Shown here: piece after piece, positions 1 to 64,000 of the stretch | Layout: the number at the start of each line of letters is the position of its first letter | How positions within the stretch are numbered: position 1 is the stretch's first letter | NCBI GenBank assembly: GCA_021325675.1 | Contig: JAJTCM010000003.1 | Location: 434,001-498,000, forward strand | Source: Crocinitomicaceae bacterium | Lineage (GTDB): Bacteria > Bacteroidota > Bacteroidia > Flavobacteriales_D > Crocinitomicaceae | DNA: 64,000 nucleotides | Reading direction: 5' to 3' | Translations under genes and position numbers: made by a program | Notes under the pieces: generated by a model | Database searches by the model: none | What the model was told of the DNA's origin: nothing | What the model saw: only the letters and a program-made list of their open reading frames with translations

Positions 1-981
1 CGTTTTCAACAGCGGGTTCATGTTGTTGCTAAAGCCCGTTCCTTGGTTTACATCTGCAGAATTGTATAACCCCTGCTTAAAAATCTCATCCGCGCGCTGC
101 ATGGAAGCTTTTTTCACGGCTTCAGGTATGGCGCGTGTTCCGTTGTCGAAACCGAAATAGTCAGATTTGGCACCGGCGTAACTGTTGAATTCCCTGCCCG
201 TCACCTGGGAATTGGTGCTTGTTCCTACCGTAAAATTGATTTTCGGGCTTTTAAAGATTTTCTTTGTGCGGATATTGATCGCCCCGCCGGCAAAATCACC
301 ATACATGTTGGGGGCCATCATTTTGGAAACGTCGAGCACGTCGATAATGGAAGTCGGGATGAGATCCATCGGCATCACACGCAATTCGGGATTTGGGGAA
401 ACCAGCGGCAGTCCGTTCAGGTAAGCCGTGTTGTACCGGTCGCCCATTCCGCGGACAAAAATAATCCCGCCGGACTGGGACGAAGTTACGCCTGACATTT
501 TGGAGAGCACTTCTTTCGTGTCCGCCGATCCTGTGGAAGCAATCTGCTCGGAACCCATGGACGATTTTACACCCTGGTCTTTTTTGATTTCTTCTACAAC
601 GGCCGCTTCCGATGTTTTGGCGCGGATCCCCGTAACGGTCACTTCTTTCTGGTTTTTGGCAACGGATTCCATGCTGGCGTCAACCGTTACCGTTTGTCCG
701 GCTTCGATTTTCACATCAAGCAGCTGCTCTTCGAGACCTACGTAAGAGAAACGCACTTTATAGGTTCCCGCTTCGAACTTCAGGGAATATTTTCCGTCGA
801 AATCCGTACGCGCCCCTTTGAGCACCGTTCCATCGGCTTTTACCAACACTACATTAACGGAATATAAAGCTTCTGTTTTGTCACCGTTTTTCTGAATGAC
901 CGTACCTTCAACTGTACCTGTTTGCGCATACACAAACAACAGCATGAAAACGAACACATTAAGCAAGGCAATTTTTTTCAT
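1..981 (-). CDS. TonB-dependent outer membrane receptor, N-terminal part (gene continues past window start)
   Basis: An open frame of 327 codons runs from an ATG at 981 (minus strand) to the window edge without a stop, so only the N-terminal third or so is present. The protein opens with a signal peptide (MKKIALLNVFVFMLLFVYAQ), then a CarboxypepD_reg-like beta-sandwich of about 80 residues (DFDGKYSLKFEAGTYKV), then a TonB plug domain whose motifs include GGIIFVRGMGDRYNTAYLNG and FAGGAINIRTK. This layout is standard for Bacteroidota TonB-dependent receptors that import large or scarce nutrients across the outer membrane. The gene is divergent from a PhoB/PhoR-like pair, and the shared gap holds Pho-box-like repeats, so a role in phosphate or phosphorylated substrate uptake is a reasonable inference. 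The substrate cannot be read from the visible part. Confidence 0.93.
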   Translation of the reverse strand, partial: MKKIALLNVFVFMLLFVYAQTGTVEGTVIQKNGDKTEALYSVNVVLVKADGTVLKGARTDFDGKYSLKFEAGTYKVRFSYVGLEEQLLDVKIEAGQTVTVDASMESVAKNQKEVTVTGIRAKTSEAAVVEEIKKDQGVKSSMGSEQIASTGSADTKEVLSKMSGVTSSQSGGIIFVRGMGDRYNTAYLNGLPLVSPNPELRVMPMDLIPTSIIDVLDVSKMMAPNMYGDFAGGAINIRTKKIFKSPKINFTVGTSTNSQVTGREFNSYAGAKSDYFGFDNGTRAIPEAVKKASMQRADEIFKQGLYNSADVNQGTGFSNNMNPLLKT

Positions 982-1003
982 TTTTGGCTTTTAAAATTTT
1001 TTA

Positions 1004-1011
1004 CAAAATTA
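1004..1011 (-). promoter_or_regulatory. Bacteroidota -7 promoter box for the TonB receptor gene
   Basis: Read on the minus strand this is TAATTTTG, a full match to the Bacteroidota -7 consensus TAnnTTTG, 22 bases upstream of the receptor ATG at 981. No clear upstream TTTG is present. The 11-bp repeats begin about 33 bases further upstream and may replace it. Confidence 0.6.
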
Positions 1012-1043
1012 GTTTAGCTGCACGGCATGACCTTTAAAAAGAG

Positions 1044-1130
1044 TTTATGCTTTTGTTATGCTTTCTTAACACCCACATAACATTCACCGCTTTTTATTTA
1101 ACACAAACATAAAGCCTGCTTAAAGCCTGA
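1044..1130. promoter_or_regulatory. Pho-box-like array of 11-bp tandem repeats
   Basis: Two blocks of direct repeats lie between the TonB receptor and the response regulator gene. Block one has four consecutive 11-bp units: TTTATGCTTTT (1044), GTTATGCTTTC (1055), TTAACACCCAC (1066), ATAACATTCAC (1077). After a 10-bp gap, block two has TTAACACAAAC (1098), ATAAAGCCTGC (1109) and TTAAAGCCTGA (1120). An 11-bp period with a TTAACA-like core is the layout bound by PhoB/PhoP-type regulators (7-bp direct repeats separated by 4 bp). Block two ends 15 bases before the -7 box at 1146, where an activator would take the place of a -33 element. Inference: this is the operator of the adjacent regulator, controlling itself and possibly the receptor. 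Confidence 0.65.
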
Positions 1131-1145
1131 ATCCCATTGCCGGCC

Positions 1146-1153
1146 TACTTTTG
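1146..1153 (+). promoter_or_regulatory. -7 promoter box for the response regulator gene
   Basis: TACTTTTG matches TAnnTTTG and lies 17 bases before the ATG at 1171. There is no TTTG at the expected -33 distance; the region is occupied by the 11-bp repeats, which suggests activator dependence. Confidence 0.6.
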
Positions 1154-1170
1154 TAAGCAAAGAATTGGCT

Positions 1171-1866
1171 ATGCAGACGAAAGTAAATTACACAGTGCTG
1201 GTGGTGGATGATGAGCCCGCGATTATCGATTTCCTCAAATACAACATTCAAAAAGAAGGCTACAAGGTTTATACAGCGATGAACGGGCAGGAAGGGGTTG
1301 ATACCGCCTTAAAGATGAAGCCGGATTTAATTTTACTTGACTTAATGATGCCGGTGATGGACGGGATTGAAGCCTGTCACCTGATCCGCGGCAACGACAG
1401 CTCTTATCAGCCGGTTATTGCTTTCCTGACTTCCCGGAGCGAAGATTATTCGCAGGTAGCAGGTTTTGAAGCCGGAGCAGATGATTATATCACGAAGCCA
1501 ATCCGCCCACGACTCCTGATGAGCAAAATTGAAGCTTTGCTGCGCCGTCTCAGCTACGGAACATCTCAAATGCCGCAGGAAGAAATCCGGGGGATCGCCA
1601 TCAACCGCGAAAAATTCATTGTGCAGCGCGAAAATGAGCAGATCATTTTGCCTAAAAAAGAATTTGAGCTGCTGGAATTCCTCATTTCGAAGCCTGGAAA
1701 AGTTTTCAACCGCGACGAAATTTTAAGCCGCGTTTGGGGCAATGAAACGATTGTCGGCGAACGCACCATTGATGTTCATATCAGAAAATTACGGGAAAAG
1801 CTCGGAGATGATTATATTCGCACTATAAAAGGCGTCGGATATACATTTGTGAACAGTGAAAAATAA
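1171..1866 (+). CDS. PhoB/PhoP-type DNA-binding response regulator
   Basis: A 231-aa OmpR/PhoB-family regulator. The receiver domain has the acidic pair D13/D14, phospho-acceptor D57 (LILLDLMMP), T87 and K109 (YITKP). A linker leads to a winged-helix Trans_reg_C domain at about 135-231, ending with the family's typical RTIKGVGYTF motif. An in-frame TTG at 1165 would add two residues; ATG at 1171 is preferred. The partner kinase gene starts at a GTG inside the last codons of this gene (11-nt overlap), indicating translational coupling. The tandem 11-bp repeats upstream support a PhoB/PhoP role in phosphate starvation. The PhoB assignment is inference from context, since many OmpR-family members look alike. 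Confidence 0.9.
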   Translation: MQTKVNYTVLVVDDEPAIIDFLKYNIQKEGYKVYTAMNGQEGVDTALKMKPDLILLDLMMPVMDGIEACHLIRGNDSSYQPVIAFLTSRSEDYSQVAGFEAGADDYITKPIRPRLLMSKIEALLRRLSYGTSQMPQEEIRGIAINREKFIVQRENEQIILPKKEFELLEFLISKPGKVFNRDEILSRVWGNETIVGERTIDVHIRKLREKLGDDYIRTIKGVGYTFVNSEK

Positions 1867-2941
1867 CAAGCCCGTTTATCTCATTTTTGGAGGAAGTGCC
1901 ATCATCGTGGCGCTAACGAGCCTGATTACGTTCATAATCGACAGGCAGGTCGTGAACTTTCCATTGTGGGTTTTGATCACACTACCAATTGTACTGGGAT
2001 TGGCTTCCTTCGGGATTTTTTACTTTTTCGTGGAACGTTTCATCAACGAAAGGCTGCGGATTTTGTACCGGTCGATCCGGAAAGGGAAATTCGTGAATGC
2101 CAAGATGGAAGATTTTAAGCTGACGGACGATGTGTTTGAACAAGCGGAAAAAGAGGCCAGCACCTGGGTGGAAGAGCAAAACCGCGAAATTTCGAAATTA
2201 AAGGAACAGGAAGAATTCCGCCGGGAGTTTCTGGGAAATCTTGCACACGAGCTAAAAACACCCGTTTTTTCGATCCAGGGTTATATCCTGACTTTGCTGG
2301 ACGGCGGATTGGAAGACGAAAATGTCAACCGGCTTTTCCTAGAGCGGGCAACTTCTTCCATCGACCGGATGGTGAGCCTGCTGGAAGACCTCGATGCGAT
2401 CACTAAGATGGAGGTGAACGGGCTGAAGCTGGAGCTGGAAAATTTCGATATCCGTAAGCTGGTGCAGGAAATCTACGATTCGCTCGAGCTGCAGGCCCGG
2501 GAAAAGCAAATTACACTTAAATTTTCCAAGGAATACCAGGCGATGCCCGTTCATGCAGACAAAGCTAAAATTGCGCAGGTGCTCACTAACCTGATCGCCA
2601 ACTCCATTTATTACGGAAACGCAAGTGGCACGACAACAGCCCGTTTTTTTGAAATGAACGACCTGATCCTGATCGAGATCTCGGATGACGGGCCGGGAAT
2701 CGATGAGCAAAACCTGCCGCGCATCTTTGAGCGTTTTTACCGCGTTGAAAAAAGCCGGACGCGTAACGAAGGCGGATCGGGGCTTGGCCTCGCAATTGCC
2801 AAACATGCCATCGAAGCCCACAACCAACGGCTTACAGTACGCAGTACCCTCGGCTTGGGCAGTACCTTTGCGTTCACCCTTGACAAAGCCAAGGAAAAGC
2901 AGGAAAATTTCGTTACCAGCCGGGGATTGAAGGTGAGGTGA
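1856..2941 (+). CDS. PhoR-like membrane sensor histidine kinase
   Basis: A 361-aa kinase beginning at GTG 1856, the only early start that keeps the first membrane segment. Two transmembrane helices (about 7-28 and 36-58) are separated by only a handful of residues, so there is no periplasmic sensor domain, which is typical of PhoR. After a linker comes HisKA with phospho-acceptor H131 in GNLAHELKTP, then HATPase_c with the N box (VLTNLIANSIYYG), DDGPGID and GGSGLGLAIAKHAIEAH. It overlaps the response regulator by 11 nt and is certainly its partner. Lack of a sensing loop suggests it reads its signal through a membrane or cytoplasmic partner (for PhoR, the Pst/PhoU complex), none of which is encoded nearby. 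Confidence 0.92.
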   Translation: MKNNKPVYLIFGGSAIIVALTSLITFIIDRQVVNFPLWVLITLPIVLGLASFGIFYFFVERFINERLRILYRSIRKGKFVNAKMEDFKLTDDVFEQAEKEASTWVEEQNREISKLKEQEEFRREFLGNLAHELKTPVFSIQGYILTLLDGGLEDENVNRLFLERATSSIDRMVSLLEDLDAITKMEVNGLKLELENFDIRKLVQEIYDSLELQAREKQITLKFSKEYQAMPVHADKAKIAQVLTNLIANSIYYGNASGTTTARFFEMNDLILIEISDDGPGIDEQNLPRIFERFYRVEKSRTRNEGGSGLGLAIAKHAIEAHNQRLTVRSTLGLGSTFAFTLDKAKEKQENFVTSRGLKVR

Positions 2942-3023
2942 AATGAAAATTGAGTGTCGCTTCGCGGTGCTATCCGGAGAGAATCCGAAGACTCCCATAA
3001 TGATCTTATAATTTAATATTTAT

Positions 3024-3031
3024 TATATTTG
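3024..3031 (+). promoter_or_regulatory. -7 promoter box for the 1469-aa secreted protein
   Basis: TATATTTG is a full TAnnTTTG match, 20 bases before the ATG at 3052. No clear -33 TTTG is visible. Confidence 0.6.
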
Positions 3032-3051
3032 CGTATCATTAAACCACTGGT

Positions 3052-6000
3052 ATGAACAAGATTATACTTTTTTTTCTTTTCTCATTCTTTTACTTTTATT
3101 CGCAGGCTGACTGGGTAAACCTGAATACAGGAATCCAGGATGACCTTACAGGCATTGTATTCAAAGGGGATAAAGCAATGGTATCCGGTAAAAAAGGGCT
3201 TTATTATACTTTTGACGGAGGAATAAACGGCGCTTCGAGCTGGAACAGGTTTAACATTACAACAAATGCTGCCGATTCCCTGATTTACAATAACTCAACC
3301 TTTACATCCTGTTTTTCAAAACCGGATAATTACCTGAGTGATGTCAGCTATTATGCCTGCGGACAGGATACCGTGAACCATAAAGCCGTTCTTTTTAAAA
3401 TTAATTGTAATGATTTGAGCTACACGATCCTTTATTACGGAGAAACAGGCTCTAAATTGAATGACATTGACCTTGGAAGCTATGCCACAAAATATGTTGC
3501 CGTTGGAGATAATGGGCTAATCGTTTCTTTTAGTGCATCAGCAAGTACGGCAAGCGTTGTAAACCTTAGTTTAACTGCTAACCTGGAAGCAATTGACTTT
3601 CATGAGGGTTATTTTTGCATACTCGGGGAAAATTTCTACTACAGGGGAACCATCACTTCTGATATTTTAGCCCTCACCCATTCGGTGGCTATAACCCCGG
3701 ACCTGAAAGACCTGATCATATATAATTCTTCCAACGCCAGCCTTGTTGGCGAAAAATTATATTCTTCGAACTTCATTACGCTTAACGATGAATCTTCCCG
3801 TTATGATTTTGGCAATTTAAACGGACAGGCGATCACTTTTTTAAGCAGTCGTTTTTTCATTGGCACCGATCACGGTATTTTCAAAAGCACTACAGCCCAG
3901 GCTTACGAATTACAACCAAGCTCAGCTGGGTATTCCATCCGGAAATTCTGGTTTACGATTTACAATACGACCAATTTTTACGCTTGCGGTGACAACGGAA
4001 CTATTTTGACAACAACCGATCTTGGCGGGGCAACGAAACCTTTTGCCAACATCCTGTTTAACGGAGGCTGTTATATAAACGGATCTTATGCGCTTACCTG
4101 CACACAGGGATCATCCACTTATTGTTCCTGGTATAAAAACGGATCTTACATCGGATCGGGTTGCACCGGATATTATCACAATTTTGGCCCTGCAGGAAGC
4201 TACGAGCTGAAATTGATCTGTTCCAATGGCATTTATATGGATACTGCTGTCAAAATAGTCCATATCGTTACCCCTCCAGAAAAAAACCTGCCGGTTACAC
4301 TGACTGATTCTATTTTATGTAAATCCGAACAACTTTTTATGCAGATTGATTCCAGCCAGGTAAATGTTTATTATACGCTTAAAAAGTTCGGATCTCCTGT
4401 CTCATATGGCGTTTCACAAATCGGGAACAACGGTGTGTTAAATTTCACCTCCCAATTATTAAACACCAGCGGTAACTATTTCCTTACGGCAGTTCATACC
4501 CAGGCAAATTGTACGAGCGCTTTTACGGATACCATTAAAATAACAGTTGAACACCCCAAAGCCGCTTTACACTGCAATAAAATCAATGCATATCCCGGTG
4601 AAGAAGTTCGTTTTTACGAACATTGCCGGGAAGCTGCCAATTTCAAGTGGGTATTCACTAACCAGGCCCAGGATAGTATCAGTAATCTCCCCGACCCGGT
4701 CAACCATTTTGCTGCGTATGGAAATGTTGACGTAAAACTGGTCAGCTGGACGGATAATTTCTGTTACGATTCCGTTGAACAAAGTACCGTGCGGATCTAT
4801 CCGGACGATAATAATAATGATTCTATCTGGACGAGCATCAACCAGGGATTAGATCCTGACTGGCCTGGGTTTTACACTCCGGATATTTCGGAATTAAGCC
4901 AGGCCAGGGACGGTTACCTGGCAACAGGCTTCTTTCAGAACTGCACGTTTAAAAGCCGTGCCGGAGATAGCCTTTATCTTGATGGCCGGGGTGGATACCT
5001 GATTAAATATAATGATAAAGGTGTTATCAAATGGCTTGTCAAAACAATTCAATCAACCGACTACACAACATATCAAAATTTAATCAGCAATGTGGTCGAA
5101 GACCATGACGGGAATATTTATATCAGTGGTCACACGCTCAAAGAAGTGGTTGTTAACACCGGCGACAGCCTGGATATGGAATATTATTTCCTGCTTAAAC
5201 TGGATTCATTAGGTAATTTAATCTGGCATCGTTCCAGCCGCTATCTTGTATTCCATGAATTGAAAATCGATCCCTCAAACAACCTGGTAGCTGTGGCCGG
5301 CTATCTCAATGAGCAGACCTATGTCCCTTTTTATTTTAACGGGGTTCCTGTTGATACGATCCGTTCACAGGCGTCACTTTATGAATGGGACGGTAACCAG
5401 ATTTTTTTTAAAATTGCACCCGGGGGCAACCTCATATCCCGTTTTGAGATAGAAAGACATACAATCAATACAAGCGGTACTTTTGAAGTAGGTTTCGATA
5501 ATTTGAACAACATATATGTTTCAGGAACCTACCAGGATTATGCCCGGTTTTATTCTGCCGGACAAACAAGCTATGAAGAGGTAGAAGGCCAGGTTGACTC
5601 GTATGGTGGAAATATATTTGTAGTGAAATTTAACAGTGCAGGTATCCTGCAGTGGAAATTGAGGAGCTATACCCTGATAAACGGCAGCATATCCGGAGAT
5701 ACGGAAGCGCGTTGCATGGTAACAGACAGCGCCGGAAACTGTTATATTTCAGGGAGAAATGACGCAGGACGTTATTACAGCAGCCCGGTCCATAAAATCG
5801 AAAATACAGACGGAACTGTCACCAACTGTTATGAGGGGCGCTTCTTTATCATGAAAATTAACCCGGAAGGCGTGTGTCAATGGATTCATGGTACACACAA
5901 AGTATTTTACGGTTCGGGTTACAAGATTATAAAAACAGCCGATGAGATTGCTGTCGTAGGGAAAATGCAGAACAATGGTGTCTCTATTCCGTGTAATTCC

Positions 6001-7461
6001 CTTTTTTCAGGTTCCGACAGCCTTTCTATCTACCTGAGTATAGAATATGATGATTATTTTATTGCTTACTATGATTTTGACGGCAACCTGAAACGCATCC
6101 AAATGAATGACAGTACCAGGAATTTTGTCCGTACAGAAAACTTCAATGGCTTCTTTGAGGATGAAAGCGGCAACTTTATTTTAGGTCAAAACATTCATTT
6201 TTACGATCCTACCATGCCTTATCCAAACTTTGGCGACACCATTTACGGCGGACTTACGGATGATGAGAACAATACAGGGTATGAAGGCCTGGTTACCCGT
6301 TTTACCAAAACTTCCGGGATCGTAAAATATCCTGTGCAGCCAGTTTATGCAGACCTGGTAATTTGCGGCGGAGACAGCTACACATTCCCTGACGGGTATG
6401 AAGAAGTTAACATTGTTTCACCCCGTGAATACGCCTGTCTTTTGAGCAGTGTCAACAATACCGACAGCGTGGTGATTTACCGTATATTGCCGGTCTATTT
6501 CCCGGATACTCACGAATATGTAACTATTTGCGCAGGTGAAGACTATACTTTTCCGGACGGTACAACAGCTACAAATATTACAGCTGCCCTAAACCATAAC
6601 AATGAATTTCAATCGCAAAATGGCTGTGACAGTACGTTCATTACGCACCTCAGCGTATCTCCCGAATATAACTATACACAAAACGTTACCGTTTGCATGG
6701 GGGCAAGCTATGTTTTCCCGGACGGCACGGAAGTACAAAACGTGAGTGCAACGATTTCGAATACCAGTTCGCTGCAAAATATCCATGGCTGTGACAGTAC
6801 CATTGTTACAACCCTTCATGCACAGGCAGCCCTCAGCATTAACGTAACGGATTCCGTTTGCCGCGGTTCGGATTACACCTTCCCGGACGGGACACTGGCA
6901 GAAGATATACAAGGGCCACTTACGCATGACAACCTGCTTGAAACGATCTACGGCTGCGACAGTGTTGTTCACATGAACCTGACCTTAAAAACAATCAACG
7001 ATTTACTCACTGTAAACACGAACAGTATTTTCTCCCACGAAAACAATGCTGTATACCAGTGGCTGGATTGTGATAATTCGTTGGCCCCTATACCGGGTGC
7101 TTCCGCTATTTCTTATGTTCCTTCCCTCGATGGCAGTTACGCCGTAGCGATCACAAAAAACAGCTGCACGGATACTTCCCAATGCGTTGATTTTACGCTT
7201 TCAGGGCTGGAAGAGGATATTTTAACTTATATTTCCATCTATCCAAATCCAACGGAAGGAACACTTTATATCACGCCAGTCTATGGAGATGAAAAATACA
7301 GCTTCAGGATACTCAATGTAATCGGGCAGGAAATCGTATTCCGTGAGCTTCACACTTCAAGCAACATAGAAATCAGCTTTGACGCCGCGCCCGGTTGTTA
7401 TTATCTCGAGATTATTTTACCAGACGGCAGAAAATCAGTTTATGATATTATCAGGAACTAA
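3052..7461 (+). CDS. Large secreted protein with SBBP-type repeats, PKD-like domain and T9SS type A sorting domain
   Basis: A 1469-aa protein with a signal peptide (MNKIILFFLFSFFYFYSQA). Residues about 20-330 look like a photosynthesis-stability-factor or BNR-type propeller (GDNGLIVSF, CGDNGTILTTTDLG). A PKD-like domain lies around 500-585. Residues about 610-1100 carry repeated stretches such as DHDGNIYISGHT and LDSLGNLIWHR, typical of SBBP beta-propeller repeats. Residues 1101-1313 hold four divergent repeats, three of them built on TFPDGT and GCDS, with a Cys pair each. The C-terminus (about 1387-1469; SIYPNPTEGTLYI, then a final YDIIRN) is a type A T9SS sorting domain, so the protein should be exported through T9SS and cell-surface attached or released. 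It is monocistronic. Its ligand is unknown. Confidence 0.9.
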   Translation: MNKIILFFLFSFFYFYSQADWVNLNTGIQDDLTGIVFKGDKAMVSGKKGLYYTFDGGINGASSWNRFNITTNAADSLIYNNSTFTSCFSKPDNYLSDVSYYACGQDTVNHKAVLFKINCNDLSYTILYYGETGSKLNDIDLGSYATKYVAVGDNGLIVSFSASASTASVVNLSLTANLEAIDFHEGYFCILGENFYYRGTITSDILALTHSVAITPDLKDLIIYNSSNASLVGEKLYSSNFITLNDESSRYDFGNLNGQAITFLSSRFFIGTDHGIFKSTTAQAYELQPSSAGYSIRKFWFTIYNTTNFYACGDNGTILTTTDLGGATKPFANILFNGGCYINGSYALTCTQGSSTYCSWYKNGSYIGSGCTGYYHNFGPAGSYELKLICSNGIYMDTAVKIVHIVTPPEKNLPVTLTDSILCKSEQLFMQIDSSQVNVYYTLKKFGSPVSYGVSQIGNNGVLNFTSQLLNTSGNYFLTAVHTQANCTSAFTDTIKITVEHPKAALHCNKINAYPGEEVRFYEHCREAANFKWVFTNQAQDSISNLPDPVNHFAAYGNVDVKLVSWTDNFCYDSVEQSTVRIYPDDNNNDSIWTSINQGLDPDWPGFYTPDISELSQARDGYLATGFFQNCTFKSRAGDSLYLDGRGGYLIKYNDKGVIKWLVKTIQSTDYTTYQNLISNVVEDHDGNIYISGHTLKEVVVNTGDSLDMEYYFLLKLDSLGNLIWHRSSRYLVFHELKIDPSNNLVAVAGYLNEQTYVPFYFNGVPVDTIRSQASLYEWDGNQIFFKIAPGGNLISRFEIERHTINTSGTFEVGFDNLNNIYVSGTYQDYARFYSAGQTSYEEVEGQVDSYGGNIFVVKFNSAGILQWKLRSYTLINGSISGDTEARCMVTDSAGNCYISGRNDAGRYYSSPVHKIENTDGTVTNCYEGRFFIMKINPEGVCQWIHGTHKVFYGSGYKIIKTADEIAVVGKMQNNGVSIPCNSLFSGSDSLSIYLSIEYDDYFIAYYDFDGNLKRIQMNDSTRNFVRTENFNGFFEDESGNFILGQNIHFYDPTMPYPNFGDTIYGGLTDDENNTGYEGLVTRFTKTSGIVKYPVQPVYADLVICGGDSYTFPDGYEEVNIVSPREYACLLSSVNNTDSVVIYRILPVYFPDTHEYVTICAGEDYTFPDGTTATNITAALNHNNEFQSQNGCDSTFITHLSVSPEYNYTQNVTVCMGASYVFPDGTEVQNVSATISNTSSLQNIHGCDSTIVTTLHAQAALSINVTDSVCRGSDYTFPDGTLAEDIQGPLTHDNLLETIYGCDSVVHMNLTLKTINDLLTVNTNSIFSHENNAVYQWLDCDNSLAPIPGASAISYVPSLDGSYAVAITKNSCTDTSQCVDFTLSGLEEDILTYISIYPNPTEGTLYITPVYGDEKYSFRILNVIGQEIVFRELHTSSNIEISFDAAPGCYYLEIILPDGRKSVYDIIRN

Positions 7462-7519
7462 GGATTGGAGTTAGAAACTTTTTAAAAGAAAGGCTGATAA
7501 TTGTTCCAATTTAAAATTC

Positions 7520-7576
7520 TTACAACTTATTTCCCGAATCTTATAAGCCCGGATTTCCTTTAATTCCAGTACTTTG
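7520..7576 (+). promoter_or_regulatory. Island regulon promoter 1 (pseudo-receiver gene), weakest member
   Basis: Half-site TTACAACTTATT starts at 7520, half-site TTATAAGCCCGG at 7541 (21 bp apart), and the -7-like box GTACTTTG at 7569 (28 bp on). The first half-site misses the T(G/A)TAA core by one base and the -7 box is poor, but the spacing equals that of the other six sites. Confidence 0.4.
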
Positions 7577-7594
7577 CAGGTAAAGATCAGTATT

Positions 7595-8086
7595 ATGAAG
7601 AACCGGGAAACGAACCTGTATATTGTCAACCCAAATGAGCAAATGGCTGTCAGATTGAAGCAATACCTCACGGGAAAATTCGGCAGCAACCTGCACACGT
7701 CTACTTTTCATGACGGAAGGGAATGTGTGAACAAAGTTGACAAAAAAACGGATATCGTGATCCTCTCGGACTTACCTAAGGACCAGCAAAGCCTGGGTTT
7801 CCTGAAACTGATCAAAAGTATCAATCACCGGACTGAAGTGATCATCCTCTCTAAGAATGAGGACGTTGCGCAGGCGCTTGAGTCTTTCATAGCCGGTGCA
7901 AAAGATTATGTGCTGATCAGCAAGGGGGCATGGTCGCGCGTGGCAAAACAGGTATTCAGAATTGCGGGAAGCCCTGCCCGGATAATTGCGGAAGAATTTC
8001 AGATTTCACTTTTTTTGGCGATTTTTTTACTTACATTCGCAGTTGTTGGTGCCATCTTCTCATTCTTCTGGATTTTCCCGAATTAA
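7595..8086 (+). CDS. Degenerate (pseudo-)receiver protein with C-terminal membrane anchor
   Basis: A 163-aa protein. A TTG at 7574 is in frame but lies inside the promoter box, so ATG 7595 is preferred. Residues about 5-120 follow the receiver fold pattern (LYIVNPNE; IVILSDLPKD; VIILSKNED; AGAKDYVLIS), but the catalytic positions are gone: the acidic pair at the end of strand 1 is replaced by N-P-N, the phospho-acceptor position in strand 3 is Ser with Asp one residue later, and the strand-5 Lys is displaced by two. A single hydrophobic helix (FLAIFLLTFAVVGAIFSFFW) ends the protein. It is probably a membrane-tethered protein-interaction module rather than a phosphorylatable receiver. It stands just before an AraC regulator, Hpt and a functional receiver, which suggests it belongs to that pathway. 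Confidence 0.8.
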   Translation: MKNRETNLYIVNPNEQMAVRLKQYLTGKFGSNLHTSTFHDGRECVNKVDKKTDIVILSDLPKDQQSLGFLKLIKSINHRTEVIILSKNEDVAQALESFIAGAKDYVLISKGAWSRVAKQVFRIAGSPARIIAEEFQISLFLAIFLLTFAVVGAIFSFFWIFPN

Positions 8087-8102
8087 CTGATGTGTGTGAA
8101 TT

Positions 8103-8159
8103 ATGTAACTTTTCAAAAAAAAAATATAATGGCCCGGCTTATAAAAACAGATATATTCG
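8103..8159 (+). promoter_or_regulatory. Island regulon promoter 2 (AraC regulator, autoregulation)
   Basis: Half-site ATGTAACTTTTC at 8103, half-site ATATAATGGCCC at 8124 (21 bp apart), -7-like box TATATTCG at 8152 (28 bp on; one base off TAnnTTTG). Same geometry as the BON and DUF5670 promoters. It lies directly before the AraC-type gene, as expected for autoregulation. Confidence 0.6.
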
Positions 8160-8181
8160 CAATTATCTAATACATTGAGCC

Positions 8182-8772
8182 TTGAAAATTTTCATTAAAA
8201 ACATGGTAAGCAACCGCTGCAAGCTAGTAGTAAAGGAAGAGCTCCGCAAGTTGGGATTGCATTTTATTGTTGTGGATTTAGGTGAAGTGGAGATTATGGA
8301 AGACCTCACCGCCGAGCAACGTGAACAATTAAGAGAAGCCCTCCAGGTCTCGGGCCTGGAACTTATGGATGATAAACGGGCTGTTCTCATCGAAAAAATT
8401 AAAACGGTAATCATCGAGATGGTCCATCATTCAGACGAAATGATAAAAGTGAACTTCTCTGATTACCTGAGTGAAAAACTAAAGCATGATTATACCTACA
8501 TGGCAAACCTTTTTTCGGAGATCCAGGGTATGACAATCGCCCAGTTTATTATCTCGCATAAAATCGAGCGGATTAAAGAGCTTATCATTTACGATGAGCT
8601 GAATATCACGGAGATTGCCTGGAAAATGAATTACAGCAGTGTAGCGCATTTATCCAACCAGTTTAAAAAAGTTACCGGCCTTTCGCCTTCACACTTCAAG
8701 CAATTGAAGGAAAGAAGGAGAAGCCCGCTGGAAGAAATAGGGATGGTCCCGCAAAACCAACAACAAATTTAA
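8182..8772 (+). CDS. AraC-family regulator with heavy-metal-associated-like N-terminal domain
   Basis: A 196-aa protein. The start is taken at TTG 8182 because MKIFIKNMV forms the first strand of an HMA/ferredoxin-like N-domain (about 1-62: MVSNRC, then HFIVVDLGEVEI); ATG 8203 would remove that strand. In relatives as I remember them this loop reads MVCxRC, resembling the CxxC metal site; here the first Cys is Ser10 and only Cys13 remains. Residues about 95-178 are the AraC HTH pair (YMANLFSEIQGMTIAQFI; ITEIAWKMNYSSVAHLSNQF). It is the only DNA-binding regulator in the 7.5-29 kb island, and its own promoter carries the shared 21-bp direct repeat. Inference: master activator of the island. Its signal could be redox, metal or phosphorelay-linked; the sequence does not decide. 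Confidence 0.88.
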   Translation: MKIFIKNMVSNRCKLVVKEELRKLGLHFIVVDLGEVEIMEDLTAEQREQLREALQVSGLELMDDKRAVLIEKIKTVIIEMVHHSDEMIKVNFSDYLSEKLKHDYTYMANLFSEIQGMTIAQFIISHKIERIKELIIYDELNITEIAWKMNYSSVAHLSNQFKKVTGLSPSHFKQLKERRRSPLEEIGMVPQNQQQI

Positions 8773-8845
8773 TAACAGAAACAAAATTCAGCCTGGGATA
8801 ACCCACCTTTTACCCAAGACCATCCTGAAAACTTGAAGTATAAAT

Positions 8846-9220
8846 ATGAACGATGCCACCACTTATATCGATCTTTCTAACCTGAAACGGCTAACCAAAT
8901 CAGACCCCAGTCTTATGATGGAGCTGATTACAGTTTACCTGGAACAAACACCAACTATGATCCAGGTGATCCGGCAAAGCCTTGCGGACAAGAACGGCGA
9001 GCTGCTTAAAGCAACTATCCACAAAATGATCCCATCCCTGAATATTATGGGTGTTGACCCGGGATATGAGCGTTTAGCGCGCAAAGTCCAGGAATATGAC
9101 TACTCGAAAGGATTTACGTCCGAAGTGGAGGATATGGCGCTTAAGCTGGAACAGATTTTTACGGGAATCTGTGTCGAACTTCAGCAGGTTTTCGAAGAAT
9201 TGCAAAAAGAACACAAATAA
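8846..9220 (+). CDS. Orphan histidine phosphotransfer (Hpt) protein
   Basis: A 124-aa all-helical protein with the Hpt core around H59 (ATIHKMIPSLNIMG), flanked by the usual helices (DPSLMMELITVYLEQTP). Hpt proteins carry phosphate between receiver domains. No histidine kinase gene is nearby, so the donor must be encoded elsewhere. The single-domain response regulator 81 bp downstream is the obvious partner. No regulon-type promoter or good TAnnTTTG box was found between the AraC gene and this one, so they are likely co-transcribed. The Hpt assignment is firm; direction of phosphoflow is unknown. Confidence 0.88.
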   Translation: MNDATTYIDLSNLKRLTKSDPSLMMELITVYLEQTPTMIQVIRQSLADKNGELLKATIHKMIPSLNIMGVDPGYERLARKVQEYDYSKGFTSEVEDMALKLEQIFTGICVELQQVFEELQKEHK

Positions 9221-9301
9221 TAAAACCAAAAACAATTTTAAAACTGAAGCTATTACCGAGTAAGTAAAGTAGTAAACAGCACAAAGTAAAACAACCAAAA
9301 A

Positions 9302-9736
9302 ATGAGCAGCACTAGTAAAATTAAGCTTTTCCTTGTCGATGATGATCCGATTTTTTTGAAATCCCTAGAAATTGAATTTCTTCAACATGGAGATTTTGCG
9401 ATCGAAACATACCCGACGGGTGAGCTATGTGTACAAAACCTGGAGAACCAACCGGATGTAATTATCCTGGATTTCCACCTCAACGGGATTGAGCAAGATG
9501 CTATGAACGGACTGGAGACCCTTGACAAAATCAAGGCCTTTAACGAAGGAATCCCTGTCATCATGCTTTCATCACAAGACAAGATTGAGGTAGCCGTTGA
9601 ATGTATGCACCACAAAGCACTGGACTATGTCGTAAAAAGCGAAACCGCCTTTTTCCGATTGCAAAAAATGATTAACTCTGCCTTCGAAATGAAGAAAATG
9701 GCGAAGGAGCTGAATTGGTACGTAAGCCGCATGTAA
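9302..9736 (+). CDS. Single-domain (CheY-like) response regulator
   Basis: A 144-aa receiver with all active residues: acidic cluster D13-D15 (LVDDDP), phospho-acceptor D57 (VIILDFHL), S90/S91 and K112 (YVVKS). A short helix follows, with no DNA-binding or enzyme output domain. It probably acts with the Hpt encoded just upstream, either as phosphate source, sink or a protein-binding output. Together with the membrane-tethered pseudo-receiver and the AraC protein it forms a compact signalling module without a kinase. Preceded by 81 bp with no recognisable promoter, so probably part of the AraC-Hpt transcript. Confidence 0.9.
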   Translation: MSSTSKIKLFLVDDDPIFLKSLEIEFLQHGDFAIETYPTGELCVQNLENQPDVIILDFHLNGIEQDAMNGLETLDKIKAFNEGIPVIMLSSQDKIEVAVECMHHKALDYVVKSETAFFRLQKMINSAFEMKKMAKELNWYVSRM

Positions 9737-9758
9737 TAAGGCTTTCCAACTAAGAATG

Positions 9759-9815
9759 ATGTAATAAATCGATCAATAAATGTAATACCTGAAGCTTCCC
9801 TCCGTCTTAAATTTG
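9759..9815 (+). promoter_or_regulatory. Island regulon promoter 3 (BON gene)
   Basis: Half-sites ATGTAATAAATC (9759) and ATGTAATACCTG (9780) are 21 bp apart; the -7 box TAAATTTG, a full TAnnTTTG match, starts at 9808, 28 bp after the second half-site. A further ATGTAATA at 9731 overlaps the end of the previous gene. No TTTG occurs at -33. This promoter and the one at 14106 defined the pattern. Confidence 0.65.
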
Positions 9816-9849
9816 TTTCCAAGGATCTACCTGGAATAATTCAAGACCT

Positions 9850-10506
9850 ATGAGAAGAAACGATGATTTACAATACGATGTTTCTGAAGCGATACGCTGG
9901 GAACCTCTTTTGAAAGATGCCGATATTCACGTGAGTGCTCAGGATGGGGTTGTTACCTTAACCGGCACCGTCAACAGCTATATCAAAAAGCTCGAGGCTG
10001 AAGATGCTGCAAAACGCATCGCCGGGGTGAAAGCAGTTGTTGATAACATAGAAATCAAATTACATAACACCGAGAATGAGGATGAAGCCCTTACAGGACG
10101 CGTACAGCAGGCCTTGGGGCTCAATTCCTCTGTACCCCACGCCCATCTCACGGTCCATGTACAGGACGGCTGGGTAAACCTTCACGGCGACCTTCCTTCC
10201 CATTTCGAGAAAGAAGCTACACTGAAAACAGTGAAAGGCATTTCCGGCGTCCGGGGTGTTATCAACCATATTAAAATCATTTCTGATCAAACCGACCAGA
10301 TTGAAAAGGACGAAATCGAACGCGCCCTGAAACGCAACTGGGCTGTCAATGAGAAAGACATTGAAGTACAGGTGATCGGAAATGTAGTGAAGCTCCGCGG
10401 CACAGTCGGATCCATCTTCCAGCGTGAAGAAGCGGAAAAAATTGCCCGCAACGCCCCGGGAATCCTGGGGGTAAGCAATGAATTACTAATCGAATACCGA
10501 TTTTAA
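9850..10506 (+). CDS. Triple BON-domain protein (OsmY-like)
   Basis: A 218-aa protein made of three consecutive BON domains (about 1-70, 76-145, 149-218), each with the valine-glycine pattern (VVTLTGTVNSY; WVNLHGDLPSHFE; VVKLRGTVGS) and a final V-x-N strand. BON domains bind phospholipid membranes and occur in OsmY-type osmotic and envelope stress proteins. There is no signal peptide, so it is predicted cytoplasmic, unlike enterobacterial OsmY. It has its own regulon-type promoter and is followed by GH130 and glycosyltransferase genes. Role in envelope stress is inferred from family and neighbours. Confidence 0.9.
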   Translation: MRRNDDLQYDVSEAIRWEPLLKDADIHVSAQDGVVTLTGTVNSYIKKLEAEDAAKRIAGVKAVVDNIEIKLHNTENEDEALTGRVQQALGLNSSVPHAHLTVHVQDGWVNLHGDLPSHFEKEATLKTVKGISGVRGVINHIKIISDQTDQIEKDEIERALKRNWAVNEKDIEVQVIGNVVKLRGTVGSIFQREEAEKIARNAPGILGVSNELLIEYRF

Positions 10507-10513
10507 CAGAAGC

Positions 10514-10545
10514 GGATCCGCCAGGCTGGCAGGTCCCCTTTTTAT
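10514..10545 (+). terminator. Weak hairpin after the BON gene
   Basis: GGATCCGCC (10514) can pair imperfectly with GGCAGGTCC (10528), with loop AGGCT, followed by a short T run. One mismatch and one wobble make it weak. It may only partly terminate, since no promoter of its own was recognised for the next gene. Confidence 0.3.
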
Positions 10546-10602
10546 TTATATACCGGTGATCTTTTTGGTTTGCCGGTAAAAACTAAACCAATTACACACG
10601 TC

Positions 10603-11655
10603 ATGGTGAATGTGACCAAACATGGTATCCTGCTTGAAAAAACAAAGCTGGGCTTTGAGAATGAAGGCGTTTTGAACCCGGCCGCAATCCGGGACGGGGA
10701 ATACGTGCACCTGTATTACCGGGCGGTAAGCAAAGGCAATTACTCAACAGTTGGGTACTGCAAGCTGAAGGGCCCGTTGACTGTGGAAGAGCGAATGGAC
10801 AGCCCGATCATTTTTCCGCAGGCCAAAAACGAGATCCACGGGGTGGAAGATCCCCGCATTTGTAAAATAGACGACCAGTATTACCTCACTTATACAGCTT
10901 ACGACGGTGAGAATGCACTGGGCGCCCTGGCCCTCTCGGAAGACGCGAAAAATTTCCGGAAATGGGGGATTATCACAGCGCAGATCAGCTATATGGAATT
11001 CATCCACCTGGCGAAACTGCGCAAGAAGATCAACCCGAAATATGAACGGATGAACGAGCAGGTGAGGATCCATGAGCACATGCATGACAAATTGTTTCTT
11101 TGGGACAAAAACGTGATGTTTTTCCCGAGACGCATTGACGGAAAATTGTGCATGCTCCACCGTATCAAGCCCGATATCCAGGTAGTACGCTTCGACAAGC
11201 TCGAAGACCTGACCGACCAGTTCTGGCAAAACTACTTCATTCACCTGAGAGAAAATATTGTTATTGACTGCAGATACGATCATGAGTCCAGTTACGTTGG
11301 CGGAGGTGCTCCGCCGATTGAAACAGAACAAGGATGGCTGATCATCTACCATAGTGTGAGGGATACAGTAAAAGGTTACGTGTATTCGGCTTGTGCCGCC
11401 CTGCTCGACCTCGAAACCCTACACGAAATTGCCCGCCTGCCCTACCCCCTGTTCCAGCCTGATCTTGATTGGGAATTAAAGGGATACGTGAACAATGTTT
11501 GTTTCCCGTCGGGCACTGTAATTTTTGATAACACCCTGTATATCTATTACGGGGCAGCTGATAAACGTGTTGCATGCGCTTCTGTGGACCTGACAGAATT
11601 ATTAAATGAATTAATGCTAAATGTAAAACATCATGACAAGGAACAGTTTATTTAA
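10603..11655 (+). CDS. GH130-family glycosidase/phosphorylase
   Basis: A 350-residue five-bladed beta-propeller enzyme of family GH130 (inverting phosphorylases or hydrolases, chiefly on beta-mannosides). Family marks: GVLNPAAIRDGEYVHLYYR near the start, HGVEDPRI, and ESSYVGGGAPPIETEQGWL leading into a YHS motif. An in-frame TTG at 10570 exists; ATG 10603 (MVNVTKHGILLE) gives the expected N-terminus. No signal peptide, so it acts in the cytoplasm. The glycosyltransferase fusion starts at or just after its stop codon, so the two should act on the same glycan. The exact sugar linkage cannot be told. Confidence 0.88.
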   Translation: MVNVTKHGILLEKTKLGFENEGVLNPAAIRDGEYVHLYYRAVSKGNYSTVGYCKLKGPLTVEERMDSPIIFPQAKNEIHGVEDPRICKIDDQYYLTYTAYDGENALGALALSEDAKNFRKWGIITAQISYMEFIHLAKLRKKINPKYERMNEQVRIHEHMHDKLFLWDKNVMFFPRRIDGKLCMLHRIKPDIQVVRFDKLEDLTDQFWQNYFIHLRENIVIDCRYDHESSYVGGGAPPIETEQGWLIIYHSVRDTVKGYVYSACAALLDLETLHEIARLPYPLFQPDLDWELKGYVNNVCFPSGTVIFDNTLYIYYGAADKRVACASVDLTELLNELMLNVKHHDKEQFI

Positions 11656-14011
11656 ATTGAGAGAAAAAGTCTTAAAAATGAAACCGCAAACGACTGTTGG
11701 TGAACAAAACCTCGCGCCCCTGAGACGGGAAAAAACTGGCATTCTGCTGATCAGCTCTTTTCCGCCGAGAGAATGCGGAATTGCAACCTATTCACAGGAT
11801 CTCGTCGGTGCAATCCGAAATAAATTCCGCGGGTCTTTCCGTATCGGGATTTGTGCCCTCGAAGCTGCCGGCGTTAAACATACATATCCCAATGAAGTTG
11901 ACCTGACCTGGGATACCAGCCGCGACGCATCTTATACCGAAATGGCTGAGCAAATCAACAATGACCCGGAAATCCACGTGATCCTCGTTCAGCATGAATT
12001 CGGCCTGTTTGAAGGTAAAAAGGAACAATTGAACCACTTTTTCGATCTGCTCAACAAACCGGCCGTGATTGTATTTCACACCGTTTTGAAAAATCCGGAT
12101 GAAAATTTGAAAGCACATGTGTGCAGACTGGAAAGCAGAGCGAAAGAAATCATTGTTATGACGGATAATTCCGCATCAATCCTACACACGGATTATGGAA
12201 TTTCACAATCAAAAATTTCCGTTATACCGCATGGAACGCACTTGATCGAGAATGAAGAAAAATCCGTTCTTAAAGATAAATATGGTGTTGGCGGACGTAA
12301 AATATTATCCACTTTCGGCTTGCTAAGCTCCGGCAAAAGCATCGAAACAACCCTGGATGCGCTCCCTTCAATTATAGAGCAACATCCTGATGTGCTTTTC
12401 TTGATCCTGGGGAAAACCCATCCGACCATCGTTCAGCGCGAAGGCGAAGCTTACCGTGATATGCTGAAAGCTAAAATCAACGAGCTTGGAATTAATAATC
12501 ACGTGCACTTTGTAAACGAGTTCCTGCCGCTTGCCGACTTATTGGAATACCTGCAGCTGACCGATATTTACCTGTTCACTTCGAAAGATCCGAACCAGGC
12601 TGTCAGCGGGACTTTTTCCTATGCTATCAGCTGCGGCTGTCCGGTAATCTCCACGCCGATCCCGCATGTACGTGAAGTGCTGCAAAATAACGTAGGCTAC
12701 ATCATTGATTTCGGCAATCCTGTGCAGCTGGCGGAAAAAGTCAACCATTTGCTTGGTAACGAAGAACTAATGAAAGCCATGAGCAACAACTGCCTGCACC
12801 ATATGGCTTCTACAGCCTGGGAAAACTCTGCTATTGCACATGCACGCATCTTTCACAAGCACAGCCCGCAAAAAGAGCCTTTGCGTTACTATTTGCCGGA
12901 AATCAAGCTCAATCACGTCAAAAAAATGACAACAGATTTCGGCATCATCCAGTTTTCAAAAATCAACCATCCTGACCTCGACTCCGGCTATACGCTGGAT
13001 GACAATGCCCGGGCGATGGTAGCGCTGTGCCAGTATTATGAGCTGAAGCGTGACGCAAACGATTTGGAATATATCCGCATTTACCTGGACTTCATTCGTT
13101 ATTGCCAGCAGCAGGAGGGCTATTTTTTAAATTACGTAGACGAGGACAAAGCTTTTACAGCACAAAATAACGAAACAAACCTCGCAGATTCCAACGGACG
13201 TGCGATCTGGGCTTTGGGCTACCTGATTTCCCTGGGAAATATCCTGCCGGAAGACCTGGTATCAGATGCAGAGGAAATCCTGCAAAAGGCCCTCGTAAAT
13301 ATCAAAAAAATCCATTCAACCCGTGCAATGGCTTTTGCTGTCAAAGGTTTGTATTACAGGAACACTTACCAGCAATCTGCTTACGATCTCGACCTGATCC
13401 GGGCATTGGCCGATCGCATGGTTCAAATGTATAAACATGAGAAAGACCAGGATTGGCTTTGGTTTGAGAGCTACCTGACCTATGCCAACAGTATTTTGCC
13501 CGAAGCTTTGCTTTGCGCCTGGATGGCTACAGGTGATCCGGTTTACAAGGAAATCGCCAAAACAACATTTGACTTTTTAATCTCCAAAATATTCAGCGGA
13601 AATACGATCCGTGTCGTTTCCAACAAAGGCTGGATGCACAAAAAACAGGAGGTGGAAAAATTCGAAAGGCCGCTTGGCGGTGAACAGCCGATTGACGTTG
13701 CTTACTCAATCCTTGCCCTGAACAAATTCTATGCAATTTTCCATGATACTGATTATCGCGCTAAAATGGAAAATGCACTCAATTGGTTTCTCGGAAACAA
13801 CCATCTCAACCAGGTGATTTACAATCCATGCACCGGCGGATGTTATGACGGCCTGGAAGAAAATTATGTCAACCTGAACCAGGGCGCCGAATCTACTGTG
13901 AGCTACCTGATGGCCCGCTTATGCCTCGAAAAGCTAAACCGCGTCCAAACGAACATGGAGATCTCAACGGATTTCCACAGCAAAGCTGATTTCAAACTGA
14001 TTTCCGCATAA
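11633..14011 (+). CDS. GT4 glycosyltransferase fused to an (alpha/alpha)-barrel glycosidase-like domain
   Basis: A 792-aa protein. Residues about 35-415 are a GT-B, GT4-type glycosyltransferase (ISSFPPRECGIATYSQDLV; VIPHGTHL; FTSKDPNQAVSGTFSYAIS; GCPVIS). Residues about 420-775 are helical and aromatic-rich (LDSGYTLDDNARAMVALCQY; WLWFESYLTYANSILPEALL; CTGGCYDGL), matching six-hairpin glycosidase-like folds. ATG 11633 overlaps the GH130 gene by 23 nt; ATG 11678 is an alternative after an A-rich stretch. The pairing with GH130 suggests combined synthesis and turnover of a mannose-type oligosaccharide. A strong terminator follows. Function of the C-terminal domain is inferred from fold appearance only. 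Confidence 0.85.
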   Translation: MTRNSLFKLREKVLKMKPQTTVGEQNLAPLRREKTGILLISSFPPRECGIATYSQDLVGAIRNKFRGSFRIGICALEAAGVKHTYPNEVDLTWDTSRDASYTEMAEQINNDPEIHVILVQHEFGLFEGKKEQLNHFFDLLNKPAVIVFHTVLKNPDENLKAHVCRLESRAKEIIVMTDNSASILHTDYGISQSKISVIPHGTHLIENEEKSVLKDKYGVGGRKILSTFGLLSSGKSIETTLDALPSIIEQHPDVLFLILGKTHPTIVQREGEAYRDMLKAKINELGINNHVHFVNEFLPLADLLEYLQLTDIYLFTSKDPNQAVSGTFSYAISCGCPVISTPIPHVREVLQNNVGYIIDFGNPVQLAEKVNHLLGNEELMKAMSNNCLHHMASTAWENSAIAHARIFHKHSPQKEPLRYYLPEIKLNHVKKMTTDFGIIQFSKINHPDLDSGYTLDDNARAMVALCQYYELKRDANDLEYIRIYLDFIRYCQQQEGYFLNYVDEDKAFTAQNNETNLADSNGRAIWALGYLISLGNILPEDLVSDAEEILQKALVNIKKIHSTRAMAFAVKGLYYRNTYQQSAYDLDLIRALADRMVQMYKHEKDQDWLWFESYLTYANSILPEALLCAWMATGDPVYKEIAKTTFDFLISKIFSGNTIRVVSNKGWMHKKQEVEKFERPLGGEQPIDVAYSILALNKFYAIFHDTDYRAKMENALNWFLGNNHLNQVIYNPCTGGCYDGLEENYVNLNQGAESTVSYLMARLCLEKLNRVQTNMEISTDFHSKADFKLISA

Positions 14012-14034
14012 AAGTAAATTCACTTTTGGAAAGT

Positions 14035-14071
14035 ATAGCCGGTCGACCTCACTCGACCGGCTATTTTTTTT
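14035..14071 (+). terminator. Rho-independent terminator after the GT fusion
   Basis: A perfect 12-bp stem (ATAGCCGGTCGA with TCGACCGGCTAT), loop CCTCAC, followed by a run of T. It closes the BON-GH130-GT unit. Confidence 0.92.
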
Positions 14072-14105
14072 AAATCTTCCGAAACACTTGTCAGACCTAA
14101 GAAAT

Positions 14106-14162
14106 CTGTAAACAAAACTGCTAATCCTGTAAGCAAAAACAAGGCATTCTACCCCATCTTTG
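14106..14162 (+). promoter_or_regulatory. Island regulon promoter 4 (DUF5670/YtxH/holin run)
   Basis: Half-sites CTGTAAACAAAA (14106) and CTGTAAGCAAAA (14127) differ at one of 12 bases and are 21 bp apart. The -7-like box CATCTTTG starts at 14155, 28 bp after the second. The -7 box is one base off consensus and there is no -33 TTTG, as expected for an activator-dependent promoter. Confidence 0.65.
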
Positions 14163-14257
14163 TAAAAAAGAAAAACCTTTACAAGACAAAAACCGACAGA
14201 AAAAACAACAACTAAATTACCCTGGGAAAAAAACTTACAACGGACAACACCTGCACT

Positions 14258-14415
14258 ATGGGGAATTTTTATATGCGATTGCGATTATCCTGCTATTCAT
14301 TTGGGCGAAAGGATTTATCGGCTATCAACAGGACGGGATAATACACCTTCTGTTATCAGTAGCAATTATCGCAGTCGCAATACGGTTAATACCCTGGAAA
14401 GGAATCTTTGAATAA
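14258..14415 (+). pseudogene. Small DUF5670/lmo0937-like membrane protein with apparent -1 frameshift
   Basis: The frame ending at TAA 14415 encodes a hydrophobic hairpin typical of lmo0937-family proteins (LYAIAIILLFIWAKGFIGY, then GIIHLLLSVAIIAVAIRLI). That frame has no ATG; the ATG that would give the family's MGN-start lies at 14258 in the next frame. The two frames meet in a run of five T at about 14266-14270: one extra T would give MGNFLYAIA and a complete protein of about 52 residues. As written, the ATG frame stops after roughly 27 residues. Either a homopolymer sequencing or assembly error, a real null allele, or slippage-dependent expression. The shared upstream promoter suggests the gene matters, so an error is most likely. 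Confidence 0.7.
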
Positions 14416-14448
14416 ATAATTTGTAACTCAAATAAAAACCAAAATAAG

Positions 14449-14727
14449 ATGGAAAATTCAACAGGCAAAATGGTTGGCGCACTTTTAGTAGGCGCTGCAA
14501 TCGGAGGAATAATCGGTATGCTTTTCGCACCTGACAAAGGAAGTGAAACTCGTAAAAGACTGCTTGCAAAAGGCGGTGATCTGACCGATACGCTTAAAAA
14601 CAAGTTCAACGGATTTATGGAAGATTCTGAAGATGCGTATGATAATGTAAAGCAAAAAGTGAAGGATACAGTTGACAATGTTCAAAAATCAGCTGAGAAC
14701 GTTTCAAAAGCTTATAATAAAGCTTAA
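14449..14727 (+). CDS. YtxH-domain stress protein
   Basis: A 92-aa protein: a glycine-rich transmembrane segment (GALLVGAAIGGIIGMLFAPD) followed by GSETRKRLLAKGG and an amphipathic, charged helix rich in Lys, Asp and Val (DNVKQKVKDTVDNVQK). This is the standard YtxH (Gvp-like) layout, found in general-stress loci of Firmicutes and Bacteroidota. It sits between a DUF5670-like gene and a holin-like gene in the same direction, a common stress-locus trio in Bacteroidota. The molecular role is unknown; membrane association is certain from the sequence. Confidence 0.9.
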   Translation: MENSTGKMVGALLVGAAIGGIIGMLFAPDKGSETRKRLLAKGGDLTDTLKNKFNGFMEDSEDAYDNVKQKVKDTVDNVQKSAENVSKAYNKA

Positions 14728-14755
14728 CCTTAAGTTACCTTTTAAACAAACCGGA

Positions 14756-14784
14756 GTCGGAATGCTTGTCATTCCGGCTTTACT
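14756..14784 (+). terminator. Hairpin between YtxH and the holin-like gene
   Basis: GTCGGAATG (14756) pairs with CATTCCGGC (14770), nine base pairs with one wobble, loop CTTGT, then TTTACTT. The T run is interrupted, so it may act as a partial terminator or processing site. Confidence 0.45.
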
Positions 14785-14798
14785 TAAAATGCAATAAC

Positions 14799-15146
14799 AT
14801 GGAAATCCAGGAAACCATTCAGGAATCAATTCATCCCCTGTTTGATAAATTCGAAGACTATACCAAAACGAGTGTCGAGCTGGCGAAGCTGAAAACTATC
14901 AGCAAAACCGGTGACATCGTTTCAATTATGGCATTTCAGTTGCTTGCTTTTATATTCCTGACCTTGTTTGTGCTGGTAGGATCTTTTGCCCTGGCACTTT
15001 ACCTCGGCACTTTGTTCGGCCATGCATATTACGGTTTTCTGATCGTAACAGGGTTTTACGCCTTTACCTGCATAGTTTTATACCTCTTGAAAAAGCCGGT
15101 CAAATCTATGATCAAGAAAACATTTGTTGTTCACTACCTAGACTGA
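14799..15146 (+). CDS. Holin-like (Phage_holin_3_6 type) small membrane protein
   Basis: A 115-aa protein from ATG 14799. A TTG at 14766 is in frame but lies inside the upstream hairpin. An amphipathic N-terminal helix (FEDYTKTSVELAKLKTISK) precedes two transmembrane helices (about 49-72 and 77-98), then a basic tail. This matches the family named for phage holins but found in bacterial stress clusters with YtxH; no phage genes are nearby, so it is not a prophage remnant. Six nucleotides separate it from the next gene, which should be co-translated. Probable role in membrane or envelope stress; not established. Confidence 0.8.
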   Translation: MEIQETIQESIHPLFDKFEDYTKTSVELAKLKTISKTGDIVSIMAFQLLAFIFLTLFVLVGSFALALYLGTLFGHAYYGFLIVTGFYAFTCIVLYLLKKPVKSMIKKTFVVHYLD

Positions 15147-15152
15147 TTCCAG

Positions 15153-15587
15153 ATGTACGAAATTAAAAACTTAAAAGACCTTGAAAATGCAATCACCGAG
15201 CTGGAAGCAAAACGCGACCAGGACTGGATGGCATTGAAAACACAGCTTTCCGAGACACTCGAAGAGCTCCGTCCTTCCAACCTGCTTAAAAATGCCGTAC
15301 ATGACATCATTGATTCGCCTGATATCCAAAACAGCCTGATCGACAACGCCATTGGTATTTCAACCGGATTTCTGGCTAAAAAACTGGTGTTCGGAGGAAC
15401 AGGCAACCCAATCAGCCGGATTTTGGGCACAATTCTCGAAACCGCAGTTTCAAACCGCGTTTCAAAACATCCGGAAGGCATCAAATCCCTTGGAAAAACT
15501 TTATTCAATAAATTTTTCAGCAACAATGGCCGGCACAATGAAAATGGTCATTCCGCATACAACAAAGGATTAAATGAAGATAAATAA
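15153..15587 (+). CDS. Conserved hypothetical protein of the holin/YtxH cluster
   Basis: A 144-aa protein I cannot assign to a named family. The N-terminus is a charged helix (NLKDLENAITELEAKRDQDW) like that of DUF883- or YtxH-linked proteins; the centre (NAIGISTGFLAKKLVFGG, SRILGTILETAVSNRV) is a moderately hydrophobic, glycine-containing pair of helices; the tail is polar and rich in Asn and His. It starts 6 nt after the holin-like gene and precedes a terminator, so it is the last member of the stress transcript. Likely membrane-associated. Confidence 0.8.
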   Translation: MYEIKNLKDLENAITELEAKRDQDWMALKTQLSETLEELRPSNLLKNAVHDIIDSPDIQNSLIDNAIGISTGFLAKKLVFGGTGNPISRILGTILETAVSNRVSKHPEGIKSLGKTLFNKFFSNNGRHNENGHSAYNKGLNEDK

Positions 15588-15676
15588 TCAACCCGAAATG
15601 TACATATTTTAAACATGACATTAACAGTAAAATGAACTAAAAATTACATCCAACATATAAGTTACTTCCTAAATTG

Positions 15677-15722
15677 AATCCTTGTTATGTTCCACCCGGG
15701 ACATGGCAAGGATTTTATCTTT
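15677..15722 (+). terminator. Long hairpin terminator after the stress run
   Basis: AATCCTTGTTATGTTCC (15677-15693) pairs with GGGACATGGCAAGGATT (15698-15714) over 17 positions including wobble pairs, loop ACCC, followed by TTATCTTTT. It separates the stress genes from the giant adhesin operon. Confidence 0.75.
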
Positions 15723-15752
15723 TATAAAGCTAACAATCTGAACCTGTGAATG

Positions 15753-15809
15753 TTATAATTTTATAAAAAAACGATGTAACATATTACGCGACCATACTTT
15801 TCAACTTTG
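15753..15809 (+). promoter_or_regulatory. Island regulon promoter 5 (giant adhesin operon)
   Basis: Half-sites TTATAATTTTAT (15753) and ATGTAACATATT (15774) are 21 bp apart; the -7-like box CAACTTTG starts at 15802, 28 bp after the second. The box was picked before the half-sites were checked. One base off TAnnTTTG, no -33 TTTG. Confidence 0.6.
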
Positions 15810-15843
15810 TAGTGTAAAATTTCATTCACTTAAACTACGTAAC

Positions 15844-18800
15844 ATGAAAGTAAAACAACTTTACCAATTCATCGTACTTTTACTGTTAATGGTTTCGACA
15901 GGCGTTATTGCCCAACCGAATTTAGGTACCACAGCTGAGTTTTCATTCTTCACCTCATCAGGTGACGTGAGCAACTCAGGATCTTCCCAGGTTATCGGGA
16001 ATATTGGTACCGATTTCGGCAGCATTACCGGTTTCGGGAACATTAACGGTACTACGCACGATACCGACGGGGCCAGCGCCCAGGGGGCACTGGACTTAAC
16101 AGTTCTGTACAACGACCTGAACTCATCCGTCGCGACATTTTTTCCTGCTGCTGCCCTGGGCAACGGCCAGGTACTTACCCCGGGTGTTTATTCAATCGCC
16201 ACCGGGGCAACTTTAACTGCAGACCTAACGCTTGACGCGCAGGGTGACCCGAATGCAGTTTTCATTATCCGGACCAACGGAGGATTGACCACCGCGGCGA
16301 ACTCCGAGGTTATCCTTGTTAACGGAGCCATTGCCTGTAATGTATTCTGGCAAATCGAAGGCGACGTTGCACTGGGGTCCAACTCGGTGATGAAGGGGAC
16401 TATTCTTGCCAACAACTCCGACATTGACGCGGATGCTTCCGTATCACTGGAAGGAAGATTGCTGACAAATGCAGGGACCATTACTATGGATGACATCCTG
16501 ACTTACACGCCTGCAGGCTGTGGCGCGCCACTGCTTAACGGGCCTGCTGCACCAAACCTGCTCTCGGCAGCGTGTTATGCGCTCCTCGCAGTGGATGCCA
16601 ACATGAGTAATACCGGTGTGAGTATCATTACCGGTGAAGTAGGCAGCGACAACGGCACTTCAATTGGTTTCGACCCGCTCTTTATCAGCGGTACTCTACA
16701 CCTCGCTTCGGATGCCTCGACTTCGCAGGCTGCTGCAGATTTTATGAATGCTTATACTTATGCCAGCTCTGTTAGCCCGGACCTTACTATTACATTCCCG
16801 GCTCAATTTGGAAATGGCCTCATTTTAACACCACATACCTATATACTCAATGCAAACACCACGTTAAGCGACACGCTTTTCCTGGATGCACAGAATAACT
16901 CAAGCGCTGTTTTCCTGATCCAGGTTAACGGAGATTTGACCACCATGATGAATTCACAGATCGTTTTATTAAACGGTGCTGACGCAGACAACATCTACTG
17001 GGAAGTTGACGGTAACGTCACGCTCGGTGATAACTCTATGTTCATCGGAACGATCATGGCAAACAACGGAGATGTTACAATTGGTTCAGGAGCAGAGGTC
17101 GAAGGGCACGTCCTTGCAACCAATGGTGAAATCAATATCACTTCTGCAACGATCACCATTCCAACTTTATGCTCACCTGAAATTGCGATCCAGCCGATCG
17201 ATCAAACCGTATGCGAAGGCGCTACGGTAAATTTCAGCGTTACGGCTACCGGTGCCGGACTGACTTACCAGTGGAGACGGGGAACTGTTGACCTGGTAGA
17301 CGGCGGAAATATTTCCGGTGCTACAACCTCTACTTTAACAATTACCGGCGTAACTACTGCCGATGATGCTACGGACTACAATGTTGTGGTTACAGGTGAT
17401 TATGAGCCTGCTGCAACTTCAGATAATACGGCTTTGGTCGTAAATACTGCACCTAATATTACTATTCAGCCAATTAACGCGGCTGTTTGTGCCGGTGACG
17501 CTGCTACTTTTACAGTAACAGCTACAGGTACTGCTTTGACTTACCAATGGATGAAAGGTGGTATGCCGCTGACAGATGCGGGAAGTATTTCCGGTACAAC
17601 AACGGCAACCCTGACAATTGACCCGGTAGATGTCCTTGATGCAGCTTCAGATTACAGCGTATTAGTTGCGGGTACTTGCCCTGCAAGTATGGCTTCTGTA
17701 GATGTTGCACTGACAATCAACGCACCGGTTGCAATCACTACACAGCCAACAGACGAAACTGTTTGTGAAGGCGGTTCAGTTACTTTTTCAGTAATTGCCA
17801 CCGGAGCAGGCTTAACCTATCAATGGACCAGAGGAGGTGTAAACTTAGTGGACGGCGGATCAGTTTCCGGCGCTACTTCAGCTAGCCTTACTATCGATCC
17901 TGCTGTACAGGCAGACGAAGCAACTGACTACAACGTAATTGTTTCAGGCACTTGCCCGGGCAGTATGACTTCAGTTGATGTTGAACTGACTGTGGACGAA
18001 GTCCCTGTTATTACAGTAGAACCTGTAGATCAAATGGCTTGCGACGGTGATGCTGTAAGCTTCAACGTTACTGCAACAGGAACAGGCTTAACTTATCAAT
18101 GGAGACAAGGCACCAACAACATGGTTGACGGTGGACGCATTTCCGGAGCTATGACAAGCACATTAACTATCGACCCTACACTGGCAGCTGACGCCGCACC
18201 TGACTACAACGTTATTGTTACGGGATCTTGCGGAACAAGTGTCACTTCAGTAAATGCCGAACTTATCATCAACACATCTCCGGTAATTACCGTTCAGCCA
18301 GTTGATGAAAGTGTTTGTGAATCAAATATTGTAAATATCGCCGTTACTGCAACAGGAAGCGGCTTGACTTACCAATGGAGAAGAGGTGCAGTTAACCTCA
18401 CTGACGGCGGAACTATAACCGGTTCTACTTCTTCTGTTCTGACAATCAGCCCGGTTGTGGCAGGTGATGCAGGAACAGACTACAACGTGGTTGTTTCCGG
18501 TGCCTGCGGTTCTAGCGTAACTTCGATAGACATGGAATTAACTGTCAACGCTGTTCCTCAGATCACGATGGAGCCTGTTGATATGGCTGTTTGTGAAGGT
18601 ACTTCTGTTTCATTCACAGTTGCCGCTACCGGAGAAGGTATTACTTATCAATGGTACAAAGGCGGGCTTGGCCTGGCTGACGCAGGAAGCGTAAGCGGGG
18701 TGACAACTCCTACATTAACAATTAACCCGGTAAACAGTATTGACACCGGAACAGACTATTATGTTGTCGTATCAGGAATTTGTCCTGTGGAAGATACTTC

Positions 18801-21800
18801 CGTAAACGTTTCCCTGTCAATCAATACACCTCCGGTAATTACACTCCAGCCAGTTAACGAAAGCGTTTGCCCGGGCGGATCTGTAAGCTTTACAGTTGGT
18901 ACAACAGGCAATGGCCTTACTTACCAGTGGACGCGCGGCGGTGTAAACCTCCTTGACGGCGGAAACATTTCCGGCGCTACAACGTCTACTTTAACAATTG
19001 ACCCTGCAGCCGGCGCTGATGTCGCTACAGATTACAACGTGATTGTATCCGGATCTTGTCCTGCTCCTGTAACATCAGTAGATGTTTCCCTGAGCCTTGA
19101 CGCTGTTCCGGTTATTACCGTTCAACCGGCAGATGATGCTGTTTGTGACGGCGGACCTGCAAGCTTTACGGTTACTGCAACAGGAACCGGATTGACTTAT
19201 CAATGGATGCGCGGTGGCGTTGCCCTGACGGACGGCGGAAATATTTCCGGTGCTACAAGTGCAACTTTAACCATCAACCCGGCAACAGCTGCTGACGAAG
19301 CAACTGATTACAGTGTTATGGTTTCCGGGGCTTGCCCTGCACCTGTTACATCCGTAGATGTAGAATTAACGGTTAACGATCTGACAAGCATTACCATTCA
19401 GCCTACAGACCAGCAGGTATGTGAAGGAAATGCCGTAAGTTTCACAGTTACTGCTGTTGGAAACGGTCTTTCATACCAATGGACACGCGGCGGTGTAAAC
19501 CTTGTTGACGGAGGAAATATCTCCGGTGCAACAAGCGCTACTTTAACAATCGATCCGGCAATGAGTGCAGATGCCTTCCCTGATTACAATGTGATTGTAT
19601 CCGGTGTATGTCCTGCAACAACTTCAGCCGATGTCGAATTAACTATCAATACGGCCCCGGTAATTACTGTCCAGCCAACAGACGAGACTTTCTGTGAAGG
19701 AAGTTCAGCTGTCCTGAGCGTAACTGCAACCGGAACAGGCTTAACTTATCAGTGGATGCGCGGTGGTGTGGCACTGGTGGACGGCGGAGCAATTTCCGGC
19801 GCTACATCAGCTTCTTTAAACATCAACCCGGTAACAACTGCAGATGCGGGAACAGACTACAGCGTGATGATCACGGGAACCTGTCCTTCAGCTGTAACTT
19901 CCGTTGATGCTGAATTAATTATCAATACTGCCCCTGTTATTACTGTACAACCGGTGGATGTGACTGTGTGCGAAGGCTCATCAGCAACTCTTTCCGTAAC
20001 AGCAACAGGATCAGGTTTAACATACCAATGGATGAAAGGCGGGGTTGGCCTGACTGATAACGGAACAATTTCCGGGTCTACAACTTCTTCCCTGACTATC
20101 GATCCAACAACGACGGCAGACGGTGCACCAGACTATACAGTAGTGGTAACCGGAGCTTGTCCTTTCCCTGTAACTTCCCTGGATGCGATGCTGGTAATCA
20201 ACACCGCTCCTACAATTACCGTTCAGCCAACTGACCGCACAGTATGTGAAGGCAGCCCGGCTACGTTTACCGTAACGGCTACAGGAGGAAACCTGAACTA
20301 CCAATGGAGAAGAGGTGCAATTAACCTCGTTGACGGAGTAAATATCTCCGGTGCAACAACTTCTACACTGACAATTGACCCGGCGATGATGGCGGATGCT
20401 GACAATGACTACAACGTTGTGATTACGGGTTCTTGTCCGGGCACAGCAACATCTGTCAACGTTTCTTTAAACATCGAAACAACTCCTGTTATTCTTGTTC
20501 AGCCAATTGACCGCACAGTATGTGAGGGAACTTCTGTAAGCTTTAGCGTTACAACTTCTGCTTCAGGTTTAACTTACCAGTGGAGACAGGGAACAAACAA
20601 CATGGTTGACGGGGCACGCGTTTCCGGTTCAACAACTTCTACCCTGACTATCAACCCGGTAAACAGCGGAGATGCAGCACCTGACTACAACGTAGTGATT
20701 TCAGGTACATGTCCTTCAAGCACGACTTCCGTGAGCGTTTCCTTAACAGTGAACACTGCTCCGGTAATTACCATGCAGCCAACAGATCAGAATGCATGTC
20801 CTGGTGAAGCAGTAAGCTTTACTGTAGGGGCAACAGGAACCGGTCTGACTTACCAATGGATGCTTGGTGGTGCTATCCTCGTTGACGGCGGAAACATGTC
20901 CGGCACGAACACGGCTACCCTGACTATTGACCCTGTGAATGCAGGCAATGGAGCAGTTGATTACCACGTAGTAGTTTCAGGTACCTGCCCTGCACCGGTT
21001 AACTCCGATGATGCAGCGCTGAATATCAATAACTCACCGGTAATTACTGTACAGCCAATCGACATGAGTGTTTGTGACGGCGGATCAGTAAGCTTTAACG
21101 TAACTTCTCCGGGAGCTGGTTTAACTTACCAGTGGAGAAGAGGAACAACTGACCTCGTTGACGGAGGCAACATTTCCGGTGCAACTACGGCAACGTTAAC
21201 AATCAACCCGGCCAGCGCTGCTGATGTTGCGGGAGATTATAACGTGGTCATTACCGGTGCATGTCCTACAAGCACAACTTCTGTGGATGTTTCTTTAACG
21301 CTCAATGCCGATCCTGTAGTTACCGTGCAGCCTGTAGACCAGACTGTATGTGAAGGTAGCGCAGTAAGCTTTACCGTTGGAGCAACAGGATCAGGATTAA
21401 CATATCAATGGAGACAAGGTACCAACAACATGGTTGACGGTGCACGGGTTTCCGGAGTTACAACAAGTACATTAACTATTGACCCTACAATGGCAGCTGA
21501 CGATGCACCTGACTACAACGTTGTTGTTACAGGAGTATGCGGAACAAGCGTTACATCTGTCAATGCCGATCTGACTATCAATACAGCACCGGTAATTACA
21601 GCTCAGCCTGTTGACGTTACAGCTTGTGAGGGAAGCTCTGTTTCCTTCAGTGTAGGTGCAACCGGTTCCGGACTGACTTACCAGTGGATGTTAGGCGGGG
21701 TGATGTTGGTTAACGGAGGTAATATCTCCGGCGCAACATCTTCAACGCTGACTATCGACCCTGTAACGCTCCTTAACGCGGCTGCAGATTACAGTGTTGT

Positions 21801-24576
21801 AATCACGGGCACTTGTCCTTCATCAGTAACTTCAGCTGATGCTGAATTAATTATCAATACTGCTCCTGTAATTGCGCTTCAGCCGACAGACGAAACCGTT
21901 TGTGAAGGTTCAGCTGCAACTTTCAGTGTAACAGCAGTAGGAGTAGGATTAACTTACCAGTGGATGGTTGGTGGTACAAACCTTGTTGACGGCGGAAACA
22001 TTTCCGGCGCTACAACTTCCACCCTGACTATCGATCCTGCTATGACAACAGATGCAGCTACAGACTACAGCGTAGTTGTTATGATGGGAAGCTGTCCTGC
22101 AACTTCAGTTGACGCAGAATTAACGGTAAACGTTGGTCCTTCAATCACGGCACAGCCGGTTGACGCAACTGTATGCCCGGGCGGAACAGCAACTTTCAGT
22201 GTAACGGCAACGAACCCTGTATTGGTTTACCAATGGATGCGCGGTGGTGCGATGCTCGTTAACGGCGGAAACATTTCCGGTGCAACATCTTCTACCCTCA
22301 CAATTGATCCGGTAGGACCAGGTGATGCAGGAACTGACTACAGCGTAGTTGTTTCAGGCGGAGCTTGCTCTACACAGTCTGTAGATGTAGCGCTCATCAT
22401 CAATGATGCCCCTGCAATTACTGTACAACCAACTGACCAGACCGTATGTGAAGGCTCTGCCGCTACACTTTCTGTAACAGCAACCGGTACAGGTCTTACT
22501 TACCAGTGGATGCGCGGCGGTGTGAATATCGTTAACGGCGGAAACATTTCAGGAGCTAATACAGCAACCCTGACAATTGACCCGGCTACAACGGCTGATG
22601 ATGATTCTGATTATAGTGTAATGGTTTCAGGAGCTTGTCCTTCCGCGGTAACGTCCGTAGATGTTGACCTGACAGTGACACCTGCTACTGTAATCACTGT
22701 TCAGCCTGTGAACCAGACTGTCTGCGAAGGCAACCCGGTAAGCTTCAGTGTTACCGCAACAGGTACAGCACCGCTTACTTACCAATGGATGCGCGGAGGT
22801 GTTAACCTCGCTAACGGTGGAAACATTTCAGGAGCTAACACAGCTACTTTAACCATCGATCCGGCAATGACAGCCGATGCAGGAACAGATTATACAGTAA
22901 TGATTTCAGGAGCATGCCCAAGTGTAACTTCGGCTAACGTTTCCCTGACGATCAACACTGCCCCTGTAATTACTGTCCTCCCTGCCGATCAAAGTGTTTG
23001 TGAAGGAAGCTCTGTAACTTTCACTGTAGTTGCTACGGGTACTGGTCTCAGCTACCAATGGAGAAGAGGTATTGTGAACATGACGGATAACGCCACAGTT
23101 TCAGGTACAACGACTTCAAGCATGACAATCGCACCGGTAGCCCTGACAGATCAGGGAACTAACTATAACGTGGTTATCACGGGAACATGTCCTTCCGCGG
23201 TAACTTCAGCAGATATTGCCTTAACTATCCAGCCGTCCCCAATCATTACCGTACAGCCTTTAGCTCAAACGGTGTGTGAAGGCGGAGCAGCGACATTCAC
23301 TGTCACAGCTATCGGAGCAGGCTTAACATATCAATGGAGACAAGGCAGCAACAACATGGTTGACGGCGCACGGATTTCCGGAGCTACTACAACTACATTG
23401 ACAATCGATCCTGTATTGGCAGCTGATGCCGCCCTGGATTACAATGTTGTAGTAACCGGTACTTGCCCTGCTACTTCAGTTGACGTTGCCCTCAACGTAA
23501 ATACTGCACCAGTAATTACAGTACAACCGGTTAACCAGACAGTTTGTCCTGGAGATGCTGCAACTTTTGCAGTAACTGCAACCGGTTCTAACTTAACATA
23601 CCAGTGGAGAACGGGTACAACCAACCTGGTGAACGGAGGAAATATCTCCGGTGCTACGACTTCAACCCTGGTGATTGATCCTGTAGATGCTTCCGATGCG
23701 GCGGCAAACTACAATGTGGTTGTTACCGGATCTTGTCCGACAGCAGCTACTTCTGCCAATGCATCCTTAATCCTGAATACCCCTGCTGCAATTACTGTAC
23801 AGGCGGTTAACCAGTCAGTGTGTGAAGGCAGCGCGGTAACCTTTAATGTTACTGCTACAGGTACAGGATTAACTTACCAGTGGAGAAGAGGCACAACCAA
23901 CCTGGTTAACGGAGGAACAATTTCCGGGGCCACAACTGCCAGCTTAACGATCAATCCGGTTGACAATACCGATGCAGGCAACAACTACAACGTAGTCGTT
24001 TCCGGAACCTGTCCGGGAAGTGTTACATCTGTCAACTATACGTTGGATGTAAACGGTGTTCCTGTTGCAGTTGCTTCGGCTAACACTGACCTTTGTGTCG
24101 GTACGGCTATCGCCCTGAATGCTGAAAGCGTTTCAGGTGCAACTTACAGCTGGTCAGGACCGAACGGTTATACATCTGACGCGCAGAACCCGGTAATCGG
24201 CTCAGCAGCTACAAGCAATTCAGGTACGTACACACTCGTTGTTACACGCAACGGATGTACTGCAACGGATGACGTAGCCGTACTTGTTCTTGATGACTGT
24301 GACATTGTAGCGATTTCAATTCCCGAAGGTTTCTCACCTAACGGCGATAACATCAACGACATCCTGGTGATTAATGGAATTGAAAACTATACTGATAACA
24401 AATTCATGATCTTCAACCGTTGGGGTGATGAGGTATTCGAAGGTGACTCTTACGCAAATACCTGGGATGGAAAAGGACCGAATGGCGAAATACTGCCTGT
24501 AGGTGTTTACTTCTACATTCTTGAGCTCGGTGACGGTTCTGAAGATAAGAAGGGAACCATTTACTTAAACAGATAA
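15844..24576 (+). CDS. Giant 2910-aa T9SS type B surface protein: two ice-binding-like domains plus 25 Ig-like repeats
   Basis: Signal peptide (MKVKQLYQFIVLLLLMVSTG, cut after VIAQ). Two DUF3494 ice-binding-like domains follow (about 27-226 and 240-442), each with the LDAQ...AVFLI and NVxWxxxGxVxLGxNSxMxGTI patterns. Residues 446 to about 2740 are 25 Ig-like repeats of about 92 residues, each with QP.D.TVCEG, LTYQW, GGNISGA, LTIDP and SGTCP. A different Ig-like unit comes next, then a gliding-motility type B sorting domain (about 2826-2910; FSPNGDNINDILVINGI, ending KGTIYLNR). Export should use T9SS with the PorP/SprF protein encoded next. A cell-surface adhesin is the natural reading; ice or surface binding is possible but DUF3494 domains also serve as general adhesion modules. 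It carries the island's regulon promoter. Confidence 0.92.
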   Translation: MKVKQLYQFIVLLLLMVSTGVIAQPNLGTTAEFSFFTSSGDVSNSGSSQVIGNIGTDFGSITGFGNINGTTHDTDGASAQGALDLTVLYNDLNSSVATFFPAAALGNGQVLTPGVYSIATGATLTADLTLDAQGDPNAVFIIRTNGGLTTAANSEVILVNGAIACNVFWQIEGDVALGSNSVMKGTILANNSDIDADASVSLEGRLLTNAGTITMDDILTYTPAGCGAPLLNGPAAPNLLSAACYALLAVDANMSNTGVSIITGEVGSDNGTSIGFDPLFISGTLHLASDASTSQAAADFMNAYTYASSVSPDLTITFPAQFGNGLILTPHTYILNANTTLSDTLFLDAQNNSSAVFLIQVNGDLTTMMNSQIVLLNGADADNIYWEVDGNVTLGDNSMFIGTIMANNGDVTIGSGAEVEGHVLATNGEINITSATITIPTLCSPEIAIQPIDQTVCEGATVNFSVTATGAGLTYQWRRGTVDLVDGGNISGATTSTLTITGVTTADDATDYNVVVTGDYEPAATSDNTALVVNTAPNITIQPINAAVCAGDAATFTVTATGTALTYQWMKGGMPLTDAGSISGTTTATLTIDPVDVLDAASDYSVLVAGTCPASMASVDVALTINAPVAITTQPTDETVCEGGSVTFSVIATGAGLTYQWTRGGVNLVDGGSVSGATSASLTIDPAVQADEATDYNVIVSGTCPGSMTSVDVELTVDEVPVITVEPVDQMACDGDAVSFNVTATGTGLTYQWRQGTNNMVDGGRISGAMTSTLTIDPTLAADAAPDYNVIVTGSCGTSVTSVNAELIINTSPVITVQPVDESVCESNIVNIAVTATGSGLTYQWRRGAVNLTDGGTITGSTSSVLTISPVVAGDAGTDYNVVVSGACGSSVTSIDMELTVNAVPQITMEPVDMAVCEGTSVSFTVAATGEGITYQWYKGGLGLADAGSVSGVTTPTLTINPVNSIDTGTDYYVVVSGICPVEDTSVNVSLSINTPPVITLQPVNESVCPGGSVSFTVGTTGNGLTYQWTRGGVNLLDGGNISGATTSTLTIDPAAGADVATDYNVIVSGSCPAPVTSVDVSLSLDAVPVITVQPADDAVCDGGPASFTVTATGTGLTYQWMRGGVALTDGGNISGATSATLTINPATAADEATDYSVMVSGACPAPVTSVDVELTVNDLTSITIQPTDQQVCEGNAVSFTVTAVGNGLSYQWTRGGVNLVDGGNISGATSATLTIDPAMSADAFPDYNVIVSGVCPATTSADVELTINTAPVITVQPTDETFCEGSSAVLSVTATGTGLTYQWMRGGVALVDGGAISGATSASLNINPVTTADAGTDYSVMITGTCPSAVTSVDAELIINTAPVITVQPVDVTVCEGSSATLSVTATGSGLTYQWMKGGVGLTDNGTISGSTTSSLTIDPTTTADGAPDYTVVVTGACPFPVTSLDAMLVINTAPTITVQPTDRTVCEGSPATFTVTATGGNLNYQWRRGAINLVDGVNISGATTSTLTIDPAMMADADNDYNVVITGSCPGTATSVNVSLNIETTPVILVQPIDRTVCEGTSVSFSVTTSASGLTYQWRQGTNNMVDGARVSGSTTSTLTINPVNSGDAAPDYNVVISGTCPSSTTSVSVSLTVNTAPVITMQPTDQNACPGEAVSFTVGATGTGLTYQWMLGGAILVDGGNMSGTNTATLTIDPVNAGNGAVDYHVVVSGTCPAPVNSDDAALNINNSPVITVQPIDMSVCDGGSVSFNVTSPGAGLTYQWRRGTTDLVDGGNISGATTATLTINPASAADVAGDYNVVITGACPTSTTSVDVSLTLNADPVVTVQPVDQTVCEGSAVSFTVGATGSGLTYQWRQGTNNMVDGARVSGVTTSTLTIDPTMAADDAPDYNVVVTGVCGTSVTSVNADLTINTAPVITAQPVDVTACEGSSVSFSVGATGSGLTYQWMLGGVMLVNGGNISGATSSTLTIDPVTLLNAAADYSVVITGTCPSSVTSADAELIINTAPVIALQPTDETVCEGSAATFSVTAVGVGLTYQWMVGGTNLVDGGNISGATTSTLTIDPAMTTDAATDYSVVVMMGSCPATSVDAELTVNVGPSITAQPVDATVCPGGTATFSVTATNPVLVYQWMRGGAMLVNGGNISGATSSTLTIDPVGPGDAGTDYSVVVSGGACSTQSVDVALIINDAPAITVQPTDQTVCEGSAATLSVTATGTGLTYQWMRGGVNIVNGGNISGANTATLTIDPATTADDDSDYSVMVSGACPSAVTSVDVDLTVTPATVITVQPVNQTVCEGNPVSFSVTATGTAPLTYQWMRGGVNLANGGNISGANTATLTIDPAMTADAGTDYTVMISGACPSVTSANVSLTINTAPVITVLPADQSVCEGSSVTFTVVATGTGLSYQWRRGIVNMTDNATVSGTTTSSMTIAPVALTDQGTNYNVVITGTCPSAVTSADIALTIQPSPIITVQPLAQTVCEGGAATFTVTAIGAGLTYQWRQGSNNMVDGARISGATTTTLTIDPVLAADAALDYNVVVTGTCPATSVDVALNVNTAPVITVQPVNQTVCPGDAATFAVTATGSNLTYQWRTGTTNLVNGGNISGATTSTLVIDPVDASDAAANYNVVVTGSCPTAATSANASLILNTPAAITVQAVNQSVCEGSAVTFNVTATGTGLTYQWRRGTTNLVNGGTISGATTASLTINPVDNTDAGNNYNVVVSGTCPGSVTSVNYTLDVNGVPVAVASANTDLCVGTAIALNAESVSGATYSWSGPNGYTSDAQNPVIGSAATSNSGTYTLVVTRNGCTATDDVAVLVLDDCDIVAISIPEGFSPNGDNINDILVINGIENYTDNKFMIFNRWGDEVFEGDSYANTWDGKGPNGEILPVGVYFYILELGDGSEDKKGTIYLNR
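17179..24055 (+). repeat. 25 tandem Ig-like coding repeats, about 275 bp each
   Basis: Counted by their openings (AIQPIDQTVCEG to VQAVNQSVCEG), there are 25 units. Codon choice differs between units (for example CAGCC, CAACC and CAGCG in the same position), so the array is old and kept by selection on protein sequence rather than recently amplified. Some neighbours share longer identical blocks, leaving room for recombination. Confidence 0.9.
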
Positions 24577-24607
24577 TCGATTCAATGTCACATAAAAAGT
24601 CAATCTT

Positions 24608-25546
24608 ATGAAAACACATAAAAAAATAATCGCAGGGATCCTCTTAGGACTGGGCAGCTTTAGCGCCCAGGCCCAACAGGTCCCGATGTACACACACTAT
24701 ATGTACAACACGCTTTCGGTAAACCCCGCTTATGCGGGGAGCCGCGAGGCGCTTAGCATAACAGCGCTGCACCGCTCTCAGTGGGTAGGCTTTGACGGCG
24801 CCCCGATGACCCAAACGCTCACCATGCACTCCCCGATTGCAAGTGAGCACATCGGACTGGGGCTCTCCTTTGCCAACGACAAGATCGGGCCGATCAACAC
24901 GACCTCGATTTTCGGGAGCTTCGCCTATATTATGAACTTAACCGAGCGCTCTAAACTGGCGCTTGGTTTAAGCGGCGGGGCAAACATCCTGCAGGCTGAT
25001 CTTGAAGCCCTGGACCTCGAGACTGAAAGCGACCCTGTTTTCGTGAACGTTAACAACCGCGCTACTCCAAACTTTGGTTTTGGCGCGTATTACTCCATGA
25101 AACGTTTCTATGCGGGTATTTCCGTACCGAACCTGCTCGAAAATAGTTTTTCGACGGTTGTCATGAATAACGGAAACGAATCCCTTGCGAAAGAAGAACG
25201 TCATTATTTCTTCATAGCAGGCGCGATGCTTGACATCACTCCAAATGTGGCCTTCAAGCCTACAACGCTCATCAAGTATACCCCGAAGGCACCAGGCCAG
25301 ATTGACCTGACTGCATCTTTTGTATTCCGTCAGAGACTCCTCCTGGGTGCAATGTACCGTTCCGGGGATGCCGTTGGTGCATTAGTTGGACTTGATTTAT
25401 CACCACAATTCCACATAGGCTACTCTTTCGATTGGTCTTATGGGGTGAGAACGTTCAAATATAACCAGGGAAGCCACGAGATCATGCTCCGCTACGACTT
25501 CATCTTCCCGGGTAAAAAACAGATTGATTCACCGCGTTATTTTTAA
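24608..25546 (+). CDS. PorP/SprF-family type IX secretion outer membrane protein
   Basis: A 312-aa outer membrane beta-barrel of the PorP/SprF family. Signal peptide (ending SFSAQAQ), then the family hallmark QVPMYTHYMYNTLSVNPAYAG and SLTALHR-like ITALHRSQWVGFDGAP. Alternating hydrophobic strands and a C-terminal HEIMLRYDFIF complete the barrel. In Flavobacterium johnsoniae SprF is needed for secretion of the type B sorting-domain protein SprB, and such genes usually sit next to their client. Here it follows the giant type B protein by 31 bp, so it should be its dedicated export partner. Confidence 0.93.
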   Translation: MKTHKKIIAGILLGLGSFSAQAQQVPMYTHYMYNTLSVNPAYAGSREALSITALHRSQWVGFDGAPMTQTLTMHSPIASEHIGLGLSFANDKIGPINTTSIFGSFAYIMNLTERSKLALGLSGGANILQADLEALDLETESDPVFVNVNNRATPNFGFGAYYSMKRFYAGISVPNLLENSFSTVVMNNGNESLAKEERHYFFIAGAMLDITPNVAFKPTTLIKYTPKAPGQIDLTASFVFRQRLLLGAMYRSGDAVGALVGLDLSPQFHIGYSFDWSYGVRTFKYNQGSHEIMLRYDFIFPGKKQIDSPRYF

Positions 25547-25569
25547 GAGCGCCCATAAATTAAATGATC

Positions 25570-27531
25570 ATGAAAAATCTACTTACAACTCTGATTATCT
25601 TTGGGTTCGCCCTGGTTGCATTCAGCCAGGAACAATCCAAACGCGAGCAGAAAGGTGATAAATATTATTTTTTGTATGATTACGAAAAAGCAATTAAATT
25701 TTACACCGAAACCGAGCAGTTAACGGAATCAGGTATGCGTCGACTGGCAGAAAGCTATCAGAAGACGAACCGGAACGATGAAGCGGAACAGGCCTACGCA
25801 AAATTGGTAAATACTACCAACGGGCGGGTTCCCGAAGACTACTACAGCTATGCTGCCCTTCTCCGTGCAAACGGCAAATACGATGAATCCGCATTCTGGA
25901 TGGATAAATACCAGGCTTTGAAACCGGACGACCTGCGTGTAAAAAGCTTTAACGCACACCGCAATGAGCTCAGCACATTGATGACCGATCCGGGAACATT
26001 TAAAGTACACGAGCAGGAAATCAATTCACATGACCAGGATTTCGGTACTGCTTTCCTTGGAACAGACCGCGTTGTGTTTGCATCTACCCGTGCGAAGCCT
26101 TCGCTGATCAAACGGAAATACAACTGGAACGGCAAGCCTTACCTCAATCTCTACGTAGCTGAGGTAGAAAACGGCCAGTTGAAAAAACCGAAAAAGTTGG
26201 ATAAGCGCTTAAACGGCAAATGGCATGATGGCCCGGCCAGCTTCAACAAAGCAGGTAATTTTATGGCCTTCACCCGTAATAACCCGAAAGACAAATCCAA
26301 AGATAAGGTGCTTGAGCTCCAGATCTGGTTCAGCAGCCTCGATGGCGACAAATGGACAAAACCTGAGCCTTTCGTTTACAACAATGAAAGCTACTCAGTA
26401 GGACATGCTGCGCTTGCAGGCGACGGACAAACGATGTATTTCGTATCCGATATGCCCGGAGGCTACGGTGGAACGGATATCTACAAAACGACACGCACCG
26501 GCAACGGGGCCTGGTCACAGCCTGTAAACATGGGCCCGGGTATCAATACTGAAGGTGACGAAATGTTCCCTTTCATTGAAGACCAGAACCAGGTGCTGTT
26601 CTTTTCATCCGACGGCCATTTCGGCCTGGGCGGGCAGGATATCTTTTACGTCTCTCTTGGCGGAAATGTCCCTGGACAATCCAACGTGATCAACACCGGT
26701 TCACCGGTAAACACACGTCACGATGATTTCGCGATGATCATGAACTCAACTACCAATAAGGGTTACTTCTCCTCCAACCGTATGGGCGCCGAAAATTCGG
26801 ACGATATCTATGGAATGGATTTCTTCGGAACACTGAAGTCAACCAAGCGGATTGCCGGTTTAACCAAAGACCAGGACAACAACCTGCTGGGTAATGTCGA
26901 CCTTACTTTATACGAGGAAGACAGCGATGGCGACGGTGAAGGTGCCGGAAATATGATTGCAAAAATGAGGAGTGACAGCGAAGGCGGTTTCAGCTTCATG
27001 GTGGAAGGCAATAAAAACTACCGGATTGTAGGTACGAAAGAAGACTATACAGACGGAAGAACGCTGGTGAATACCTTCGGTCGTGATTCTGTTTTGTATG
27101 CAGACGTTGTACTCACCAAAATCATAAAAGAAACACCGATTGAAGTAAACACCGACCTGGCTGTTGCAGTCAATATGAACAACATTTACTTCGATTTCGA
27201 CATGTCAAACATTCGTCCTGACGCAGCCAGGGAGCTGGATAAAATCGTCAAGGCGATGAATGATAATCCATCTATGGAAGTGCGCCTTTCTTCCCACGCT
27301 GACTGCCGCGGAAAAAAAGCATACAACCAGGACTTGTCCGACCAGCGCGCGAGAGCTTCCCTGGAATATATCAAGGCAAGAATCTCCAATCCCGGACGGA
27401 TTTCAGGAAAAGGTTACGGTGAAACCCGCCTGGTGAACGATTGCTCTTGTGATACCGGTGACACATCCGGTTGTTCGGAAGATCAGCACCAGCTTAACCG
27501 TAGAACAGAATTCACGGTAACCAAAAAATAA
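25570..27531 (+). CDS. OmpA-family protein with TPR, PD40 propeller and peptidoglycan-binding domain
   Basis: A 653-aa periplasmic or outer membrane protein (ATG 25564 is an alternative two codons earlier). Signal peptide (MKNLLTTLIIFGFALVAFSQ), TPR-like repeats to about residue 120, WD40-like PD40 repeats (ASTRAKPSLI; YFVSDMPGGYGGTDIY; LFFSSDGHFGLGGQDIFYVS) to about 400, a carboxypeptidase-regulatory-like sandwich (GNVDLTLYEEDSDGDGEG), and an OmpA C-domain from about 535 (IYFDFDMSNIRPDAARELDK; HADCRGKKAYNQDLSDQRA). It completes the usual Bacteroidota trio of giant type B protein, PorP/SprF and OmpA protein, 23 bp after PorP. It likely anchors the export or adhesion complex to peptidoglycan. 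A terminator follows. Confidence 0.92.
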   Translation: MKNLLTTLIIFGFALVAFSQEQSKREQKGDKYYFLYDYEKAIKFYTETEQLTESGMRRLAESYQKTNRNDEAEQAYAKLVNTTNGRVPEDYYSYAALLRANGKYDESAFWMDKYQALKPDDLRVKSFNAHRNELSTLMTDPGTFKVHEQEINSHDQDFGTAFLGTDRVVFASTRAKPSLIKRKYNWNGKPYLNLYVAEVENGQLKKPKKLDKRLNGKWHDGPASFNKAGNFMAFTRNNPKDKSKDKVLELQIWFSSLDGDKWTKPEPFVYNNESYSVGHAALAGDGQTMYFVSDMPGGYGGTDIYKTTRTGNGAWSQPVNMGPGINTEGDEMFPFIEDQNQVLFFSSDGHFGLGGQDIFYVSLGGNVPGQSNVINTGSPVNTRHDDFAMIMNSTTNKGYFSSNRMGAENSDDIYGMDFFGTLKSTKRIAGLTKDQDNNLLGNVDLTLYEEDSDGDGEGAGNMIAKMRSDSEGGFSFMVEGNKNYRIVGTKEDYTDGRTLVNTFGRDSVLYADVVLTKIIKETPIEVNTDLAVAVNMNNIYFDFDMSNIRPDAARELDKIVKAMNDNPSMEVRLSSHADCRGKKAYNQDLSDQRARASLEYIKARISNPGRISGKGYGETRLVNDCSCDTGDTSGCSEDQHQLNRRTEFTVTKK

Positions 27532-27549
27532 AATAGTTTTTTGATTTGG

Positions 27550-27582
27550 AAAAGCGCTGTCTGAAAAGGCAGCGCTTTTTTT
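27550..27582 (+). terminator. Rho-independent terminator after the adhesin operon
   Basis: AAAAGCGCTGTC pairs with GGCAGCGCTTTT (one wobble), loop TGAAAA, followed by further T residues. Confidence 0.9.
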
Positions 27583-27652
27583 AGTTATAAAAATTTCAAC
27601 TTTCATCACACTCCCCGCGGCGGAATTCATCATTCTCAATTAAGTAGGATTT

Positions 27653-27709
27653 ATATAATTTTTGTTGGGGTGAATGTAAAACACAAGACACCCGACTTGC
27701 TTACCTTTA
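27653..27709 (+). promoter_or_regulatory. Island regulon promoter 6 (DUF5670-tailed lipoprotein)
   Basis: Half-sites ATATAATTTTTG (27653) and ATGTAAAACACA (27674) are 21 bp apart; the -7-like box TACCTTTA starts at 27702, 28 bp after the second. Both half-sites were predicted by the geometry of promoters 3 and 4 and then found. Confidence 0.6.
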
Positions 27710-27762
27710 TTCTCAGATAACGGCATCTTGCTGTTGCTTTGTTTCACCTAATTTACATGATT

Positions 27763-28374
27763 ATGAAAAATTTATTTACAATTATCACCTTTACAATTTT
27801 AGGAAGTGTTTTATTTTCCTGTGGAAGCAGTCTCACCGTTACAAAGCGTAGGGTGAACAAAGGCTTTTATATTGCCAGCAATAACAACAAAGGCATTAGC
27901 AAGCATGTGAAAGAAAATGAGGCCGACAAGCCTTACCACAAGCCGATCAGCGAAATTGCAATCGCTCCGGAAGAAATGCCGCAAGAAACAGTTATTGCCA
28001 GAAATGAAACGCCTGTGGCTCAGGCTGAACAGGAACTACAGGCAGACGGAACTGTAACTGAAAGCACTCCTCAGCCGGCTTCTGTGAAGCACAAAATCAT
28101 TCAAAAGAAAATGGCTGCAGCAGAAAGTACCAAACGCATCATCGAAAAAGTGTCTTACCAGCCTAAAAAGCATTTGCAAAAAATGAAGCAGAGCGCCAGC
28201 CCTCAGCCTATTGTAGGCGCAGTGCTGAGCTTGTTCTGGATCGTGATCCTGATCATCTTCCTGCTCTACCTCGTAGGCTTGCTCGCCGGCGGTTTCGGTT
28301 TGGGCGGATTGATCCACCTCTTGCTGGTGATCACGCTTATCCTCTTGATCCTCTGGCTCCTGGGAATTGTCTGA
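27763..28374 (+). CDS. Lipoprotein with C-terminal DUF5670/lmo0937-like membrane hairpin
   Basis: A 203-aa protein from ATG 27763 (ATG 27757 is two codons earlier). The N-terminus is a lipoprotein signal with lipobox SVLFSCGSS. A polar, proline- and alanine-rich middle section follows. The last 55 residues form two hydrophobic helices (LSLFWIVILIIFLLYLVGLL; LGGLIHLLLVITLILLILW) whose GLIHLLLVI motif resembles the small lmo0937/DUF5670 proteins, one of which is encoded (frameshifted) at 14258. I do not know this fused form as a named family. It has the island's regulon promoter and its own terminator. Probably spans or links the outer and inner membranes, but topology is unproven. Confidence 0.82.
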   Translation: MKNLFTIITFTILGSVLFSCGSSLTVTKRRVNKGFYIASNNNKGISKHVKENEADKPYHKPISEIAIAPEEMPQETVIARNETPVAQAEQELQADGTVTESTPQPASVKHKIIQKKMAAAESTKRIIEKVSYQPKKHLQKMKQSASPQPIVGAVLSLFWIVILIIFLLYLVGLLAGGFGLGGLIHLLLVITLILLILWLLGIV

Positions 28375-28386
28375 CACCTGTAAAAC

Positions 28387-28443
28387 ATATAACATTGCGG
28401 GCAATTCGTGTAACAAGCGATTGCCCGTTTTGCTACATATTTG
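28387..28443 (+). promoter_or_regulatory. Island regulon promoter 7 (coiled-coil lipoprotein)
   Basis: Half-sites ATATAACATTGC (28387) and GTGTAACAAGCG (28408) are 21 bp apart; the -7-like box CATATTTG starts at 28436, 28 bp after the second. The site overlaps the terminator hairpin of the preceding gene, which is unusual. Confidence 0.5.
28398..28430 (+). terminator. Terminator after the DUF5670-tailed lipoprotein gene
   Basis: CGGGCAATTCG (28398) pairs with CGATTGCCCG (28418) with one bulged T; a short TTT follows. Confidence 0.65.
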
Positions 28444-28513
28444 CATTTAGACCGAGCTGAGCTTTTTGAAAGACTAACTGCAAAAACGTGTCAACAATCA
28501 AAATTTATTTGCC

Positions 28514-28939
28514 ATGAAAAAGATCATTTTAAGCGTTCTGCCAGCAGCTTTCCTGGGAAGCGTTCTGCTCACAGCCTGCAATACGCCTGCTGAAAAAGTA
28601 GAAACTGCGGAAGAAAAGGTAGAAAGGGCCAACAAAGAGCTGGACGAAGCACAGGAAGATTACCAGGAAGAAATCGAAATTTACCGTCGTGAAAACGCCA
28701 AAAAAATCGAAGCCAACCGGAAGAGCATCGAGGAGTTTAAAGCCCGTAAAGATGCCCAGAAAAAAGAAGCCCGCGAAGATTACGAACGCAGGATCGCTGA
28801 GCTGGAAGCTAAGAACACGGATATCCAGCGCGACCTCGATACGTACAAAGCCGAAAGCCGCGAACAATGGGAAATCTTCAAAGAAGCTTATAACCGGAAC
28901 ATGGAAAAGCTCATGCGTGATATCCTTGAATTCAAATAA
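28514..28939 (+). CDS. Small coiled-coil lipoprotein
   Basis: A 141-aa protein with a lipoprotein signal (lipobox LLTACNT, Cys22). The whole mature part is one long charged helix rich in Glu, Lys, Arg and Ala, with heptad spacing (EKVERANKELDEAQEDYQ; ERRIAELEAKNTDIQRDL), reminiscent of Lpp-like or stress-cluster coiled-coil lipoproteins. Predicted location is the periplasmic face of the outer membrane. It carries a regulon-type promoter about 70 bp upstream and is followed by a 59-aa gene. Function not known. Confidence 0.85.
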   Translation: MKKIILSVLPAAFLGSVLLTACNTPAEKVETAEEKVERANKELDEAQEDYQEEIEIYRRENAKKIEANRKSIEEFKARKDAQKKEAREDYERRIAELEAKNTDIQRDLDTYKAESREQWEIFKEAYNRNMEKLMRDILEFK

Positions 28940-28968
28940 AGCCGCGTAAAAATTTAAACTGTATCAGC

Positions 28969-29148
28969 ATGGAAGAACAATTTTCAGGAAACAATCAACG
29001 CAAAAAGTATTGTTTCAGCAAAAAGTCCCCTTACCGGGAAATGAAAATCAAAAAGCATATCGCGCGCATTTTCTTCTGCGACCCGTTGAATGACCGCGAT
29101 AGAGAAACCTTCTTCAGCTACGATACAGATGCCGGCTTTGCCAGATAA
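28969..29148 (+). CDS. 59-aa basic hypothetical protein
   Basis: An open frame from ATG 28969 to TAA 29148, 29 bp after the coiled-coil lipoprotein gene and just before a terminator. The product is basic in its first half (QRKKYCFSKKSPYREMKIKK) and acidic with aromatic residues in the second (CDPLNDRDRETFFSYDTD), with two cysteines. No membrane segment or signal. I do not recognise a family. Codon use and position between gene and terminator support it as real. Confidence 0.6.
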   Translation: MEEQFSGNNQRKKYCFSKKSPYREMKIKKHIARIFFCDPLNDRDRETFFSYDTDAGFAR

Positions 29149-29172
29149 ATGTTAAGTTTTAAACTAAAATAG

Positions 29173-29211
29173 AAAAAACCGTTCCAGGAAATATCCCGGG
29201 CGGTTTTTTTA
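29173..29211 (+). terminator. Terminator at the end of the island
   Basis: AAAAAACCG (29173) pairs with CGGTTTTTT (29201); the inner part is only partly paired, and a T run follows. Confidence 0.7.
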
Positions 29212-29303
29212 ATTTACATCGTTGGATAAATGTTAGATGGCTGGATTATCAGATATTGGACAGATCGTTTCTAATAATCTAAAAATTCAATAATCCAACA
29301 ATC

Positions 29304-29335
29304 TTGTTCCATTCTCAATTCTTTTTCTATATTTG
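29304..29335 (+). promoter_or_regulatory. Canonical Bacteroidota promoter for the 4Fe-4S protein
   Basis: TTG at 29304 and TATATTTG at 29328, 21 bp spacer. This is a full consensus promoter. It also shows that the in-frame TTG at 29333 is promoter sequence, not a start codon. Confidence 0.75.
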
Positions 29336-29350
29336 AAGAAAGCTAAAACC

Positions 29351-29560
29351 ATGGCAAAAGAATATCAGAAAGAAGACCTGACCATTTTGTGGGACAGCGC
29401 CAAATGCACCCATTCCGCTGTATGCGCCAAAGGGTTGCCGAACGTTTTCAAGCCGCGCGAAAGACCGTGGATCCAGGTAGAAAACGACACGAAAGAAACC
29501 ATCCGCCAGCAGGTGCTGAAATGTCCTTCCGGGGCGCTTAGCATAAAGCAGGTACTCTAA
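29351..29560 (+). CDS. Divergent 4Fe-4S mono-cluster protein (YjdI-like)
   Basis: A 69-aa protein of the Fer4_19/YjdI type. It has CTHSAVCAKGLPNVF near the middle and KCPSGALSIKQVL at the end, the cysteine arrangement that holds a single 4Fe-4S cluster. Start is ATG 29351, 15 bases after a canonical promoter. It is monocistronic and convergent with a minus-strand hypothetical gene whose stop lies 5 bp away. Family members are small cytoplasmic iron-sulfur proteins of unsettled function, possibly electron transfer or cluster storage. Confidence 0.88.
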   Translation: MAKEYQKEDLTILWDSAKCTHSAVCAKGLPNVFKPRERPWIQVENDTKETIRQQVLKCPSGALSIKQVL

Positions 29561-29565
29561 ACATA

Positions 29566-31860
29566 TTATTTGAGCTTGGCATAATAGCTGGTAAAAGTCT
29601 GGCAATTACTGATCAATGGTTCATAATGATCCGGGTACTCCTGCTTCAGCTTCTGGTAATACTTATTCTTTCCGAAAATAAAGCCTTCGTAATCATCGCC
29701 TTCATAATCGCGGTTGAGATCGTAGAGCCTGTATTTTTCACATCTTCCCGCCATTCGCAGCGCCAGGGCTGATATTTCCTCATTTTTTGTCGCAAAAGAC
29801 GCTTCCAGGTAATATTTCTGGGCCAATTTGCACTGGAAATATTCATCATCGTCCTCGAGTCCCGTATGCGTCGCCTGCGAAGTCCAGAAATAACGGCGCA
29901 TCATCCAGGAATTCCCGTATTGCGTCATGTTAAAGTAACAATTGCCTGCCTGGAAAGCATAATACGCTTTCTCTTTGCCCGTTTTATGGTCCGCCTGGTC
30001 CAGGTAGTAAATCAGCTGGCGTACAATTTCCGGCTTTGTATACCGCACCGTATCGCCTTTCGTTGGGGCGTGCTCTGAATAAAAATCCGTGTAGAACGGG
30101 TTGGCGTCGATATAATCCCGGTAATAAAAATGACGTGATTTCCACAGCGAGTCGTTGACCTGTTCAAAAGCCTTCAGCGAAGCCTCGAGCTTGTTTTGAC
30201 GCAGGTATTTCGTTCCCAGCAAATCATACAGGCGCGCCAGGTCTTTTTTCACGCCTTGTTTTTTCCATTGGTCAAAATCCGACGTTGTGTTCATTTTACT
30301 GTCTTTGATGAGCGCCGCAACTTGCTCAGGAGTATACTGTGCATCGAGGTAAAAGAAATAATGCTCGTAAAAATCCAGGAAAAGCGTGTTATGAAGCTCC
30401 TTCGAACGCCAAAAAGTGTAATTCTCCCAATCTGCGCCTTTATTGATTTTTGAGAAAAGATAGGCCGCATCCGTGGTGTTTCCTTTGTATTCCAGCTCAC
30501 GTCCCAGGGCAAACAAGAACTTATCGTTCCCTAAATCGGATTCCGAACGCACAATTTGCTGCAATTGTTCATTTTCCAGGTTCGCTTTGTCGTTTTGCTG
30601 GGCAGAGATTAAAGCGCCAAGCATCTTGTTGAAACGCAGCAAAGCCGGGTCATCGCTTTTCTGTACCAGCAGATCTTTCGCTGTTTCAAGCTTTTCATCG
30701 CCCGCCATGAAATACAGGTAGGCAGTCATACTTTTCCACCAGGCTTTTTTGGAAGCATCCTTAATTTCCTGTTTTCCTGCCCAGTCAGCCAGCTCAGCCG
30801 CGCATTTGCGATCACCGGCAATTCGCTTGCGGAACGAAAAATAATCTTCCCGCTCGTAATATTCCTGGTTCAGGGCAGGGGCAAACTCCGAATAATACGG
30901 CGTCAAAATCCAGTCTTCCAGCTTGTTCGTTTCGCGCAGCAGTAAAAAACAAAGCAGGTTTTCGTCCGTATTTCCGGCAGCGAAACGCTTGATTTCCGGT
31001 AAAGCACGGTCTACTTTGCGGCTCGTCAGGAAAAACTCAACAGCTGACTTTTCTTCTTCATTTCTGCAAGCTTTCAGAACGGCGCTTTTATCAATTTCAA
31101 AATCATACATGAAATGCACCGGGAAACGCTTTTCGTGGGAATAGCGGAACACCTGCGCCACTTCCGCGTTGCGGCGGGCAGAGCTTTCTTCGGCATTTAC
31201 CTTGAAGTGCAGCGCCCAGTAGTGAACTACGTCCTTCGGGGTTTGTCCTTCAAAATAAGCGGCATACAATTTTTTGATCTGCTCATAATCGTTGTTATAG
31301 AAAGCCAAACGTACAGCCAGGTAAGCATAACGGCGTTTCAGGTTCTCGTCTTTGGCCGCTTCCGCCGATTGGATTGCCTTCGTAATTTGCTTACTGCGCA
31401 GGGATTTACCGGAATTGCGGTCACGTTCCCACGGGTCACCGGACCAGGCATTCAGATCTGAGATTTTTTTCGCAAAAACGATATAATCCAATACAGCTTT
31501 GTAACGGTCAGAATACAACGCTTTTACAAACGCATTGTTCTTTTTCATCCGGCCAAGCTGTTTTACTTTCACTTTGTAAATGACTTCGTAAATGTCCTTG
31601 TGACTGAATTCCCCTTTGAAATAGCTGTGCCAGGCCGCGATATTCTCATCGCTTTTTTCAAATTCATCCTTCTCGAAAGCCGTGTAGGAATCGCTGAAAG
31701 CAAAGGCTGTGTAATGAAAGCGCCCCATCCCGTAAACCGGCACGTAATTCGGTTTCAGCAGGGAAAAGCGCACCTCATCTCCGTATGGATAAAAAGGCCC
31801 GCAGGCCAGCGCCTGCAATACACTAAAAAAGCTGATAATAAGAAGCCAGTTTTTCATCAC
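29566..31860 (-). CDS. Large secreted hypothetical protein with TPR-like helices
   Basis: A 764-aa protein with a signal peptide (MMKNWLLIISFFSVLQALAC). Cys20 followed by GPFYPYGDEVRFSLL could make it a lipoprotein (lipobox-like QALAC) or simply the family start. The rest is helical, with paired-helix stretches such as LARLYDLLGTKYLRQNKLEA and YFNMTQYGNSWMMRRYFW suggesting TPR or Sel1-like repeats; charged and aromatic residues are frequent. I recognise the opening motif from uncharacterised Bacteroidota proteins but know no function. It overlaps the upstream gene (31823-32869) by 38 nt, so both are read from one transcript. Confidence 0.85.
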   Translation of the reverse strand: MMKNWLLIISFFSVLQALACGPFYPYGDEVRFSLLKPNYVPVYGMGRFHYTAFAFSDSYTAFEKDEFEKSDENIAAWHSYFKGEFSHKDIYEVIYKVKVKQLGRMKKNNAFVKALYSDRYKAVLDYIVFAKKISDLNAWSGDPWERDRNSGKSLRSKQITKAIQSAEAAKDENLKRRYAYLAVRLAFYNNDYEQIKKLYAAYFEGQTPKDVVHYWALHFKVNAEESSARRNAEVAQVFRYSHEKRFPVHFMYDFEIDKSAVLKACRNEEEKSAVEFFLTSRKVDRALPEIKRFAAGNTDENLLCFLLLRETNKLEDWILTPYYSEFAPALNQEYYEREDYFSFRKRIAGDRKCAAELADWAGKQEIKDASKKAWWKSMTAYLYFMAGDEKLETAKDLLVQKSDDPALLRFNKMLGALISAQQNDKANLENEQLQQIVRSESDLGNDKFLFALGRELEYKGNTTDAAYLFSKINKGADWENYTFWRSKELHNTLFLDFYEHYFFYLDAQYTPEQVAALIKDSKMNTTSDFDQWKKQGVKKDLARLYDLLGTKYLRQNKLEASLKAFEQVNDSLWKSRHFYYRDYIDANPFYTDFYSEHAPTKGDTVRYTKPEIVRQLIYYLDQADHKTGKEKAYYAFQAGNCYFNMTQYGNSWMMRRYFWTSQATHTGLEDDDEYFQCKLAQKYYLEASFATKNEEISALALRMAGRCEKYRLYDLNRDYEGDDYEGFIFGKNKYYQKLKQEYPDHYEPLISNCQTFTSYYAKLK

Positions 31861-32869
31861 TATGTTGTTTTAATTCGTATTCGTTCAATTGGAAAAAGCT
31901 CAGGGTAAAATCACGTTCAAGCGATACCCGCGAACGGATCAGGCGAATAGCGCGTTCCAGCATTTCAGGGCTGACTTTTTCGTATTTCACTTTATCTCCT
32001 TCACGCAGGAAAAGCGTTTGCAGGGGAACATCTGTATTTACGCGGTACCAGAGGCCTTTTGTATGACTGAGCACTTTTGCGTCCAGCTGTCCGTCGTTGT
32101 ACAAAGTCGTTGTGTATGAATTGTTGCGGTACACATGCATCGCAGAATACACCGGGAGCGCAACATCGAGCGGAACAGGATATTTCCCGGCGCCGACAAG
32201 GTATTTTTCCAGTTCTTCCAGGTCAAGGATCGAGTTTTTATTTTCCTGCTGGTGCACGCTCAGTAAATTGTAGCACATCAGCATCGCGCGGTCTACCGGC
32301 AAAACACCCATTTTATCGGGGAATTTATACGCATACAAACGCAGCGTAGCCGATATTTTCAAATCAGTATGCTTTTTCAGCAAGCGCAGGAACTTAAAGT
32401 AATTTTTTTGCGTGCTTTCCGTCCAGTCGCAATCGATCTGGATTTCCTGCAGCTGCTTGCCCGGGAATTTCTCCGACATCTTTTTCCGGATCAGGAAACC
32501 GAGGTTCGATGCAAATTCTTCCAGCTCATTTTTACCGGGCTTTTTGAACACTTCATTGCGCACGTAAATCGTTGGTACGATCTCAAAATTTTCCTTTTCA
32601 ATCCCATATTCGCCGAGCTGGCTTTTCGCAGTCGGGTAAATTCCGTAAACGTCATTTTTCTCCACTTCGAAGAATTTCAGGTAAAGCTTTGTAACTTCCA
32701 GCTTTTCCAGACTTTTTTGCTCGTATTCCGTCAGCTCCGTTTTGGTATTTTCCCACACATAAAATGCGCGCTCCACTTCCCTGTCTGCCGGCTGAAAAAC
32801 CCAAAACAGGAAAAACAGCAGGGCAACTGCGAGACCAATAAAATGTGAAGGAATACGGGGACTTTTCAT
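31823..32869 (-). CDS. Membrane-anchored hypothetical protein, TIM-barrel-like (DUF3142-like)
   Basis: A 348-aa protein with one N-terminal membrane helix or signal anchor (FIGLAVALLFFLFWVF). The core has features of DUF3142-like glycosidase-fold proteins: EIQIDCDWTESTQKNYFKFL, LKISATLRLYAYKFP, AMLMCYNLLS and VPLDVALPVYSAM, which read as successive barrel strands with acidic ends. The resemblance is by pattern only. It overlaps the 764-aa gene by 38 nt and the two should work together, perhaps on a polysaccharide. The -7 box at 32877-32884 lies only 7 bases before its ATG, suggesting a leaderless or near-leaderless transcript. Confidence 0.82.
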   Translation of the reverse strand: MKSPRIPSHFIGLAVALLFFLFWVFQPADREVERAFYVWENTKTELTEYEQKSLEKLEVTKLYLKFFEVEKNDVYGIYPTAKSQLGEYGIEKENFEIVPTIYVRNEVFKKPGKNELEEFASNLGFLIRKKMSEKFPGKQLQEIQIDCDWTESTQKNYFKFLRLLKKHTDLKISATLRLYAYKFPDKMGVLPVDRAMLMCYNLLSVHQQENKNSILDLEELEKYLVGAGKYPVPLDVALPVYSAMHVYRNNSYTTTLYNDGQLDAKVLSHTKGLWYRVNTDVPLQTLFLREGDKVKYEKVSPEMLERAIRLIRSRVSLERDFTLSFFQLNEYELKQHSDEKLASYYQLF

Positions 32870-32876
32870 GGGTAAA

Positions 32877-32884
32877 CAAAAGTA
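32877..32884 (-). promoter_or_regulatory. -7 promoter box for the DUF3142-like/TPR pair
   Basis: TACTTTTG on the minus strand, 7 bases upstream of the ATG at 32869. Confidence 0.55.
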
Positions 32885-33034
32885 TTAAAAAAAATGAGAA
32901 TGAAAAATGCAGAATGAAAAATTGGGCCTCAAATACGATAACTGCCGGAGAAGAATTCATTGAGCTGAGCGCATTCCTGATCCGAAGGTTAAAATCCCAT
33001 AATTTGAGCTCAGAATCCCACTTAAAATTTTCAC

Positions 33035-33065
33035 TTTGAATTAAGCTTTTTATTTCTTAAATTTG
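33035..33065 (+). promoter_or_regulatory. Canonical promoter of the toxin-antitoxin pair
   Basis: TTTG at 33035 and TAAATTTG at 33058 with a 19-bp spacer: the Bacteroidota consensus in full. The antitoxin ATG lies 5 bases after the -7 box, so the transcript is expected to start at or next to the A of the ATG. Confidence 0.75.
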
Positions 33066-33070
33066 TGATT

Positions 33071-33298
33071 ATGCGAAAAGAAAAGCTAATCCAGTACACG
33101 ATCTCCAATATCAAAAAGCTTCCTGAAAATAAAATCAGTGAAGTCAATGACTATATTGAATTCCTTTTATCCAAAATCGAAAATCAACTTTTATCCGAAG
33201 AAGTTCAAAAAACCGTTTCTACTTCCAAAAGCTATGATTTCCTCGAACAGGATCCTGAGCTTTATTCTCTGAGCGATATTAAAAGTAAATACAAGTGA
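33071..33298 (+). CDS. Antitoxin of a PemK/MazF-type toxin-antitoxin pair
   Basis: A 75-aa protein from ATG 33071 (GTG 33065 belongs to the -7 box). It is helical and charged, with KLPENKISEVNDYIEFLLSK resembling DUF2281/antitoxin N-terminal segments, and an unstructured acidic tail (LEQDPELYSLSDIKSKYK) of the sort that wraps around a toxin. The toxin gene begins at a GTG overlapping this stop codon by 4 nt, giving the classic coupled TA order. Exact antitoxin family not certain. Confidence 0.8.
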   Translation: MRKEKLIQYTISNIKKLPENKISEVNDYIEFLLSKIENQLLSEEVQKTVSTSKSYDFLEQDPELYSLSDIKSKYK

Positions 33299-33612
33299 AA
33301 AAAGGAGATCTCATCCTGATTCCTTTTCCGTTTACGAATCTCAAAGGCAATAAAATTCGTCCTGCTTTAATCCTGCTTACCACAGAATTAGACGTCACCG
33401 TTGCATTTATCACTTCCGAATCAAAATGGAAAGACGAATTTGACCTGGAAGTCACGCCCAATGATATGAATGGTTTAAAAGCTGATTCCATCATCCGTTT
33501 AAGCAAACTGGCTACAATTGAAAAAGATCTTGTATTAGGAAAACTAGGAGAATTAAACAGAAAAGAAATGCGTCATATGAATTCAAACCTGAAAGCTTTA
33601 TTCCAGCTTTAA
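33295..33612 (+). CDS. PemK/MazF-family toxin (mRNA interferase)
   Basis: A 105-aa protein beginning at GTG 33295. The motif KGDLILIPFPFTNLKGNKIRP is the PemK/MazF signature, with the RPALIL strand and a later DSIIRLSKLATI strand (the conserved Arg-Ser/Thr region of the RNase site). It is of normal length for the family and expected to cleave mRNA when unbound. GTG start inside the antitoxin stop suggests translational coupling. Its last 15 bases overlap the convergent glycosyltransferase-like gene. Confidence 0.9.
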   Translation: MKKGDLILIPFPFTNLKGNKIRPALILLTTELDVTVAFITSESKWKDEFDLEVTPNDMNGLKADSIIRLSKLATIEKDLVLGKLGELNRKEMRHMNSNLKALFQL

Positions 33613-34551
33613 ATACCTGCTCAGATATTCCTGCTCCTTCTGTCCCTTCGTCGGGATTAAAATTGCTTTTTTACCGAGTACCCGGATATCCATAATAGTC
33701 GAATAGCCCGAACGCGAAATAATGCAGTCACTTTGAAAGAATAGCTCATCATTTTTTTTCAGCTGCTTCGCCGGGAAATAGTTGAAATTTTTATTCTTGT
33801 TTTTGATTTTCAAAGAAGCCGGGTGCAGCACTGCCACTTTTTTATCCCTGAAGTCAATTTTCCGGGAAATTTCGGCGAATAATTGCAGCGAATAAGGCTC
33901 CGGCCCCGAAAGCACAATCAAATAATCATAATGCTGCGTTTTTTTCAACGGAACCTTTAAATTTTCCGGCTTTTTAAGCTCAAACCTGCTGTACCAGCCA
34001 ATGTAATTCAAATCCGGGTGCTTTAGCGGCTTGCTGAGCTTTCCTGCGAGCGTATTTTTTTCATCATCCAAAACCCAGAGCGATGTAAACTTCCGCAGCC
34101 GTTTTTCATGCCAGCGCTGTACCAAAAAAGCAATTTTCGGGATGGGCAAATGCAGCTGGTGCGTCACAAAAACCGAAGGAATCCCCTCCACCCGGAAGCC
34201 GTAACGATGATCGGAAACAACCAGCTCAATATCCTGTTTACGGCACAAATCTTTTGCACTTTGCGCTTCTTTCTTCACGGCTCCCAAAAAGCGGCTTCGC
34301 TGTTTCCATAAATCCCAGCCCCAGTTTCCTTTGCCGGAAAAACGAAAGTTGTAGCCCTCCAGTTCCTCGTAAATCAATTCCGGCAGATAACTGACGAAAA
34401 CCTGCTTTTGCTCTTTGTTGCAAGCAATAATAACCGTATTTCCCTGGTCTTCCAGTTGCCGGATAATCCCGATGGAACGCGTCACATGCCCAAGCCCCCA
34501 ATCCAGGACTGCATATAAAATTCGTTTATCGTGAACTTCGGAAATCTGCAT
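33598..34551 (-). CDS. GT28/MurG-like glycosyltransferase
   Basis: A 317-aa protein from ATG 34551 (a TTG 15 bases earlier is less likely). The N-terminus, RILYAVLDWGLGHVTRSIGI, is the G-loop region of UDP-sugar GT-B transferases of the GT28/MurG type; the C-terminal half has YLIVLSGPEPYS and SRSGYSTIMDIRVLGKKAIL, which match the nucleotide-sugar binding helix. Membrane-peripheral enzyme, substrate unknown; many Bacteroidota carry such a protein annotated simply as glycosyltransferase. Convergent with the toxin gene, overlapping it by 15 nt. Confidence 0.82.
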   Translation of the reverse strand: MQISEVHDKRILYAVLDWGLGHVTRSIGIIRQLEDQGNTVIIACNKEQKQVFVSYLPELIYEELEGYNFRFSGKGNWGWDLWKQRSRFLGAVKKEAQSAKDLCRKQDIELVVSDHRYGFRVEGIPSVFVTHQLHLPIPKIAFLVQRWHEKRLRKFTSLWVLDDEKNTLAGKLSKPLKHPDLNYIGWYSRFELKKPENLKVPLKKTQHYDYLIVLSGPEPYSLQLFAEISRKIDFRDKKVAVLHPASLKIKNKNKNFNYFPAKQLKKNDELFFQSDCIISRSGYSTIMDIRVLGKKAILIPTKGQKEQEYLSRYLKLE

Positions 34552-34661
34552 ATCGTAAAAATACAAAGAATGGAGAATTTAGAATTGAAAATGTAGAATT
34601 AGTTAGGGGCAATATCCATGGTTTCTATGTTAACTACGTGCACTATGTGGTCAAAAGTAGC

Positions 34662-34669
34662 TATATTTG
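34662..34669 (+). promoter_or_regulatory. -7 promoter box for trmB
   Basis: TATATTTG, 9 bases before the ATG at 34679. The in-frame TTG at 34667 is part of the box. Confidence 0.6.
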
Positions 34670-34678
34670 CCGCTTCAA

Positions 34679-35356
34679 ATGGCAAAAAACAAATTACGCA
34701 GGTTTAGGGAAATGAAAGAATGGCCGAATTGCTTCGAGCCTACCCTTGATGCTGACACCCGGGAGGAATTTGACCTCAAAGGCAAGTGGAACGAGGATTA
34801 CTTCGGCAACGAAAACCCGATTGTCCTGGAACTGGGTTGCGGAAAAGGCGAATATACCATCGGACTGGCGAACCATTTTCCGGGCAAAAACTTCATTGGC
34901 CTGGACATCAAAGGTGCACGGATCTGGGTTGGCGCGGGCGAAGCTATGGAGAAAGAAATGAAGAATGTTGCTTTCCTGCGGACAAAAATCGATTTCATCA
35001 CGGATTATTTCGGGCAAGGTGAAATTGACGAAATCTGGCTGACATTTTCCGATCCGCAGCCTAAAAAACCGCGCAAACGCCTGACTTCAAAGCTATTCGT
35101 TGACCGTTACCGCCAAATCCTGAAACCGGGAGGAATTATCCACATGAAAACGGACAGCGATTTGTTGTTCGAATCGACCTTGGAAGAAATTAAGGAAAAT
35201 AACTATCACCTGCTGGAATCAACCTGGGATTTATACAATGATATCAGCCAGGATCTCGATCCGGTTACCAAAGACATTTTCCACATCAAAACGCATTACG
35301 AAAAGCTCTTCACCGCAAAAGGATCGGTTATCAAATACTGTAAATTCAAATTATGA
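34679..35356 (+). CDS. trmB: tRNA (guanine-N7-)-methyltransferase TrmB
   Basis: A 225-aa SAM-dependent methyltransferase making m7G46 in tRNA. Motif I is VLELGCGKGEYTIGLA, motif II FIGLDIKGARIWVGA, and the TrmB-specific IWLTFSDPQPKKPRKRLTS carries the D-P and Lys/Arg residues that contact tRNA. FVDRYRQILKPGG follows. Length and motif order are standard. It is single, with a short leader after a TAnnTTTG box. Convergent with lhgO. Confidence 0.95.
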   Translation: MAKNKLRRFREMKEWPNCFEPTLDADTREEFDLKGKWNEDYFGNENPIVLELGCGKGEYTIGLANHFPGKNFIGLDIKGARIWVGAGEAMEKEMKNVAFLRTKIDFITDYFGQGEIDEIWLTFSDPQPKKPRKRLTSKLFVDRYRQILKPGGIIHMKTDSDLLFESTLEEIKENNYHLLESTWDLYNDISQDLDPVTKDIFHIKTHYEKLFTAKGSVIKYCKFKL

Positions 35357-35392
35357 GTGATAAACTATTCGTCACTCAACATTCATAATTCA

Positions 35393-36604
35393 TCATTTCA
35401 AATTGAAGTGTTTCTCCGCTTCTTCAGCAATATATCCGCCAATCGCGAGTGACGCAGTTGCAGCCGGTGACGGTGCGTTCAGTACGTGAATGGAATTGCC
35501 GTGGTACTCGATCCGGAAATCATCGCGGGTGTCGCCGTCATCACGAAGAAGCAAAGCCCTCACTCCTGCCCTTCCCGGTTTGATATCGTCCATCGTGAGA
35601 TCTGGAATTAAGCCCTGTAACGTTTTAAGGAATAATTTTTTGGAGAAAGCCCGGCGGTATTCGTCGATGCCGTATTTCATATTTTTAAAGAACAGTTTCC
35701 AGGTTCCTTTGTAAGTCAGTGCATCCCACGAATCACGGAAAGAGAAATCCGTTTTTCCGTAGCCTTCGCGCTTGAATGTAAACACGGCGTTTGGCCCGCA
35801 TTCCGTATCTCCGTTGGTCATACGCGTAAAATGCACGCCCAGGAAAGGGAATTCCGGGTTAGGGACCGGGTAGATCAGGTTTTTTACTTTATGTTTGGCC
35901 TGGTCGGTCAATTCGTAGTAATCACCGCGGAAACCGACAACCTTTTCTTTCAGCTTCACGCCGTCTTTGCGCGCCAGGCGGTCGGCCTGTAAACCGGCAC
36001 AAAAAACAACATACGAAGCCTCTACGTTTCCTTTATTGGTGATGATCGTGGAATGATCGGCGTGTTTTTCAACTCCCGTCACTTCATGCTCCAGCATCAG
36101 CTTGCTGTTGGGGTTGGTAGCCAGGGCAAGCTCCACCATTTTTTCCGTAGCGCCGCGAAAATCGATAATTCCCGTGCATGGAACCCAAATCCCGGCGATG
36201 CCGCGTACATGCGGCTCAATTTCCTGGATCCGCTTAGCATCGATTTTTTCAATTCCTTCGATCCCGTTCGCAATCCCGTTGTTGAAGATTTTTTCCATGA
36301 AGGGCAATTCGCTCTCTTTTGTAGCAACAACAACCTTTCCGCAAATATCGTGTGCAATATTGTGCTCTTTCGCAAAAGCAACCAGCTCATGACGGCCGGC
36401 CACGCAGTTTTTAGCTTTCAGTGAACCGGGCGTGTAATACAAACCGGAGTGGATCACACCCGAGTTATGTCCCGTTTGGTGATCAGCCAGCAGCTTTTCT
36501 TTTTCAATCAAAACCAGGTTCAATGCCGGGTATTTCGCCTGAAGCTTGTAAAGTGTTGCTGCACCTACGATCCCTCCACCAATGATTGCAACGTCGTATC
36601 TCAT
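35393..36604 (-). CDS. lhgO: L-2-hydroxyglutarate oxidase
   Basis: A 403-aa FAD-dependent DAO-family oxidase starting at ATG 36604; the 19 codons upstream lie over the promoter and are rejected. The dinucleotide motif VAIIGGGIVGAATLYKL is at the N-terminus, followed by ADHQTGHNSGVIHSGLYY, the LhgO signature, and near the end GRAGVRALLLRDDG and HVLNAPSPAATASLAIG. The enzyme oxidises L-2-hydroxyglutarate to 2-oxoglutarate and passes electrons to the membrane quinone pool. A -7 box lies 16 bases upstream and an 18-bp inverted repeat just beyond it. Confidence 0.92.
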   Translation of the reverse strand: MRYDVAIIGGGIVGAATLYKLQAKYPALNLVLIEKEKLLADHQTGHNSGVIHSGLYYTPGSLKAKNCVAGRHELVAFAKEHNIAHDICGKVVVATKESELPFMEKIFNNGIANGIEGIEKIDAKRIQEIEPHVRGIAGIWVPCTGIIDFRGATEKMVELALATNPNSKLMLEHEVTGVEKHADHSTIITNKGNVEASYVVFCAGLQADRLARKDGVKLKEKVVGFRGDYYELTDQAKHKVKNLIYPVPNPEFPFLGVHFTRMTNGDTECGPNAVFTFKREGYGKTDFSFRDSWDALTYKGTWKLFFKNMKYGIDEYRRAFSKKLFLKTLQGLIPDLTMDDIKPGRAGVRALLLRDDGDTRDDFRIEYHGNSIHVLNAPSPAATASLAIGGYIAEEAEKHFNLK

Positions 36605-36620
36605 AATCTTAATTTCGCTG

Positions 36621-36628
36621 CAAAGATA
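36621..36628 (-). promoter_or_regulatory. -7 promoter box for lhgO
   Basis: TATCTTTG on the minus strand, 16 bases before the ATG. Confidence 0.65.
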
Positions 36629-36634
36629 AGAAGA

Positions 36635-36686
36635 AGTGATGAATGTTGAACGATGAATCATGAATCAGCGTTCAACATTCATCACT
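36635..36686. repeat. Perfect 18-bp inverted repeat upstream of lhgO
   Basis: AGTGATGAATGTTGAACG (36635-36652) and its exact reverse complement (36669-36686) flank a 16-base centre. It lies 6 bases beyond the lhgO -7 box. Similar words (CACTCAACATTCATAATTCATC) occur at 35375-35396 on the other side of lhgO, so it seems to belong to a dispersed intergenic repeat family. Confidence 0.85.
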
Positions 36687-36785
36687 CCTCATTCTCAGAT
36701 AACAAAAGTTATTTTTTTGCTAAAATGCTATGCGAGCGTAACTATTTGCCGTAACTTGCGTTAAACTGGAACCAACAAATGTGAT

Positions 36786-37097
36786 ATGAAAGCGAAATTG
36801 TTCTTCTTATTTTTAGTATTTGCAAGTTGTTCATTCGCACAGGATTTACCTGAAGTGGCTATTTCCGGCGTAGGCATTTATCCAAATCCTTTCAATGAGC
36901 AAATCTTTGTTCAGAATAAAAACCAGTCCGATACGGATAAGATTGATAAAATCGAAATTTACACAGAGCAGTACCAAAAATTGCTTTCTGTCACGCGTAC
37001 CAATGTCATTGACGCCAATCAGCTTCAAAAAGGGACTTATTTCCTGAAAATCTATTACCCAGACCAGGTAATTATCCGCAAAGTGGTTAAAAAATAA
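36786..37097 (+). CDS. Minimal T9SS type A protein: signal peptide plus sorting domain only
   Basis: A 103-aa protein with a signal peptide (MKAKLFFLFLVFASCSFA) and, right after it, a type A T9SS sorting domain (VGIYPNPFNEQIFVQN; IEIYTEQYQKLLSV; KGTYFLKIYYPDQVIIRKVV). There is no passenger between the two. Such proteins could be truncated remnants, or small surface proteins in which the domain itself is the product. The intact start, intact end and good codon structure speak against recent decay. It is alone, between a repeat-rich gap and a repeat cluster. Confidence 0.85.
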   Translation: MKAKLFFLFLVFASCSFAQDLPEVAISGVGIYPNPFNEQIFVQNKNQSDTDKIDKIEIYTEQYQKLLSVTRTNVIDANQLQKGTYFLKIYYPDQVIIRKVVKK

Positions 37098-37099
37098 TA

Positions 37100-37172
37100 T
37101 TAATGTGATAATATGCTACTTATTGTGAATCCCAATTAGCACATTAGCATATGAAACCATTAGCACATTAAC
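37100..37172. repeat. Intergenic AT-rich repeat cluster, TTAGCACATTAGCATA family, copy 1
   Basis: Contains AATGTGATAATATGCTA (shared exactly with the copy at 38998) and CAATTAGCACATTAGCATAT (shared exactly with the copy at 56930), plus a further ATTAGCACATTAAC. Lies between two convergent genes. Confidence 0.75.
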
Positions 37173-37174
37173 TT

Positions 37175-37960
37175 TCATCGGGCGTCCTGTATTTTCCTTA
37201 CAACCTTCACTGTCCATGAGCGCGGGAAAAAGCGTGCAGCATTCGCCATCAGGTAATTCATAAAGCCGTGGACTGCAACCGCTTTCCCATTCATCATCGC
37301 TTTATGGCCGTAAGCTGCCACCTCCTGTGAAGCCGGTAATTTTTTCCCTTTCACCAGCTTGCTGTTTTCCATCGCTGCAGCGGCCTGGAACCCACTTTCA
37401 GTTGCACCGGGACACAAAGCTGTTACCGTAATCCCATAAGGTTTTACTTCGTTGCCGATCGCTTCCGAAAAATGAAGCACATAAGCTTTTGTCGCATAAT
37501 AAACTGCCATCGTCGGGCCGGGCTGGAACGCTGCTGTTGAAGCCACATTCATAATCTTCCCTTTTTTGGCTTTGATCATATCCCGGATATACACATGTGT
37601 CAGGTGAGTCAATATCGTTATATTCAGCTGGATCATCGCATTTGTTTTGTCCCAGTCTGCTTCATGGAAAAAACCAAAATCACCGAAACCGGCGTTGTTG
37701 ACGAGGTAATCCACAAAAATGCCTTTCTCCTGCGTAAACGCGTAGACTTTTTCAGGGCTGCTTATTTCCGATAAATCCAGCGGCAGAACATGAACATCAA
37801 TTCCGTACTGCTTTTCCAGGTGGTTTTTCAATTCGTTGAGCTTGTCTTCACTGCGGGCCACAAGAACCAGATTGTCCCCTGCTTTCGCGTGAATTAGTGC
37901 CAGTTCATAACCAATTCCGCCCGAAGCGCCTGTAATTAATGCTGTTTTTCCTGTCGTCAT
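37175..37960 (-). CDS. Short-chain dehydrogenase/reductase (SDR)
   Basis: A 261-aa classical SDR. Cofactor motif TGASGGIG begins at residue 10, NNAG is at 88-91, and the catalytic triad is S141, Y154 and K158 (YYATK). The N-terminal strand-turn with R36 after LVLVA suggests NADP(H) preference. Family resemblance is closest to DltE/YqjQ-type SDRs of unknown substrate. Monocistronic, with a perfect TAnnTTTG box upstream. Confidence 0.9.
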   Translation of the reverse strand: MTTGKTALITGASGGIGYELALIHAKAGDNLVLVARSEDKLNELKNHLEKQYGIDVHVLPLDLSEISSPEKVYAFTQEKGIFVDYLVNNAGFGDFGFFHEADWDKTNAMIQLNITILTHLTHVYIRDMIKAKKGKIMNVASTAAFQPGPTMAVYYATKAYVLHFSEAIGNEVKPYGITVTALCPGATESGFQAAAAMENSKLVKGKKLPASQEVAAYGHKAMMNGKAVAVHGFMNYLMANAARFFPRSWTVKVVRKIQDAR

Positions 37961-37979
37961 TTGCTTTGATTTTATGCTG

Positions 37980-37987
37980 CAAAGTTA
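37980..37987 (-). promoter_or_regulatory. -7 promoter box for the SDR gene
   Basis: TAACTTTG on the minus strand, 19 bases before the ATG at 37960. Confidence 0.65.
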
Positions 37988-38044
37988 GGTGAAAGCTTTC
38001 GCCAGGCAGCTAACATTTGTTAGGAAATCCCAAAATCGGGTTGC

Positions 38045-38074
38045 TTTGGATTCAGTTTTTATTTCGTAACTTCG
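38045..38074 (+). promoter_or_regulatory. Promoter of gldA
   Basis: TTTG at 38045, 18-bp spacer, TAACTTCG at 38067 (one base off TAnnTTTG), 17 bases before the ATG. Confidence 0.5.
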
Positions 38075-38091
38075 CACTTCAATCGAGTAAC

Positions 38092-38997
38092 ATGTCCATA
38101 GAAGTTAAAAATCTGACCAAATTTTACGGGGAACAGGCAGCTGTTCACGATATTTCCTTTACGATTAACAAAGGTGAAATCGTTGGATTTTTAGGGCCGA
38201 ACGGTGCGGGAAAATCAACCACGATGAAAATCATTACGGGTTTTATTCCTTCTTCCGCAGGCGAAGTGAAAGTGTGCGGTATGACCGTCGATCTCGACAG
38301 CCTGGAAACACGCCGTAAAATCGGGTATCTGCCGGAAAACAACCCGCTGTATCTTGATATGTACGTTCGTGAATACCTCGAATTTGTCGGTAAAATCTAT
38401 AAAGTTCCCAACCTGAAACAGCGCGTGGATGAAATGATCCTGCAAGTTGGGCTTGAAGTGGAACAAAACAAACAGATCGGGATGCTTTCCAAGGGCTACC
38501 GCCAGCGTGTGGGACTTGCCCAGGCGATTATCCACGATCCGGAAGTGCTGATCCTCGATGAGCCAACCTCCGGGCTTGACCCGAATCAATTGGTTGAAAT
38601 CCGCGAGCTGATCAAAAAAATCGGGAAACAGAAAACCGTGATGCTCTCCACGCACATCATGCAGGAGGTAGAAGCGATTTGTGACCGCGTCATCATCATC
38701 AAGCGCGGACAGATCGTAGCCGACGACATCGCAGAAAACCTGCAGCACGAAGTGAACATGCAGGTCGTTTATGTTGAGTTCGACCGCGCCATCACTAAAA
38801 ATCAGCTGAGCAAAATCCCCGGCGTATCGAAAGTCCAGGCGCTCGAAAGCGAAAATACCTGGCTGATCGAATCCACCGACCCGGATGATCTCCGTAAAGC
38901 AATTGCAGCTTTTGCCCAGAAAAATGACTTGCTCGCGTTAACGATCCGTAAGGAAGAACGCTCGCTGGAAGAGGTGTTTAAGGCACTGACGAAATAA
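38092..38997 (+). CDS. gldA: Gliding-motility ABC transporter ATP-binding protein GldA
   Basis: A 301-aa ABC ATPase; the start is ATG 38092 because the 25 codons upstream are promoter sequence. Walker A GPNGAGKS is at 35-42, followed by the Q-loop region (PENNPLYLDMYVREYL), signature LSKGYRQRVGLAQAI, Walker B VLILDEPTSGLD and H-loop STHIMQEVEAI. The C-terminal extension (about 215-301) with SIEEVF-like RSLEEVFKALTK matches GldA, which pairs with the permeases GldF and GldG in gliding Bacteroidota. Neither permease gene is here, as is usual for gldA. Distinction from other ABC-2 type ATPases rests on overall resemblance. Confidence 0.85.
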   Translation: MSIEVKNLTKFYGEQAAVHDISFTINKGEIVGFLGPNGAGKSTTMKIITGFIPSSAGEVKVCGMTVDLDSLETRRKIGYLPENNPLYLDMYVREYLEFVGKIYKVPNLKQRVDEMILQVGLEVEQNKQIGMLSKGYRQRVGLAQAIIHDPEVLILDEPTSGLDPNQLVEIRELIKKIGKQKTVMLSTHIMQEVEAICDRVIIIKRGQIVADDIAENLQHEVNMQVVYVEFDRAITKNQLSKIPGVSKVQALESENTWLIESTDPDDLRKAIAAFAQKNDLLALTIRKEERSLEEVFKALTK

Positions 38998-39145
38998 TGT
39001 GATAATATGCTAATGTGCTAATTAGTTAATTCACTTCGTGGCTGCTCCCACGCTAGATTTTCGCAAATAAATTCGTTATTCTCCTGGTATTGACATTTTA
39101 AGCATTTACCATTAGCACATTAAATTATTAGCATATTAGCAATTA
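38998..39145. repeat. Intergenic AT-rich repeat cluster, copy 2, with inverted arms
   Basis: Starts with AATGTGATAATATGCTA and TGTGCTAATTAG and ends with CCATTAGCACATTAAATTA and TTAGCATATTAGC, so the two ends are roughly inverted around an unrelated centre. Directly abuts the MFS start codon; no TAnnTTTG promoter was found for that gene. Confidence 0.7.
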
Positions 39146-40306
39146 ATGAAAGCGTATTCTTCCAATTTCTGGCTGGCATGTGTATCCATGTTCCTGTTCA
39201 TCACCAGCTTCAATCTCATTCTTCCGGAGCTGAACGCTTTTATTACAAGCCTGGGAGGTGAACACCAGAAAGGGCTCATCATTACTATTTTTACTATTTC
39301 CGCGGCACTTTCGCGGCCTTTTTCAGGGAAATTATCCGACTATATCGGGCGCAAGCGTGTTATGTATTTCGGTATTTTCGTTTGCGCTGCCGTCAGTCTC
39401 CTCTACCCGCTTTCGACTTCCATCTGGTTTTTCCTGCTGCTTCGGTTTTTGCACGGTTTCAGCGCCGGTTTTACGCCTACGGGGGCTACGGCACTGATCA
39501 CCGATTTGCTGCCTGCCGACCGGCGCGGGGCCGGAATGGGACTTTGGGGAACGTTTATTTCCCTGGGGATCGGCGCAGGACAGGCAGGAAGCTTTCTTGT
39601 GGTTCGCCACCTCGGTATGGAAGGCCTTTTTTTCACCGCTTGCGGACTCGCGCTGCTTTCGAGTATCTTGCTTTTTTCAGTGCAGGAAACCCTGCAAAAC
39701 CAGGTCCCTTTTGAGCGCCGGCAATTACTGGTCAACTGGGGCGACGTTTTCGAGCGGAATGTGCTTCCTTCAGCCATAGTAATGTTCCTCTCGGCGATTT
39801 GCTCAGGGATTATTTTCGTAATGTCGGCTGAAATGTCTTCTTTTCTTAAAATCCCAAATAAAGGCTGGTTTTTCCTGTTTTACGTTTTGTCTACGATTAT
39901 ATTGCGGCTATTTACGGCACGTGTATCCGACATTATCGGTCGCCGGCAAACGCTCCTGCTGGGCATGTCCATTTTAATTATCAGCATGTTCCTGATCGCT
40001 ACTTCAAGCGGCTTGCTTTCCTATACAATCGGCGCCATTGTTTTCGGGCTGGCTACCGGGGTTTCAAGCCCTACGCTTTTCGCCTGGACGGCTGACCTTT
40101 CACCGGAATCGCGGCGCGGCGTTGGGGCCGGAACAATGTTCATCGCTATGGAATTAGGCGTGATGCTCGGCTCGTTTTGCACCACTTTTTTATATGATAA
40201 CACTTTTAAAAGTGTGATCCCGACTTTCTTTTTCGGGATGTTTTCGGCTGCCGTGGCCTGCATCTATCTTCTCTGGCATTTAAAGTTCAAAAAATCAGTC
40301 ACCTGA
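39146..40306 (+). CDS. MFS transporter
   Basis: A 386-aa major facilitator with about twelve hydrophobic helices. The motif A loop between helices 2 and 3 reads GKLSDYIGRKRV and recurs between helices 8 and 9 (ARVSDIIGRRQT). Such transporters export drugs or take up small metabolites by proton coupling; there is nothing here that fixes the substrate. The ATG follows directly on a repeat cluster, so either the repeat carries the promoter or transcription comes from gldA upstream (148 bp away). Confidence 0.92.
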   Translation: MKAYSSNFWLACVSMFLFITSFNLILPELNAFITSLGGEHQKGLIITIFTISAALSRPFSGKLSDYIGRKRVMYFGIFVCAAVSLLYPLSTSIWFFLLLRFLHGFSAGFTPTGATALITDLLPADRRGAGMGLWGTFISLGIGAGQAGSFLVVRHLGMEGLFFTACGLALLSSILLFSVQETLQNQVPFERRQLLVNWGDVFERNVLPSAIVMFLSAICSGIIFVMSAEMSSFLKIPNKGWFFLFYVLSTIILRLFTARVSDIIGRRQTLLLGMSILIISMFLIATSSGLLSYTIGAIVFGLATGVSSPTLFAWTADLSPESRRGVGAGTMFIAMELGVMLGSFCTTFLYDNTFKSVIPTFFFGMFSAAVACIYLLWHLKFKKSVT

Positions 40307-40342
40307 GATCATACTAAACCGTGTAAGTATGTAAAAAATGTG

Positions 40343-40350
40343 TATCTTTG
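40343..40350 (+). promoter_or_regulatory. -7 promoter box for the 196-aa membrane protein
   Basis: TATCTTTG, full consensus, 48 bases before the ATG at 40399. Confidence 0.6.
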
Positions 40351-40398
40351 GTACAAATTTCACACTGTATTACCCTTTAAAACCGACATAAAAAAAAC

Positions 40399-40989
40399 AT
40401 GAAATCGCTCAAATCCATCTTATTTATCAGCATCCTGAGTTTCCTTATGCTCGAGCTTGGTTTTTTCCTTGAAGGCTTTTTACAATACATTCTTTTTTCG
40501 CTGGTGGCCATCATATATTTCGTGCTGCTGTTCCTCTTTTACGGGTACCTGAAAGACAAAGAACGTGACAAAGGCAAAACTTTCGTTTTCATTATCCTGG
40601 TATTGCTACCTCTGATTTCAGCGCTTTTCAACCCGACTTTTTACCTGCACGGCGTTTCAGATAAGCAAATTATGCTTGTAGCAACACAGAACGGCGGCGA
40701 AAACATCAAACGTCCTTCTACGCTTACCTTACTGAAAGACAGCACTTACAGGCTGAAAGAATACGGTTTTTGGATGAATTCCGAAGAAGAAGGCAAATTC
40801 GAAATCCGCAACAACAAAATCATCCTGGAGCTGCCGAAATACAAATATTACCTCAAAATCAAGAATATCCGGATGCAGAAAAAAATCTGCTCGCTCAAGC
40901 CGGACCGTAAAACGGATTATTCGAACTGTTTCGTGATCGATAAAGTGGACAACGAGTTCGTGAAAGAACTGACTAAGAAGAAGAATTAA
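40399..40989 (+). CDS. Hypothetical membrane protein with soluble C-terminal domain
   Basis: A 196-aa protein. Three hydrophobic helices occupy residues about 4-85 (ILFISILSFLMLELGFFLEG; ILFSLVAIIYFVLLFLFYGY; FVFIILVLLPLISALF). The remaining 110 residues form a soluble beta-rich domain (STLTLLKDSTYRLKEYGFWM; GKFEIRNNKIILEL) typical of lipocalin-like or DUF-type Bacteroidota domains, ending in a Lys-rich tail. I do not recognise a named family. It has its own promoter and no operon partner. Confidence 0.78.
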   Translation: MKSLKSILFISILSFLMLELGFFLEGFLQYILFSLVAIIYFVLLFLFYGYLKDKERDKGKTFVFIILVLLPLISALFNPTFYLHGVSDKQIMLVATQNGGENIKRPSTLTLLKDSTYRLKEYGFWMNSEEEGKFEIRNNKIILELPKYKYYLKIKNIRMQKKICSLKPDRKTDYSNCFVIDKVDNEFVKELTKKKN

Positions 40990-41000
40990 GTTCTATTCCT

Positions 41001-41008
41001 TACCTTTG
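41001..41008 (+). promoter_or_regulatory. -7 promoter box for the DEAD-box-like gene
   Basis: TACCTTTG, full consensus, 13 bases before the ATG at 41022. Confidence 0.6.
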
Positions 41009-41021
41009 CGGCAAAAAACGT

Positions 41022-41636
41022 ATGTCACTCTCCATCCTGTCTGAAGATTTTCGCCTGAAACTGGCTAAAAACGGTATCCCGGAAATTTCCGAAGAGCAGC
41101 TAGCTTTATTGAAGGCCCTCAAAAGCGGGCAGGATTTTTTGTTCGAAGCTTTTGAGCCGGCCGAGATCATTGCTTTAAACACGCTTTACCTCATCGATAA
41201 GATCCAGGCAGACGAAACTGAATTGCTTCCCCGGGCGCTTGTATTTTGCAGCGATATTGATACCTGCTTCGAGCTCGAAGCCATCATTAATTCCCTGGCG
41301 AAATTTTCCGGTTTGGTAACGCTTGTGACCCACGACAAAGGAAAAAAAATACAGCAGCGCAACGATCTCTACAGCGGCTGCGACATCGTAATCGGTAATG
41401 CCAGGAGGATTTGTGAGCTTTATTTTCAAAACGGGATCAACCTCAAAAACCTGAAGCTGATTTCTATCATTGATGCTAATACAATTGTTGCCGGCGGCGG
41501 CCTCACGCCTATTATGCGCCTGAAGGAAAGTATTATCAAATGCCAGAAGCTCGTGTTTTACAGCGAGGATAATGCTAAGATCGAAACTTTGCTGCAGGAT
41601 TTCCCGGTGAACCCAAGGGTTGTTTCTAAAAACTAG
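41022..41636 (+). CDS. Degenerate DEAD-box helicase-like protein (single RecA-like domain, no ATPase motifs)
   Basis: A 204-aa protein that follows the N-terminal RecA domain of DEAD-box helicases in order: Q-motif region (GIPEISEEQLALLKALKSGQ), motif Ia region (PRALVFCSDIDTCFELEAII), GG region, motif Ib region (GCDIVIGNARRICELY) and the motif II strand (LKLISIIDANTI). The catalytic signatures are lost: where AxTGxGKT is expected there is EAFEPAEII, and DEAD is replaced by IDAN. The second RecA domain is absent. It is intact and has a proper promoter, so it is probably a functional pseudoenzyme, perhaps an RNA- or ribosome-binding protein, rather than a decayed gene. The role is unknown. Confidence 0.72.
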   Translation: MSLSILSEDFRLKLAKNGIPEISEEQLALLKALKSGQDFLFEAFEPAEIIALNTLYLIDKIQADETELLPRALVFCSDIDTCFELEAIINSLAKFSGLVTLVTHDKGKKIQQRNDLYSGCDIVIGNARRICELYFQNGINLKNLKLISIIDANTIVAGGGLTPIMRLKESIIKCQKLVFYSEDNAKIETLLQDFPVNPRVVSKN

Positions 41637-41708
41637 TTCTTAATACTTTTGGCTTGATCCAAAACACACGCCAAAACTCACTATAGCTCCGCGAGTCTCT
41701 CGGGAAAC

Positions 41709-43955
41709 TCATTGCAGCAACTGGATCAATTGCCGTGTAGCCGTGCGGTTGCTTTCGCTCTTCAGGGCTTTTTCAATCTTGTGCTTTTCATTCGAGGTCA
41801 AATGCCAGGAAAGTGAAATCCGGTCTTTTTTGCTTTCGCGTAGGTTGAAGATCACGAGATCAACCGGGAAATCGAAGCCTTTTACTCCGAGCTTGAACAA
41901 TTCATCCTGGTCAAAATCCTGCGTGCGGGGAAAATTATCGTACATATTTCCAAAAGGCAGCGTAAAGCGGTTGAACAGCGATACTTTGTGCAACGTTTCC
42001 CCTTTCAGGATTTTTTTGGTGTCCCGGATTTTAACAATAATTACGCCCGATGTGTTTTGCCTGATCCAGTCTTCCAGCGCATAAATGTACTCCATGGTCA
42101 GCTTACCGCCGTAATTATCGCGGATCCCGGCGTCCATGACGTGCATTTCAGGTTTGGTTGGCAGTGAAACCATCGGGAGAACCAGCGGGAAAGTGGCGCT
42201 CATGCGGAGCACAGATAAAAAGCGTACGTCAGAATTGCGGCGGAACAGGCTCCTAAAATCCACATTCTCATACATATTCGTCAGGTTGCCGGATGCATTG
42301 TTCCCTGAACAGAGGAAAGTGAGACGCTGTGTACTGATGAGCAGTCTCCGGCCATCGTTCACTACCGTCGGGCTGAAAATCATAAACGGAATGGACGCGT
42401 TTTCTTCGTATGGCCTGAAATAATTCAGCGGCCGGTTCATGATTCCTTCCGTATTTTCATTCAGGTCTTGCTCAAAAGAATAGCCGCGGTCTTTGGTATA
42501 CACCTGGTTGTTGTACCGGAAGCTTTTCACCCGGAAAAACATATCGTTGGATGAAGCGCTGAAAGCCAGCTTATTGAGCAAATCTTCGGCAATGAACGTA
42601 TTGTACTTGCGGTGACTGAGTGAAATACTGTTTCTTTTCAGCTTTTCGAGGTAAAGGGAGCGGTAGTAAGAAGCGCCGATCATTCCCCCCGAAGCGCCGG
42701 TAATCAGTTGGATATGCTTTGTGAATCCACCGTAAATAGATTCGTCAAGATGCTGCAGCACCTGGAAAGTCCACAGAGCGCTCCGGGAGCCACCTCCCGA
42801 CGTCATAACGATCACAAGCTTTGGTTTTTCCTCGTTCAGCCTGCCTTTCCAGTTTTCGAGGATCTGGATGTAATTCCGGCGCGACTGGTTGATCCCGACA
42901 TCATTGCCGGAAAGGCTTTCAAGCACGTTCAGGTTGTACGGAACGCAGCTTTTTTCGTCGTATTTCAGGCCGTAAGCGTAATTTTTATACTGAAATAAAG
43001 GCGTGTGCTTGCTTAAAACGTTCATCACGACCATTATGATGATCAAAACAGGATAAGTCCAGTAATAGAGCCAGGAAGTCATCACGCTGATAATCATCAT
43101 GACGATCGTAATCAGCATCACCATACTCATTCCCGCAGGCAGGTCAAGGAAGGGATGCTCCCGGAAAACACCGATAATGAAAAAGCTGAAAATGGTAATG
43201 AACTCAAAAAAGGAAGAGCTGATTTTACTTTGGCGGAATACCTTTTCAAGCGATTCTTTGTCGTAATGACGGGAGCTCCGGCTCGTGCGCAATTTGTACA
43301 GGCCCGCAAGGTACACGTAAGTCCTGTCTTTTTTATAACGGAAATAGTTCTGCCAGTTGATTTTCTTATGGAAAAAGGAATTGACCGGCTCCGGCTCATC
43401 GTTGTCCGTCGGCTGCAGCCCGATTTTCTGGAACACGTTTTTACTCCGCGGGAAAAAGTAAAAAAACGAGAGCAGCAGGAAAATCACGAAACCAAAAAGA
43501 AATGAACCGACATACGTAACACAGGTACCCACGCTGGCATATTCTTCCACTGCCTGGAAATAGACGAATTTGTAGCAGTAATAAAAAAGAAATATCACCG
43601 GGAGCACCGAATTATTGAGGCAAAATTTGATAAACGGATTGGAAATCGTAGCAATAAAAGGATAACGTTTCCCGAGCTTCATATAGCTGTAGGTATGGAA
43701 AGCCATCGTAAACCCACCTATGGCAAAGCCGATCAGCATAAAGGAAATTTCATTCGTTTCACCCTGACATTCAGGCGAATAAAACAAATATGACAAACCG
43801 TAGGCAGAACCAATAGAATCGGAAACAATTGAAAAAAGCAGAATCCAGAAAATAAGGGCTAACAGATTGTATTTCAGGTGGCCAACAAGCAGCTGCAAAG
43901 GGAAAAATGCCCTTAAGAAGTGGAGAATACCTTGCCTGAATGTGTTAGCCGTCAT
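41709..43955 (-). CDS. Patatin-like phospholipase with N-terminal membrane domain
   Basis: A 748-aa protein. The first about 330 residues contain at least six hydrophobic helices in two groups (LALIFWILLFSIVSDSI; FMLIGFAIGGFTMAFHTY; then ISVMTSWLYYWTYPVLIIIM). The soluble C-terminal part is patatin-like: oxyanion-hole loop VMTSGGGSRSALW, nucleophile elbow GASGGMIG, and catalytic Asp in MDAGIRDNYGG. It should hydrolyse acyl lipids at the inner membrane. The fusion to a large membrane domain is known in Bacteroidota but the substrate is not. Single gene. Confidence 0.88.
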   Translation of the reverse strand: MTANTFRQGILHFLRAFFPLQLLVGHLKYNLLALIFWILLFSIVSDSIGSAYGLSYLFYSPECQGETNEISFMLIGFAIGGFTMAFHTYSYMKLGKRYPFIATISNPFIKFCLNNSVLPVIFLFYYCYKFVYFQAVEEYASVGTCVTYVGSFLFGFVIFLLLSFFYFFPRSKNVFQKIGLQPTDNDEPEPVNSFFHKKINWQNYFRYKKDRTYVYLAGLYKLRTSRSSRHYDKESLEKVFRQSKISSSFFEFITIFSFFIIGVFREHPFLDLPAGMSMVMLITIVMMIISVMTSWLYYWTYPVLIIIMVVMNVLSKHTPLFQYKNYAYGLKYDEKSCVPYNLNVLESLSGNDVGINQSRRNYIQILENWKGRLNEEKPKLVIVMTSGGGSRSALWTFQVLQHLDESIYGGFTKHIQLITGASGGMIGASYYRSLYLEKLKRNSISLSHRKYNTFIAEDLLNKLAFSASSNDMFFRVKSFRYNNQVYTKDRGYSFEQDLNENTEGIMNRPLNYFRPYEENASIPFMIFSPTVVNDGRRLLISTQRLTFLCSGNNASGNLTNMYENVDFRSLFRRNSDVRFLSVLRMSATFPLVLPMVSLPTKPEMHVMDAGIRDNYGGKLTMEYIYALEDWIRQNTSGVIIVKIRDTKKILKGETLHKVSLFNRFTLPFGNMYDNFPRTQDFDQDELFKLGVKGFDFPVDLVIFNLRESKKDRISLSWHLTSNEKHKIEKALKSESNRTATRQLIQLLQ

Positions 43956-44282
43956 GTAGCCTTGCTCTTTCTACAAAAGAACGAAAAAAAACACATTTAG
44001 TTTGTGTCCGGCTAAATAAAAATAAACCACCCTGAAGTTTAAGAAATAATTCAATGCTCTTTTGCCACGAATTCACGAATGTAAAGTTAGACGTGTGTTA
44101 TTTTTGAGAATTTGGGGAGATCGGAATTACACTGAAATAATTCACTTAGTGAATTTATCTAATTTGTGCAATTTAAATTTTAAGTTATTGATTTTCAAAA
44201 TAATTCGTGACCGCGGAGCAGAAACAATTCGTGGCCGTTAACAGAACTTTAGCTCTAGATCAAAGCATACAAATTAAGCTGA
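43956..44282. other. Gene-free 327-bp gap with AATTCGTG-type repeats
   Basis: No coding frame of note. It contains GCCACGAATTCACGAATG (44072 region), later AATAATTCGTGACCGCGGAGC and AACAATTCGTGGCCG, which are partly inverted copies, and a palindrome AATTCACTTAGTGAATT (44139-44155). These words form another AT-rich intergenic repeat family, different from the TTAGCACA type. No recognisable promoter or terminator. Confidence 0.6.
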
Positions 44283-45257
44283 CTATACTTTTTGCCTACC
44301 CTTGATGAAATCACACACGAGATAAGCCAAAGCCTTTCCGACCAAAGTTTTTTCACTGTCCGTAGCCGGCGCTGCTTCCGGTAAATGCAGGTAAAGCGCA
44401 TTCTTCAACCCGGCAAAAAACGAAACGTAGCGGCGGGCTTCCAATAAGGTTATCCCGCTTGGCGAAAGCGCGCTCGACGGCATATAAGCGATGGAATCCA
44501 TATCCAGCTCCACCCCGAAAGGATCGTCCTGGATATAAATCCGTACGTCTTCAAAAGCGGAATCGAAGTTCTGTTCACCATCCAGTAACTGATCGTACCA
44601 GGTACAGTAAAAGTAATGCTTTTCGATCTCGTCGATAATATATTGGTTATTGTAGGACTCGTGCAAGCCCAACATTGCATATTTTCCGAGGTACCCGTCG
44701 CGGTGGGCAAAGGAAAACGGGTTTCCGCTGTGACGAAAATCGCAAGCGCGAAAATCAGCATGGGCATCACAATTCACGGCAGTAATTTTTCTCCGGAGCT
44801 TCTCTGAAAAAGATTTTAATATAGGATAAGCGTTATTGTGGCCTCCGCCAATGATAACCGGTGTTAAGCTTTTACCGACAAAAGGTTCTAATATGGCAAC
44901 AACAAAATCGTCGAGCTCAGTGATAACTTCACGCACATTGAGCTCAGCAAAAGGTTTGTTTTGAACAATATACCCCGGAAGAACGAGATTTTTTCCGCTT
45001 AAAAACGAGTTGGATTGAACGGAAAGGAATTTGGGTAAAAAACTTTCAAAAGCAGCGTTGGCGCCCGCATTTCCTTTGTTGGCCTGCGGACCGATGTCTT
45101 CGCAAATCCCCAAAACAACAAAAGCCGATTCCGCTGTGGCTTCGCAGGAAATTTCTTGCCCGATCTTCGTTTCACCGTCCCGGACAGCGGTTTTCGCCAG
45201 CAAATCCCCGCGGCTGAAGCGCACAAATGAAAAATTTCCGTTTTTTGAGCTTTCCAT
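44283..45257 (-). CDS. Arginase/formimidoylglutamase-family hydrolase
   Basis: A 324-aa ureohydrolase-fold protein. The two-metal site is complete: H140 (GGGHNNAYP), D164, H166 and D168 (NCDAHADFR), D252 and D254 (ELDMDSIA). The family includes arginase, agmatinase and formimidoylglutamase. The long first 100 residues and the GGGHNN motif fit the Bacteroidota formimidoylglutamase-like group, but no histidine-degradation gene lies nearby, so the substrate stays open. It starts 2 bp after dacB stops, so the two are co-transcribed although their functions seem unrelated. Confidence 0.88.
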   Translation of the reverse strand: MESSKNGNFSFVRFSRGDLLAKTAVRDGETKIGQEISCEATAESAFVVLGICEDIGPQANKGNAGANAAFESFLPKFLSVQSNSFLSGKNLVLPGYIVQNKPFAELNVREVITELDDFVVAILEPFVGKSLTPVIIGGGHNNAYPILKSFSEKLRRKITAVNCDAHADFRACDFRHSGNPFSFAHRDGYLGKYAMLGLHESYNNQYIIDEIEKHYFYCTWYDQLLDGEQNFDSAFEDVRIYIQDDPFGVELDMDSIAYMPSSALSPSGITLLEARRYVSFFAGLKNALYLHLPEAAPATDSEKTLVGKALAYLVCDFIKGRQKV

Positions 45258-45259
45258 GT

Positions 45260-46765
45260 TTAGTATTTTGCCATTGCGTTTAGAAGCTTCTCGATCCGCT
45301 CGATCATGCCTTTCGTAGTACAGCCGTAATTATTTACGATGATTGAAAAAGCCAGTTCCTTGCCGTTTATCGTTTCCACGTAGCCCGCGTAGGCTTTGAT
45401 TTTATTCATTGTACCGCTTTTTCCTTTCACACGCCCATGGGCAGTTTGTCCGTAGCATAATTCCGAGAATGTGCCCGATTCACCTGTAACGGCCAGTGTT
45501 TCCTTAAATAGTGACGCATTTTTCGATTGGTGCATGTATTCAAGCAGCGAACAGAAATTTTCAGCTGTAACCGCGTTGCTCCGCGACAATCCGCTGCCAT
45601 CTTTGAGGTTCAGACCGCCGTCCTTGATGCGTGAAGACCAATAGCGCTCGATCCAGTAAATCCCGCTTTTCGTATCACCAAAACCGCCTTTTTCTTTCGC
45701 GATCCAGCAAACGAGCTGCTCGGCAAAAACGTTCACGCTCTTTTTATTCGTCCACCAGGCAATTGAATTTACGCTCCGGCCTTCGTGGTCCAGCGCTTTA
45801 ATCTTAGCTTCATATCGCAGGGAAGCCGGGCCAAGTCCCATATTCCGCACTCCTTTCGCTTCTCCGGTAATGATGATCCCGCGCAGGGTGAAGATCCGCT
45901 TCAGCTCCTGCACAAACTGCAATTCCGGATCAGGAAGCGTTCCCCTGACCGTAAATGATGCATTCCGCTGCAAATAACCTGTCCCGAAGCGATCGTAAGA
46001 ATATGGCGCACCATAGATGTACGAATTATCGCCTTTAGCCGTAGAAGCTTCGATGTAATTATTGAAATTCAGGTCCTTGATTTCCGGAAAAATGCGCAGC
46101 AAGGTCGCTTTCGTTCCTACCTTTCCTCCTACCTTGATGTAAAAACGCAGCACATTATCATAAATCGGCAATCCCGCCGGCCCTGCACCGTAATAATTGC
46201 CCATATCCGCCCAGTTCCAGCCATCGGGAATTCCCTGGTAACCGAACTCCGAGCCATCTCCGATCACGTTTCCTTCAATCCGGCGCAATCCCATTTGATA
46301 CAAGGTATCCGCCCATTGTTCGAGGAAAGAATCTTCCGTTCCTTCCGCATTGTAGAATTTACTTCCGAGTGAGATATCCCCGCCGCCGCGCACCCACAAA
46401 TTGCCTTTCAGCGTTCCGTTTTCATCCAGCTTATTGTCGTAGTAAACCCGTGTTTTGGGCTTGTAATTCGCTCCCAGCATTTCAAAAGCAGATGCTGTTG
46501 CAAATAATTTCACCGTAGACGCCGGTGGGAGTGCGATCCTTTCGTTGTGGGAAATGACCTTTTGATTTGTTTTCAAATCTACGATACAGATCGCCAGGGA
46601 AGCATTTTGCAGCCATGGATCCTGAACAAACTGATTTTTAGCTTCTTCCAGAGGGGTCAAAACGGGCTGCACCACTTCTTGTGCAAAAAGCGGAACAAAA
46701 ATAAAATTGAGACTAAAAACGATATATACCAACAAACTTTGTATCTTCATCCCCAAATTTTTCAT
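45260..46765 (-). CDS. dacB: D-alanyl-D-alanine carboxypeptidase/endopeptidase (PBP4-type)
   Basis: A 501-aa class C penicillin-binding protein of the DacB type. The signal peptide is best seen from the second Met (MKIQSLLVYIVFSLNFIFVP), so ATG 46750 is a possible start. SxxK is S83-K86 (PPASTVKLF), SxN is in GSGLSRSNAVT, and KTG appears as KSGTM, a common DacB variant (KGKSGTMNKIKAYAGY). The large inserted domain between SxxK and SxN is present. The enzyme trims or cleaves peptidoglycan peptides in the periplasm. It is divergent from asnB with only 20 bp between starts. Confidence 0.92.
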   Translation of the reverse strand: MKNLGMKIQSLLVYIVFSLNFIFVPLFAQEVVQPVLTPLEEAKNQFVQDPWLQNASLAICIVDLKTNQKVISHNERIALPPASTVKLFATASAFEMLGANYKPKTRVYYDNKLDENGTLKGNLWVRGGGDISLGSKFYNAEGTEDSFLEQWADTLYQMGLRRIEGNVIGDGSEFGYQGIPDGWNWADMGNYYGAGPAGLPIYDNVLRFYIKVGGKVGTKATLLRIFPEIKDLNFNNYIEASTAKGDNSYIYGAPYSYDRFGTGYLQRNASFTVRGTLPDPELQFVQELKRIFTLRGIIITGEAKGVRNMGLGPASLRYEAKIKALDHEGRSVNSIAWWTNKKSVNVFAEQLVCWIAKEKGGFGDTKSGIYWIERYWSSRIKDGGLNLKDGSGLSRSNAVTAENFCSLLEYMHQSKNASLFKETLAVTGESGTFSELCYGQTAHGRVKGKSGTMNKIKAYAGYVETINGKELAFSIIVNNYGCTTKGMIERIEKLLNAMAKY

Positions 46766-46785
46766 AAAAATCGTTATTATTTATT

Positions 46786-48639
46786 GTGTGTGGAATTGCG
46801 GGCATAAAACTTTTTAACAATTTACCTTCAAAAACCGATGAAGACAGCCTGTGGCATGCCCTTCAAACGCAGGAACATCGCGGCCCGGACAATACGACTG
46901 TAAAAATCCACGGCAAAAGCGCGCTGGGGCATAACCGCCTATCCATTATCGATACGAATGCCCGTTCGAACCAGCCTTTTGTGGACGAAAGCGGGCGTTA
47001 CTCCCTGATTTTCAATGGTGAAATCTATAACTTCCATGAGCTTAAAACTGCTTTGGAGGCGAAAGGTTACAGCTTCAAAACCACTTCTGACACGGAAGTG
47101 CTGTTTTTTTTGCTGATGGAGAAAAAAGCGGCCGCCCTGGACGATCTGCGCGGGTGTTTTGCCTTTGCTTTTTACGATGAACAGGAAGATTACATGCTTT
47201 TAGCGCGTGATCGGATGGGGATCAACCCTTTGCTTTACAGCCGCCAGGGTGACCGCGTGCTTTTCGGCTCAGAGCTTTTTGCTTTCAAAAACCTGGGGAT
47301 CAAAGGCACAATTTCGGACGAAGCGCTGAACGATTATTTTCGATACACCTATATCCCTGCGCCCAAAACAATTTACAAAGAAGTGCAAAAATTGCCTGCG
47401 GGACATTATATTGAGATCCAGGGATCTGATTTTTCCCTGAAAAGCTACTGGGACCCGAAAAGTGAAAGCGATTTCACCGGGACTTTTGAGGAAGCTAAGC
47501 AGCAATTGCGTGAGAAAGTAGAATTTGCCGTTCATTCCCAGCTTGAAGCCGACGTGCCGGTCGGGACTTTTCTCAGCGGCGGCGTTGACAGCTCGCTTGT
47601 TTCGGCCATTGCCAAGCGCCATAAACCGGATTTACATACTTTTTCCGTTTCTTTCGGTGACCAGCAGCAATACGACGAAAGCTCCTACGCGCTGATGGTG
47701 GCGAAACATATTCAATCGGAGCACCACGTGATCCGGCTGACGGAAAGCGATTTCAAGCAGCATTTCCAGGAAATCCTCGATTCGTTCGACGAGCCTTTTG
47801 CAGATTCCTCGGCGATCGCCATGTGGTTTTTATCCCGTGAAACGGCCAAACATCTGAAAGTGGCGCTTTCCGGCGACGGCGCGGACGAATTGCTGGCAGG
47901 CTACAACAAGCACAAAGCTTTCCTGCAGTCCCAAAAAATCAATCTGGCTAAAAAAACGAGCTACCGCCTGGCGGAAAAATTATTGAACCCGCTGCTGGCA
48001 AAACGCGACCCTAAAAAACTCCACCGCCTGCAGAAGTTCAACACGTTAACGCATTTGAGCTGGCCGGAAAACTATTGGTTCCTGGCTTCCAATATCGGCG
48101 AAAAATCTAAAAACGAGCTGCTTGTCAATTCCTTCAAAACGCCGTACGAATACACAACACATTCGGACGGGCTGAACGATTTCCTGTGGCTGGACCAAAA
48201 ATTTGTGCTCGCCGGGGACATGCTCAAAAAAGTCGATTTGATGAGCATGCGCCACAGCCTGGAAGTGCGCACGCCGTTCATGGATAAAGATTTAGTCAAA
48301 TTTACCAATTCCCTGCCCGCCGGGTGGAAGCTCAGGGACGGAACTGGAAAATATATTCTAAAAGAAAGTTTCCGCGGGGTTTTGCCGGAAGAAATATTCA
48401 ACCGCTCCAAGCAAGGCTTCGAAGTGCCTGTAAACGCATGGATCCGGGCTTCCTGGGACGAGCTCATCCCTGCGCTTTGGTTTGAGACGGATTTCCTGGA
48501 AGAGCAGCGTATTTTTCATCCCGCGGCCGTTCACTCACTCAAAGCCCGTTTTTTCAATAAATCGGGAACTGCCAGCCAGGAAATGTGGGCTTACCTCGTT
48601 TTCCAGAACTGGTACCAAAAAATTCATCAAGATGCCTAA
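46786..48639 (+). CDS. asnB: Asparagine synthetase (glutamine-hydrolysing), first gene of the EPS operon
   Basis: A 617-aa AsnB-type enzyme. The start is forced to GTG 46786 because the catalytic Cys must follow the initiator Met (MCGIAGIKL). The N-terminal class II glutaminase domain has RGPDN and NGEIYN; the synthetase domain has the PP-loop GTFLSGGVDSSLVSAI and SGDGADELLAGYNKH. It uses ATP and glutamine to amidate aspartate; AsnB homologues in polysaccharide clusters often amidate sugar-linked or other carboxylates instead. It overlaps the glycosyltransferase gene by 8 nt and leads the EPS operon, so a role in modifying the polysaccharide is possible. Confidence 0.92.
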   Translation: MCGIAGIKLFNNLPSKTDEDSLWHALQTQEHRGPDNTTVKIHGKSALGHNRLSIIDTNARSNQPFVDESGRYSLIFNGEIYNFHELKTALEAKGYSFKTTSDTEVLFFLLMEKKAAALDDLRGCFAFAFYDEQEDYMLLARDRMGINPLLYSRQGDRVLFGSELFAFKNLGIKGTISDEALNDYFRYTYIPAPKTIYKEVQKLPAGHYIEIQGSDFSLKSYWDPKSESDFTGTFEEAKQQLREKVEFAVHSQLEADVPVGTFLSGGVDSSLVSAIAKRHKPDLHTFSVSFGDQQQYDESSYALMVAKHIQSEHHVIRLTESDFKQHFQEILDSFDEPFADSSAIAMWFLSRETAKHLKVALSGDGADELLAGYNKHKAFLQSQKINLAKKTSYRLAEKLLNPLLAKRDPKKLHRLQKFNTLTHLSWPENYWFLASNIGEKSKNELLVNSFKTPYEYTTHSDGLNDFLWLDQKFVLAGDMLKKVDLMSMRHSLEVRTPFMDKDLVKFTNSLPAGWKLRDGTGKYILKESFRGVLPEEIFNRSKQGFEVPVNAWIRASWDELIPALWFETDFLEEQRIFHPAAVHSLKARFFNKSGTASQEMWAYLVFQNWYQKIHQDA

Positions 48640-49804
48640 AGTTTTACGGATTATCAACCGCTTCAATATTGGCGGGCCAACATACAATGCCACTTTTCTC
48701 ACCCGTTTCCTGGATGATGATTTTGAGACTTTGCTGATTGGCGGACTGCCCGAAAAAGACGAGGCAGATTCACTTCACATCCCGCAGGAATATGGCGTTG
48801 AGCCGATGATCCTCAAAGAAATGAAGCGGATCCCGGACTTTAAAAGCGACCGGGAAGCTTATCGCAAAATTAAAGATATTATCCGCGAATTCAAGCCGGA
48901 TATCGTACACACCCATGCTTCGAAAGCGGGTGCACTGGGCAGGAAAGCAGCTTTTGCCTGTAAAGTCCCTGTCGTTGTGCACACGTTCCACGGACATGTA
49001 TTTCATTCTTATTTCGGAAAGCTGAAAACGTTTGTCTACAAGTTCATCGAGCGGCGTCTCGCCAGTAAATCCAGCGGAATTATTGCCATCAGCGACATTC
49101 AGAAAAAAGAGCTGACAGAAATCCATAAAATCTGTTCACCGGAAAAAGTGCGCGTTATTCCTTTGGGCTTCGACCTCACGAAATTCAATTCGAAAATTGC
49201 GACGCACCGGCAGGAAGTCCGGGATAAGTACAACATCACTGAAAATGAGATTGCTATCGCCATCATTGGCCGTCTCACAGCGATTAAAAACCATGCTTTT
49301 TTCTTCCAGGTAGCTGAAAAAGTGATGGAGCAAAGCAAGCGGCCGGTTAAATTTTTCATTGTAGGCGACGGTGACATGCGTGATTTTGTGACTGCCCGGA
49401 CCAAAGAGCTCAATGAACGTTTCGGTGAGAAAATCTTCATGACGTCCTGGATTAAGGATATTGCTACTTTCAATGCCGGCATGGATATTATCTGCCTGAC
49501 GTCGGATAACGAAGGAACTCCTGTGAGCCTTATTGAAGCGCAAGCGAGTGAAGTTGCTGTAATTACCACAGAAACCGGCGGTGTGCGCGACATTATGTTA
49601 GACGGTGAAACGGGTTTTATCGTTCAAAAAGGGGATTTGAAAGAATACACCAAAAAATTGGTTTTTTTGATAGAAAATGACGAAATTCGCAGAAAAATGT
49701 CACAAAATGGTTGGACTTACGTAAAAGATAAATTTCACTATACAAGACTAGTGCGTGACATGGAAATTTTTTACAGGGAATTATTAGCTAAAACTACAAA
49801 ATGA
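48632..49804 (+). CDS. GT4-family glycosyltransferase of the EPS operon
   Basis: A 390-aa GT-B enzyme starting at ATG 48632 (MPKVLRIINRFNIGGPTYN), inside the asnB stop region; the 50 codons upstream are asnB out of frame. Features: HTHASKAGALGRKAAF, HTFHGHVFHSYFGK, IPLGFDLTKF, GRLTAIKNH and the C-terminal TSDNEGTPVSLIEAQASEVAV with the E-x7-E motif of GT4. It should add a sugar to a lipid-linked glycan at the inner face of the membrane. The next gene overlaps by ATGA. Confidence 0.93.
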   Translation: MPKVLRIINRFNIGGPTYNATFLTRFLDDDFETLLIGGLPEKDEADSLHIPQEYGVEPMILKEMKRIPDFKSDREAYRKIKDIIREFKPDIVHTHASKAGALGRKAAFACKVPVVVHTFHGHVFHSYFGKLKTFVYKFIERRLASKSSGIIAISDIQKKELTEIHKICSPEKVRVIPLGFDLTKFNSKIATHRQEVRDKYNITENEIAIAIIGRLTAIKNHAFFFQVAEKVMEQSKRPVKFFIVGDGDMRDFVTARTKELNERFGEKIFMTSWIKDIATFNAGMDIICLTSDNEGTPVSLIEAQASEVAVITTETGGVRDIMLDGETGFIVQKGDLKEYTKKLVFLIENDEIRRKMSQNGWTYVKDKFHYTRLVRDMEIFYRELLAKTTK

Positions 49805-50583
49805 AATTATACAGGCTTTTTCTTTTCACTCTATCCCTGCTGCTTCTCGGCTTGGGCGCTACGAGCTGTGGCGTCAACAGCAACATCATGTTTAAGACCC
49901 CGAAAGGCGTTGATTATAAATATGATTCCATCCCGATGCACCCGAAAGAGGAATACCGTATTTCCAAGGATGATAAGATCGCCTTCACCATCAGCAACAA
50001 CCTGGGCCACAAGATCATCGACAACCAAACCGGTGTCGGCGGAGTGAACCAAACAGCGATGAACAGCCGCGAAATGGAATACATCGTGAAAGCTGACGGA
50101 AACGTGGAGCTGCCGGTAATCGGAAATGTACATGTGGAAGGCTTAACAATCACAGCTTGCGAAGACACATTGGCCGAACGCTATTCCAAAGAGCACCAGA
50201 AACCGTTTGTACAGGTCCGCGTTACAAACCAGCGCGTGATCGTTTTCCCGGGCGACGGAAGCGATGCCAAGGTAATCCCGCTTGTCAACAGCAACACAAC
50301 CCTGATGGAAGCAATCGCACAGGCCGGAGGGATTACAGACCGCGGAAAAGCAAATACGATCAAGCTCATGCGCAAGATCAACGGGAAACGGGAAATTTAC
50401 CTGATCGACCTTTCTAAGATCGAAGGGCTGCAATACACGGATATGATTGTTCAGTCAAATGATTACATTTACGTTGAGCCAAACCCGAGATTAGCACGTG
50501 AAGTTGTTGCCCAGATTACACCTTTTGTTACTGTCTTATCCAGCTTTGTTATAGTATTAACCGTTTTAAACAGACTCCAGTAA
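49801..50583 (+). CDS. Wza-type polysaccharide export lipoprotein
   Basis: A 260-aa outer-membrane-associated lipoprotein (lipobox GATSCGV, Cys23). The Poly_export domain (YRISKDDKIAFTISNN; DGNVELPVIGNVHVEGLT) is followed by an SLBB-like domain (TTLMEAIAQAGGITDRGKAN) and a C-terminal hydrophobic helix (TPFVTVLSSFVIVLTVL), the usual Bacteroidota Wza layout. It forms the export channel together with the Wzc-like protein encoded 1 bp downstream. Confidence 0.93.
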   Translation: MKLYRLFLFTLSLLLLGLGATSCGVNSNIMFKTPKGVDYKYDSIPMHPKEEYRISKDDKIAFTISNNLGHKIIDNQTGVGGVNQTAMNSREMEYIVKADGNVELPVIGNVHVEGLTITACEDTLAERYSKEHQKPFVQVRVTNQRVIVFPGDGSDAKVIPLVNSNTTLMEAIAQAGGITDRGKANTIKLMRKINGKREIYLIDLSKIEGLQYTDMIVQSNDYIYVEPNPRLAREVVAQITPFVTVLSSFVIVLTVLNRLQ

Positions 50584-50584
50584 G

Positions 50585-53002
50585 GTGAATTCAATCCAGA
50601 AAAGCTTAATCATCAACAAGGGTTACAACCCTCACCTGTTACGGTCAGTACTAAGAAAATACTGGTTTTTTCCGCTTCTGTTCATTGCGCTTTTCATCAC
50701 GATGGCCTTTTTGTACCTGCGGTATACCAAAATGGTCTATCGCTCAAGTTCGGTGATCCAGATTGAGAAAAAAGACCAGGGAAAGGAAATCCTCGACATT
50801 GATGAAGCGCTTGCGCAGGAACCGAATATTTCCTCCGAGATTGAGCTCCTCCGCTCAGAATTCCTCTTTGAAAGCGCCGTTGAACGCCTGAATATGAATG
50901 TCAGCCTTTTTTCGAAAGGAAACCTGCTGACGGAAGAGCTTTACCACTTAAGCGCTTTTAATGTGACACCCTTTGAGCTGAAAGATTCCAGTCTCTGCAA
51001 CGTTCCGATCTACATTACTGCCATGACCGGCAAAAACGTAACGCTCGAATATACTTTGCATGGCGCCAAATCTATTGTGAAGGGCAAAACCGACAGCCAC
51101 ATTGTCACCAAGCATTTTGACATTGTGATGAAAATGGTGGACCAGAAGGCCTTCGATGACCTGAAGGATGAAAACGAGCTCTACTTTACTTTCAATGAAA
51201 AAAACTCGCTCAATAAGCGTTTGATCAGCGGACTGGAAGTTATCCCTGCCGACGAACAGGCACAAACAATTACGATCAATTACAAAGGTAACAACCCGCT
51301 TTTGTGCCACGATATCATTACCGCGCTTACAGAATCGTTTTTTGATTATGATGATGAAATCCAGAAAAAATCTTCCGAAAACATCCTCAACTTCATTAAC
51401 CTGCAGCTGGATTCGATCGCAACCGAGCTGAAGGATTCCAAGGACAGCCTGACGCGTTATCTCAAAGTTTCAAACCTCTCCGACCCGGATAACATGGGAA
51501 CGACGATTAACGAAAACATCGATGAATTGTCGGACAAGCTGTATGAGATGGAAGAAGAGATCAGCACCTTGCGCCTTGTAAACAGTAAATTAAAAGCTGA
51601 TCCGAACCGCCTTGAAATTTACAAGCTGATCCCTGAAATGCTTGGTAAAAGCTACGAAAACTCTTTGTCCAAACAAATCCAGGATTTATACAACCTGCTT
51701 GAAAAGAAGGAAGACCTGCTTTTTGAGCTGACGGAGGAAAACACGGTGATCAAGGATCTGGACGCCAAAATTGCCAACAAGATCAACTCGATCAAAAAGA
51801 GCGTTACAACGATCCTCGACCGCCTGATCTCCAACCAGCGCCAGCTGCAAGGCAAGCTTTCCGGTTATGAAAGCGAATATTTCAGCCTTCCGGACAAAAA
51901 AATGGAATATAACCGTCTCAAGTCCATGCAGGACCTGAACGAAAAATACTATACGCTCCTGGCAGAGAAAAAAGTGCTTTACTCGATTTCAAAAGCAGGT
52001 TTCGCCAGCAACAACCGCGTACTGACCCAGCCGGAAATTTCAGAAGTGCCGATCAGCCCGAATAAAAAAATGATTTACGGAGGTTTCCTTTTCGTAGGCT
52101 TACTGCTAGGCCTGACTTACCTCGCTTTTAAATACTTTACGTTCAATGAGATCAATAACGCGGATGAGCTGAAGCTGCTCCTCCCTGAAAAAGCCAATAT
52201 TTTGGGTAGCGTGCCGGTAACGAAACGCGACATGGACTTCTCGCAGATCATTGTCCATGATTCTCCGAAATCCATGCTTTCCGAAGCTTTGCGGAATATC
52301 CGGGCAAATATGAGCTTCATCAACAAGAATGCGCAGACAATTGCGATTTCCTCTTCTATTTCCGGGGAAGGAAAAACGTTTGTGGCGCTGAACCTTGCTG
52401 CAATCCTCGCCATGTCCGGAAAACGCACAATTGTGATTGACCTCGATTTACGCAAGCCGAAAATCCACCTTGGTTTCAACACCAACAACGATAACGGGAT
52501 GAGCAACCTGATTGTGAACCAGATTTCCCTGATGGAATGTATTCACAAATCGGAGATCCACAACCTGGATTACATCACAGCCGGGCCTATCCCGCCAAAC
52601 CCGTCAGAGTTGATCCTCAGCAAGGATTTCCAAAATATCCTGGAGAAAATCAAGTCTATGTATGAAATTATCATCATTGACAACCCGCCGGTTGGATTGG
52701 TTTCCGATGGTGTACAAATCCTGGCTTCAGCCGATATTCCGATTTACGTATTCAAGGCGCATTACTCCAAACGTGTATTCGCAGAGCGTGTACGGGAATT
52801 GTTTGATGTACAGCAAATCAAGTCACTCAATGTGATCCTCAACGGTGTGATCCCGGGCAGGGGCGGCTACGGTTACGATTACGGCTACAATTATGGCTAC
52901 GGCTACGGTTACGGCGGTGGATATTATTACGAAGAGAAAGATTCTAAAAAGATGAACCTCCTGCACAGGATCCTGGTTTTCTTAAGGATCAGAAAAAATT
53001 AA
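50585..53002 (+). CDS. Wzc-type chain-length regulator and tyrosine autokinase
   Basis: An 805-aa inner membrane protein starting at GTG 50585. A Wzz domain lies between two membrane helices (about 27-46 and 498-516), with long coiled coil (about 270-460). The cytoplasmic BY-kinase has Walker A SISGEGKTFVALNLA (about 588), Walker A' TIVIDLDLRKP and Walker B IIIIDNPP. The tail (about 759-785) is an almost pure Gly-Tyr tract with more than ten tyrosines, the autophosphorylation cluster. It controls polymer length and export together with the Wza-like protein. Confidence 0.94.
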   Translation: MNSIQKSLIINKGYNPHLLRSVLRKYWFFPLLFIALFITMAFLYLRYTKMVYRSSSVIQIEKKDQGKEILDIDEALAQEPNISSEIELLRSEFLFESAVERLNMNVSLFSKGNLLTEELYHLSAFNVTPFELKDSSLCNVPIYITAMTGKNVTLEYTLHGAKSIVKGKTDSHIVTKHFDIVMKMVDQKAFDDLKDENELYFTFNEKNSLNKRLISGLEVIPADEQAQTITINYKGNNPLLCHDIITALTESFFDYDDEIQKKSSENILNFINLQLDSIATELKDSKDSLTRYLKVSNLSDPDNMGTTINENIDELSDKLYEMEEEISTLRLVNSKLKADPNRLEIYKLIPEMLGKSYENSLSKQIQDLYNLLEKKEDLLFELTEENTVIKDLDAKIANKINSIKKSVTTILDRLISNQRQLQGKLSGYESEYFSLPDKKMEYNRLKSMQDLNEKYYTLLAEKKVLYSISKAGFASNNRVLTQPEISEVPISPNKKMIYGGFLFVGLLLGLTYLAFKYFTFNEINNADELKLLLPEKANILGSVPVTKRDMDFSQIIVHDSPKSMLSEALRNIRANMSFINKNAQTIAISSSISGEGKTFVALNLAAILAMSGKRTIVIDLDLRKPKIHLGFNTNNDNGMSNLIVNQISLMECIHKSEIHNLDYITAGPIPPNPSELILSKDFQNILEKIKSMYEIIIIDNPPVGLVSDGVQILASADIPIYVFKAHYSKRVFAERVRELFDVQQIKSLNVILNGVIPGRGGYGYDYGYNYGYGYGYGGGYYYEEKDSKKMNLLHRILVFLRIRKN

Positions 53003-53003
53003 T

Positions 53004-54080
53004 ATGGGAATTAAAATCTTACAGCTGGCGGCTTTTTGCGCAACGGGCATCATTGCATCCATGGTGATCAACCTGCTTTTGCTCCGTTTTTCCAAATCGC
53101 TGGGGATCCGGAACAATAACGATGTGATTATCCGCTGGAGCAACCAATCCAAGCCTTCGCTGGGCGGTGTAAGCTTTTACATTGTATTTCTTTTTACCGC
53201 TATCGGCTTTAGCATTGTCTTCAGTGAAGATGAATCTATTTTTAAGAATACACAGTATATCGGCCTGCTCACGGCGGGAACACTGGCTTTTATTATGGGA
53301 TTGGCAGACGATGCTTACAATACGCAGCCTATGGCTAAGCTCACAATCCAGATCCTCTGCGGCGTTATCCTGGCCTTTACGGACACAAATATAGAGCTCA
53401 CCCATGTTTTCTGGATAGATGCCACATTAACCGTAATCTGGGTCGTAACACTCATGAACTCGCTCAATATGCTGGATAATATGGACGGGATCACGGGTAC
53501 TACGGTTTTGTTCATTCTGGCGTCCTGCCTGATCGCGTCTTTCCTGATCTATGACATCAACCGGAACATCTGGTCCGTTTTCCTGATTTCCGTGATGGGC
53601 TCCCTGATCGGTTTCCTGTTCTATAACGTGAACCCTTCCAAGCTTTTTATGGGGGATGCGGGCAGCCAGTTTATCGGTCTTTTTGTTGCTTTCTTTTCCA
53701 TCAAATGCCTGTGGAATATCGGCGACCTGACCAACAATCCGTCCTGGATCGGCGGGATTATCTGCCTGATCGCTTTCACACCGGCTGCCGTTGACTCGCT
53801 GAGTGTCACGATCAACCGCCTTAAAAAAGGGAAATCGCCTATGGTTGGCGGCAAGGACCACACGACACACCATTTGGTTTATGCCGGTTTGAGCGACAAG
53901 CAAGTGTGGTACGTATTTACTTTTATCTCGGTTTTTTCAACTGCGTTAAGTATTTTTATGGTTTACCTGAGCATTATGAAAATCCTCATTCCGCTGATCT
54001 GCTTTTTGCTTTTCTTCCTGGCGGTGTTCATTTTCCTGTACCGTTTCACACTTACTCATCATCCGCCTGAAAAAAAATAA
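53004..54080 (+). CDS. WecA/MraY-family polyprenyl-phosphate glycosyl-1-phosphate transferase
   Basis: A 358-aa membrane enzyme with about ten helices. It has the family's Asp motifs: GLADDAYN (about 99), [10 protein letters not shown] (about 155), [11 protein letters not shown] (about 214), and the HIHH-type motif as GKDHTTHH (about 282). It transfers a sugar-1-phosphate, usually GlcNAc-1-phosphate, to undecaprenyl phosphate, the first membrane step of polysaccharide synthesis. As last gene of the asnB-GT4-wza-wzc run it supplies the lipid-linked primer. uvrA follows at 24 bp and may be partly co-transcribed. Confidence 0.92.
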
Positions 54081-54104
54081 CAATGCATTACCTTTTTAAG
54101 CCTT

Positions 54105-56927
54105 ATGGACGAACAAAAAAATACAGCGCAGGATTTCATCGAAATATTCGGCGCCCGTGAGCATAACCTCAAAAACATTGACTTAAAAATTCCGCGCAAC
54201 AAGCTGGTTGTTTTTACCGGTTTGTCCGGATCGGGAAAATCTTCCCTGGCGTTTGACACGATTTTTGCCGAAGGACAGCGCCGTTATATTGAAACTTTTT
54301 CTTCTTACGCGCGCCAGTTCCTTGGTGGATTGGAACGCCCGGATGTAGACAAAATCGAAGGCCTGAGCCCCGTTATTTCCATTGAACAAAAAACCGTTTC
54401 GCGTTCTCCCCGCTCAACCGTGGGAACGATCACAGAAATTTACGATTTCCTTCGTCTTCTTTACGCACGCGCTTCCACAGCTTATTCGTACGTGAGCGGC
54501 GAAAAAATGGTGAAATATTCGGATGACCAGATCGTAGACATCATCCTCGAGCAGTTTGACGGCAAAAAAATCATTATCCTCGCACCGAAAATCAAAGGAC
54601 GGAAAGGACACTACCGCGAGCTTTTCGATCAGCTGCGCAAATCGGGCTTTTCAAAAGTACGCATCGACGGCGAGCTGCGGGAAATCGAAAGCGGAATGCG
54701 CCTCGACCGTTACAAGATACATGATATTGAACTGGTGATCGACCGCCTGAAAGTGGATGCAAAAGACCGCAAACGCTTATACGACACGGTAATCCTCGCT
54801 ATGAAACACGGCACGAAAGCCATGATGGTGATGGATTTCGACACAAACGAGGTTAAACATTTCAGCCGTTCCCTCATGTGCCCAACTTCCGGGATCAGTT
54901 ACCCGGAACCGGAGCCCAACCTTTTTTCCTTCAACTCGCCTTACGGGGCCTGCCCGAGCTGCAATGGTCTGGGTGAAGTATCGGAAGTCGATATGGATAA
55001 GATCATCCCGGATAAAAAGCTTAGCATCAAAAAGGGCGGTTTTGCTCCCTTAGGCGAATTCAAACGCAGCTGGATTTTTGACCGCATCGAAACGTACCTT
55101 CAGCAGGAAGGCTTCAGCGTCAACTCACCGATTGCAGATTTAACCGAGGATGTGCTCCAGGTTTTGCTCTACGGAAACGAAGGCATGGAACGCTCACCGC
55201 GCGACAAATCGATTATTTTTGAAGGAATTATCCAATATATTTCACGCCATTCGGAAGAAAGCTCGGCAGCCATTCAGCGCTGGGCACAAAGCTTCATGAA
55301 CCGTGTCACCTGCCCGGAATGTAAAGGAACGCGACTTAAAAAAGAAGCCCATTTTTTCAAAATGGGTGAGAAACATATCGGTGAGCTGGCACAAATGGAT
55401 GTCGGTGAGCTCGGTACCTGGTTTGGAACTGTAGAAAAAAAGCTCGGCACGCAAGAGCTACAAATCGCGACAGAAATCATCAAGGAAATCCGTACGCGGC
55501 TCAATTTTATACTCGAAGTTGGACTGGATTACCTATCGCTGCACCGTTCGGCCCGCTCCCTTTCCGGAGGTGAAGCCCAGCGTATCCGTTTGGCAACCCA
55601 GATTGGCTCGGAGCTGATGAATGTGCTGTATGTCCTCGACGAGCCGAGCATCGGTTTGCACCAGCGCGATAATACCCGTCTCATCAATTCCCTGAAACGT
55701 CTGCGCGACACCGGCAATTCGGTAATTGTTGTTGAGCATGACCGCGAAATGATCGAAGCAGCTGACTTTTTGGTTGATATCGGCCCCAAAGCGGGAATTC
55801 ATGGCGGTGAAATAATCAATGCCGCACCTTTCAAAGACTTAAAAATAAATAATTCATTTACTACAAAATACCTGCGGGGCGAGCTTAAAATCGAAATCCC
55901 GAAAAAACGGCGAAAAGGCAATGGCAAGAAAATCAGTCTTCTCGGGGCTGACGGCCATAACCTGAAAAACGTGGATTTGCACATTCCACTGGGAACGCTT
56001 ACCTGTGTTACGGGAGTTTCGGGCAGCGGGAAATCAACGCTGATCCACCACACCCTTTACCCGATCCTCAACGCCCATATTTACAACGGGGTGAAAAAAC
56101 CGATGCCTTACAAGGAAATCAAAGGCCTGGAACACCTCGACAAAGTGATTGAAATCGACCAGGCGCCGATTGGCCGCACACCGCGTTCAAACCCGGCAAC
56201 TTATACGAATGTTTTTACAGAAATCCGCAGCTTGTATGCTTCCCTTCCCGAAGCACAAATCCGGGGCTACAAGCCGGGGCGCTTTTCATTCAACGTGGCC
56301 GGCGGACGCTGTGAAACCTGTGGCGGCGGCGGCGTAAAAGTGATCGAAATGAACTTCCTGCCGGATGTTTACGTGCAATGTGAAACCTGCCAGGGCAAGC
56401 GTTACAACCGTGAAACGCTTGAAGTGCGCTACAAAGGAAAATCGATCAGCGACGTATTGGAAATGACGATTGAAGATGCTGTTCCTTTCTTTGAAAAAAT
56501 CCCAAAGATCAACCGTGTGCTGCAAACGCTGGAATCCGTCGGGCTGGGCTATATTACACTCGGTCAGTCTTCCACAACGGTTTCGGGCGGCGAAGCGCAG
56601 CGGATCAAGCTGGCAACAGAGCTATCCAAACGGGGAACGGGAAGCACAATTTATATTCTTGATGAGCCGTCGACCGGCTTGCATTTCGAAGATATCCGCC
56701 TGCTGCTGGAAGTTTTGAACCGCCTGGTGGATGAAGGAAATACGGTCCTGGTGATCGAGCACAACCTCGATATCGTCAAAGTAGCGGATTATGTTGTTGA
56801 TCTTGGGCTTGAAGGCGGAAAAGGCGGCGGAAGCATCTTGTTTTCAGGAACGCCCGAACAGCTGGTTAAGCAAAAGGAAAACGAAAGCCACACTGCGAAG
56901 TATTTGAAAATTGAAATGAACCTGTGA
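54105..56927 (+). CDS. uvrA: Excinuclease ABC subunit A
   Basis: A 940-aa UvrA, the damage-recognition ATPase of nucleotide excision repair. Both ABC modules are complete: Walker [15 protein letters not shown] and [14 protein letters not shown], signatures [13 protein letters not shown] and [13 protein letters not shown], Walker [11 protein letters not shown] and [10 protein letters not shown]. Zinc modules: the first reads CPTS where CxxC is common, followed by CPSCNGLG; the middle CPECKGT; the last CETCGGGG and [10 protein letters not shown] is intact. I recall the CPTS form in other Bacteroidota, so it is likely lineage-typical. Confidence 0.97.
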
Positions 56928-56929
56928 AT

Positions 56930-57020
56930 TCATGTGCTGATAGGTTAATATGCTAATTATCATTCGACATTTATCCATTAGCATATCGATCAATTAGCAC
57001 ATTAGCATATTCATAATTAA
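56930..57020. repeat. Intergenic AT-rich repeat cluster, copy 3
   Basis: Contains GTTAATATGCTAATTAT, CCATTAGCATATCGA and CAATTAGCACATTAGCATAT, the last identical over 20 bases to copy 1. Copy ends are roughly inverted to each other. Confidence 0.72.
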
Positions 57021-57123
57021 TCATTTTTTATTATCTTTACCGCCTGCGAAAACAACCAACAGCATTGATACGCATTTCAAGAGACACTTCACTTTTCGCC
57101 ATACATCATCAAATTGTTATAAC

Positions 57124-57804
57124 ATGAACATGCAAAAAGACTGGACGGAAATCAAAACCAATGACAGCTGGGCTATTTTTAAAATTATGTCTGAGTTCGT
57201 TGAAGGATACGAGCGAATGGCAAAAATCGGCCCTTGTATCTCCGTTTTTGGTTCAGCCAGGACTAAAGAAGACAATAAATATTACCAAATGGCTATCGAC
57301 GTGAGCGAAAAGCTCGCGAAAGCAGGTTACGGCGTTATTACCGGCGGTGGGCCAGGTGTAATGGAAGCAGGAAATAAAGGCGCACAGCAAGGCGGCGGGA
57401 AATCTGTCGGCTTGAACATCGACCTTCCTTTTGAGCAAAACCACAATCCATATATTGACCAGGAACACAATCTTGAATTTGATTATTTCTTCGTACGCAA
57501 AGTAATTTTCGTAAAATATTCACAGGGATTTGTTGTGTTGCCGGGCGGTTTCGGGACAATGGACGAAATGTTCGAAGCCCTGACGCTGATCCAGACTAAA
57601 AAGATCAACAAGCGTCCTGTGGTATTGATTGGCCGTGAATATTGGGCTGGTCTTTTCGAATGGGTTGAAAAAGTGATGCTGAACCTGGAAAATAACATTT
57701 CCGCAGCTGATCTTAACCTGTACCGCATTGTCGACACAGCGGAAGAAGCGGTTCAATACATCGAGGATTTCTACAAGAACCACGAGCTGTCACCCAACTT
57801 TTAA
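57124..57804 (+). CDS. LOG-family protein (TIGR00730-type Rossmann fold)
   Basis: A 226-aa protein with the LOG signature VLPGGFGTMDEMFEALTLIQ and GVITGGGPGVMEAGNKGA. LOG proteins hydrolyse cytokinin ribotides and, in bacteria, related nucleoside monophosphates (phosphoribohydrolase, like PpnN). Length is slightly above the short LOG form, with a helical N-terminal addition (SWAIFKIMSEFVEGYERM). It is cytoplasmic and sits 18 bp before a SpoIIE-type phosphatase gene, so the two are probably co-transcribed. Confidence 0.9.
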   Translation: MNMQKDWTEIKTNDSWAIFKIMSEFVEGYERMAKIGPCISVFGSARTKEDNKYYQMAIDVSEKLAKAGYGVITGGGPGVMEAGNKGAQQGGGKSVGLNIDLPFEQNHNPYIDQEHNLEFDYFFVRKVIFVKYSQGFVVLPGGFGTMDEMFEALTLIQTKKINKRPVVLIGREYWAGLFEWVEKVMLNLENNISAADLNLYRIVDTAEEAVQYIEDFYKNHELSPNF

Positions 57805-57822
57805 GCGATGTAAAAACGCAGC

Positions 57823-59328
57823 ATGAGATCCCGGGACCTGACCAAAGGCAGAAGCGCAGTTAATCCAAGCTCCAGAATACTGGTTACTGTTTTCACGGGA
57901 TTGATTATCTTATGCTCCTATTTCATCATCAGTACGTATTTCATCAACATTCGCGAAGCTGAAAAGCGGGAGCTGGATAAACTGTTTGCTATTGCGAATA
58001 CGCTTGCTTTCCAGATTGACGGAGATGAGCATACATACCTGGTTGAAAAATACACGAAGCCCGGACAGCTGAAATCGAGCACGGCTGACAGTATTTACCA
58101 CAAATGGTGGAAACTGCTTTACAAGGCGCAGCGGGTCAATCACCTCGGGACGGAAATCACCACCTTGAGCTACGACCCGGAGAGCCGCAAGTTTTCCTAC
58201 ATCCTGAATTCATTGGATAAGCCTTATATTGCTGATCCTTACATTGATTATGCCCGGGAATTTGTGGATTATTACGAAACAGGCTATAAAATCCCGGCTT
58301 ATAAAGACGAGTTCGGGCAGTGGCTCACGGCGATCAGCCCGATCAGGAACAAGGCAGGAAAGGTAACCGGAATCGTTGAGGTGGATGAGAAATTTGATCA
58401 CTTTATTGCAATCGAACGCAAAAAACTGGCCGGCAACCTGGCAGTTTCACTCGTCATTTTTGCCCTTGTAGCCTTTATTACGCTCCGCCTGGTAAAACAG
58501 ATCTCCCGCAAGGAAGAAGAGCAAAAAAGGATCATCCGGGAATCAAACGAGATCATTTCGCAGAAAAACCGGGATATCCTTGACAGCATCAACTACGCCA
58601 AACGCATCCAGAATGCGATTTTAGTGCCCAAAGAAGAGATTTTCAGTGAGCTGGACGCTTTCATCCTTTACAAACCGAAAGACATCGTTTCCGGCGATTT
58701 TTATTATTTCTCGCACGTCGGTGAGCATATTATTCTCGCTGCGGTTGACTGTACCGGTCACGGCGTCCCGGGGGCCTTGATGAGCATGATCGGCAATGAT
58801 CTGCTAAACCACATTACGAAAGACAGAAAAGCTTCCAAACCGGCTGAAATTCTCGATTTACTGCATTTTGGAGTGACCAATGTCCTGAAGCAGCACGAAA
58901 ACTACGGTGAAACACGTGACGGTATGGATATCGCGCTTTTGTCCATTGATAAGAAAAACAGGAAGCTGCAATACGCCGGGGCATACCGCCCGCTGACACT
59001 TGTTCGCAACGGGGAGCTGATTACGTACAAAGCGGACAAATATCCAATCGGCAACGCCCAGCAGGACCGTGATCATTTCACAAACAATGAAATCCCTGTA
59101 GAAAAAGGCGATGTGCTGTATCTTTCGTCTGACGGTTATGCTGACCAGTTCGGAGGCGATAAAGGCAAGAAATTTATGGTCAAAAACTTCAATGAGCTGA
59201 TCCTTGCAAACGCTCATCTTCCAATGGCTGAACAGGAAAAAATCCTGGATAAAACAATCACCGGCTGGATGGGCAGTGAACACGAGCAGGTAGATGACAT
59301 GCTCGTGATCGGACTGCGAATTACTTAA
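57823..59328 (+). CDS. Membrane-bound SpoIIE-type PP2C serine/threonine phosphatase
   Basis: A 501-aa protein. Membrane helix 1 (about 20-40) and helix 2 (about 205-225) enclose a periplasmic sensor domain of about 160 residues. A coiled-coil linker (KEEEQKRIIRESNEIISQKN; NYAKRIQNAIL) leads to the SpoIIE phosphatase, with metal-binding Asp residues in DIVSGDFYYF, AAVDCTGHGVPGALMSMIG, DGMDIALLSID and SSDGYADQFGG. In Bacteroidota such proteins often control anti-sigma or anti-anti-sigma partners, but none is encoded here. Convergent with the amidase gene, 3 bp between stops. Confidence 0.92.
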   Translation: MRSRDLTKGRSAVNPSSRILVTVFTGLIILCSYFIISTYFINIREAEKRELDKLFAIANTLAFQIDGDEHTYLVEKYTKPGQLKSSTADSIYHKWWKLLYKAQRVNHLGTEITTLSYDPESRKFSYILNSLDKPYIADPYIDYAREFVDYYETGYKIPAYKDEFGQWLTAISPIRNKAGKVTGIVEVDEKFDHFIAIERKKLAGNLAVSLVIFALVAFITLRLVKQISRKEEEQKRIIRESNEIISQKNRDILDSINYAKRIQNAILVPKEEIFSELDAFILYKPKDIVSGDFYYFSHVGEHIILAAVDCTGHGVPGALMSMIGNDLLNHITKDRKASKPAEILDLLHFGVTNVLKQHENYGETRDGMDIALLSIDKKNRKLQYAGAYRPLTLVRNGELITYKADKYPIGNAQQDRDHFTNNEIPVEKGDVLYLSSDGYADQFGGDKGKKFMVKNFNELILANAHLPMAEQEKILDKTITGWMGSEHEQVDDMLVIGLRIT

Positions 59329-59331
59329 TTT

Positions 59332-60015
59332 TTAGACTTGTATGCTTTTCAACATAGCGATCAATCTCGGGCAAGGGTAAACATCCACTTTGTCTTTCCT
59401 TACGGAATTGTGTGAATACATGCCATTCTCCCCTTTCAAAGCTTTTGTGCTTACTTTGAACATCTGGTCATAATCAAATTTCAGGTTGATTTTATATGTT
59501 TTTCCCAGGTAAATAATCAACTTGCGCAGGGATTCGATCTGTGCATCCGAGTATTTGTGATAGTATTTGAAACCTTTGAATGGCTCGGTCAGCTCAGTTA
59601 CAAATTCCGGCCTGACCTCCTTGTTGACGTAGTTGTAATACTTCCCGTTTTTCAAGGTCAGCTGGCCCCAGTTACACGTTTCAATCCCGACAGATGTTTT
59701 GTCCAAGACGCGGTAAGGTACATTATAGGCGCTGAAAACATCTGTTTTTACTCCCAGGTGGTATCCCCAGTGTCTGGAGGAAAAGCACTGTATAATCTCG
59801 CCATCCGCTGAATTCGTTGCACCCGGTCCGGAAATCACAAAAGCTGTAGCGATCCTGCCCCGGTCATCATTCGCCCAATCCTGCGCCACATTCACCCCGC
59901 TGGCATTTCCGGCAGTATGATGTAAATAAATCTGTGTTTTGGGGACTTCTTCTTCGAAATATTGGGTTGGCTTTAATTTTACCTGCTTAATTTTCGATAC
60001 GTCTAACTCGCTCAT
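59332..60015 (-). CDS. N-acetylmuramoyl-L-alanine amidase (Amidase_2 type)
   Basis: A 227-aa zinc amidase of the PGRP/T7-lysozyme type. Zinc and catalytic residues: H in YLHHTAGN, WGYHLGV, and the C-terminal YSHNSVRKDKVDVYPCP with the last ligand (Cys or Asp). ATAFVISGPG and GEIIQCF are family strands. It cuts between MurNAc and L-Ala in peptidoglycan. There is no signal peptide, so it is either cytoplasmic recycling (AmpD-like) or exported in a non-classical or lytic way. No phage genes are near. Confidence 0.88.
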   Translation of the reverse strand: MSELDVSKIKQVKLKPTQYFEEEVPKTQIYLHHTAGNASGVNVAQDWANDDRGRIATAFVISGPGATNSADGEIIQCFSSRHWGYHLGVKTDVFSAYNVPYRVLDKTSVGIETCNWGQLTLKNGKYYNYVNKEVRPEFVTELTEPFKGFKYYHKYSDAQIESLRKLIIYLGKTYKINLKFDYDQMFKVSTKALKGENGMYSHNSVRKDKVDVYPCPRLIAMLKSIQV

Positions 60016-60150
60016 TTTTCAAAAGTGTTTTAAGGTTAATAGGTTCCGAAATTATAAAAAAATCCGAACCAGAAAAAACTTAATCTTAAGAAAACAAATA
60101 TTTAACGGGAGATATCAATGTTTTAACGAATTTGAAATCACAGCTAAATC

Positions 60151-60717
60151 TTAAGACAGGCGCTTATGAACATATTTTTTCACCTTATCATAAAATTGCT
60201 GCGGAAAGTAGGTCCTCCAGTCGATTTCGTCCAGCTCGCCCTTCATTACGAAATAATGGTCGATGCGGGCTTTTTCAAATTCGCGGGTAACATGCTCGTG
60301 AAAATTCACCAGCGCAATCCATCCGTCCTCCACTTCATCAAACCATTCTTCGTAGTAGGAATCGTCCGAATAATGGAAATTGAGTACATTTTCCCCGATC
60401 AGGATGAACTGGTTGATGCCATATTCCATAATCGGCTCGATAATGTCCCGTTTGAGCGTCATGATGTCGTTTTCAATGGCGTCGTTCCATTCACCGATAA
60501 ACTCAATGATACAAAAAGCCTGGTCATAATCGACATACAAAATCTTCATGAAAAGCGTCGGTGAGCCAAAATTGTCCCATTGCGGATGGATCAGGTAATT
60601 GTAGACCCGGTCGGTAAATTCAAATTCACTGTATTCCCTGCCATAAAAAGGCGAGGACGGATCCTCCGAAGCAATGTACAAGTCCCTCCAGGCGTAATAT
60701 GGCTCAATGAAATGCAT
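60151..60717 (-). CDS. Conserved hypothetical protein, 188 aa
   Basis: I do not recognise a named family. The protein is rich in aromatic and acidic residues (YYAWRDLYIASEDPSSPFYG; HYSDDSYYEEWFDEVEDGW) with a mixed alpha/beta appearance (FCIIEFIGEWNDAIENDIMT; NQFILIGENVLNFH). No signal peptide or membrane helix. A TATCTTTG promoter box ends only 4 bases before the ATG, so the mRNA should be leaderless. It lies between the amidase and the rplT operon, single and intact. Confidence 0.8.
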   Translation of the reverse strand: MHFIEPYYAWRDLYIASEDPSSPFYGREYSEFEFTDRVYNYLIHPQWDNFGSPTLFMKILYVDYDQAFCIIEFIGEWNDAIENDIMTLKRDIIEPIMEYGINQFILIGENVLNFHYSDDSYYEEWFDEVEDGWIALVNFHEHVTREFEKARIDHYFVMKGELDEIDWRTYFPQQFYDKVKKYVHKRLS

Positions 60718-60721
60718 AAGA

Positions 60722-60729
60722 CAAAGATA
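60722..60729 (-). promoter_or_regulatory. -7 promoter box, leaderless gene
   Basis: TATCTTTG on the minus strand, 4 bases before the ATG at 60717. Confidence 0.6.
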
Positions 60730-60822
60730 GAAAAAGGAAGCAGACCGGTTTTATTTTAAATCCGTTTTGCCTTACATATTCCCTTGTTGTGACAGATTTT
60801 AATCTTCACGCTGATTGTAAAC

Positions 60823-60853
60823 AAAAAACGCCCTCCCAAATGGAGAGCGTTTT
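60823..60853 (-). terminator. Terminator of the thrS-infC-rpmI-rplT operon
   Basis: On the minus strand AAAACGCTCTCC pairs with GGGAGGGCGTTTT (with a wobble), loop of four, followed by a T run. Lies 26 bases after the rplT stop. Confidence 0.88.
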
Positions 60854-60878
60854 CCTGATATAGCGTTTTGTACTTTGT

Positions 60879-61226
60879 TTATTTTTTTACTGCGTCAAAT
60901 ACTGCTTTGAACGCTTCCGGGTGATTCATTGCGAGGTCAGCCAATACCTTACGGTTTAACTGCATTCCGCTTTTGTTCATTGCACCCATGAATTGAGAAT
61001 AGCTCATTCCGTGCTCACGTGCACCTGCGTTAATACGCTGGATCCACAGGGAACGGAAGTTTCTTTTCTTTTGTTTACGACCTTCGTAGGCGTATAACAA
61101 ACCTTTTTCGACAGCGTTTTTAGCAACTGTCCATACATTTTTTCTTCTTCCAAAGTAACCTTTGGCAAGCTTCATAAAGTTCTTTCTGCGAGCTCTTGAA
61201 GCAACATGATTTACCGATCTTGGCAT
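60879..61226 (-). CDS. rplT: 50S ribosomal protein L20
   Basis: A 115-aa protein, standard length. Basic N-terminal helix ([40 protein letters not shown]) and globular C-domain ([40 protein letters not shown]). It binds 23S rRNA early in 50S assembly. Last gene of the infC-rpmI-rplT operon, before a terminator. The 100-bp gap from rpmI could hold a leader, but I see no clear pseudoknot. Confidence 0.98.
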
Positions 61227-61326
61227 AATTTCTAAAGTTTTTTGATAAAGAGTGTCTGTCAGCTGACGGAACTTGTTGTACTCATTACCGGGTTAAACAC
61301 TAAACCTGCTTGAACTTTTCAAGCGA

Positions 61327-61524
61327 TTACTTCATGCACAACTGCAATTTGATATTTGACTCATCAGCTTTGTGAACCAAACCATCGTGCGTCAAATTAC
61401 GCTTTTGCTTTGTTGTTTTTTTGGTGAGAATGTGGCTTTTAAAAGCGTGTTTTCTCTTAATTTTACCGCTTCCAGTGATTGTGAATCTCTTCTTTGCACT
61501 GGATTTAGTTTTCATTTTTGGCAT
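61327..61524 (-). CDS. rpmI: 50S ribosomal protein L35
   Basis: A 65-aa very basic protein with the L35 pattern [40 protein letters not shown] and KRNL. Standard size. Position between infC and rplT is the conserved order. Confidence 0.97.
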
Positions 61525-61636
61525 CTTCTCTACTTTTTAAAAGTTAGCGCTATATCAAATTCTTTAGATTTTAAGACTTCCGGGCTTTAAGATTGTGACT
61601 TGTCTATAGTCATATCACCTGGTCTTAATATCCTTT

Positions 61637-62185
61637 TTATTTCTTTTTCGGGTTGAGCATGATTATCATCCGTTTCCCTTCGAGCTTCGGCATGGATTCG
61701 AGTGCTCCCAAATCAGCCAGCTCCTGGGCAAACTTCAATAACAAGATTTCTCCCCTGTCTTTAAATACAATCGTTCTTCCGCGGAAAAACACATAAGCTT
61801 TTACCTTACTTCCTTCTTCGAGGAACTTTTTAGCGTGGGCCAGCTTGAAGTTGAAATCGTGATCGTCCGTGTTGGGACCGAAGCGGATTTCCTTGATAAC
61901 AATTTTACTTTGCTTGGCTTTCAGCTCTTTCGTTTTCTTCTTCTGGTTGTACATAAACTTACGGTAATCCATAATTTTACATACAGGAGGCACAGCGTTC
62001 GGGGAAATTTCCACTAAGTCCATTTCCTGCTCTTCCGCCAGCTTAATGGCGTCAAACGTAGACATCACACGCGGTTCCTCACCCTCAGTTACGAGACGGA
62101 TCTCACGTGCAGTAATTTTACCGTTGATGCGGTGTACTTCCGTTTCTTCCTTCGGTTGAAATCTCTTTCTAGGTTCTTTTCTCAT
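61637..62185 (-). CDS. infC: Translation initiation factor IF-3
   Basis: A 182-aa IF-3. N-domain with [17 protein letters not shown] and [19 protein letters not shown]; linker [21 protein letters not shown]-domain [20 protein letters not shown] and [15 protein letters not shown], ending KKK. Start ATG 62185, 26 bp after the thrS stop, whereas infC in many bacteria starts at a rare codon. IF-3 checks start-codon choice and keeps 30S subunits free. The usual AUU-based autoregulation is therefore absent here. Confidence 0.97.
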
Positions 62186-62211
62186 TTAAAAATTTAAGCA
62201 TTATCCTGCCG

Positions 62212-64000
62212 CTACACGTTGGTAGCCAGTTCGTTTTCAACCGTTTGGTTCAATATCTTTGCGAAATCTTCCAGCGGCATCGAGCCCAGGTCGCCCTGTG
62301 ATCTTTGTCGAACTGAAACTTCGTCGTTGGCTTCTTCTTTTTCACCGATAATTAACATAAACGGTGTTTTTTTGATTTCCGCCTCCCGGATTTTTTTACC
62401 TATCTTCTCGTTTCGGTCGTCTACGAATCCGCGAATATCGGAATTATTTAGCAAATTTAAAACTTTTTCTGCATAATCATTGTATTTTTCGCTGATCGGC
62501 AGTATGGCAACCTGCTCACTTGCAAGCCAAAGTGGGAAATCACCGGCGCAATGTTCGAGCAAAACAGCTACAAAACGCTCCATCGACCCGAAAGGTGCAC
62601 GGTGGATCATCACCGGACGGTGTTTTTGGTTATCAGCACCGGTATACTCAAGCTCAAAACGCTCCGGGAGGTTATAATCCACCTGGATCGTTCCTAACTG
62701 CCATTCTCTTCCAAGTGCATCCTGCACCATGAAATCTAGCTTTGGCCCGTAGAATGCCGCCTCGCCGTATTCAACGAAAGTCGGCAGGCCTTTTTCAGCA
62801 GCCGCTTCGATGATCGCGTTTTCCGCTTTCACCCAGTTTTCATCCGATCCGATGTATTTGGACGGATTATCCGGGTCACGCAGGGAAATCTGTGCTTTGT
62901 AGTTCTGGAAATCGAGTGTTTTGAAAATATACAAAACGAGGTCGATTACTTTTTTAAATTCTTCCTTCACCTGGTCCTGCGTACAGAATATATGTGCATC
63001 GTCCTGCGTAAATCCGCGAACGCGTGTCAAACCATGTAATTCGCCCGATTGCTCGTAGCGGTAAACCGTACCGAATTCTGCAAAACGCGCCGGCAGGTCC
63101 TTATAGGAACGCGGCTTGGATTTGAAGATTTCGCAGTGGTGCGGGCAGTTCATCGGCTTGAGCAAGAATTCTTCTGTTGCATCCGGCGTTTTGATCGGCT
63201 GGAAAGAATCCGCGCCGTATTTTTCGTAGTGACCGGAAGTTACGTACAACTCCTTACTACCGATATGCGGAGTAATCACCTGCTCGTAACCTGATTTGCG
63301 CTGGGCCTTTTTGAGGAAGTTTTCCAGGCGCTCACGTAAAGCGGCACCTTTCGGCAGCCACAGCGGTAAACCCTGCCCTACTCTTTGTGAAAAAGTAAAT
63401 AATTCAAGTTCTTTCCCCAATTTACGGTGGTCGCGTTTTTTCGCTTCCTCCAGTTTTTCAAGGTATTCCGTCAGCTCGGCCTGCTTTGGGAAAGTAATTC
63501 CATAAATACGGGTCAGCTGCTTATTTTTTTCGTCCCCGCGCCAATAAGCACCTGCAATTGAAGTAAGCTTCACAGCTTTAATCGGGCTTGTATCCGGAAT
63601 GTGCGGTCCACGGCAAAGATCCGTGAAATTTCCCTGGGTATAGAAAGTAATGTTTCCGTCTTCCAGGTTTTCCAGCAGCTCCAGTTTGTACGGGTCTTGC
63701 TTTTCGGTGAAATAAGCAAGCGCTTCCGCCTTGGAGACTTCTTTGCGAACGTATGGGTTTTTGGCTTTCGCCAGCTCTTTCATTTTATTTTCGATCTTCT
63801 CCAGGTCTTCTTCTTTGATCCCATATTCCATGAAATCAACATCATAGTAAAAACCATTCGTTACCGGCGGACCGATTGCCAGTTTAATTCCCGGGTAATA
63901 AAACTCCAGGGCCTCCGCCATCAAATGCGCGGAAGAGTGCCACATGGTTGATTTTCCTTCCTCATCGTTCCAGGTCAATAAGCTCAGCGTGCAATCACCC
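62212..64000 (-). CDS. thrS: Threonyl-tRNA synthetase, N-terminus cut by window end
   Basis: The frame is open from the stop at 62212 to the window edge; the TTG near 63978 is not the start, since the upstream codons continue as [18 protein letters not shown], a normal ThrRS N-terminal region. Visible: end of the TGS domain, the editing domain with [20 protein letters not shown] and [10 protein letters not shown], the class II core ([50 protein letters not shown]) and the anticodon-binding domain ([15 protein letters not shown]). Roughly 50 residues are missing. First gene of the thrS-infC-rpmI-rplT operon. Confidence 0.97.

Follow-up and report, generated by a model that had tools for sequence, protein, structure and literature searches.

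As the gene of an AraC-type regulator in a Crocinitomicaceae genome is preceded by a pair of direct half-sites, we were interested which genes this protein controls and by which promoter signal. A sequence-only reading of the DNA had proposed an autoregulated master of the surrounding island. The window, meaning the whole 64-kb stretch of DNA that was analysed, was compared with homologous loci from other genomes. With a probability of roughly 0.8, we read the protein as an AraC-type activator acting through paired half-sites on its own gene and on a regulon of stress and cell-surface genes, its activity probably being set by a kinase relay.

The regulator and its own promoter

The AraC-type regulator and its promoter region were present at 8103-8772 as proposed. 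The open reading frame begins at TTG 8182 or ATG 8203 and stops at 8772 (189-196 aa); TTG 8182 is the likelier start, as homologs share TTG, ATG or GTG at this position in many cases, followed by conserved coding sequence, and with this start the N-terminus reads MKIFIKNMVSNRC. Pfam detected a C-terminal HTH pair (HTH_18, E 1.8e-15; HTH_AraC, E 1.9e-8), as in AraC/XylS proteins. A search of solved-structure sequences (18 matches up to E 1) led mostly to AraC-type HTHs aligned with this C-terminal part, besides weak matches to other proteins including two Fur. That no other DNA-binding regulator is encoded between 7.5 and 29 kb held for the 15 ORFs scanned with Pfam, the 2910-aa ORF being covered by its first 309 aa; the neighbouring receiver + TM protein gave no DNA-binding domain in Pfam.

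Modelling with AF2 from 46 aligned window and locus proteins resulted in a confident model (pLDDT 91.2, pTM 0.83), in which a helix connects a beta-alpha-beta-beta-alpha-beta domain (1-63) to two HTHs. The HTH pair aligned with MarA (116 residues, Z 14.4) and AraC (Z 12.1), and this two-HTH domain is shared with the AraC/XylS proteins (AraC at araI1-I2, MarA/SoxS/Rob; best rows Z 9-14.6). The N-domain (E2-6 H11-23 E28-32 E35-38 H44-56 E60-62) has the ferredoxin-like order of the HMA fold. It aligned with HAH1 (Z 7.7), GolB (Z 7.6), Atx1 and CopZ (range Z 7.1-7.7), but ACT-type rows aligned about equally (Z 7.4-8.3) and values below 8 may reflect a common arrangement, so that the fold alone cannot name the family. 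HMA domains carry an MxCxxC motif; as this is missing in the window protein, which has MVSNRC instead, the domain is called HMA-like only. The Pfam HMA profile did not match the window protein at E 0.1. Its relatives speak for the HMA reading: the MVCxRC of the paralogs described below matches MxCxxC, and the Pfam profile weakly matches 4 of the 46 (best E 0.0019). Thus, of the HMA/ferredoxin-like N-domain proposed before, the fold was supported by AF2 and structure alignment, and the assignment to HMA by sequence stayed weak. In AraC this place is taken by a cupin sugar-binding domain; the regulator further differs from AraC by a Bacteroidota-type -7 box and by an apparently stress-related regulon of many promoters.

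In the regulator's own promoter, the first half-site at 8102-8109 (TATGTAAC) is canonical and the second at 8123-8130 (AATATAAT) degenerate, and the 21-bp direct repeat described before is real. The box (TATATTCGC) differs from the usual CTTTG. With the 42-column matrices the site scored 33.6 and 31.6 bits.

Table 1. Predicted promoter elements and genes around the regulator (window coordinates; element scores from the 68-column model).
Feature	Position	Strand	Remarks
Element before receiver-domain + TM gene	7510..7577	+	4.4 bits, weakest of seven, inside best-shuffle range
Receiver domain with C-terminal hydrophobic segment	7595..8086	+	PF00072 E 1.6e-7
Regulator's own promoter	8093..8160	+	32.9 bits; box ends 8160, 22 bp before TTG 8182
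Regulator	8182..8772	+	HMA-like N-domain (residues 1-63), helix, AraC-type HTH pair (about 92-173)
Hpt-like protein	8846..9220	+	42% identical to C-terminal Hpt region of L037 hybrid kinase
Stand-alone receiver protein	9302..9736	+	60-71% identical in six other genomes; 69% vs L037
Element before BON gene	9749..9816	+	12.9 bits
Three-BON-domain protein	9850..10506	+	PF04972 E 6.3e-45
GH130-family enzyme	10603..11655	+	no own element above 3 bits
Glycosyltransferase after GH130	11633..14011	+	pair recurs in L050
Element before small-membrane-protein-like frame and YtxH gene	14096..14163	+	6.9 bits
YtxH-family protein	14449..14727	+	PF12732 E 2.7e-17
Element before ice-binding-like gene	15743..15810	+	35.2 bits, best in window
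2910-aa protein with N-terminal ice-binding-like (DUF3494) domain	15844..24576	+	PF11999 E 2.4e-44
Element before gene 27757	27643..27710	+	12.1 bits
Small membrane lipoprotein	27757..28374	+	gene alike by eye behind a site in L037
Element before gene 28514	28377..28444	+	12.9 bits
Lipoprotein-like coiled-coil protein	28514..28939	+	homologs in 6/80 loci

A shared promoter element and its link to the regulator

Homologs were collected by tblastn (124 matches, 122 kept), giving 119 distinct upstream regions, 118 without that of the window. Upstream of homologs across Bacteroidota a consensus element was found, consisting of two direct half-sites (TTATGTAAC) 21 bp apart with a -7-like box at a near-fixed distance behind them: 61 of the 118 regions held TGTGTGAATTATGTAACTTATTTnnAAAGTTATGTAAC above 8 bits, a score reached by none of 118 shuffled upstreams. 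Scanning of the other loci led to 242 distinct sites. The box A[ACT][CT]TTT[GA], which played no part in finding them, begins at one of two offsets behind the 42-bp element (17 or 18) in 196 of the 242, compared to a median of 0 at other offsets. The araI site of AraC has this geometry as well, with direct half-sites spaced by 21 bp beside the -35 region; here, direct half-sites beside a promoter were seen in these 242 sites and in seven sites of the window. The matrices were trained on 80 loci and the family loci, those of 42 columns without the window and the 68-column promoter model without the window's genome, so that window, genome and fixed-pattern scans were held out. Since the 80 loci were chosen as the best of 242, close homologs are over-represented among them, and their 231 sites above 10 bits are an in-sample count.

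The box after the element (A..TTTG) resembles the Bacteroidota sigma-A promoter TAnnTTTG of F. psychrophilum (PMC9723704), a paper whose main text contains neither AraC nor TGTAAC. The second half-site sits approximately at -33, and the stretch from there to the box shows little conservation except for the bases beside the box. A half-site overlapping about -33 with a little conserved spacer is the arrangement of class II AraC-type activators. This layout argues against the regulator being a repressor whose effect is relieved by the phosphorelay, a reading which we consider unlikely and which draws on the fact that sequence cannot show the direction of control. For an activator, the predicted events at the promoter would be binding of the TTATGTAAC pair by two head-to-tail monomers and recruitment of RNA polymerase to the housekeeping-type -7 box at its fixed distance.

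As a separate observation, the inverted repeat GTGA-n8-TCAC was detected in 28 of 241 regulon promoters at a fixed place just 3' of the -7 box, with a GTAA-n8-TTAC variant in 6 of 241. It lies near the predicted transcript start (an imperfect copy is found at 15812-15829, at the best promoter of the window) and may either form a hairpin in the 5' part of the mRNA or serve as a second operator.

When the 68-column model was run on the window, seven sites above 3 bits were detected, all on the forward strand between 7.5 and 28.4 kb and located before genes (Table 1); 100 first-order shuffles of 64 kb gave a mean of 0.02 sites and at most 1, with a best score of 5.5. A chance repeat was ruled out by this comparison with a held-out model. 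Five of these promoters (7510, 9749, 15743, 27643 and 28377) were absent from the sequence-only reading. The second fragment named there, 14106-14162, does hold a real element, if a weak one at 6.9 bits vs 5.5 for the best shuffle. The box ends 18-70 bp before the start codon at the window promoters except at 14096, where it ends 286 bp before YtxH and a small-membrane-protein-like frame lies in between. This frame (14260-14418) resembles by eye small membrane proteins behind sites elsewhere (L098), has no in-frame ATG near its start and looks frame-disrupted in a T run. The GH130 homolog of L050 (66%) does carry an element. No tblastn homologs of the 27757 protein were found in the 80 loci, and an Rfam scan of 7000-29000 gave 0 matches.

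Among the 80 homologs with at least 72% identity, 56 have the element within 260 bp upstream of their own gene (in-sample, the model having been trained on them) and 24 do not, which is consistent with the autoregulation suggested before. An own-promoter element was also present in 1 of 17 more distant homologs of the SxxC type and in 0 of 20 CxxC paralogs (see below for both types). Persistence of the motif in genomes without the regulator had been named as the observation that would speak against this link. In 51 genomes of the window's family, scanned with 2 mismatches, the mean number of matches was 7.1 with a regulator of at least 60% identity (n=7), 1.6 with a 41-59% homolog (n=17) and 1.0 without (n=27), the control pattern giving 0.3, 0.35 and 0.5, respectively. 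The difference between close-regulator and no-regulator genomes has a Mann-Whitney p of 2.4e-5, with kinship of the genomes ignored, and genomes with a 41-59% homolog are not clearly above those without (p 0.11). On these counts a motif that is generally independent of the regulator was rejected, with exceptions beyond the family. These emerged when 36 further phylum genomes were scanned at 1 mismatch, 17 with a homolog at E 1e-60 and 19 without. In the first group matches were obtained for G200 (10), G126 (10), G184 (6), G076 (4), G088 (3), G092 (2), G130 (1) and G157, where a 79% copy is accompanied by a single match equal to its control (1); the other 9 of the 17 had none. G119 and G201, whose SxxC copies have 64% and 59% identity, showed zero strict matches. 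Five of the 19 genomes without such a homolog had matches (G080 5, G084 2, and G138, G146 and G161 1 each). Of these, G080, G084 and G161 hold weaker members of the family, one of which lies 0.4 kb away from a site in G080; G146 has no family member at E 1e-12. Co-occurrence of element and regulator is therefore strong for close copies and blurred beyond.

Such matches in genomes without a close copy would also fit an element belonging to another factor, for example of the CRP/FNR type (cf. TGTGA), with the HMA-AraC protein as merely one of its targets. TGTGTGA precedes the first half-site and GTGA-n8-TCAC follows the -7 box in 28 of 241 promoters, which leaves room for a second factor at some of them. 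But the element is a direct and not an inverted repeat, and its 21-bp spacing is expected of AraC-type proteins; its abundance follows the close regulator, and a similar element is found in the loci of the CxxC paralogs themselves. We regard a foreign owner of the element as very unlikely, and keep to the regulator as its putative binding partner.

Relatives of the regulator and the kinase-receiver operon

Within the family to which the window belongs, a homolog at E 1e-20 is present in 27 of 60 genomes, own genome included (24 of 50 good-quality genomes); in the phylum, one at E 1e-60 is present in 18 of 148 genomes, again including the own one. The three congeners examined, one of them 86% complete, have none. 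Among GTDB species genomes, the 80 best loci out of 242 have 77-86% identity and belong to Flavobacteriaceae, Paludibacteraceae, Chitinophagaceae, Sphingobacteriaceae, Saprospiraceae and others, including two MAGs labelled Ignavibacteria; Flavobacterium urumqiense and F. glaciei (L071, L111) are cultivable examples of such carriers. Such identity over such distance, together with the absence in congeners, suggests that the regulator moved by horizontal transfer. Plasmid records with a family member at E 1e-30 amount to 27 of 72,556, 26 of them below 60% identity.

The 118 homologs fall into 98 of the SxxC type, the window protein included, and 20 of the CxxC type. In a tree of 64 of them (44 SxxC, 20 CxxC) one branch splits the two labels (91/89, bootstrap not settled). 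One Cys is invariant across 46 aligned relatives. The CxxC paralogs share the architecture of the window regulator at 41-66% identity, and most of their loci hold a similar element with the same spacing, often AATCTTACAA ... TTATGTAA: 14 of 20 loci score higher than any of 20 shuffles, where about 1 is expected, and 6 do not; L101, one of the 14, also holds an SxxC copy. They differ in reading MVCxRC instead of MVSxRC and in lacking both the hybrid kinase downstream and the own-promoter element, 20 of 20 in each case. Furthermore, an HMA, P-ATPase or CPMHP motif (regular expressions, not profiles) was found within 1.5 kb of 10 of the 20 CxxC genes vs 0 of 94 SxxC genes. We found no published name for these paralogs.

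Two family members per locus were observed in L036, L046, L048, L058, L074, L096, L099, L101 and L103; these are a close SxxC and a 63-69% SxxC copy, or SxxC and CxxC in L101, which suggests duplication and divergence.

From its relatives, the regulator could itself be a sensor of copper or a similar metal, with the regulon as a metal response. The HMA-like N-domain with its invariant Cys, the adjacent HMA and P-type ATPase motifs of half the CxxC relatives and a low-affinity iron permease gene behind the DUF2383 gene (see below) would agree with this, but Ser replaces the first Cys in 98 of 118 homologs including the window protein, none of the 94 SxxC genes has a metal motif nearby, and the predicted targets include CsbD, USP, DUF4142, ice-binding-like and OmpA proteins. 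We hold a metal response to be improbable and favour the stress and cell-surface regulon.

Where at least 3.5 kb of downstream DNA was available, close homologs are followed by a hybrid kinase in 56 of 59 and by a stand-alone receiver in 55 of 59 cases, both in a shared operon in 55 of 59. Over all types, the hybrid kinase was found behind 69 of 87 SxxC and 0 of 20 CxxC genes, the CxxC downstream DNA covering about 1.5 kb, so that a receiver gene farther out could be missed. In L037 the kinase reads PAS-HisKA-HATPase-REC-Hpt and precedes a stand-alone receiver. In the window the kinase is missing between regulator and receiver (8772-9302), leaving only the Hpt-like protein. Among 59 genomes chosen from those already searched, the stand-alone receiver (E 1e-35) was detected in 7 of 7 with a regulator of at least 72% identity and in 0 of 52 others. 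A hybrid kinase with a single-domain receiver is reminiscent of MrrA from Caulobacter (PMC5964349).

The predicted regulon and its control

Behind the sites of the other loci an ORF was found in 237 of the 241 analysed, forming 65 clusters, many of them small or singletons. The regulator itself is the target in 62 cases, and the largest other cluster is the ice-binding-like DUF3494 family (41 sites in 28 loci), followed by CsbD (11), OmpA lipoproteins (9), coiled-coil lipoproteins resembling 28514 (8), receiver + TM genes resembling 7595 (8 sites in 7 loci) and MlaE-like permeases (5, by look); USP is also present.

With up to 3 mismatches allowed, the fixed pattern matched the window's own genome 28 times (6 in the window) and the control pattern 5 times; with up to 2 mismatches the counts were 14 and 0, respectively. 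Twenty of the 28 were looked at; one (L118) lies inside a same-strand ORF and another (L134) under a 101-aa opposite ORF. The 22 matches outside the window were scored with the promoter model, taking the best score per 3-kb locus: 9 reached 15-35 bits and 3 reached 8-11 bits (L120, L130, L140), L129 had 4.8, L123 and L124 were not separable from L119, and the remaining 7 at 2.1 bits or less are probably chance. These predicted sites lie on several contigs. Genes behind the good ones code for MlaE (then ABC and MlaD), a T9SS-sorted protein, DUF4142, MscS, a lipoprotein, DUF2383 (one by Pfam, one by look) and a Fpg/Nei-like glycosylase, joined at middle scores by an SDR (9.3 bits) and, by look, another ice-binding-like protein, the second of this genome (8.3 bits); before the topoisomerase IB gene (L129) there is the weak site only. 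Behind DUF4142, a long catalase and a Rieske/FAD oxidoreductase follow in the same gene run after a 0.3-kb gap. The proposed island master thus turned out too narrow: the seven window promoters fit a model blind to this genome, but sites extend far beyond the island.

Several of the predicted targets are typical general-stress genes, and several others are cell-surface, not stress, genes, the label 'general stress' being inferred from the gene content of the targets and not from expression. CsbD, YtxH, USP and MscS are kinds of target known from the sigma-S, sigma-B and alphaproteobacterial PhyR-EcfG systems, with which the predicted regulon overlaps; unlike their alternative sigma factor or partner switch, the regulator would be a DNA-binding activator at a housekeeping-type promoter. 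A common promoter signal appears to place its own gene and many genes for stress survival under its control, and the protein is a candidate general stress regulator. Activation of its own gene would result in positive feedback, and in the window it would activate the receiver + TM, BON, YtxH and ice-binding-like proteins and two lipoproteins, elsewhere for example DUF4142, DUF2383, SDR, MscS and MlaE genes. A relay from the PAS hybrid kinase via receiver and Hpt to the stand-alone receiver probably sets the activity of the regulator; that this relay reaches the regulator through the HMA-like domain or the receiver protein is a guess, and the inducing stresses are likewise what we infer.

A wider reading, which we put forward tentatively and at somewhat less than even odds, is a Bacteroidota general stress response in which a phosphorelay-driven AraC-type activator, derived from a metal-sensing HMA-AraC regulator by loss of one metal-ligand cysteine, replaces the -33 element at dozens of promoters, in the role of an alternative stress sigma factor, and passes from lineage to lineage together with operon and sites. 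If true, a single ligand change could have turned a metal sensor into a stress regulator. To our knowledge, Bacteroidota have neither sigma-S nor sigma-B. The question of their stress control thereby becomes testable, with a specific regulator and its target list as well as an exact promoter code and a candidate phosphorelay to start from. The AraC-type family as such is already known. Neither an HMA-AraC regulator nor the element was found described in the literature searched, which contains few of the subscription papers; within that scope, the promoter code, the operon and the widespread regulon appear to be undescribed.

Among the congeners, a clear MlaE ortholog was present only in G049 (52%), where it has no site; this is one case, in a genome 86% complete. 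In the window's genome a second cluster with four sites was observed at G000:C8:18900-21430 (L193 4900-7427), three of them between the DUF763 and Fpg/Nei-like genes and one before the MscS gene.
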